The notes beneath the pieces are model-generated. The model was not told where the DNA came from. It did no database searches and saw only the letters and a program-made list of their open reading frames with translations. Positions 1 through 32,694 of a DNA stretch of 32,694 nt are shown piece by piece. Position 1 is the stretch's first letter. Every line of letters begins with the position of its first letter. This DNA comes from Streptomonospora mangrovi (GTDB lineage: Bacteria; Actinomycetota; Actinomycetes; Streptosporangiales; Streptosporangiaceae): positions 1-32,694 of the forward strand of contig NZ_JAJAQC010000068.1 of assembly GCF_027604915.1 (NCBI RefSeq). The letters run 5' to 3'. A program made the translations under genes and the position numbers.

Positions 1-43
1 CACGCCGTTGTGCGCGCCGCCGCGCGGCCGGAGCGCGACCGTG

Positions 44-340
44 CTACTTGAGGGCCTCCCAGAGGGCGCCCTCGCGCAGGTCGGTCTCGTTGTAGTTGTT
101 CGCGACGTGCTGGAGGGCCTCCTTCGCCTTGCCCAGGAGGAACCGCATGTCGTCGACGTTGTTCTGCCAGTTGATCATGGCCTGGTCGTAGCTGCTGGCC
201 GTGGAGCCCTCGAGGTCGGCGCGCACGGTCGCCATCTCGTCGGCGAGCGTGTTCAGCGCGTTCTGCACGTCGTTGGTCGCCTGCTCCATGTCCGCGGTGA
301 TGTCGGCCACGCGGGCATAGGTGATCTCAAAGCCGCTCAC
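44..340 (-). CDS. WXG100-family T7SS substrate with YxxxD export signal
   Basis: A 98-residue helical-hairpin protein of the ESAT-6/CFP-10 (WXG100) size class. The turn carries W58-Q59-N60 where the family normally has W-x-G, so the Gly is replaced by Asn. The C-terminal tail carries Y83-N-E-T-D87, a match to the YxxxD/E signal of CFP-10-like partners, which in known systems engages the last EccC ATPase domain. The start is GTG, with AGGAG five bases upstream. It is the last visible gene of the leftward eccD-eccB-esx-esx run and begins 31 bp after the neighbouring WXG100 gene, so the two probably make a heterodimer. It may be a secreted structural partner rather than a toxin. The 43 bases to its left show nothing I can name. 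Confidence 0.9.
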   Translation of the reverse strand: MSGFEITYARVADITADMEQATNDVQNALNTLADEMATVRADLEGSTASSYDQAMINWQNNVDDMRFLLGKAKEALQHVANNYNETDLREGALWEALK

Positions 341-371
341 TGTGTCTCCTGATCTGTGCTGGGGACCGGGG

Positions 372-701
372 CTATGCCTGGCTGGGCTGGTTGGGGTTGA
401 GCTGGCCCATCCAGCTGCTGCTCAGCTGGAGGTTGGAGTCCTCGGTGGTGTGCATGGCGCGGGTGGTGCCGCCCCACTCGCCGATCTTGGCGCTCATGTC
501 GTTGGTGATGAGCCGCAGCTCCTCCAGCCACTGCACCATGGCCTCCTGGTAGACGGTGGAGGCGTCACCCTGCCAGGACGGGCGCAGTTGGTCGCGGGCG
601 CTGTCGATGCGGGTGTAGATGCTGTTGCACGTGGAGTGCGCGTTCTCCATCGCCACCCGGGCGATCCGGTTGGCGGTTTCGGTATTCCTCATGTCGGCCA
701 T
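372..701 (-). CDS. WXG100-family T7SS substrate (canonical W-Q-G)
   Basis: A 109-residue small helical protein with the canonical WXG turn (W43-Q44-G45, in PSWQG). There is no YxxxD/E in its tail, so by analogy it is the ESAT-6-like member and the following gene supplies the export signal. I chose the ATG at 701 because GAGGAG sits six bases upstream and the protein then begins at normal family length; the frame stays open further upstream but that extension is Pro/Arg-rich and overlaps eccB. The tail after about residue 95 is short and Asn/Pro/Gln-rich. It lies 61 bp after eccB in the same operon. In known systems WXG100 pairs are exported folded through EccC and are needed for export of larger substrates. 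Confidence 0.9.
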   Translation of the reverse strand: MADMRNTETANRIARVAMENAHSTCNSIYTRIDSARDQLRPSWQGDASTVYQEAMVQWLEELRLITNDMSAKIGEWGGTTRAMHTTEDSNLQLSSSWMGQLNPNQPSQA

Positions 702-762
702 TGCGGGCTCCTCGCTTCGCGGTGTGCTTGCCTGGGTCGGATGCGATAAGTCGGATAGGCGG
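702..762 (-). promoter_or_regulatory. eccB-esx intergenic gap with direct repeat
   Basis: This 61-bp gap is the largest within the eccD-eccB-esx-esx run. It contains a direct repeat GTCGGAT at 736-742 and 750-756 and the Shine-Dalgarno of the first WXG100 gene. It could hold a separate esx promoter, which would let the abundant substrates be made in excess of the membrane components. I cannot identify convincing -35/-10 boxes. Confidence 0.2.
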
Positions 763-2214
763 TCAGGGACAGGAGGCGGGTTCCGCCTGGGCGGCCGCGT
801 CGGCCACGGGCAGCGCCGCCGTATCGGGGGAGAGGTCGGGGCCGGTCGGCAGCAGGCGCAGCAGCGCCGTCGGCACCGGCACGGTGTCGGCCGGCTGGTA
901 GCCCAGGACCTCCAGGACCTGGGTGTCGGGGATGCGGTACTTCGCGCCGGCGTCCGACACCAGGTACAGGGCCGGGGAGCCGGTGCGGCCGGCCGCGGGC
1001 TGGGCCGCGGCGACACCGCCGCCGCCGTTGGGGATGCCGATCAGGTCGGGGGTGGGGCAGCCGGGGGCCACCCCGGGCAGTTCGGGGACGGGCCAGGCGG
1101 CGACCCCGTCGGGCGGGTACAGCCCGATGGAGGCCTCGCCGCCGGTCACCCGCAGGCACGGGGCGCCCTCCTCGGCGGGGGCGATCTCGGGCGGCTGGGC
1201 CGGCAGGCCGTCGGCCTCCGGGCGCACCGGGCCGGCGTCCTCGGCGAGGTGGGCGCTGGCCTCGCCGGCGTCGACGGCCACCGCCGCGGGGTCGCCGCCG
1301 CCGAAGACCGACTCGCGGATGCCGGGGTCGGCCAGCAGCAGGAGCGCGTCGGTCACGGTGAGCGGTGCCAGGCCCTCGCGGGTCAGCACGAAGTGCTGGT
1401 CGCCCTGCCCGCCGCCGCTCACCGTGAACACCTGCCCCACGCGGCTGGGCGCGCCGCCGATGTCGGGGCCGGCCTCGCCGGCGCCGGGAACCTCCACGGC
1501 GCTCAGGTCGGCGGCCGCCGGCACGGTGGCGAGGAACTCCGCGGAGACCTCGACGGCGGGGGTGGTGCCGTAGCCCAGGGCCTGGAGGGCGCCCGCCTCG
1601 TCGTCGAAGCGCAGCCGCCGGCCGTTCCACAGCAGGTGGTGGGTGCCGTCGGGGCCGGCGGCCAGGACCGCGCGGTCCTCCAGCGGCACGCCGTCGCCGG
1701 TGTCGGGGGCGACGGTCAGGGCGGTGCGGGGCGCGCCGCCGTCCTCCTCGGGCGGCAGCGCGCACAGCCGCCACACGCTGGTGGCGCCGGAGTCCAGGGC
1801 GGGGAGCGTGTCGGGCGCACCGGGGATGCCCACGGGCGCGCCGACGCGCTCGCCCATGACCGCCTCCGCCGAGACGCGGCTCATCTGGGGCTCGCCGCCG
1901 GCGATGAGCCGGGCCGAGGCGTAGTTGGCGACCGGGCGCAGCATGCCGCCGCCGTACATGTAGGTGGCGCCGGTCTCGCGCATCACCACCAGGTTGCCGT
2001 CCTGGCGCCAGTTGGTGGACCCGCCGGGGAAGATCAGCCCGAAGACGAGGAAGCCCACGCAGATGAGCGCGCCCAGGGCCACGCCGATGTAGGTGCCGGT
2101 GCGGGTGCGGCGCATGGGGGCGTCGACGGCGTCGGGGTCGCCCTCCAGCATGGCGGTGCCCAGGCGGCCGACCGTGAAGTTGTACGCCTGGACCCGGTCG
2201 CGTCTGGTCTGCAT
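763..2214 (-). CDS. eccB: EccB, T7SS core membrane/periplasmic subunit
   Basis: A 483-residue protein with the EccB layout: a short cytoplasmic N-terminus (MQTRRDRVQAYNF), one membrane helix at about residues 41-62, then a large extracytoplasmic domain. Family landmarks are RPVANYASARLI (about 93-104) and GAPVGIPGAPDTLP (about 125-138). Late in the protein, YLVSDAGAKYRIPD matches the C-terminal repeat of EccB. Four cysteines outside the membrane helix could form disulfides. In characterised ESX systems EccB is part of the EccB-C-D-E membrane complex. The ATG lies four bases after the eccD stop, which suggests co-translation; the SD is weak and lies inside the end of eccD. Length is normal for the family. 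Confidence 0.95.
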   Translation of the reverse strand: MQTRRDRVQAYNFTVGRLGTAMLEGDPDAVDAPMRRTRTGTYIGVALGALICVGFLVFGLIFPGGSTNWRQDGNLVVMRETGATYMYGGGMLRPVANYASARLIAGGEPQMSRVSAEAVMGERVGAPVGIPGAPDTLPALDSGATSVWRLCALPPEEDGGAPRTALTVAPDTGDGVPLEDRAVLAAGPDGTHHLLWNGRRLRFDDEAGALQALGYGTTPAVEVSAEFLATVPAAADLSAVEVPGAGEAGPDIGGAPSRVGQVFTVSGGGQGDQHFVLTREGLAPLTVTDALLLLADPGIRESVFGGGDPAAVAVDAGEASAHLAEDAGPVRPEADGLPAQPPEIAPAEEGAPCLRVTGGEASIGLYPPDGVAAWPVPELPGVAPGCPTPDLIGIPNGGGGVAAAQPAAGRTGSPALYLVSDAGAKYRIPDTQVLEVLGYQPADTVPVPTALLRLLPTGPDLSPDTAALPVADAAAQAEPASCP

Positions 2215-2218
2215 GTGC

Positions 2219-3619
2219 TCAGCCGCCGATCGCCCGGAGCGCGCTGAACACGCCGAAGGCCGCGAGGACGAGCGGGAAGATCGCGACGGTGATCAGCGAC
2301 TGGATGATCTCGGCGGCGCGGCCCCAGTGCGGCAGCGGACGGGAGCCCGGCAGGTTCCACGACAGGATCAGCAGGACCGTGACGGTCGCGAAGATCGCCA
2401 GCAGGACCAGCGACCGGCCCAGCCACCCCGAGCCGAAGGCGAAGGCGAGCACGAGCACGGCCAGGCCGACGCAGGGCGGGGCGGTCATGAACGCGCGCTG
2501 CCAGGCGCTGCCCAGGCCGCGGGTCTGGAGCAGCATGACCAGCGCCACCAGCACGCAGACGGTGGGGGCGACCCAGCCGGGCGAGACCGCCAGCACCGCC
2601 AGGCACACGGCCAGCACCGCGCCGGTGCCGGCCAGCAGCGCGGTCTGGAACCTGTCGGCCAGCGCGCTGCGGTCCAGGACGTCGCGCGCGGGGAAGGGGT
2701 CGATGCCCTGCTGGAGCTGCTCGGGGTTGGCCGGCAGCGGGGGCAGCTTCAGCCCGGAGATGCGGAACGCCAACTGCGGGGCGAAGGTGCCCACGAGCAG
2801 GGCGACCAGCGCCAGCGCGGCGGCCACGGCGGGCAGCGAGGCGTTGGGCAGCAGCATCAGCCCCAGGGCGCCCAGGACCAGCAGGATCTCGGTGACGACC
2901 AGGCCGGTGAAGAACGGCACCGACCCGGCGACCGCCGCCACCCCCAGCACGGTGCCGCCCGCGCCGGTCATGGCGCCGGTGAGCAGCCGCGCGCCCAGCA
3001 GCGAGATCCCGGGCTCGCCGGTGGGCATGGCGGCGCCGGCCACGGCCAGGTACAGGGCGGCGGCCGCGGCCAGGCCGGTGGCGGCCGGCAGGTCGCCCAT
3101 GGCGCGCGAGGCCGCCCACGCCGAGGCGAGCATGACCAGGGCCGAGAAGGCGCAGGTGACGGCGGTCAGCAGGGTCATGCCGCCGGCGGCGGGCACCAGC
3201 AGCGCGCCCAACAGGGCGGCCAGGGCCAGCGACTGGAGCAGCACCCGGGTGTAGGCGGGGCGCCACTTGTCGGGCCGCTCGGACATGCCGGTGGCGACGC
3301 CGTCGATGAGGTCGTCGAAGTGGATCGGCGGCAACTGGTCGCGGCGCGGCCGCAGGTACACCGTCTCGCCGTGGCACAGCCCCAGGCTGCGCAGGGTCTC
3401 GTCCTCGTCCAGCGGTTCGTCGCCGAGCTGCTGGAGCACCCAGCCGTCGTGTTCGAGACCGGCCTCGTCCAGGTCCTCGCCCTCGTCGCCCTCGGCGTAG
3501 AGCACCAGGGTGGGCACGAGTTCGGCGACGGGGATGTCGGTGGGCGCGGCGATCTCGAACGAACGGCTCGGAGCGCGGACCAGCAGCCGGCAGAGGTCCG
3601 AGGCGGTGGGGTCGTTCAT
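2219..3619 (-). CDS. eccD: EccD, T7SS integral membrane channel subunit
   Basis: A 466-residue protein. Residues 1 to about 92 form the ubiquitin-like (YukD-type) cytoplasmic domain, ending in LRSLGLCHGETVYLRP. A short linker follows, and from about residue 122 I count eleven hydrophobic helices to the C-terminus, the number seen in EccD proteins. A soluble loop with the PPLPANPEQLQQGIDPFPA sequence separates helices 6 and 7. EccD dimers form most of the membrane part of the ESX complex. It is the first gene of the leftward operon; the ATG at 3619 has a modest GGGTAGG upstream. Nothing looks truncated. Confidence 0.95.
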   Translation of the reverse strand: MNDPTASDLCRLLVRAPSRSFEIAAPTDIPVAELVPTLVLYAEGDEGEDLDEAGLEHDGWVLQQLGDEPLDEDETLRSLGLCHGETVYLRPRRDQLPPIHFDDLIDGVATGMSERPDKWRPAYTRVLLQSLALAALLGALLVPAAGGMTLLTAVTCAFSALVMLASAWAASRAMGDLPAATGLAAAAALYLAVAGAAMPTGEPGISLLGARLLTGAMTGAGGTVLGVAAVAGSVPFFTGLVVTEILLVLGALGLMLLPNASLPAVAAALALVALLVGTFAPQLAFRISGLKLPPLPANPEQLQQGIDPFPARDVLDRSALADRFQTALLAGTGAVLAVCLAVLAVSPGWVAPTVCVLVALVMLLQTRGLGSAWQRAFMTAPPCVGLAVLVLAFAFGSGWLGRSLVLLAIFATVTVLLILSWNLPGSRPLPHWGRAAEIIQSLITVAIFPLVLAAFGVFSALRAIGG

Positions 3620-3960
3620 ACGGCCTACCCAGGTGCGGCTTTCGGGAAGCGAAAGGAGGAGGGTGACAAGCGTGCGGGCTGGTCGGCGCCCCGTGACGGT
3701 CGCGTGGCCCTATGTTGTGTCTGCGTTGGGCTTACTTGATATCACATGGCAACGCTAGTGTTTAGTGGCATCCGTGTGGACGCCGGCACCCTGAACCCGT
3801 GCCGCCCGCGCCGCGCGGCCACTCTTCGCGCGCGGTGCCCCGCGGCGTCGCCGGATGTTCCCGTTCGGCTCACCCGGCCGACCGGTGGCGCACCTCCCGC
3901 GCCGCCACCGTGGACGGGCCGTGTACTGGGAGTGGAGGACACCGTTTCCGTGAGGACTTC
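3620..3960. promoter_or_regulatory. Divergent eccD / eccC intergenic region
   Basis: A 341-bp gap between the divergent eccD and eccC starts. Positions about 3705-3775 are clearly richer in A/T than anything nearby and include the palindrome TGATATCA (3737-3744) and two TAGTG direct repeats (3756-3760, 3763-3767). A rightward pair TTGTGT (3715-3720) with TGATAT (3737-3742), spacing 16, is one promoter candidate, but consensus matches are poor. The rest (3780-3950) is GC-rich and probably the untranslated leader of eccC. The SD of eccC is GAGG at 3952-3955. Both arms of the secretion locus are presumably switched from here. Confidence 0.45.
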
Positions 3961-6900
3961 GTGAGCACCATCCTCGTCCGCCGGCCCCCGCGCCGGCCCG
4001 GGCCCGACATGCCCGCCGGCACCATCTCGTTGCAGGAGCCCCCCGAGCTGGCCGAGCCGCAGTCGGCGATGTCCTCGGTCGTGACCTACCTGCCCATGGC
4101 CCTCACCTCGATGGCCATGCTGATGATGTTCATCCGGCCCGGCAGCTTCGGCGGCGGCAGCGGCGGCGGCTCCAACTACATGCCCTACATCGCGGGCGGC
4201 ATGATGCTGGTCGGCGCGGTCGCCATGCTCGGCGGCCAGTACATCCGCACCATGATCGAGCGCCGCAACAAGCTCAACGGCGACCGCCAGGACTACCTGC
4301 GCTACCTCAAGCAGATGCGGGTGCGGCTGCGGGAGGTCGTCACCGAGCAGCGCGACGCCATGCTCTGGCGCGCCCCCCATCCCGACGCCCTGTGGTCGAT
4401 CGTGCGGACCTCGCGGCTGTGGGAGCGCCGGGCCGACGACGACGACTTCGCCGAGGTGCGCATCGGCGTCGGCGAGCAGGCCATGGCCATGACCATCTCC
4501 CCGATGTCCTCCAAGCCGGTCGAGGACCTCGAACCGCTCAGCGCCCACGCGCTGCGCCGCTTCCTGCGCGCCTACACCATGGTTCAGGACCAGCCCGTGC
4601 TGGTGTACCTGCGCGGCTACGCCCACATGTCGCTGCGCGGCGACACCGCCGCCCAGCGCGCCATGGTGCGCGCCCTGGTCGGCCAGCTCGCGGTCGCCCA
4701 CCCCCACGACGAACTGCGCATCGCGGCGTGCGTCTCCGACGAGCTGCGCGCGGAGTGGGCGTGGCTGAAGTGGCTGCCCCACACCCAGCACCCCACCCAG
4801 AGCGACGGCGCCGGCTCGGTCCGGCTGATGGCCGCCGACGCGGTGGAGCTGGAGCAGATCATCGGCCCCGACCTGGCCGACCGGCCCCGCTTCGACCCCG
4901 ACGCCGCGCCCAACCGCGAGGAGCCCTTCACGGTCGTCATCCTCGACGGCGGCAAGGTCCCCGCCGGCTCGCGGTTCCTCGGCGGCGGCTACCGCAACGG
5001 AATCGTCATCGAGATCGACGACCCCATGCCGCCCGAGGACGACCCCTACACCCTCGCCCTGCGCGTGGAACCCGGCGAGCTGGTGCTGCTGTCGCGCGAC
5101 AACAACGGCCGCGCGGTCGAGACCCCGCTGGGCCGCCCCGACGCGCTGGGACCCAACCGGGCCGCGAACCTCGCCCGGCTGCTCGCGCCCTACCGCATCG
5201 GCGTCACCACCGAGGTCACCGAACCGCTGACCACCGACTTCGAGCTGACCGCGCTGCTGGGCATCGGCAACCTGCACGACCACGACGTCTACCGCACCTG
5301 GAGCGAGCAGCACCCCAACAACAAGCTGCGGGTGCCCATCGGCATGACCGGCGACGGCGCCCCCCTGGAGCTGGACCTCAAGGAGTCCGCCCTGGGCGGC
5401 ATGGGCCCCCACGGCATGCTCATCGGCGCCACCGGTTCGGGCAAGAGCGAGCTGCTGCGCACCCTGGTGCTGGCGCTGGCGCTCACCCACTCGCCCGAGA
5501 CCCTCAACATGGTCCTGGTCGACTTCAAGGGCGGCGCCACCTTCCTGGGCCTGGACAAGCTGCGGCACACCTCCGCGCTGATCACCAACCTCGCCGACGA
5601 GGCGGTCCTGGTCTCCCGCATGCAGGACGCCCTGCACGGCGAGCTGGTCCGCCGCCAGGAGCACCTGCGCGCGGCCGGCAACTTCAGCTCCATCCACGAG
5701 TACGAGAAGGCGCGCGAGTCCAACCCGGACATGGAGCCGATGCCGACCCTGCTCGTGATCGTGGACGAGTTCAGCGAGCTGCTGGCCGCCCACCGCGACT
5801 TCATGGACCTGTTCGTCATGATCGGCCGCCTGGGCCGCAGCCTCGGGGTGCACCTGCTGCTGGCCTCCCAGCGCCTGGACGAGGGCCGCATGCACCAGTT
5901 GGAGGGCCACCTGTCCTACCGCATCGGCCTGCGCACGTTCTCGGCCATGGAGAGCCGCGGCGTGCTCGGCGTGCCCGACGCCTACGAACTCCCCTCCGCG
6001 CCCGGCAACGGCTACCTCAAGAGCGACATCGAGACCCTGACCCGGTTCAAGGCCGCCTACGTCTCCGGCCCCTACCGCGTCAAACCGCGCACGACCGGCC
6101 CCACCGGCGGCCCCCGCCACGAGGTCGTGCTGTTCCCCGACGACCACGTGCCGCTGCCCGCGCCCCAGGTGGAGGAGCCGGTGGAGGAGCCCGAGGACGA
6201 GGACGCCCCCACCCTGCTCGCCGCCGCACTGGACCGCCTGCTGGGCCAGGGGCCGCCCGCCCGCGAGATCTGGCTGCCGCCGCTGGGCGTGCCGCCCACC
6301 CTGCCCGAGCTGATGGACATGGTCGGCGTGCACATGCCCCAGGGCGGTCTGGCCTGGACCAAGGCCGGGCGCCTCACCGTGCCGCTGGGCATCATCGACC
6401 GCCCCTTCGAGCACACCCGGCTGCCGCTCAAGGCCGACCTGTCGGGCGCCGGCGGCCACGTCGGGATCGCCGGCGGGCCGCAGAGCGGCAAGAGCACCCT
6501 GCTGGCGCTGCTGATGCTGTCGCTGGCCACGACCAACACCCCCGCCCAGGTGCAGTTCTACTGCATCGACTGCGGCGGCGGCGTGCTCCAGACGCTCAGC
6601 GGCCTGCCGCACGTGGGCAGCGTCACCGGCCGCACCGACGAGCGCCGCATCGTGCGCACCCTCATGGAGTTGCAGGAGCTGCTGACCCGCCGCGAGGCCC
6701 AGTTCGCCGAGCACGGCGTCGACTCCATGGCCACCTACCGCCGCCGGCGCGCCGGCGGCGAGTTCGCCGACGACCCCCACGGCGACGTGTTCCTGGTGAT
6801 CGACGGCTGGGCCACCATCCGCCAGGAGTTCCCCGACCACGTCGCCTCGGTCCTGCAACTGGTGCAGCGCGGGCTCAACTACGGCATCCACGTGGTGGTG

Positions 6901-7947
6901 GCCTCGCCGCGCTGGGCCGACTTCCACACCGGCCTGCGCGACCTCATGGCCACGCGGCTGGAGCTGCGGCTGGGCGACCCGGTCGACTCCATCGTGCACA
7001 TGCGCACCGCCCAGACCGTGCCCCGCATCCCGGGCCGCGGCATCACCGACGACAAGTACCACTTCCTCACCGGCCTGCCGCGCGCCGACGGCTCCGCCGA
7101 CCCCGTCACCCTCTCGGCCGGGGTCGCCGACCTCATCACCCGCATCACCGAGGCGTGGGGCGACCGGCCCAAGGCGCCCGCCGTGCGCACTCTGCCGCCG
7201 ACCCTGCGCGCCGCCGAACTGCCGCCGGCCCAGCTCACCGCCGCGGGCGGCCTCAAGGTCGCGCTCGGCCTGGAGAGCCGCCGCATGCAGCCGTTCTTCC
7301 ACGACTTCGGCGCCACACCGCACCTGCTCGTCGTCGGCGACACCGAGACCGGCAAGACCACCCTGGTCCAGCACATCACCAACGCCATCCGCGAGCACTA
7401 CGACCCCTCGACCGCGCGGGTGGTCCTGGTCGACCAGCGCCGCCAGCTCTTCGACGCGATCCCGCGCGAGATGCAACTGGGCTACGCCGTCACCGGCGAC
7501 AGCATGCGGGAGATGATGAACGCCGCCGCCGGCGCCATGAAGGAGCGGCTGCCCGGCCCCGATATCTCGCCCGACCGGCTGCGCAGGCGGGACTGGTGGA
7601 CCGGCCCCGAGCTGTTCCTGGTCGTCGACGACTACGAGATGGTCGCGGGCAGCGGCCCCAGCCCGCTGGCCCCGCTGCTGCCGATGCTCTCCCAGGGCGC
7701 CGAGATCGGCATGCACCTGATCCTCGTGCACGCCGCCGGCGGTTTCGGGCGGGCCTCGGGCGACCCGGTGATCCGCTCCCTGATCGACGGCAACACGCCC
7801 ACCATCCTGCTGTCGGCCCCGCAGTCGGAGGGCGTGCTGTTCGGCAACATCCGGCCCCGCCGGATGCCGCCCGGGCGCGCGCTGTGGATCTCCCGCCGCG
7901 ACCCCGTCGAGGTGCAGTTGGCCATCGCCGAGGGCGCCGACTTCTGA
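3961..7947 (+). CDS. eccC: EccC, unsplit FtsK/SpoIIIE-type T7SS ATPase
   Basis: A 1,328-residue motor ATPase of the ESX system, in one polypeptide rather than split EccCa/EccCb. The N-terminus (STILVRRPPRRPGPDMP) is typical of EccC. Two membrane helices lie at about 40-60 and 74-96. Three ATPase domains follow. Domain 1 has Walker A GATGSGKSE at 489-497 and Walker B LLVIVDE at 597-603. Domain 2 has GGPQSGKST at 838-846 and FLVIDGW at 944-950. Domain 3 has GDTETGKTT at 1126-1134 and LVVDDY ending at 1225. All three P-loops are intact. By family knowledge domain 3 binds the YxxxD/E tail of WXG100 partners. I chose GTG at 3961 (GAGG five bases upstream); the frame is open to an ATG at 3799, but that extension is not EccC-like. 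It is divergent from the eccD operon. Confidence 0.96.
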   Translation: MSTILVRRPPRRPGPDMPAGTISLQEPPELAEPQSAMSSVVTYLPMALTSMAMLMMFIRPGSFGGGSGGGSNYMPYIAGGMMLVGAVAMLGGQYIRTMIERRNKLNGDRQDYLRYLKQMRVRLREVVTEQRDAMLWRAPHPDALWSIVRTSRLWERRADDDDFAEVRIGVGEQAMAMTISPMSSKPVEDLEPLSAHALRRFLRAYTMVQDQPVLVYLRGYAHMSLRGDTAAQRAMVRALVGQLAVAHPHDELRIAACVSDELRAEWAWLKWLPHTQHPTQSDGAGSVRLMAADAVELEQIIGPDLADRPRFDPDAAPNREEPFTVVILDGGKVPAGSRFLGGGYRNGIVIEIDDPMPPEDDPYTLALRVEPGELVLLSRDNNGRAVETPLGRPDALGPNRAANLARLLAPYRIGVTTEVTEPLTTDFELTALLGIGNLHDHDVYRTWSEQHPNNKLRVPIGMTGDGAPLELDLKESALGGMGPHGMLIGATGSGKSELLRTLVLALALTHSPETLNMVLVDFKGGATFLGLDKLRHTSALITNLADEAVLVSRMQDALHGELVRRQEHLRAAGNFSSIHEYEKARESNPDMEPMPTLLVIVDEFSELLAAHRDFMDLFVMIGRLGRSLGVHLLLASQRLDEGRMHQLEGHLSYRIGLRTFSAMESRGVLGVPDAYELPSAPGNGYLKSDIETLTRFKAAYVSGPYRVKPRTTGPTGGPRHEVVLFPDDHVPLPAPQVEEPVEEPEDEDAPTLLAAALDRLLGQGPPAREIWLPPLGVPPTLPELMDMVGVHMPQGGLAWTKAGRLTVPLGIIDRPFEHTRLPLKADLSGAGGHVGIAGGPQSGKSTLLALLMLSLATTNTPAQVQFYCIDCGGGVLQTLSGLPHVGSVTGRTDERRIVRTLMELQELLTRREAQFAEHGVDSMATYRRRRAGGEFADDPHGDVFLVIDGWATIRQEFPDHVASVLQLVQRGLNYGIHVVVASPRWADFHTGLRDLMATRLELRLGDPVDSIVHMRTAQTVPRIPGRGITDDKYHFLTGLPRADGSADPVTLSAGVADLITRITEAWGDRPKAPAVRTLPPTLRAAELPPAQLTAAGGLKVALGLESRRMQPFFHDFGATPHLLVVGDTETGKTTLVQHITNAIREHYDPSTARVVLVDQRRQLFDAIPREMQLGYAVTGDSMREMMNAAAGAMKERLPGPDISPDRLRRRDWWTGPELFLVVDDYEMVAGSGPSPLAPLLPMLSQGAEIGMHLILVHAAGGFGRASGDPVIRSLIDGNTPTILLSAPQSEGVLFGNIRPRRMPPGRALWISRRDPVEVQLAIAEGADF

Positions 7948-7949
7948 CC

Positions 7950-7980
7950 GGCGGGCGCGGACCTGCGGGCCGCGCCCGCC
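7950..7980. terminator. GC-rich hairpin between convergent eccC and mycosin gene
   Basis: A perfect 11-bp inverted repeat (GGCGGGCGCGG at 7950-7960, CCGCGCCCGCC at 7970-7980, 9-nt loop) begins three bases after the eccC stop. A second 7-bp hairpin (8021-8027 with 8036-8042) lies nearer the mycosin stop. The genes converge here, so a bidirectional terminator makes sense. There is no T-run, so factor-independent termination in the classic sense is unproven. Confidence 0.5.
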
Positions 7981-8059
7981 CGCGCCCGGGGACCGCGAGG
8001 GCCGTGCCGCGCGCCGGCGTGCGGCCGACTGCGGCCGGCCGCACCCGGTCGGGGAGGGG

Positions 8060-9376
8060 TCAGCCGCGCTCGCCCTCGGTGCCCGGGGTGGCGGGCTGCC
8101 CCGTCGCCGGGCGCCAGCCCCGCGCGCGGCCCCGCCGCAGCACCACCGCGCCCAGCACGCACACCAGGATCAGCAGCGCCGACCCGCCGGCCACCGCGAC
8201 GGTCACCGGCACGTTCCAGGTGCCCCGGCTGGGCGGGTCGGGCGTGAACCGGCCGCCGCCGGCGGGGGCCGCCGCCTCGGCGCCCTCGGGGCTGCCGGTC
8301 AGCGCGGCCATGGGGTCGACCGGGCCGCGCCCCACCACCTCGGGCTCGGCGCCGGGCATGGCGCCGTAGGCCGAGGCGATGACGCGCTCCCGCACCTGCT
8401 CGGCCGACAGGTCGGGGTGGCGGGCGCGCACCAGCGCCGCCGTCCCGGCGGCGAACGCCGCCGCCACCCCGTCGCCGCCGCTGACGAAGTGCCCGCCGCC
8501 GGGGCCGACACCCATCACCTGCGTGCCGGGCGCCATCACGTCGGTGCGCGCCGCCTCGTCGCCTTCGAGCACCGCCGGGGGAGAGGCCGCCGCCGGCGCC
8601 CCCTCGGGGTCGTAGGAGCCCACGCTGAGCACGGCGGGGTCCTGCGCCGGGTAGGCGGCCAGCGGCTGGGACTCCGGGGTCACGCTCGCCGGCGCCACCA
8701 CCAGCACGTCGGCCTCGACCGCCGCGGCCACCGCGTCGTCCAACCGGCCGCTGTTCTCCCACGCGGCCGCGCCCACCAGCACCACGTCGGCGCCGTCGGC
8801 GACCGCGTCGTTCAGCGACGACGCGATCTCGGCGGGGGTGGCCACGCCCGAGCGGGGGTCACCGGTGGCCACGCCCACGATCCGCGCCTCGGGCGCCACG
8901 CCGACGAATCCGCTGCCCTGCTCCGGGCGGGCTGCCACCACCCCGGCCAGGAACGTGCCGTAGCCCCGGCAGTCCGCGCCCGCGCCGCCGCGCACCGCGT
9001 CGGCGAGCGGGCCGTCGGCGGCCACACCGCCGGCCAGCACGGCGACCGTCGTCCCCGCGCCCTTGGTCAGCCGGTGCACGGCGTCCAGGCCGAGCGACAC
9101 GTGGGTCCAGGGCGTCTCCTCCACCGTGGTGGAGGCGGCCGCGACACAGGCGTCGTCGCCGGAGGCGCCCAGCATGAACGGCGTGATCGGCGGCAGCGCG
9201 GCCGGCTGCGACGGCGACGCCGAGGGGGAGGGCGAGGGCGACGCCGAGGGCTCCGCGGAGGGCGAGGCGCCCGCCGGGGCGGGCGGCAGCACGAGCGCGA
9301 GCGCGACGGCGGCGCCCGCCGCCCGGGTGAGCGCCCGGAGCCTGGGGCGCGCGAACCCGGTCTTCCTGGGGGTCAT
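8060..9376 (-). CDS. Mycosin-like (MycP) subtilase lacking catalytic residues
   Basis: A 438-residue protein with mycosin layout: signal peptide with hydrophobic core at about 17-32 and an AGA-type cleavage site, a Ser/Pro linker, a subtilase-like domain at about 90-355, and a C-terminal membrane helix (about 390-412) with a basic tail. Every catalytic position is altered. The Asp block reads VAVLAGGV (Ala115 for Asp). The His block reads DCRGYGTFLAGV (Tyr139 for His). The Ser block reads SGGDGVAAAF (Gly303 for Ser). The AAGN oxyanion block reads APAS (Ser231 for Asn). Secretion and fold features are kept and there is no frameshift, so it is a pseudoprotease rather than a decayed gene. Mycobacterial MycP stabilises the ESX complex independently of its protease activity, which would suit this role. 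ATG at 9376 is preferred over an in-frame GTG at 9388, which has no SD. Confidence 0.85.
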   Translation of the reverse strand: MTPRKTGFARPRLRALTRAAGAAVALALVLPPAPAGASPSAEPSASPSPSPSASPSQPAALPPITPFMLGASGDDACVAAASTTVEETPWTHVSLGLDAVHRLTKGAGTTVAVLAGGVAADGPLADAVRGGAGADCRGYGTFLAGVVAARPEQGSGFVGVAPEARIVGVATGDPRSGVATPAEIASSLNDAVADGADVVLVGAAAWENSGRLDDAVAAAVEADVLVVAPASVTPESQPLAAYPAQDPAVLSVGSYDPEGAPAAASPPAVLEGDEAARTDVMAPGTQVMGVGPGGGHFVSGGDGVAAAFAAGTAALVRARHPDLSAEQVRERVIASAYGAMPGAEPEVVGRGPVDPMAALTGSPEGAEAAAPAGGGRFTPDPPSRGTWNVPVTVAVAGGSALLILVCVLGAVVLRRGRARGWRPATGQPATPGTEGERG

Positions 9377-9441
9377 GGTGTCTTCCACGGGGAGCGGAGG
9401 GGCGGAGGGCAGGGGGTGTCGCCGGCGGCGGCCGGGACCAC

Positions 9442-9465
9442 CCGCCGCAAAGCTACAACGGCGGA
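9442..9465 (-). terminator. Weak hairpin upstream of the mycosin gene
   Basis: CCGCCG (9442-9447) can pair with CGGCGG (9460-9465) across a 12-nt loop, in the 129-bp gap between the MORN-like gene and the mycosin gene, which run in the same direction. It could attenuate read-through from the giant gene. The stem is short and could be chance in such GC-rich DNA. Confidence 0.2.
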
Positions 9466-9505
9466 GGAACGCGGAGGTGACGGGGCGGTGCCGGTCGCCG
9501 CCGCC

Positions 9506-9877
9506 TCACGGCGGAGCGGTGTAGTCCCGCTCCTCGGCGAGGGCGCCGTCGGGGCCCCAGCGCCGGAAGGAGAGTTCGTCACCGGACGCGCTGAAGACCC
9601 GCTCCTGGGCGAGGCGGCCGTCGGGGTACCACGTGCGCCAGGCGCCCACGGCGCCGACACCCTCCTCGACACGGCCCTCGACCCGCGGCCGGCCGTCGGG
9701 GTACCACTCGCGCCACGGCCCGTGCTCGCGCCCGTCGCGGAAGGTGATCAGGCCGACGACCGCGCCCTCGGGATCCAGTTCGACCACCTCGCCGGTGTAG
9801 GGGGTCCCCTGGAACAGGACCGTGCCGTCCGGTTGCGGCTCGATCTGGGCGTCGGTGATCCGGTCGGGTGGTGTCAT
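9506..9877 (-). CDS. MORN-like YwqK-family immunity protein
   Basis: A 123-residue acidic, soluble protein with no signal peptide or membrane helix. It is built of degenerate MORN-type repeats: GPWREWYPDGR (about 53-63), GAWRTWYPDGRLAQERVF (about 78-95) and SFRRWGPDGALAEERDY (about 103-119), with a looser one before them (about 24-50). This pattern is that of the YwqK family, which in Bacillus subtilis is encoded next to the YwqJ deaminase toxin as its antitoxin. Here its ATG overlaps the stop codon of the giant deaminase-ended toxin (ATGA), so translation is coupled. Inferred role: cytoplasmic protein that binds and blocks the C-terminal deaminase. A longer in-frame start at 10093 exists but would lie inside the toxin gene and is Arg-rich junk. 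Confidence 0.85.
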   Translation of the reverse strand: MTPPDRITDAQIEPQPDGTVLFQGTPYTGEVVELDPEGAVVGLITFRDGREHGPWREWYPDGRPRVEGRVEEGVGAVGAWRTWYPDGRLAQERVFSASGDELSFRRWGPDGALAEERDYTAPP

Positions 9878-12800
9878 GCCTGGTCGATGTCTCCGGAGAG
9901 GATGCCGTCCTCGAACGACGGATGGCCGTGCGGGTAGTAGTAGCGCAAGTTGTTGGTGCGTGCGCCCTGGACGATGCGGGAGCAGTTGGCGCAGCACGGG
10001 GCGATCCGCGCCCCGTCCTCGAAGAGGGTGAACATGGCGTCGATCTGGAACTCGTTCAGGTCGATGCCGTTGACGTCGTAGCCGCGCGACCACAGCAGCG
10101 CGTTGAGGGCCTTGATCTCGGCGTGGCGGAGTGGGTGCGCGAAGTGCGGGAACGGCATGTGCCGGCGGCGGCTGGTCCGCGGGTACCCCGGGTCGGGGTA
10201 GCGCCCGCGCATCTGCTCGATGCGTTCGGCGATGAGCGGATGGACGTGCTCCGGGCGGATGAGGTCGCCGGGGTTTCCGTTGACCGCCTCGGCGACGACA
10301 CCGCTGCGGCGGTCGAACACGACGGCGTTGACGGCGCCGTGGCGGCCGCCCAGTCCGTTGATCCTTCTGTCGCGGCGGTTCCGGGGGGTCCTCTGGATGA
10401 AGTCGCGCATGCCCTCGGCGCGCGCCTCGATGAGTCCGCGGACGTAGTGGGCCACCGGAACGCCGTCGACGTGAGTGATCAGTCCGTCCTCCCGGGTGAG
10501 GCGGTCCTCGGCGACGGTCTCGATGACGTGGGGCTGGCTGTAGTCGGGAGGAACCGCCCGCGGGGGCTCGGGGGCGGCCTGCTGCTGGGAGGCCTCCTGC
10601 GGGGCGGGCGCCTCCGCCGGTCCGGCGGTGGCGGGCTGCGGGTCGTAGGAGTACGAGGTGGTGGCGGGGTACTGGGAGTACTGGACGTCGGCGGGGTACT
10701 GCGAGTACTGGACGTCGGCCGGCGCCTGCGAGTACTGGGTCTCGGCGGGGTACGCGGGGTATTGCGCCTGGCCGTAGCCGGAGTAGTCGCCTTCGTCGTA
10801 GTCGGACGGCCCCGCCTCGGACGGCCCCGCCTCGGACGGGCCCGCCTCAGACGGTCCGGCCTCGGTCTCGGGCGGGTAGGCGTCGGCGCGCTCCCGGTAG
10901 GAGCGGGGACCGCGGCGGTCGGGGCTGTCGGAGCGCCGCCGCTGCGGGCGGGGCCGCGAGTCCTCCGCGCGCATGACGAAGACCTGCTCGCTCGTGGGGG
11001 AGGACGGCACCACGTCCTCGATCCCGTGGCGGTACAGGAGGTCGGCGACGACCTCCTCCACGGTCCGGGGCGCGTCCTTGCCCTTCTTGGGGTCGATGAG
11101 CGCGCTGAAGTCCGGCGTCCTCGGCGGATTGCCTCCCCAGGGGTCGTTGGGGTCGGCGTCCTCGGCCGCCGGCTGGGCCGGGGGCTCCTCGTAGTCGTAG
11201 AGGTCGGGGATGCCGTCGTCGGTGGTGTCGCCGTCGCCGGAGCGCTCGGCGGCGCCGGTGGTGTCGGGGGTGCCGCCGGCGGTGGCGGGACGCGTGTTTG
11301 CGCCCTGAGGGGCGGCGGGGGAGCCGCCGCGCCGGCCGGGCGAGCCGGAGCCGCCGGCGCGGTCGCCCCGGTCGCCCGTGCCGCCGCCGCGAGGCGAGGG
11401 AGGCGACGACGATCCGCTCGGGCCGCCCGCCGCCGGGGCGGGGGCGTCGTCATCGTCGGAATCGGTGTCGGAGTCGGACGCGTCGTCGGAGTCCTCGGAG
11501 TCGTCGGCTTCGGAGGAGTCGTCCTGGTCGCCGTCCTCGTCCTCGTCGCTGGAGGAGGCGCTGTCCTCGCCGCCGTCCTCGGCGGACGACTCGTCGGACT
11601 CCTGGCCGCCGCGCCCGTCCTCGGCGCCGTCGCTCTCACCGTCGGTGTCGTCCTGCCGGGCGGGCGCCGGCGCGGGCGGGTGGGAGGCGGCGGCCCGCGC
11701 GTCCGGGCTCTGCCGTGACGGAGCCGGGGCGGGCGTCCCGTCCTGCTCGGAGTCGCTCGCGGCGTCGCTGTCGGACTCGCTGTCGCTGGCGCCGTCGGCC
11801 GCGCCGTCCTGCCGCGTGCCGCCGCCCGGCTGCGGGGCCTGCTGCGGCTGCGGGCCCGCCGGGGACTGTCGAGGACCGGCCGGAGCGGACACGGGCCCCT
11901 GCTCGGCATCGGACTCCGAGTCCGACTCAGAGCCGGACTCCTCCTCGGAGTCGGAGAGGTCATCGGTGTCCGTGTCCTGTCCGCGCCCGTCCCGGGTACC
12001 GGGCTGCGCGGCTGCGGGCGGCTGACCTGCGGGCTGCTGGGGGGCGGGCTGCCGGGTGCCCGGCCCGCCGGTCTCCTCGGAGTCGGACTCCGCCTCCGAC
12101 GCGGATTCCTCCTCGGAGTCGGAGAGGTCTTCGGTGTCCGAGTCGTATCCGCGCCCGTCCTCGGTGTCGGGCCGCGCGGCTGCGGGCTGCTGGGGGGCGG
12201 GCTGCTGGATGTTGGGCCGCTCGCCTATGGGCTCCTCGGCGCCGGACTGCTCGGTGGCCACGGGCGCCGGCGCGGGAATCTCGGTCTGAGTGTCGACGGG
12301 ACCGCTGTCCTGCCCACGGTGGCGGTCGGTCTCCACGCCCCGGGGGGCGGGGGTCCAGTCCTCGGACGGCTGCCAGCCGGCGGGCACGGCCTCCAGCTCC
12401 ACCCACCAGCTCGGGATGCCCGGCGTGACGTCGGGGACCCGGTGCACGGCGTGCACGACGAACGTCGTGCCGCGCGGGACCAGCACCTCGAACTCGTCGT
12501 GGGAGTCCCGGGGCAGGGTGTTGCGCACGTTCAGCACCGGATGCCCCTGCGGGACGCGGATGCTGTACTGGACGCGCAGGTGCGGGCGGACCGGCTTGGC
12601 CGCCAAAGCCGTGGAGGTGTACCTGGGGTCGGTGTAGGTGGTCCCCACCAGGTTGCGCATGGCGGCGTCGTCGTAGGGCGAGACACCGGGGGGCGCCGAG
12701 TCCGAGCCGCGGAACAGGATCAGCGGCTCGGGGGCGCTGCCGCGCCCGATCGCCCGGTCGATGTGCTCCACGGCCTCGCGCATGGACGGGGTGGCGTTGG

Positions 12801-15800
12801 CGAGGTCGGGGTCGCGCTCCAGTTCGCGGTTGATCACCGCCGAGCCGTGCGCGGCGTAGTAGCGCACGTAGGCCCGCTCGCGGTCGGGCAGGTCCGGGGT
12901 GGCCATCGGCCCGTCGAGGTAGGCCGACGCCTCCTCGTTGGTGGCGAAGGTGCGGTAGGGCACCTCGGCCGGCCGGTCGCCGACGGGGGAGTCGCCGGCC
13001 GTCTCCACGGTGGTGCCGTCCACCGCGCCCGTGTCCTGGGCGGGCGGCTTGGGCGCCGACTCCTCGCCGCCGCGGCCGGCGCCTTCGTCCTCGGACCCGC
13101 TCTCCTCGGCCGGCTCCTGGGCGGGGGCCTCCTGCTGGAGGGGCGAGGGCGCCTGCGCCGGGTGGGCGGCCGGGTTGAGCGCGCTGTTGAACAGCGCGAC
13201 GATGTCCTGGCCGGGCCGCTCCTGCGGTGTCTCGGCGGCCCGGACCGGGTCCTCGGTGGCCGCGCCGCGCTCGGGGCTGCGGCCGCGCGGCGGGGTCGCT
13301 CCGTAGAGGTCGTCCTCGGACTCCGGGTCCGCGCTCTGCCGGGCGGTCCGGGGATCCGGGGCGGGGCGGGGGTCCGGGCGCGGGGCGTCCTCGTCGGAGG
13401 AGTCGGCGGTGATGGGCCCCTTGGGCGCGGGGAGCACGTCACCGCCGGACTCCGTCCCGTCCTGCGGCTGCTGCTGCGTCTCCGGCTGCGGCTGCGGCTG
13501 TGTCTGGGGCGCGGGCGGCTGGGGCGAGTGCCGCGCGCCGTCGCCCTCGGCCTCGTCGTCCGTGCCGCTGTCGGACGTGACGCCGTAGAGGTCGTCGTCC
13601 TCGGCGGTGTCCGCCTGCCGGTCGCCGGGCGGCGGCGGGGCCTGGCGGTGCCCCGACGCCGGGCCGCCGGCCCCGTCCGGGGCGGTGCCGCTGTCGCGCC
13701 CGCCGGCGCCGTCCTCCGCGTCGGTGTCGCCGCTCTCGGTGGACGGGGCGGAGGACGCGTTGAGCTGCTCCAGCGCCGCGCGGGCGTCGATCACCGCCGA
13801 CTGCCACTCGTGCAGCCGCTGGTTGTAGGTCCGCAGCCGCTCGTTGAAGGCGCTCCGCTTGGCGGCGACGGTGTCGGCGGTGTCGGCGCTCGTGCCCGCG
13901 CCGTCGGGGCCGCCGGCCGTGGCCACGGCGAGGGACAGGTCGTGCGCGGCCTCCAGCAGGGCCTCGTCGGCGGCGGCGAAGTCCTCCTGGACGGCCGACA
14001 GGTCGCTGCGCCGGCCCGCGAAGGCGTCGATGTCGGCCTGGCTGATGATCCCCATGGCCAGCGCGTCGGACTGCGGCACCCACGCGGCCAGCCGGGTGGT
14101 GGTGTCGCCGATGAACGTGCCCTGCCCGGAGTCGGCGGCGGCCGCCCAGTGGCTGTCGAACTCCACCAGGTAGAACGGCTCTTGGCGGAGGCGGCTGGTG
14201 TGCGAGGGCGCCGACGTCGCCAGCGTCGCCGAGGCGGGGCCGCCGCTGTGGGTGCTCTGGGCCGCCTCCACGGAGGTGTACTGCGTGCCCGTGTGCACAG
14301 GGTCGAAGGTGGCGTTGGTGGTGTGGGCGTTGGCCGGGCCGCCGCCGTGGGCGGCGCCCGAGCTGCGGTTGTCGGTGTCCGTCCGCGCCGTGCTGTCGGT
14401 GTGGAACGCGTCGAGCGTCCCGACCGGCGCCACGTCCAGGATCATGCCCGTGCTGGGCACCGGGCTGGCTTTGAGCCCCCACGAGGTCGGCCCGAAGTCG
14501 AGCAGCGGGACCCCGCCCTCGCTGTCGGCGCTGAGGTAGAGCCCGATCAGCGCGTCGGACTTCAGGTGCTGGTCGATCGCCTCGTAGCGGGAGTCCAGGC
14601 CGAGCTTGGCGCCGTTGTGGTCGCGCGCGGCGGCGACGCCGGCGGGCGTGTACTCCCCGTCGCCGTCGACGTGGACGCCCGGGCGCGGTGTCCAGCCCAG
14701 CGAGCGGGCGACGACGACGTGCGCCAGGTCGCGGACCGCCTGCCCCTTGTTCTCGATCGCCGCGGGCAGGGCCAGCGCGTCGGGCGTGCGCTCGTCGGCG
14801 TCCTCGCCCTCCCAGCCGCTCAGGGCGGTCATGGGGTCCTCCTCGGAGGAGGTGACGTGGCCCGGGGGCACCGGCACCAGCGCGCCGGCGGTCCCGTCGG
14901 TGAAGACCAGGTAGGGCGAGGGGAACAGCGACTGGACGGTGCCGCCCGGGGCGGTCACCTGGACGCCGTTGGTGCGCACGGTCTCGGGGACCTGGAGCCC
15001 CACGGTCGCGCCGGTCGACTCGATCCGGAGGTCCAGGTGCACCACGGTGTCGTGCGACACCTTGGCGTAGGGCGTGGGGATGGCGAGCAGGACCGTCTGC
15101 GTCTCGGTGGAGGAGAGGTCCTGGTCGCGGCTGGACCCGCTGTTGACGGAGTGGGCGTGCGAGGGGCTGAAGGAGGAGGGCATGACACCCGAGGGGGTGT
15201 CGGCCGCCGTGTGGCCGTCCCCCCGGTAGGGCAGCGGCGTCATGAAGGAGAAGCCGCTGAACCCGGCGGTGGTGCTCGCCCCCTTGCCCTTGGACCGGGA
15301 GTGGGTCAGCGACCAGGTGTACTTCTCGCGGTACTCCGCCTCACCGCCGATGTAGGTGGTCTGCCCGGTGTCGGCCCAGGTGCGGCTGATGTTGACGGTG
15401 GCGTCCAGGGCGGGCGTGTCGGCGACGACCATGTTGTGGTTGACGCGGCGGACCTTGACCGGCACCGGCACCTGGGAGTTGGGGTTCTTGCCCAGGTGGG
15501 AGCGGAGCGCGTTGTCGAGGTCGTCGCGGCTGTCGGCGGTCAGCTCCAGCCCGTGGCCGGCCAGCCGCGTCGCAAGCGCGTCCAGCGCGGCGGTGGCGTC
15601 GGGCGCCCGGAAGGGGGTTCCGGCGTCCTCGAACCCGGGGCGCACCGCCAGGGCGTCGGCGAAGTCGCCGTCGGTCCCGCCGGAGGGCTCCCCGCCGGAG
15701 CCCCCGGTGAGGGCGGGCTGGTCCGCTGGAACGACCCGGGCGGGTCCGGCCGGCCCCGCCAGCCCGACCGCCAGCTCCGGCAGCAGCCCGCTGGCCAGGG

Positions 15801-18800
15801 CGTCCCAGGCGTGCAGGAACCCCGAGACCAGGTTGTCGGTGTCGGAGTACCACCCGGTGTAGACGGGGGTGCGGGGCCGGGTGGGGCCGATGCTCCAGTC
15901 CGGGCGGATCTCCATCGCCTGCTGCACGCGGCCCGAGGCGTTGAACAGGTAGGAGAACATCGGCTTGATGAGGTAGGACCGCTTCACCGAGAAGCCGCCC
16001 GCCGCGCCGTCGGACCGGATGCTGAGGTCCCACCTCCTGTCGAGGGTGGGCCCGGAGAAGAAGGTGGGGTTGAAGGTGGAGTCCACCGGGGTCTGGTTCG
16101 CCCGGTCCGGGGGGACCGTCGGCGCGGTCGACAGCGAGGGCGCCGCCGAGGCGCCGGTGGCGAACCGCCACGTCCGCGAGACGCCGGTGCTGAGGCTGAG
16201 CGGGGCCTCGCCCTCCAGGATCACCATCGCCTTCACCGGGACGAACGTCACCCCGGTGAGGTCGGCGGTGGTCTGCATGGCGACGCGGATGTGGTGGGGC
16301 GAGCGCAGGCCGCCGCTCATGTCCAGGTTGGTGCGGATCCCCGACAGCAGGTTGGCGGCGAGGTTCTGCTTGGACAGGGAGTCGGGGTAGAACCGCCGGC
16401 CGCCCTCGCTCTCCTCGGTGTGGTGGTCGAGCTTGCGGCTGAAGCCGTCGCGCAGCCCGCCCAGGCGGGGGCCGACCCCCTCCTTGGAGAACATCCGCGC
16501 GGTGGCGTCGATGAGGTGGACGTTGTCGGAGCCCAGCCGGTAGTTGACGTTGACGTCCACCACGACCGCGCCGGCGCCCACCAGCCGGTCGGTGATGGAG
16601 GGCGGCGCGGTGGTGCGCGACCCCTCCGCCCGCGTGTCGGACCCGCCGGTGCTCTGGAGCGCCGGGTCCGGGGCGCCCTGCGGCCGCGTGGTCGTGCCGC
16701 CCTGGGTGCGCACGGGCAGGTCGATCGCGGTGGGATCGGTCGCCGGGTCGGTGGCGCCGGCCTGCCGCCCGCTCGGGCCGCCGGGCGGCGGGGCGGTGAT
16801 CGCGGGGCGGCTCGGGACGGCCGGCGCGCGCCCGGTGATGGCGCGCCGGGCGTCGGCGGGGTCCATGTCGCGGATGCGCCCGGAGTCGCCGGTGACGCGC
16901 GGTGCGTCCAGGCGGATGCCGTCGGGCAGCCGGGGTGTGGACGTCTCCAGCAGGGCGGGGACGGCCGTGCGCAACTGGTGGCCGCGCGACCGCACCGGGA
17001 CCGGCCGTCGGCTCTGGCCGATGTCGTCCTTCTCGTAGAAGTGCGCGGTGAAGACCGCCGGCGCCTCCCACAGGTCGGACTTGCCGTCGAACAGCAGGGT
17101 CGCGGTGAAGGTGAAGTCCGTGCCCTGGCCCTGGCTGCGGTCCCGGCGCCAGTTGAGGGAGGCGCGCACCTGGCCGAACACGCCGCCGGGCGTGCGGCCG
17201 CCGCGCGCGTCCAGGCCGCCCGCGCGCAGGTTGCTGAAGATGCGGGCGCCGCCGGTCCACGACCAGGTCGCCCCCTTGTTGGACCCGCGGCTGGAGCTGG
17301 CCGCGACCTCGATGCCGGTGCTGCGGTCGGTGGTGCCCGCGTGCCGGAACGCCCCCAGGTCGGCGAAGAGGCGGACCGCCACGGTGTCCGGCTTGTTCAG
17401 GGCGGTGTCGGTCAGCACCACGAGCAGGCCGTCGTGCGGCAGTTCGACGTGTCCGGCCTTCAGCGTGGCCTCGGAGATCTCCTGGGCGACCTTCAGGGTG
17501 TTGCCCAGAGCCACCTGGAAGTTGCGGCGCAGCGGGGGCCGCTCGCGCGGGGACAGCGCCAGGAACGGCCGGCCGAGGTGGCTGGGCCGGTGGGTGTAGT
17601 CCGACTTCGTGCGGTCGGGCGAGGTGATCACCATGCCGGGCCGGTGCTCGGCGATCTCGTTGAGCAGGTTCTGGGTGACCCAGTCCGCCACCGTGCGGCC
17701 GAACTGCTCCAGCTCCTCGGGGGTGGGCGGCGCGGTGCCGTCGGTCGGGGCCGCCGGGAAGTACATGTGGCCGTCGGGCCAGGTGAAGGCCACCGGCATG
17801 GACCAGCTCAGGTTGGTCGGGTTGGGCGCCGCCAGGTTGGCGAACGGCGGCGTGCGGGTGGGGTCCGGCGTGTTCTGGGCGCCGCGCGAGGACTCGCCCG
17901 CCATCTGCGTCGGCCCGCCCGGCGGCGGCACCTCGGCGGACTTGATCATCCGGGCGTCCTCGCTGGTGAGGATCTCGGTGACGGTCCCGGTGAACAGGTG
18001 GGAGTCGCTGTCGCCGTAGAAGCGCACGTGGAAGTTGCGCCGCACGTCGTAGGCGGCCAGGTCCGGGGTGCCCCACAGCATCGGCGTGACCGAGCCGGTG
18101 CTGCCCTTGCTGCCGCCCTTGGAGAGCGCCCGGCCGCCGGTCACGTCGCCGTAGAGCGGCGCGACGCGGGTGGCGATCTCCGAGGTGGTCAGGGGCGGGG
18201 TGATGTCCAGGCCCGAACCGAAGTGGACGCTGAGCGAGGAGGTCTGCGACTTCCCCGTGCCGGTGTTCTTGGCGGTCCCGGCCATCAGCGTGAAGTCGTT
18301 GAGCTTGGGCACCACGGGCAGCAGGTTGTAGGTGGTCGGGGACGACCGGAACTCCACGACCTGCGGCACGTCCTTGGCGTCGCGGAACGTCAACTGGAAG
18401 GGGCCGGTGGTCATCTGCATGACCGTGTGCTCGATGTTCTCGTCGGAGAACGCGTCGCGGATCGTCGCGCGGTACTCCTCCCGCCGCTGGTTGAGGCGGT
18501 CGCGCAGCTCCTGGATGCTGTTGGTCACCCGACGCGGATAGTCGTCGGCCATCAGGTGGTCGAAGATGAAGTCGGCGATGGCGTGCTGGTCGGCCGTGCC
18601 GGGGGCGGCGGGCGGCTCGCCGGGGCGCGGCACCCGGGTGATGGGGCCGGCCTTGACGGGGTGGCTCTGGGTGATCCGCCGCGCGCCCGGCCCGGGGAAG
18701 GGACCGCTGCCGCGCCGGCCGCCGGCGTCGCGCAGGTGGGGGTCGGGCAGCGTGATCCGCTTGGGCGCGTCGGCCGGGCTGGTGCGCACGCCGCCGGGCA

Positions 18801-21800
18801 CGTCGAGGTTCACCGTGAAGTGGCTGGTGTCCACGACCGGGGGGCGCCCCGGCGGGATGATCTCCATGGTCAGGGGGAGGTCGGCGGAGTAGGTGTCGGG
18901 CTCGCCGCGGAGTTCGACGCTGCGGGTCACACCCGCCGACTGGCTGACGTTGTGGCTGGTCGCGCGGGCGTGGTAGGCGCCGGTCACGCGGAACGTGCCG
19001 CGCCAGCCGAAGTTGCCGGTGAGCCCGTCGGGGGCGATGAAGAACGGCGTGATCAGGATGGCCAGGGAGGCGGACTTGTGGCCGCCGTGCGAGCCGGAGG
19101 ACGACTGGGAGGCGGCCGCTCCGACCGACGTGGTCACCCGGGGGCGCGGCGCGCGGTCGGTGCGCGGCGCGGCGGGGGTGCCCTGCTCCGCGCCCGGCCG
19201 GTCCGCCGGGTGCGGGCGCCGCGACAGGGGCGCGGGCGGCTTGGGCTGGAGCCGGTAGGTGGCGCTGGGGTTGACCCGGAACTTGACCTCCCACGTGCCG
19301 CCGGGGCCCTCGACCTTCGTGCTGAAGCCGTTCGGCTTGAAGAACGGCCGGGGGTCCTTGCGCGCCTGCGCCCCCACGGCGTTGACGATGCCGGTGCGCG
19401 TGGAGCTGTTGCCGAACCTCAGCGCCTCCATGCGCTGGGTGATGTGGCCGGGCAGGTCGCCGACCTGGATGAGGTTGGGCCGGAACAGGTTGGAGGTCAG
19501 CAGGAAGCCCAAATCGACGTTGTCGACGGGAGGCTCCTCGGCCGTGGCGGTCGTACCCTCCGGGTCGCCGTCGCCGCCGGTCTCCTGGGGGCGCTCGGGC
19601 TGCTTGCCGCGGTCTTCGCGGTGGCCGGTGTCCTCGTCGCTGGAGTCGCTGGAGGACTCGTCGGAGTGGTCGGAGTCCTCGGGGGCGGGCTGCTGCTCCG
19701 GCTGCTGCGGGGACTGGTCCCCGGGCTGCTGCTCGGGTCGGCGCTCGGGTTGCTCGCCGGTGTCGGCGTCGGTGTCGGTTTCCTCGGCGGCCGATTCTTG
19801 CGGGCCGGCCTCCTCGGCGGAGGACTCCCCGGACTCCGGCGTCGGGTGGCGGACGACCGTGGCGGTGCTTTCGGCGCTTTCCGGGCTTGCCGTGCTTTCC
19901 GCGCTTTCGGCGGGCCCGGGGGCCGGCCGCTCCTCGGGCGCGGTCTCCGTGGCCGTGGACACGGTGGCCTGCCGCGGCGCCGCGTCGGTGTAGTCGAACG
20001 CGGCGGGCGCGGACTCCACGGAGTGGGTGGACCGCGCGTCGTCGGGCCGCCGCGTGGTGGCGCCCGGGGGCGGGGTCATCGAGCGGTCACCCGGACGGGG
20101 GCGGGTGGACGGCGCGCCGGTCAGGGCGTCGAGCGCGTCCAGGCCGTCGAGCCAGCGCGACAGCGAGCCGCCCGGGGGCGGCGGCGCCGGCACGGGCGCG
20201 TCCTCGTCGTCGGAGCCGTCCTCCTGGTCGGACTCGCTCTCCGCGTCGGTCTCCTCGGAGTCGGACTCGTAGCCGGCGTCCTCGGCCTCCTGGTCGGCGG
20301 GCGCGGGCCGCTCCTGCGGCCGGGTGTCCGGCGCGGTGTCCCGGTCGGTGCCCTGCTCAGCGGCGGGGCCGGGGACCGGCTGCCGCGTCTGCGGCGCCTC
20401 GCCCTCGCCGTCGGACTCCGACCCCGACTCCGACTCCGAGTCCGATGAGGACTCCGCGGACTCCGACGACTCCGGTCCGGAGCCCGGCTCCGACCCGCTG
20501 GGGTCCTGCCCGGCCTGCTGGGTCGGCGTGGCGCCCTGCTGCCCGAGTTCGGCGCGGAAGAGGTCGGTCAGCGTGTCGCCCATGTCCGACGGCAGGGACG
20601 ACGCCGCCTCTGAGGCCGCGTCCGAGGCGGCGTCGCCGCTCGCGCGCTGCCCGGTGTCCTGTCGGCCGCCGCCCGGGCCGCGCGCGTCCTGCCGCCCGTC
20701 CCGCCCGTCGCCCTGCCGTCCGCCGTCCTGGCCGGGCGCGTCCTGACGGCCGCCGTCCTGCGGGGCGGTGTTCTGGGCACCGGTGCCCTGCGGCGCGCCC
20801 GCCGGGGTGCTTCCGTTCAAGCCCGGGGGCGGGGCGATCGGCGGGACGTGCGTCATGGCGACCGTCACGGTGCGGTCGCCCATGGTCGGCAGCGAGATGT
20901 CCTTCATCGCCTCGGGGTGCCGCGTGAAGGACGCGATCAGTTCAGCCACCGTCTGCGGCGGCGGGTCCGCCAGGAGCGGGGGCTTGACGAGGAAGGACAG
21001 GTCGGGGGCCTTGGGCGCGACCGGCTCCCACGGGAGCGTCGCGAAGCCGGACCGCTCGGCGCCGGGCTCCCCGGCCGCCGGCCCGTCGCCGTAGAGGCTG
21101 TCGTCGTACAGGCTGTCGTAGAGGCTGTCGACGTCGCTCTGGTCGGCCTGCTCGTTCTGCTCGGCCTGACCGCTCCGGTCGGCCCGGTTGGGCGATGTGG
21201 CGGGGCCGGTGTCGGCGTCGTTGGCGGACGCCGATCCGGTGCCCCTGCCGCCGTCCGGCGCGGCGGCGGGGGTCCGGCCGGCCGCCTCGGCCGGGGGCGC
21301 GGCCGCGGCGGTGTCGGTCGGCGCCGTCTCGCTCTGGGTCCGCAGCGGCGGGGGAGCCGCGTCGAAGTCCTGGGCGCCGCGGCCCGTCCCGCCGTCGAAG
21401 TACTCGGGTTCGTCGGCGAACCGGACGCGCTTGCCGCGCCCGCCGCCGCCCCCGTTGCCCTGGGTGTCGCCGTCCCGGCTGCTTCCGGCGTTGTCGCCGC
21501 CGTTGGAGCCGTCACGGCCGTCGAACCGGTCGGACCCGCTGCCGCCCCGGCCGTCCCGGTCGAAGTCGCCACCGGGATTCCGGGAGGAGCCGCCCGCGCC
21601 GTCGTCGGGTCCGCCGGAGGAGGTGTCGACCGTGCCGCCGTTGAGGAGCGACGTCGCCGCGCGCTCGGCCGCCAGCCAGTCGGCGGCCGCCTGGGTGTAC
21701 TCCCGGCCGCGCCGGTCCGCCAGCTTCTCCAGCCGCTGGTACTCGCGGAACTCGGGGCTCTCGGCGGGCTTCCCCTTGGCGTCCTGCGTCGCCCACCACA

Positions 21801-24800
21801 GGTCGCGGCGCGCCGCCAGGTAGTCCTTCTCCGCGTTGGCCAGGGCCTGCTGCCGCACGGCGATCGTGTCGACGGCCCGCGCCGTGGCGGTGTCGGGCGG
21901 GCCGCCGAGGATGCCCAGCCGCACCGCGGTGTCCTGGGAGACCCACGCGGTGACCTTGGTGGTGGCCTCGCCGATGTGGGGGTGGGGGGTGCCGCCGATC
22001 ATCTCGCCCAGGGTGGAGGGCAGGGCGGACCGGCGCTGCGCCGCGATCGCCCAGGCGGTGTCGAACTCCACCAGGTACAGCGGGCCGCTGTAAATCTTGA
22101 GCAGCTCCTCGGGCGGCTTGGGCGCGGTGGAGATGTCGTGCGCGCCGCCGGAGTGCGAGATGCGGGTGGCGTCGCCCGAGGAGTACTGGGTGCCCGAGTG
22201 GTGGTCGTTGAAGCCGCCCGTGGTGGCGTCGCCCAGCGCCGCGCCGCCCGTGGCGATCACACCGCCGCCGTGGTCGATCGTCGTGCCGCCGGACCGGCTC
22301 GGGGCGTGGGAGTCGGTGACGGAGCCGGTCGGCGCCACGTACAGCACCCGGCTGGAGCCGTAGTCGGGGCGGATGGCCATGCCCCACGACGTCTTGCCCT
22401 GGTCGTCGAAGCTGATGCCGCCGCTGGTGTTGGCGCTGATGAAGTGGGAGGGCAGCGCCGTCCGGCTCAGTTCCTGGCCGACCGCGTCCGAGCGCGGGTG
22501 GAGGTTCAGCCGGCTCTTGGCGTGGTCGCGCGCCTCGGTGATCTCCGCGTCGGTGTAGTGGCCGTCCGCGCCGTCCTGGGCCGCGTCGGTGTCGGGCTTC
22601 CAGCCGTTGGCCGAGGCGAGCACGGTGTACCCCAGGTCGAGCACGGCCTTGCCGTCGTTCTCGATCGCCACGGGGAGCAGGATGTCGGCCGAGGAGGGCG
22701 GCGCCTGCTGCTGCGCCGCTTCGTCGGTCCCGTCCTGCTGCGGGGGCGTCTTCCACCGCTGGAGCGCGTTCTCGGTGCTGTCGGCGCCGTCGTCCTGGGT
22801 GGTGCGGCCCGGGTTGGTTCCGGCCGAGGCGGTGCCGTCGCCGGCGGTGCCGGTGGTGTCGCCGCCGAACTGGAGGTAGGGCGCGGGGTAGACGGTCTGC
22901 ACCCGCCCGGCCGAGCCGCTGGCGGTGATCCCGTCGGTGCGCACGTCCCTGGGCAGTTCCAGCTTGGGGCTGAGGCCGTCGCCCACGACCTCCAGCGTCA
23001 GCGTCAGGTCGTTCTCGGCGCCGAGCTTGGCGAAGGGGGCGGGCACGGCGACGACCACCGTGCGCGTGTCGGCCTCGGTGTTGGCGGCGGTGTCACTGTG
23101 GGAGGACGCGACGGTGGTGTCGTGGGGCGGGCTGATCGAGGACAGCGCCGCGGGCGAGCCGGTCTGCGAGCGGTGGTTGTCGTGGTCGGGGTTGGTGTCG
23201 GTGGTGTTGGGCACCATCGTGCCGAACCCGCCGACGCCCTTGGTGCTCATCGTCCCGTGGGTGTGGGCCGTGGTGGTGGAGAAGGTGAAGGACCGCGTCT
23301 CGCGGAACTCCGACTCGCCGCCGAGGTAGCCGACCTCGGGCGGGGCCGAGCTTCGGTTCGCCCGCACGTGGATGACGGCCGGGACCGACGGCAGCTCCAT
23401 CGGCGTCTTGGGGAAGCTGGTGCGGTTGACGATGTGGCGGATGTCGACCGGGATCGGCACCCCGGAGTTGGGGTTGTCGGACAGGTGGGAGGCCAGGGCC
23501 TGGGCGAGCCGGGCGCGGCTGTTCCCGGTCAGCTCCAGGTCGTGGGCCGCGAGCTTGGTCTCAAGGTCGGTCAGCGCCGCCTCGGCGTCGGCGGGCCGGA
23601 ACGTGATCCCGGTGTCGGCGAGTCCGGGCCGCACGTCCACGGACTCGGGCGGCGGCGGGACGTCGCGGGTGTCCAGAGGGCTGTTGCCGTCGGGGCCGGT
23701 GAACCGGTCCGGCACCAGGCGGCTCGACAGGGCGTCCCAGGCGTGCGCGAACCCGGCGAACAGGTCGTCGAACCGCGTCTGCCACCCGGTGTAGAGGGGC
23801 GAGCGGTAGAACGTGCCGGCCAGGTCGAGTTCGCGTGCGAACTGCGCTGCCTGGCGGATCAGCCCCGACCCCTGGATCAGGTAGGCGGAGTCCGTCTTGT
23901 GGACGAACGTGCTCTTGACGGTGTAGCCGCGGGCCGTGGTGTCGCCGCGGGAGCTGAAGGTCCAGGTCTTGGCGGCGCTGGGGCCGGTGAAGAGGGTGGG
24001 GTTCCGGGCGTCGCCCCGGGTGGAGTCGGGATCGTTGTCGGCGCGGTTGGTGTTGAGCGACGGCAGGTGGCTGCCGCCCACCGTGGCCAGCCAGGACCGC
24101 ACCCGGCCCCGGCTCAGCCCGCTCCGGGCGGCGCCGTTGATGAGCAGCGTGGCCTCGGCCGGGACGGCGGTGGCCGACTCCACCACCGCGTCGGTGACGA
24201 TCGTGGGGCGGATGGTGTTGTGCGACAGCGCCCCGCCGTCCATCTCCGGTCGGCTGACGATCCCGTTGAACAGGTTGGCCGCCAGGTTCTCCTCGGACAG
24301 CAGGTTCTCGAAGAACTGGCGCCCGGCGTCGTCCTCGCCGGTGAAGTGGTCGTACTTGCGCATGTAGAAGTCGCGCCGGCCGAAGTACCGGGAGCCGCCG
24401 AACTCCGAGGAGAACATGCGCCGGTTGAGGTCGAGCAGGGACGGCTGCGGGGTGGTCGCCGCGGAGTCGTCCGAGCCGGGAGCCTGGGCCGGGGTCTGCC
24501 CGCCGGTGTTGACGGAGAGCAGGAAGATTCCGGCGTCGTCCAGCCGGCTGTTGAGCGAGGGCGGGTTGGCGCGGCTCGTGGTGGACGAGGGGTCCGGGGC
24601 GGACGTGGTGTCCGTGGTGGACGAGGTGCCGGTGGTGGACGAGGGGTCCGGGGCGGACGAGGTGCCGGTGGTGGAGGAGGAGGCCGTGGTGGACGAGGGG
24701 TCCGGGGCGGACGAGGTCGCCGTGGCGGAGCCGTCGACCGCCGCGTTCTCCGGGATCGGCGGCAGCGCGGGGCTGTGCCGGCGGCCGCGGCCGTTGACGA

Positions 24801-27800
24801 TGTCGCGCGCCTGGTCGGGGGTGAGCCGCTCGTAGGAGCCGGAGGGCCGCCCGGTCGTGCCGGTCCCGGATGCCGGGTTCGGTGCCGTGGTGCCGTCGGC
24901 CGTGATCGGGGTGATGTTGTCGGGCACGGGGCGCTTCAGCCGGGGCGTGGCGATCTCCATGCGGGCCTGGATGCCGCCGCCCAGCCGGTCGCCGCGCTGG
25001 CGCAGCAGGTTGGGGCCGTGGTAGCGCTTGGCGTCGTCGATCCGCGCGTTGAACGTGATGTCGCTGGACCACACGTCGGTCGTGCCGGTGAACAGCAGGA
25101 ACGCGTCGCTGCCGTAGGAGGTGCTCAGCCCCTTGCCGGTGGAGGAGCGCCGGCCGATGGCGCCCCGCAGGTGCTGGAGGAACCCGCCGGGGGTGCGGCC
25201 GCCGGCGGCGTCGACGTCGCCCCGGGACACCGATCCGACGAAGCGGTAGGCCAGCGAGTTGGAGTGGCCGGAGCCCTTGCGCGACCCGCGCTGCGCGGAG
25301 CCGGAGATGCCGGAGCCGACGAACCGCTCGGTGGTGCCGGTGTGCTGGAGCGGGCCGACGTCGGCGAAGAGCCGGACCGTGACCAGTTCGGGTCGCTTGA
25401 ACTTCTTCCCGGAGCGGAACAGGTCGCGGATGTCGAAGCTGGCCGACTCCTGGAGGTGGACGGGGAGGCCGTCGTGGGTGAGCTTGCTCAGGCCGCCCTT
25501 GAGGTGGGCCTGCTCGACCGCGCTGTAGACCCGGTTGCTGTTCTCCAGCGCGGTGGCGTAGTCGCGCCGGAAGGGGCGGCTCTCCCGCCCCCAGCGGGAG
25601 GTCCGGCCGCCGGGGCGGTGGGCGAAGTTGTCCTTGGTGCGGGAGCGGTCCGGAACGACCAGGCCGGGGTAGCGCTGGGCGATCGCCTGGAGCAGTTGCT
25701 GGCTGACCCACTCGGTGAACGGGGTGCCCTTGGCCGGAGAGGGGGACGCGTCCGTCGAGGACTGGGCGGTGGTGCCGGCGGCCGCGTCGTCGGTGCCGGT
25801 CGTCTCGGTGACGGTGGTGTTGGTGTTGGTGTTGGTGTTGGTGTTGGGGTTGGCGTCGGTGGCGGTGGTGTTCGTGTCGGCGCCGGGGGCGGTCGTGGTG
25901 TCGGCGCCGGTAGTGGTGCCGGCGGTGCCGGTGCCGGTGGTCTCGGTGGCGGCCGGTGCGCCGCTGAAGAACGGGTTGCCGTCGGGGAAGGTGATCGACT
26001 GCGGCGCGGCGAAGTGGAACCGCGTGGGGTGGTCGCCCCGCAGGTGCGGGAAGGGCGGCTCCGTCGGCGTCTCGGTGTCGGTGCTGGTGTCGGTGTCGGT
26101 GTCGGTGTCGGGGTTGGTGTCGGTGGTGGTGGAGCCGGTGTTGGGATCGGAGTCCGACGCGTCGGTCTCGGTGTGGGGAGCGGTGCTGTCGGCCGTCTGG
26201 AGCAGCCGGGCGTCGTCGGCCGTGAGGAGTTCGTAGGTGGTGCCGGTGAACCGCGTGGGCTCGCTGTCGCCGGTGAACTGGGCGTAGTAGGTCCGGGTCA
26301 CCTCGTAGAGCACGGAGTCCGGCGAGCCCCACAGCATCGAGACCTGGGAGGCGCTGTCGGCGTTGCTGTCGCTGGTCCGGCGCGCGTTGTGGCGGAAGAG
26401 GTACTCGATGACGGCCGGGGCGAAGCGGAAGATGCGGTTGGGCAGCCGGAAGTCGGCGCCGCCGCCCAGCGTCAGCGTCCAGAACGACGTCTTCGCCTTG
26501 GACTCCGAGGTCGCGCTGTCCCGGCTGATGATGGTGCTGAACTCGTCCACCTTGGGCGGCGTGGGCAGTTGCCGGTAGGACGTCGGCGACGAGGTGATGC
26601 GCAGCGTCGTCGGCTTGCCCTTGGCGTCGACGAAGTCCTGGTCGTAGTACCCGGTCGACATCGTGTTCAGGTTGCCCTGGATGAGGCTGCCGCTGCGCAG
26701 CCCGTCGAGGGCCGCGGTGTTGTGCCGGGTGAAGTTCTTGGACGGCTTCGCCGGCTGCGGGGGCTTGGGGCGCCGCGTGAATCTGCCGGTCCTCGCGGGC
26801 GGCGTGGACCGGGCGGGGGCGGGGTTGGCGCGGGCCTGGATGTCGGCCGAGGACAGGCCCAGCAGGCGGTCGCGGACCCAGTCGGCGAGGCCGACGCCCG
26901 CGCCGCGGGCGGGCCGCCCGCCCTGGGCGCTCTCGCCGGCCCGGTCGGTCCGCCCGGTCTGGTCGGGCTGGTCGTCCTGTTCCGTCTGGCCGGACTGGTC
27001 GGTCTGCCCGGTCTGCCCGGACTGGTCGGTCTGCGAGGTCGGGTCGGTCGGCGGCGCCGAGGTGACCTCGCCGACGTACACGGGGTAGGCGCGGTCGATC
27101 GCGCGGATGCCGGGTCCGGGGACCTCCGTGGTTGCGGGGTCGCGCGGGTCGGCGAGGTTGATCTGCTCCGGTGCGCCCTCAGGGGTCGTGCCCGGCCCGC
27201 CGGGGACCAGCAGTTGGACCGGGGTCTCCCACGTCCGGGTGATCGGCCCGGTGTCGGCCTGCGTCGAGGTGTCGGCCGGGGACGGCGTGTCCGCCTGGGT
27301 CGACGTGTCCGACTGCGTCGACGGCCCGGCCTGGTCGCCGGTGGTGTCGCCGGTCTGGGTGGTCGTCCGACCGCCGCTGGTGCCGCCGGTCGTGTCCCCG
27401 GTGGTGCCGCCGGCCTGGTTGCCGGGCGGCGGCGCGATGGCCGTGGCCTGCGGCGGCGCCTTGGGGGTGAGCTTGAGGTCGACGGTCAGGTTGGCCTCGT
27501 AGGGCTCCGGCGGACCTTTCAGTTCGACGGAGGACACCTCGGTGCTGGCCCCGCTGGAGGTGAAGCCGGTGGCGCGGCTCCGGTAGCCGATCCCGAACCG
27601 GCCGACGGCGCGCACGCCCAGCGTCATCAGGTCCTCGGGCATCCCGGTGCCGACCGGGCCGATGTAGAACGGCGTGAGCAGGATGCCGATCCCGAACGAC
27701 TTGGACCCGCCGTGCCCGCCTTCGTAGCTGTAGGCGGTGCTCGGGTTGCCCTCGGTCTGGGAGCGCAGCACCTTGGGGCGGCGGGTGGGCGGCGGCAGCG

Positions 27801-30800
27801 TCTGCGACATCGAGGTGACGCGGTGGTACTCGGCGTCGGGGTCGACGTGCAGGTCCAGCGTCCACTCCCCGTCCGGCCCCCGCACGGTGGCGGTGAACCC
27901 CTGCGGGGTGAAGAACGGCCGCAGGTCGCGCGACGCCTGCCGGCGGACCTGGTCCATGATGTCGGTGCGCATCTGGGGGGTGACGCGCGGGTCGGTGATG
28001 CCGGTGAGCTGGTTCTGGACCTGGTCCAGCAGGCCGGTGCTGTCCACGGGGTGCGTGCCGTACCAGTTGGACAGGAGCAGCGGGCCGAGCCGGGCCGTGT
28101 CGGGGAACGCGTCCCTAGCGAGTTCGTCGGCCGTCCGCGCCGCGTCCTCCGCCTCCCGCTGGGCGCGCCGGGCGGCGTCCTCGGCTCGCTGCGCGTCGAA
28201 CTCGGCCGACGTGGCGAAGTAGTCGGCGTCCGCGGCCTCGCGCGCGAGGTCCCTCGCGGTCTTCCCCGCCGTGTTGGCGGCCTCCTCGGCCTTCTGCGCC
28301 GCCTCATCGGCCTGGTCCGCCCGCTCCTTGGCGGTGTTCGCCTGCTTCCGGTCGTCCGCGGCGGTCCGCTCGGCCGTCTCGGCTCGGGTGTTCGCCTCGT
28401 CGGCGCTGTTCCGGGCGGTGTTCGCGGTGTCCCGGGCCTGCCTGGCCTGCTCCTCGGCGGTGTCGGCCCGCCCGGACAGCTCCTGGGCGTGGTCGAAGGC
28501 GGTGTCGAGTTCGCCTTGGACGCGGGCGATGTCGTCGGGGCCGATGCCCGACCGCGCCCACTCCTCGGCGGCCTGCCGGTCGGCCTCGGCGGCGTCGCCG
28601 TCATGCCGGCCCGCCTGGTCGCGCAGCCCGGACACCTGGGCGGTGAGATCGGCGATGTCGCGTTCGAGGTCGGCGATGCGGGGGTCGGCCTCGGGGGTGT
28701 CGACGTCGCGGGTGTCGGTGGCCTGCGCTTCGGGAGCCCGCGGAGCCTCGGGGGAGTCGGCGGTGTCCTGGGCGGGGGCCGTCTCGGTCGCGGGCGGGGC
28801 ACCCTGGGTCTCCGGCGGCGCCGACGACTCCGGGGACTCCGGCGCCGCCGGGGGCTCCTGGGGCGCCGGCCGCAGGTCGGAGAGCTGCTGCTGGAGCCGC
28901 CGCACGTCCTCACCGACCCGGTCGGCCTGGGACCGAAGGCCGGCCGCGTCCGCGCGGGCCTGCTGCGCTCGCGCCTCGTGCCGCTGGGCCGCCGCGGCGG
29001 CCTCCAGGGCGGCGCGCAGGGCGGCGGCGTGCCCGGTGGCCCGGGTGTGGGCGTCGTTGGCCTCGGTGCGCAGGTCGCCGGCATGGGTGCGGGCGGCGTC
29101 GGCCGCCTCCTCAAGGCGCGTGGCCTCGGTGTCGGCGTTGTTGGCGGCGGTGCGCAGCCGGCCGGCCTCGGCGGTGGTCTCCCGGGCGGTCTCGGCGGCC
29201 CGCCGGTACTCCTCGGCCCGCGTCCCGGCCGTCTCCCGGGCGGTCTCGGCGGTGGTGCGCGCGTTGTCGGCGGCCGTCGCCGCCCTGTCGGCCCTGTCGG
29301 CCAGGTCGTCGGCGTTCGCCCGCTGCTCGGTCGCCGCCTCGCGGGCGTCGGCGGCGGCGTCGCGGCTCTGCGTCGCGGCGGTGCGCAGTTCGTCGGCCTT
29401 GGCGCGGGCCTCGGTCGCCCGTGTGATGGGGCTGTCGTCCGCGTTGGTCTCCGGCTGCCGGCCGGAGTTCTCGACCGGCAGGATGACGTCGTCGGGGGCG
29501 GTGCCGGTCTGCTGCGGCGGCGGGGGCGGCGGCGGGGCGGAGCCGAAGGAGCCGGTGGTGCCGCCGCTGTCGCCGGCCGGGGCCTGCGGGTCGGGCTGGA
29601 CGGTCGTCTGGGTGGACTGCTGGGTGCTCTGGGTGCTCTGCTCGGAGCCGCCCTGCTCCCCGCCGGTGTCCCCGGTGTTCCCGGTCGTCTCCCCGCTGGT
29701 GGTCGTGGTCGTCGTGGAGGACGTCGCCGGGAACTCGCGCAGCTCGGTGGAGTCGGGCACGAACGTGGCCAGGACCAGTGGCGACTGGTTCAGCGCGTCG
29801 GGCAGCGGCGGGAAATGGGAGCGCAGCCCCAGCCCCTTGAGGAAGTCCTGGACGATGTCGCCCGACCTCGGCAGGCCGTCGCCGCCCTTGCCGCTGAGCG
29901 TGCCGAAGTCCGGCAGCGCGGGCGGCTTCTCGCCGAGCCCGCTGAAGGACGGCAGGGGCTTGCCGTCGAGGTCCAGCGCGCCGAAGGGCGGGGCGGGGGC
30001 GTCGCCTGTGGACGTGGCGGGGACCTGGCCGTAGTCGTCGTCGTAGAGGCCGCCGAAGTCGTCGGTGTCCTCGGCCGCGCGGTCCTGCGCGGGCGGCGGA
30101 GTCGGGGCCGGGGTCGGCGCCTGCTGGTCGGAGGCCGTGATGGGCGCGCCCTGGCGGTCGCGGCCGTAGTAGGAGCCGCCGGCGGGAGGGTAGCCGTCGT
30201 CGGGTTCGTTGAAGTTGCCCCACGCGCTGAAGATCGGGATCTCGGTGTTGAGGTTGATGGGCAGGGGTGTGGTCTGCCAGGTGTCGGCGCGGCCGAGGTC
30301 GGCGAGGAACTGGGCGATGGGGTCGGTTGAGGTGGTGAAGCCCTTGGGGCTGAGCCCGGAGAAGTCGGGGACCTTGGGGTGGAGCGGGGAGAGGTCGAGG
30401 CCCTCGGGCTTCCCCCCGAACGGGGCTTCGGTGGTGCGGGGGTCGGGGTTGGTGAAGGCGCTGTCGTCGTAGTCGTAGAGCGACAGGTCGAGGTCGTCGG
30501 CGGTGTTGTCGCTCTGGGGGGAGGGGGAGTCGGCGGCCGTGTCCCGCGCGGGCTGTTCGGCGGGGGTGGACTCGTCGCGCTCGGCCGCGGCCGGGTCCGG
30601 GTCCGGGGCGGTGGCCTCGCTCTGCGCGGGGGGTGTGTCGGCGGCGGTGTTCGGTGGCGGCGAGGGGGCGAACTCGTCGTCGTATTCGGCGGTGGCGGGG
30701 GCGGTGGTGGTCTCCTGGCCGTTGGTCGACTGGGTGTCGACCTGGGGGGAGTCGGTGAGGAGGTCGGCGGAGTCGCGGCCGGGGGTGTCGGTGCCGCCGG

Positions 30801-32694
30801 TGAGGGGGTCGGCCGTGGGGCTCTGCGGGGTGGTCGGCTTGTTGCTGTTGCTGTTGCTGTTGCTGTTCGCCGGGTTGTTCTGGGGCTGCGGGGGCGTGCT
30901 GTTCTGAGCGGGTGCGTCGGGTCCGCCGAAGGCCACGGGGGCGGCCACGGGCGTCGCGTTCGGGTCGGGCGTGCCTGAGGTGTCCTCCACCCCGGTGGGC
31001 CGGCCGGAGACGTTACCCGCCCCGTTGACGGTGTCGGCGGTCCCGTTGAGAGAGCCGCCGTCCAGCGCGCCGAGGCCGTCGGTGCCCTTGCCGTTGAGGA
31101 CGCTGAAGTCGGCCAGCACCGGCGGTTTGCCGGTGTAGTCCTGCCCGCCGTTCACGCCGTTCACGCCGTTCGCGCCGTTCACGTCGGGTGCGGGCAGGGG
31201 TGCGGGCGTGGGCGCGTCGTCGCCGAGGTCGTGAAGGCTCGCGTCGTCGCCGCTCACCGACCCCTCGTCGGGCACCAGGTCGGGCACGTCGTGGAGCGCG
31301 GGCACCTCACCGCTCTCACTGCCCGTCTGGCCGCCGGTGTCGGTTTCGCCGCGTGTGTTGGGGGTGGGGGAGGGTGCGGCCTCGGGTGTGGGGATGTTGG
31401 GTTGGGCGTTGGGCGGGGTGAGGTCGGTGTCGGGTGCTTTGGGCGGGGTGAGGTCGAGGTCGGGGGCCTCGATGCCGTCGATGTCGCCCAGGTCGGCGCT
31501 GTCGGGTGCTTCGGGGCGGTCGGGGCCGGGGGCGCCGTCGAATCCGGGGGTGTCGTCGCCTCGGGGGGATCCGCCGCGCCCGCCGCCCGGCGCGTTGTCG
31601 CTGTCGGATCCGGTGGTGCCGCCGGGCACGGTGGTGTTGTCGGTCCCGGTGGCCGTGTCGCTGCCGGAGGTGGGGACCGGCTCGGGGACCGGGGCGATCT
31701 CCGGCGGTCCTTTGAGGGCGTTGATGGTGTTGACGGCGCCGTCGACGGCGAAGGTCTGGATGGTGGCCTGGGAGGCGCCGGCGGTGGCGGAGTAGCCGTT
31801 GGCCTTCCAGCCTTCCTCGGTGAGGGCGGCGTTGGTGACGCCTTCGCCGACGTAGCCCTCGATGGCGCCTGATCCCGCCCCGAGTCCGAGGTTTTGGACG
31901 TAGAAGGGGGTGCTGCGGAGGAAGGTGGGGACGTTGCCGTTGAGGGCGTGGGGGACGTCGTTGGCGAGGTGGTTGCGCACCGGCGGGGGCAGGCTGTCGC
32001 CCAGCACGTCGTCCAGGCTGCGGGTGAGGTCGTTGCGGCCCCAGTTGCGGGCGAAGGCGTCGGCGTAGTTGTTGCCGAGGTCGCGGGCTGCTTGGTGGCC
32101 GATGTCGTTGCCGAAGTGGCGGGCGAAGATGTCGGCGAAGTCGTTTTTGAATTCGGTGACGGCGGCGGGGTTGTCGAAGGGGCGTTTGCCTTCGATGCTC
32201 GCGAAGGCGGCGGCGAGGTCGTCTTGGTATTTGGAGAAGACCTCGGCCATGTCCCGGTTGATGTTGGGGACGTCGTTCGGTCCGACCTCCGGCTTGGGCA
32301 CCGTGTTCGGCGTGGGCTCCGGCTTGGGGTTGGGGACGTCGGGCCCGGGAGCCGGGGTCGGGTCGGGTTCGGTGCGGGTGCCGGGCGGGGGCGCCTCGTC
32401 GATCTTGGGCGGCGGTGCGGTGTCGATGCGGGGCGGGGGCGGGGTGTTGAGGAGGTTGTCGATGTTGTTGCGGAACAGGTTGCGGATCTGGGCGCTGGTG
32501 AGGTGGTCCACCCCGAAGGACAGGCCCGCCGAGATCAGGCCGGAGAGGCCGGCCCCGCCGTGGGCCATGTGGGTCATCTTGTTGTCCCAGCCCTTGCGGA
32601 CCCCGGCGTCGATCTGGGCGCGTTGGATGATGGAGTCGGCCGAGGCGAAGAGCTGCTCCATGATCTGGTGGCCGGGCGCGGTGAGCAGGAGCCA
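9874..32694 (-). CDS. Giant T7SS polymorphic toxin (5' end beyond window)
   Basis: One uninterrupted frame of 7,606 codons plus stop, still open at the right edge, so the true start is outside. An internal ATG at 32661 is used here for residue numbering. Layout N to C: helical/glycine module (1 to about 305); Pro/Thr/Gly/Asp linker (about 306-1077); Ala-rich coiled coil (about 1078-1517); large unit copy 1 (about 1518-3676); linker (to about 4380); unit copy 2 (about 4380-6303); linker; ADP-ribosyltransferase-like domain (about 6566-6765); Ser/Asp- and Tyr-rich linkers; C-terminal deaminase-like domain (about 7371-7595). Position beside the ESX genes, a modular build, terminal toxin domains and an overlapping immunity gene mark a polymorphic toxin. 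Export by the local T7SS is an inference. The N-terminal secretion domain, expected to be WXG100-like, is not in the window. Antisense frames along it are shadows. Confidence 0.93.
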   Translation of the reverse strand, partial: WLLLTAPGHQIMEQLFASADSIIQRAQIDAGVRKGWDNKMTHMAHGGAGLSGLISAGLSFGVDHLTSAQIRNLFRNNIDNLLNTPPPPRIDTAPPPKIDEAPPPGTRTEPDPTPAPGPDVPNPKPEPTPNTVPKPEVGPNDVPNINRDMAEVFSKYQDDLAAAFASIEGKRPFDNPAAVTEFKNDFADIFARHFGNDIGHQAARDLGNNYADAFARNWGRNDLTRSLDDVLGDSLPPPVRNHLANDVPHALNGNVPTFLRSTPFYVQNLGLGAGSGAIEGYVGEGVTNAALTEEGWKANGYSATAGASQATIQTFAVDGAVNTINALKGPPEIAPVPEPVPTSGSDTATGTDNTTVPGGTTGSDSDNAPGGGRGGSPRGDDTPGFDGAPGPDRPEAPDSADLGDIDGIEAPDLDLTPPKAPDTDLTPPNAQPNIPTPEAAPSPTPNTRGETDTGGQTGSESGEVPALHDVPDLVPDEGSVSGDDASLHDLGDDAPTPAPLPAPDVNGANGVNGVNGGQDYTGKPPVLADFSVLNGKGTDGLGALDGGSLNGTADTVNGAGNVSGRPTGVEDTSGTPDPNATPVAAPVAFGGPDAPAQNSTPPQPQNNPANSNSNSNSNKPTTPQSPTADPLTGGTDTPGRDSADLLTDSPQVDTQSTNGQETTTAPATAEYDDEFAPSPPPNTAADTPPAQSEATAPDPDPAAAERDESTPAEQPARDTAADSPSPQSDNTADDLDLSLYDYDDSAFTNPDPRTTEAPFGGKPEGLDLSPLHPKVPDFSGLSPKGFTTSTDPIAQFLADLGRADTWQTTPLPINLNTEIPIFSAWGNFNEPDDGYPPAGGSYYGRDRQGAPITASDQQAPTPAPTPPPAQDRAAEDTDDFGGLYDDDYGQVPATSTGDAPAPPFGALDLDGKPLPSFSGLGEKPPALPDFGTLSGKGGDGLPRSGDIVQDFLKGLGLRSHFPPLPDALNQSPLVLATFVPDSTELREFPATSSTTTTTTSGETTGNTGDTGGEQGGSEQSTQSTQQSTQTTVQPDPQAPAGDSGGTTGSFGSAPPPPPPPQQTGTAPDDVILPVENSGRQPETNADDSPITRATEARAKADELRTAATQSRDAAADAREAATEQRANADDLADRADRAATAADNARTTAETARETAGTRAEEYRRAAETARETTAEAGRLRTAANNADTEATRLEEAADAARTHAGDLRTEANDAHTRATGHAAALRAALEAAAAAQRHEARAQQARADAAGLRSQADRVGEDVRRLQQQLSDLRPAPQEPPAAPESPESSAPPETQGAPPATETAPAQDTADSPEAPRAPEAQATDTRDVDTPEADPRIADLERDIADLTAQVSGLRDQAGRHDGDAAEADRQAAEEWARSGIGPDDIARVQGELDTAFDHAQELSGRADTAEEQARQARDTANTARNSADEANTRAETAERTAADDRKQANTAKERADQADEAAQKAEEAANTAGKTARDLAREAADADYFATSAEFDAQRAEDAARRAQREAEDAARTADELARDAFPDTARLGPLLLSNWYGTHPVDSTGLLDQVQNQLTGITDPRVTPQMRTDIMDQVRRQASRDLRPFFTPQGFTATVRGPDGEWTLDLHVDPDAEYHRVTSMSQTLPPPTRRPKVLRSQTEGNPSTAYSYEGGHGGSKSFGIGILLTPFYIGPVGTGMPEDLMTLGVRAVGRFGIGYRSRATGFTSSGASTEVSSVELKGPPEPYEANLTVDLKLTPKAPPQATAIAPPPGNQAGGTTGDTTGGTSGGRTTTQTGDTTGDQAGPSTQSDTSTQADTPSPADTSTQADTGPITRTWETPVQLLVPGGPGTTPEGAPEQINLADPRDPATTEVPGPGIRAIDRAYPVYVGEVTSAPPTDPTSQTDQSGQTGQTDQSGQTEQDDQPDQTGRTDRAGESAQGGRPARGAGVGLADWVRDRLLGLSSADIQARANPAPARSTPPARTGRFTRRPKPPQPAKPSKNFTRHNTAALDGLRSGSLIQGNLNTMSTGYYDQDFVDAKGKPTTLRITSSPTSYRQLPTPPKVDEFSTIISRDSATSESKAKTSFWTLTLGGGADFRLPNRIFRFAPAVIEYLFRHNARRTSDSNADSASQVSMLWGSPDSVLYEVTRTYYAQFTGDSEPTRFTGTTYELLTADDARLLQTADSTAPHTETDASDSDPNTGSTTTDTNPDTDTDTDTSTDTETPTEPPFPHLRGDHPTRFHFAAPQSITFPDGNPFFSGAPAATETTGTGTAGTTTGADTTTAPGADTNTTATDANPNTNTNTNTNTTVTETTGTDDAAAGTTAQSSTDASPSPAKGTPFTEWVSQQLLQAIAQRYPGLVVPDRSRTKDNFAHRPGGRTSRWGRESRPFRRDYATALENSNRVYSAVEQAHLKGGLSKLTHDGLPVHLQESASFDIRDLFRSGKKFKRPELVTVRLFADVGPLQHTGTTERFVGSGISGSAQRGSRKGSGHSNSLAYRFVGSVSRGDVDAAGGRTPGGFLQHLRGAIGRRSSTGKGLSTSYGSDAFLLFTGTTDVWSSDITFNARIDDAKRYHGPNLLRQRGDRLGGGIQARMEIATPRLKRPVPDNITPITADGTTAPNPASGTGTTGRPSGSYERLTPDQARDIVNGRGRRHSPALPPIPENAAVDGSATATSSAPDPSSTTASSSTTGTSSAPDPSSTTGTSSTTDTTSAPDPSSTTSRANPPSLNSRLDDAGIFLLSVNTGGQTPAQAPGSDDSAATTPQPSLLDLNRRMFSSEFGGSRYFGRRDFYMRKYDHFTGEDDAGRQFFENLLSEENLAANLFNGIVSRPEMDGGALSHNTIRPTIVTDAVVESATAVPAEATLLINGAARSGLSRGRVRSWLATVGGSHLPSLNTNRADNDPDSTRGDARNPTLFTGPSAAKTWTFSSRGDTTARGYTVKSTFVHKTDSAYLIQGSGLIRQAAQFARELDLAGTFYRSPLYTGWQTRFDDLFAGFAHAWDALSSRLVPDRFTGPDGNSPLDTRDVPPPPESVDVRPGLADTGITFRPADAEAALTDLETKLAAHDLELTGNSRARLAQALASHLSDNPNSGVPIPVDIRHIVNRTSFPKTPMELPSVPAVIHVRANRSSAPPEVGYLGGESEFRETRSFTFSTTTAHTHGTMSTKGVGGFGTMVPNTTDTNPDHDNHRSQTGSPAALSSISPPHDTTVASSHSDTAANTEADTRTVVVAVPAPFAKLGAENDLTLTLEVVGDGLSPKLELPRDVRTDGITASGSAGRVQTVYPAPYLQFGGDTTGTAGDGTASAGTNPGRTTQDDGADSTENALQRWKTPPQQDGTDEAAQQQAPPSSADILLPVAIENDGKAVLDLGYTVLASANGWKPDTDAAQDGADGHYTDAEITEARDHAKSRLNLHPRSDAVGQELSRTALPSHFISANTSGGISFDDQGKTSWGMAIRPDYGSSRVLYVAPTGSVTDSHAPSRSGGTTIDHGGGVIATGGAALGDATTGGFNDHHSGTQYSSGDATRISHSGGAHDISTAPKPPEELLKIYSGPLYLVEFDTAWAIAAQRRSALPSTLGEMIGGTPHPHIGEATTKVTAWVSQDTAVRLGILGGPPDTATARAVDTIAVRQQALANAEKDYLAARRDLWWATQDAKGKPAESPEFREYQRLEKLADRRGREYTQAAADWLAAERAATSLLNGGTVDTSSGGPDDGAGGSSRNPGGDFDRDGRGGSGSDRFDGRDGSNGGDNAGSSRDGDTQGNGGGGGRGKRVRFADEPEYFDGGTGRGAQDFDAAPPPLRTQSETAPTDTAAAAPPAEAAGRTPAAAPDGGRGTGSASANDADTGPATSPNRADRSGQAEQNEQADQSDVDSLYDSLYDDSLYGDGPAAGEPGAERSGFATLPWEPVAPKAPDLSFLVKPPLLADPPPQTVAELIASFTRHPEAMKDISLPTMGDRTVTVAMTHVPPIAPPPGLNGSTPAGAPQGTGAQNTAPQDGGRQDAPGQDGGRQGDGRDGRQDARGPGGGRQDTGQRASGDAASDAASEAASSLPSDMGDTLTDLFRAELGQQGATPTQQAGQDPSGSEPGSGPESSESAESSSDSESESGSESDGEGEAPQTRQPVPGPAAEQGTDRDTAPDTRPQERPAPADQEAEDAGYESDSEETDAESESDQEDGSDDEDAPVPAPPPPGGSLSRWLDGLDALDALTGAPSTRPRPGDRSMTPPPGATTRRPDDARSTHSVESAPAAFDYTDAAPRQATVSTATETAPEERPAPGPAESAESTASPESAESTATVVRHPTPESGESSAEEAGPQESAAEETDTDADTGEQPERRPEQQPGDQSPQQPEQQPAPEDSDHSDESSSDSSDEDTGHREDRGKQPERPQETGGDGDPEGTTATAEEPPVDNVDLGFLLTSNLFRPNLIQVGDLPGHITQRMEALRFGNSSTRTGIVNAVGAQARKDPRPFFKPNGFSTKVEGPGGTWEVKFRVNPSATYRLQPKPPAPLSRRPHPADRPGAEQGTPAAPRTDRAPRPRVTTSVGAAASQSSSGSHGGHKSASLAILITPFFIAPDGLTGNFGWRGTFRVTGAYHARATSHNVSQSAGVTRSVELRGEPDTYSADLPLTMEIIPPGRPPVVDTSHFTVNLDVPGGVRTSPADAPKRITLPDPHLRDAGGRRGSGPFPGPGARRITQSHPVKAGPITRVPRPGEPPAAPGTADQHAIADFIFDHLMADDYPRRVTNSIQELRDRLNQRREEYRATIRDAFSDENIEHTVMQMTTGPFQLTFRDAKDVPQVVEFRSSPTTYNLLPVVPKLNDFTLMAGTAKNTGTGKSQTSSLSVHFGSGLDITPPLTTSEIATRVAPLYGDVTGGRALSKGGSKGSTGSVTPMLWGTPDLAAYDVRRNFHVRFYGDSDSHLFTGTVTEILTSEDARMIKSAEVPPPGGPTQMAGESSRGAQNTPDPTRTPPFANLAAPNPTNLSWSMPVAFTWPDGHMYFPAAPTDGTAPPTPEELEQFGRTVADWVTQNLLNEIAEHRPGMVITSPDRTKSDYTHRPSHLGRPFLALSPRERPPLRRNFQVALGNTLKVAQEISEATLKAGHVELPHDGLLVVLTDTALNKPDTVAVRLFADLGAFRHAGTTDRSTGIEVAASSSRGSNKGATWSWTGGARIFSNLRAGGLDARGGRTPGGVFGQVRASLNWRRDRSQGQGTDFTFTATLLFDGKSDLWEAPAVFTAHFYEKDDIGQSRRPVPVRSRGHQLRTAVPALLETSTPRLPDGIRLDAPRVTGDSGRIRDMDPADARRAITGRAPAVPSRPAITAPPPGGPSGRQAGATDPATDPTAIDLPVRTQGGTTTRPQGAPDPALQSTGGSDTRAEGSRTTAPPSITDRLVGAGAVVVDVNVNYRLGSDNVHLIDATARMFSKEGVGPRLGGLRDGFSRKLDHHTEESEGGRRFYPDSLSKQNLAANLLSGIRTNLDMSGGLRSPHHIRVAMQTTADLTGVTFVPVKAMVILEGEAPLSLSTGVSRTWRFATGASAAPSLSTAPTVPPDRANQTPVDSTFNPTFFSGPTLDRRWDLSIRSDGAAGGFSVKRSYLIKPMFSYLFNASGRVQQAMEIRPDWSIGPTRPRTPVYTGWYSDTDNLVSGFLHAWDALASGLLPELAVGLAGPAGPARVVPADQPALTGGSGGEPSGGTDGDFADALAVRPGFEDAGTPFRAPDATAALDALATRLAGHGLELTADSRDDLDNALRSHLGKNPNSQVPVPVKVRRVNHNMVVADTPALDATVNISRTWADTGQTTYIGGEAEYREKYTWSLTHSRSKGKGASTTAGFSGFSFMTPLPYRGDGHTAADTPSGVMPSSFSPSHAHSVNSGSSRDQDLSSTETQTVLLAIPTPYAKVSHDTVVHLDLRIESTGATVGLQVPETVRTNGVQVTAPGGTVQSLFPSPYLVFTDGTAGALVPVPPGHVTSSEEDPMTALSGWEGEDADERTPDALALPAAIENKGQAVRDLAHVVVARSLGWTPRPGVHVDGDGEYTPAGVAAARDHNGAKLGLDSRYEAIDQHLKSDALIGLYLSADSEGGVPLLDFGPTSWGLKASPVPSTGMILDVAPVGTLDAFHTDSTARTDTDNRSSGAAHGGGPANAHTTNATFDPVHTGTQYTSVEAAQSTHSGGPASATLATSAPSHTSRLRQEPFYLVEFDSHWAAAADSGQGTFIGDTTTRLAAWVPQSDALAMGIISQADIDAFAGRRSDLSAVQEDFAAADEALLEAAHDLSLAVATAGGPDGAGTSADTADTVAAKRSAFNERLRTYNQRLHEWQSAVIDARAALEQLNASSAPSTESGDTDAEDGAGGRDSGTAPDGAGGPASGHRQAPPPPGDRQADTAEDDDLYGVTSDSGTDDEAEGDGARHSPQPPAPQTQPQPQPETQQQPQDGTESGGDVLPAPKGPITADSSDEDAPRPDPRPAPDPRTARQSADPESEDDLYGATPPRGRSPERGAATEDPVRAAETPQERPGQDIVALFNSALNPAAHPAQAPSPLQQEAPAQEPAEESGSEDEGAGRGGEESAPKPPAQDTGAVDGTTVETAGDSPVGDRPAEVPYRTFATNEEASAYLDGPMATPDLPDRERAYVRYYAAHGSAVINRELERDPDLANATPSMREAVEHIDRAIGRGSAPEPLILFRGSDSAPPGVSPYDDAAMRNLVGTTYTDPRYTSTALAAKPVRPHLRVQYSIRVPQGHPVLNVRNTLPRDSHDEFEVLVPRGTTFVVHAVHRVPDVTPGIPSWWVELEAVPAGWQPSEDWTPAPRGVETDRHRGQDSGPVDTQTEIPAPAPVATEQSGAEEPIGERPNIQQPAPQQPAAARPDTEDGRGYDSDTEDLSDSEEESASEAESDSEETGGPGTRQPAPQQPAGQPPAAAQPGTRDGRGQDTDTDDLSDSEEESGSESDSESDAEQGPVSAPAGPRQSPAGPQPQQAPQPGGGTRQDGAADGASDSESDSDAASDSEQDGTPAPAPSRQSPDARAAASHPPAPAPARQDDTDGESDGAEDGRGGQESDESSAEDGGEDSASSSDEDEDGDQDDSSEADDSEDSDDASDSDTDSDDDDAPAPAAGGPSGSSSPPSPRGGGTGDRGDRAGGSGSPGRRGGSPAAPQGANTRPATAGGTPDTTGAAERSGDGDTTDDGIPDLYDYEEPPAQPAAEDADPNDPWGGNPPRTPDFSALIDPKKGKDAPRTVEEVVADLLYRHGIEDVVPSSPTSEQVFVMRAEDSRPRPQRRRSDSPDRRGPRSYRERADAYPPETEAGPSEAGPSEAGPSEAGPSDYDEGDYSGYGQAQYPAYPAETQYSQAPADVQYSQYPADVQYSQYPATTSYSYDPQPATAGPAEAPAPQEASQQQAAPEPPRAVPPDYSQPHVIETVAEDRLTREDGLITHVDGVPVAHYVRGLIEARAEGMRDFIQRTPRNRRDRRINGLGGRHGAVNAVVFDRRSGVVAEAVNGNPGDLIRPEHVHPLIAERIEQMRGRYPDPGYPRTSRRRHMPFPHFAHPLRHAEIKALNALLWSRGYDVNGIDLNEFQIDAMFTLFEDGARIAPCCANCSRIVQGARTNNLRYYYPHGHPSFEDGILSGDIDQA
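9877..10550 (-). other. C-terminal zinc deaminase toxin domain (YwqJ-like)
   Basis: Residues about 7371-7595 of the giant protein. The cytidine-deaminase-fold signature is complete: H7513-A-E7515 (HAEIKALN, coded at 10117-10125 for HAE) and PCCANC (coded at 9982-9999), where Cys7557 and Cys7560 form the C-x2-C zinc pair and Glu7515 would be the proton shuttle. An upstream strand (GAVNAVVFDRRSGVVAEAVNG) fits the beta-hairpin that opens the deaminase fold. The YwqK-like immunity gene directly downstream favours the YwqJ clade. The likely substrate is a nucleic acid or nucleotide base in the target cell; which one cannot be read from sequence. Confidence 0.85.
10663..10770 (-). repeat. Tyr-rich 27-bp tandem repeat
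   Basis: Four units of 27 bp (10663-10689, 10690-10716, 10717-10743, 10744-10770), the first two nearly identical, encode the nine-residue unit ADVQYSQYP with decay outward. The flank adds more Tyr (DYDEGDYSGYGQ). It forms a flexible Tyr/Gln/Pro linker just before the deaminase domain. Confidence 0.85.
10802..10861 (-). repeat. 15-bp tandem repeat encoding SEAGP
   Basis: Four 15-bp units (TCGGACGGCCCCGCC on the plus strand, last unit with changes) encode a run of (EAGPS). Length changes would stay in frame. Confidence 0.85.
10955..11220 (-). other. LYD/PDFS linker module, copy 4
   Basis: IPDLYDYEEP, then NPPRTPDFSALIDPKKGK, then an amphipathic stretch (VEEVVADLLYRHG) and a hydrophobic strand (EQVFVMR). 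The same order of elements is seen at 20830-21145, 29745-30070 and 30215-30490. This copy sits ahead of the Tyr-rich linker and the deaminase. Function unknown. Confidence 0.6.
11920..12207 (-). repeat. Tandem duplication in Ser/Asp/Glu-rich linker
   Basis: Two adjacent units (about 11920-12054 and 12073-12207) share long identical stretches, for example CTCCTCGGAGTCGGAGAGGT at 11941 and 12109 and GGGCTGCTGGGGGGCGGGCT at 12031 and 12184. The encoded core is DGRG-x-D-x-DT-x-DLSDSEEES followed by QPAPQQPA. The surrounding 11420-12210 region is an acidic Ser/Asp linker (for example SDDASDSDTDSDDDD), reminiscent of the Sdr-type stalks of surface proteins. Confidence 0.8.
12370..12966 (-). other. 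ADP-ribosyltransferase-like toxin domain (R-S-E type)
   Basis: Residues about 6566-6765 of the giant protein. All three signature blocks are present in order: LILFRGSD with Arg6651 (codon 12709-12711), DPRYTSTAL with Ser6683 (codon 12613-12615) for the STS block, and DEFEVLVPRGT with the E-x-E pair Glu6723/Glu6725 (codons 12493-12495 and 12487-12489). Spacing and an N-terminal helical part (EEASAYLDG ... VRYYAAHGSAVINREL) match exoenzyme-type ADP-ribosyltransferases (ADPrib_exo_Tox-like). E-x-E enzymes of this class usually modify arginine; the target here is unknown. It is internal, with about 600 more residues before the deaminase. Confidence 0.85.
12971..13754 (-). other. Low-complexity linker between unit copy 2 and ADP-ribosyltransferase domain
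   Basis: Residues about 6304-6564: Pro/Gln/Asp/Glu-rich. It contains two orphan acidic LYG motifs (EDDDLYGVTSDSGTDDE near 13590 and ESEDDLYGATPP near 13310) without the PDFS part of the module, and one short possible helix (GQDIVALFNSALNP near 13200). Confidence 0.6.
13755..19525 (-). repeat. Large intragenic unit, copy 2 (about 1,925 aa)
   Basis: Residues about 4380-6303. It is collinear with copy 1 over its whole length. Paired landmarks: RPFF at 19339-19350 (copy 1: 27910-27921), GRTPGG near 17179-17200 (25180-25200), YTGW at 15850-15861 (23782-23793), YLVEFD at 14155-14172 (22060-22077, the same 18 bases in both). Other shared blocks include HAWDAL, NPNS-VP-PV, HTGTQYTS, HSGG and TSWG. 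It is rich in short beta-like strands and ends in a helical stretch. I recognise no named domain. Boundaries are approximate. Confidence 0.85.
19530..20829 (-). other. Acidic and Gln/Gly-rich linker between the two large units
   Basis: Residues about 3945-4378. From C to N: a Glu/Pro/Ser stretch (19530-20000), a short conserved-looking patch GGSLSRWLDGLDALDALTG (20105-20175), an acidic Ser/Asp/Glu stretch (20180-20600, for example SESESGSESDGEGE), and QDGGRQ-type repeats (20645-20790). Probably disordered. Confidence 0.6.
20830..21145 (-). other. LYD/PDFS linker module, copy 3
   Basis: DSLYDSLYDDSLYGDGP, then WEPVAPKAPDLSFLVKPP, then TVAELIASFTRHPEA and the strand DRTVTVAMTHVPP. It has the same element order as the other copies, and it separates large unit 1 from the linker to unit 2. 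The LYD part is itself repeated three times here. Confidence 0.6.
24578..24718 (-). repeat. 54-bp tandem repeat encoding a Ser/Thr/Pro linker
   Basis: GTGGACGAGGGGTCCGGGGC recurs at 24581, 24635 and 24689, a 54-bp period. It encodes SSAPDPSSTTGTSSTT-type 18-residue units inside large unit copy 1; copy 2 has a different Thr/Gln/Pro stretch at the matching point. Confidence 0.85.
25816..25845 (-). repeat. (GGTGTT)5 hexanucleotide repeat encoding Asn-Thr
   Basis: Five perfect GGTGTT units encode (NT)5 within unit copy 1. Slippage would change length without breaking frame. Confidence 0.9.
26077..26124 (-). repeat. Imperfect GTCGGT repeat encoding Asp-Thr
   Basis: Three perfect GTCGGT units (26089-26106) flanked by imperfect ones encode a DTDTDT-type stretch in unit copy 1. 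Confidence 0.8.
28115..29430 (-). other. Alanine-rich coiled-coil region
   Basis: Residues about 1078-1517. Long Ala/Glu/Arg/Asp helices with near-heptad Ala spacing (for example ADRAATAADNARTTAETARE and AEEAANTAGKTARDLAREA), split in two by a Pro/Glu/Ser hinge (about 28690-28880). It is likely an extended rod between the N-terminal linker and the first large unit. Similar Ala-rich rods occur in other long exported proteins; no specific partner can be named. Confidence 0.8.
29745..30070 (-). other. LYD/PDFS linker module, copy 2
   Basis: DFGGLYDDDYGQVP, then GALDLDGKPLPSFSGLGEKP and a second PALPDFGTLSGKGGDGLP, then DIVQDFLKGLGLRSHFP and the strand SPLVLATFVP. It follows module copy 1 closely. 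Confidence 0.6.
30215..30490 (-). other. LYD/PDFS linker module, copy 1
   Basis: DLDLSLYDYDDSAF, then KVPDFSGLSPKG, then DPIAQFLADLGRAD and the strand IPIFSAWGNF. A more degenerate PPVLADFSVLNGKGTDGLG lies further upstream in the protein at about 31050-31130. Confidence 0.6.
30841..30867 (-). repeat. (GTTGCT)4 hexanucleotide repeat encoding Asn-Ser
   Basis: Four perfect GTTGCT units plus a partial GTT encode (SN)n in the N-terminal linker. In-frame length variation is possible. Confidence 0.9.
31739..32694 (-). other. N-terminal helical module of the giant toxin (cut by window edge)
   Basis: The first visible residues (WLLLTAPGHQ, before the ATG at 32661) are in frame, so the domain continues outside. 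Inside are a helical part with a Gly-rich patch (AHGGAGLSGLISAGLSFGVD), a Pro-rich spacer (32285-32440), and a second helical part with a Gly/Ala patch (LGLGAGSGAIEGYVGEGVTN). Such helical, glycine-patched segments follow the WXG100-like domain in large actinobacterial T7SS effectors as I know them, so this is probably the secretion-related part. Confidence 0.5.

Follow-up and report, generated by a model that had tools for sequence, protein, structure and literature searches.

A recurring core of tandem modules in a giant, putatively type VII-secreted toxin of Streptomonospora mangrovi

The window analysed here is an entire contig of 32,694 bases from S. mangrovi. Its minus strand contains a giant open frame that runs to the contig end, the 5' end of the gene being off the contig (Table 1). 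Comparison with its closest relative, an 8,367-amino acid frame in genome G003, and with a 4,441-amino acid giant frame from a second contig of the window genome (G000:C81), revealed that the first 161 residues of the window giant are off the contig. The neighbouring genes encode components of a type VII secretion system (T7SS), a mycosin-type subtilase and two proteins of the WXG100 type, the longer of which probably starts near position 715. Behind its two repeated units the giant protein carries an ADP-ribosyltransferase (ART) domain and ends in a deaminase-like domain, which contains HAE and PCCANC motifs and is a probable YwqJ-like deaminase as judged from its sequence. The start of a small MORN-repeat-type gene overlaps the stop codon of the giant frame (ATGA).

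Table 1. Position and basis of the features assigned in the window.
Feature	Position	Strand	Basis or remark
WXG100 protein	44..340	-	PF06013 E 3.1e-12, above cut-off
WXG100-like protein (C-terminal ~100 residues)	372..1016	-	PF06013 E 1.5e-4 and TIGR03930 E 7.6e-7, both under cut-off
EccB	763..2214	-	TIGR03919, PF05108 above cut-off
EccD	2219..3619	-	TIGR03920, PF19053 above cut-off
EccC ATPase of T7SS	3799..7947	+	TIGR03924, TIGR03925 above cut-off
Mycosin-type subtilase	8060..9388	-	PF00082 E 4.7e-20; TIGR03921 E 1.4e-53, under its cut-off
MORN-repeat-type gene	9506..9877	-	123 aa; PF07661 E 2.9e-6, 27.3 bits, under cut-off 29.6
Giant open frame	9874..32694	-	at least 7,606 aa, 5' end off contig
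C-terminal deaminase-like domain (PF14431, YwqJ-deaminase)	9967..10326	-	E 0.00039, 21.1 bits, under cut-off 25.9
ADP-ribosyltransferase domain (PF03496)	12439..12891	-	E 1.6e-16, 60.6 bits, cut-off 23.4
Unit B	13924..19515	-	residues 4394-6257, 1,864 aa
Unit B module 6	14116..14586	-	merged profile; weakest together with module 4
Unit B module 5	15001..15513	-	merged profile
Unit B module 4	15871..16413	-	merged profile; weakest together with module 6
Unit B module 3	16948..17511	-	hhalign windows and merged profile
Unit B module 2	17947..18483	-	hhalign windows and merged profile
Unit B module 1	18841..19398	-	merged profile
Unit A	21784..28092	-	residues 1535-3637, 2,103 aa
Unit A module 6	21979..22491	-	merged profile; weakest together with module 4
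Unit A module 5	22966..23502	-	merged profile
Unit A module 4	23803..24336	-	merged profile; weakest together with module 6
Unit A module 3	24958..25551	-	hhalign windows and merged profile
Unit A module 2	26203..26730	-	hhalign windows and merged profile
Unit A module 1	27451..27969	-	profile-profile module search

The original prediction described two collinear copies of one unit making up over half of the visible protein, and this was borne out: units A and B comprise 3,967 of the 7,606 visible residues (52%), and blastp with low-complexity masking aligned them in four main pieces that follow each other in the same order (E = 1.8e-106, 7.2e-41, 2.0e-24, and 6.5e-16). The two halves are thus homologous, and a MAFFT alignment showed identity at 705 of 1,957 aligned positions (36%). 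All five motifs quoted in the prediction occur once per unit and in identical order, starting in units A and B, respectively, at residues 2968 and 5612 (YTGW), 3435 and 6070 (TSWG), 3501 and 6136 (GTQY), 3514 and 6149 (HSGG), and 3540 and 6175 (YLVEFD). From YTGW to YLVEFD the distance, start to start, is 572 residues in unit A and 563 in unit B (1,716 and 1,689 bp), and the predicted 1,722 and 1,695 bp agree with it when end-to-end edges are taken. The DNA is very GC-rich and has many short tandem repeats, which would favor low complexity or chance as the source of the similarity; this source was nevertheless ruled out, since the best E-value was obtained despite masking and none of 200 locally shuffled copies matched at more than 28.1 bits, as compared to 369 bits for the top real piece.

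No Pfam or NCBIfam family reached its cut-off inside the units when the protein halves and, for Pfam, a further 18 and 16 half-units were scanned; the RHS family was absent from these Pfam scans, and haemagglutinin models gave no match in the Pfam and NCBIfam scans of protein and half-units. Inside the units only matches under the cut-off were obtained, namely to DUF5788 near residues 4705-4758 (E = 0.0096) and to Suppressor_APC, TrmO_C, and ETX_MTX2 (E = 0.092-0.094), each in one of 16 half-units, so that the two halves were not found to belong to different known families. The NCBIfam matches were located outside the units, far under the cut-off, and were of coiled-coil or low-complexity type. 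Directly ahead of unit A lies an Ala-rich coiled-coil stretch (residues 1326-1528, bases 28111-28719), whose SMC-like matches were weak and far under the cut-off. PHROGs, searched with first-half members only, gave no match at 0.01, and profiles of the two unit halves found none of the PDB sequences at an E-value of 1.

The internal organization of the unit was analysed by hhalign comparison of 300-column windows of a 26-copy unit alignment against each other. Alignment positions 345-523 matched positions 669-856 (modules 2 and 3) with a score of 57, as compared to 38 for the best of 276 reversed comparisons, and 14 of the 276 forward comparisons exceeded this reversed maximum. The merged profile of modules 2 and 3 (49 rows) detected four further regions: positions 40-225 (score 40.1, probability 76%; reversed 27.2), 1035-1197 or module 4 (34.0, 46%; reversed 17.4), 1367-1491 (39.1, 73%; reversed 26.7), and 1644-1787 or module 6 (31.5, 31-35%; reversed 18.3). 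Shuffled controls for these regions scored at most 14.1 and the model positions of the four match, modules 4 and 6 being the weaker calls with hhalign probabilities of 31-46%. Each unit thus consists of about six modules of ~300 residues, arranged in tandem at a spacing of ~300-370 residues and strongly diverged from each other. The two-fold repetition described originally is therefore real, but each of the two units is itself repetitive, which is new with respect to the two-fold picture. Mean column identity was 15% across pooled modules vs. 24-42% for a single module between units. Conservation and hydrophobicity over the copies showed, in every module, strand-like amphipathic stretches flanking S/T/G-rich segments with Pro/Gly turns, and all 11 conserved S/T/G-rich runs detected by a fixed rule fell inside modules, which make up 57% of the unit; each module has two such runs except module 2, which has one. 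Short-period tandem repeats at 24577-24729 (54/18 bp) and 26923-27049 (18/27 bp) encode low-complexity inserts in or between the modules of unit A and are absent from unit B.

Relatives of the units were sought in genus, family, and class samples that overlap. Unit B matched 2 of 6 genomes of its own genus and, as a single-sequence query, 10 of 150 of its own GTDB family, while a second-half profile matched 14 of 296 genomes over the class, ten in the same family and four in another family under the genus label g85. Nocardiopsis trehalosi NBRC 14201 is among the matching genomes. With a g85-type query, matches were obtained in 17 of 101 g85 genomes, in frames of up to 12,263 amino acids, and in 15 of 72,556 plasmid records; g85 is probably Streptomyces, because all 15 plasmid matches are from this genus. 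The window's own units had no match among the same plasmid records. Presence of the unit was observed in distant g85-type frames (E = 3.2e-44, 1.2e-42, 3.3e-40, and 1.6e-14) and in the four Streptomyces plasmid giants examined of the 15 (E = 8e-57 to 2.2e-36). Single-copy homologues do exist: the 26 complete units found in 20 frames of 13 genomes are distributed as one unit in 15 frames, two in four, and three in one, these numbers per gene being lower bounds as contig ends truncate some of the frames. The longest frame (G046:C14:52893-103550; 16,885 residues, cut by the contig end) contains two complete units, two module-size remnants, and several ADP-ribosyltransferase domains, and an 8,448-amino acid frame on a Streptomyces cadmiisoli megaplasmid contains an apparent second, very diverged unit.

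The phylogenetic analysis of 30 units, made by quick search, revealed that unit B groups with single-unit paralogue(s) (SH-aLRT 97); the partner of unit A is a partial unit of N. trehalosi (SH-aLRT 100). The three units of one multi-unit frame (G049) cluster together, as do the two of another (G395), while the two of G046 are located in different clades, and multi-unit giants therefore probably arose more than once. The repeat had been attributed to an ancient duplication; this is partly right, as homology of A and B stands, but a plain internal duplication is not shown by the tree. A topology constrained to hold A and B together was 12.7 log-likelihood units worse and was not rejected (AU p = 0.053). 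On these sequence data, a local duplication of the unit inside the window gene is possible.

The genomic context of the relatives was in part similar to that of the window. EccC was found near giants or giant-type frames in 11 of 17 genomes within the sequence stretch examined, and was not seen in the stretches examined around the giants of G049, G058, G060, G186, G333, and G395, some of which are on short contigs. In three of four Streptomyces plasmid loci, the order eccC-eccD-eccB, a WXG100 gene, an AAWKG-family gene, and a YbaB/EbfC-family gene precedes the giant, and at the fourth the AAWKG-family and YbaB/EbfC-family genes are in view. On Streptomyces megaplasmids, giants are located behind T7SS clusters. 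The WXG100_2 domain (PF25547) was detected in all four relatives' N-termini scanned, three of them above the cut-off, while in the close relative of the window giant in G003 it was under it (21.1 vs. 27). ART domains are also located C-terminal of the units in other giants, and the tips are ART and/or deaminase domains in the same genus and family, with an additional weak match to PF00383 in one G003 relative. Streptomyces giants have EndoU or alpha/beta-hydrolase in their annotated names. A Pfam scan of the 2,747 residues that follow the unit in one Streptomyces giant gave nothing at 0.001. All four genes with a deaminase region from two genomes, the window genome and G003, have a MORN-type gene directly behind this region, its homologues behind this region in G000:C81 (one) and G003 (two) sharing 58-62% identity; its product is a candidate immunity protein. 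The unit is thus the constant part of these proteins, flanked by a WXG100-like export domain on one side and by toxic tips that vary on the other. The description of the unit as being of unknown function held insofar as no known family covers the halves, and is modified in that the unit does not stand alone but is the conserved core of giant T7SS-linked, toxin-tipped proteins.

A pooled profile of 48 modules (eight copies of six) was run on 177,635 PDB sequences. Its two best matches were C2 toxin component II (residues 281-347, E = 0.0089) and monalysin (residues 74-147, E = 0.14), followed by lipoprotein LpqH (E = 0.4 and 0.45) and actinoxanthin (E = 3.9), while the same profile made from reversed sequences gave one match (E = 7.5). 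The likeness of the modules to beta-pore-forming hairpins is regarded as suggestive only, because the six single-module profiles found no beta-pore-forming protein among the PDB sequences and Pfam ETX_MTX2 matched 1 of 48 modules under the cut-off (E = 0.0098), no better than the reversed control, whose best, unrelated match was at 0.0016. Matches of the module-4 profile to TPR-like and kinesin light-chain sequences (E = 1.1e-6 and 2.4e-5) were treated as an artefact of repeat summing, as no single stretch passed and the best had 23 residues; those of the module-2 profile to eIF1 and SOCS2 were discarded at E = 0.37 or worse.

Our main reading, to which we assign a probability of roughly 0.5, is that the giant is a T7SS-exported polymorphic toxin whose modules are beta-hairpin membrane-inserting elements forming a translocation device on one chain. 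By analogy with T7SS toxins already known, the giant is inferred to leave the producer through the T7SS and to act on a rival cell, with the MORN-type protein giving protection; that the units insert hairpins into the target membrane, or bridge it, so that the tips pass, is uncertain. According to this model, the T7SS would export the giant by means of its WXG-type N-terminal domain, and the modules would be hairpins like those of beta-pore-forming toxins, strung on one chain and not on separate subunits. One unit, contributing ~12 strands through its hairpins, or two units together would close up as a barrel or a sheet, either within the target membrane or on its surface. The toxic tips would then cross or be released, and the product of the overlapping MORN gene would shield the producer. 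The original suggestion of a delivery or scaffold role is retained as the best reading of the unit, with the ~300-residue module, and not the whole unit, as elementary repeat. A stricter version, which we advance only tentatively, holds that the unit is a single-chain beta-barrel of six hairpin modules and about twelve strands, so that a T7SS giant brings its own translocation pore; double-unit giants would then form two pores, or one of ~24 strands, delivering several tips. The similarity behind the pore step is weak: S/T/G-richness alone could draw matches to beta-pore-forming proteins, and the reversed control consisted of one profile.

The main rival readings are a stalk and a cage. As a stalk, the units might be a beta-rich spacer, long and stiff, keeping the tips away from the producer or placing them across its envelope without membrane insertion, a role played by RHS or filamentous-haemagglutinin repeats in other polymorphic toxins. 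Tandem modules, one to three units per frame, would suit a spacer of adjustable length, and low-complexity inserts are tolerated between modules; however, the unit is kept whole, with both halves in order in 26 copies, unlike spacers that gain or lose single repeats, and divergence is far greater among the modules of one unit than between corresponding modules of different units, which makes a mere spacer less likely than the main reading. It is unlikely that the units enclose and shield the tips during export in the manner of RHS or Tc-type cocoons: their size and place ahead of the tips are fitting and some giants have one unit per tip group, but no RHS family matched the units, and the window has two of them ahead of a single tip pair. 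It is highly improbable that the giant serves its producer structurally or at the cell surface, with tips acting at home, given the ART and deaminase-like tips, the T7SS neighbours, and the overlapping candidate immunity gene.

A putatively T7SS-exported toxin with candidate hairpin modules can be compared with several known systems. The sequence evidence points to the giant being a T7SS polymorphic toxin whose modular core is uncatalogued: with polymorphic toxins of WXG/LXG-type N-termini it shares the WXG100_2 domain of the relatives, the T7SS neighbours, the exchangeable tips, and the adjacent small gene, but the window giant is far larger, carries several tips and has a long modular core to which no family model corresponds. 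Known beta-pore-forming toxins have one insertion hairpin per subunit and oligomerise. The weak pooled-profile match and the S/T/G-rich hairpin-like segments resemble such toxins (pore components of binary toxins, the aerolysin/ETX_MTX2 type, and monalysin), whereas in the present case a single chain contains about six candidate hairpin modules and no family model reached its cut-off. RHS and filamentous-haemagglutinin cores are similar in being constant, repetitive, and placed ahead of exchangeable tips, but the window unit matched neither RHS nor haemagglutinin models. Giant actinobacterial proteins combining several toxin domains, including ADP-ribosyltransferases, are mentioned in the accessible text of Zhang et al. 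(2012; PMC3482391), and the window giant is like them in both respects; that text names toxin domains but no ~1,900-residue core, copy number, or modules. No description of the ~1,900-residue core was found in the accessible parts of PMC3482391 and PMC11573180 or in the literature searched, most subscription papers and supplements excepted.

If the main reading is true, the six hairpin modules of each unit constitute a defined candidate entry device for T7SS toxins, and a single-chain pore would explain how actinobacterial T7SS toxins enter without a contractile or contact-dependent injector. To our knowledge, the route of type VII secreted toxins from the outside to the inside of a rival cell is an open question. 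The unit would then also give a name to a family that covers thousands of residues with a hypothetical annotation at present (9 of the 15 Streptomyces plasmid matches). Even without a pore, unit and module represent a recurring architecture that is unlisted and occurs in some of the largest proteins of bacteria, in frames of up to 16,885 amino acids.

Assembly breaks were observed at the N-termini of giant genes: the window contig (C64) stops inside one at position 32694, while contig G000:C81 begins at one (position 2) and breaks off within the first 42 residues of another (18400-18525). In G003, two tandem giants have first 245 residues that are 97.6% identical, while their units are about one third identical; near-identical N-termini may therefore be the cause of these breaks, and recombination between them is also conceivable. 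In the same genome, a 3,435-amino acid giant frame (G003:C1:5495904-5506786) ends and its deaminase homology continues in another frame, with a MORN homologue downstream, which we describe here as a frame break or an assembly error.
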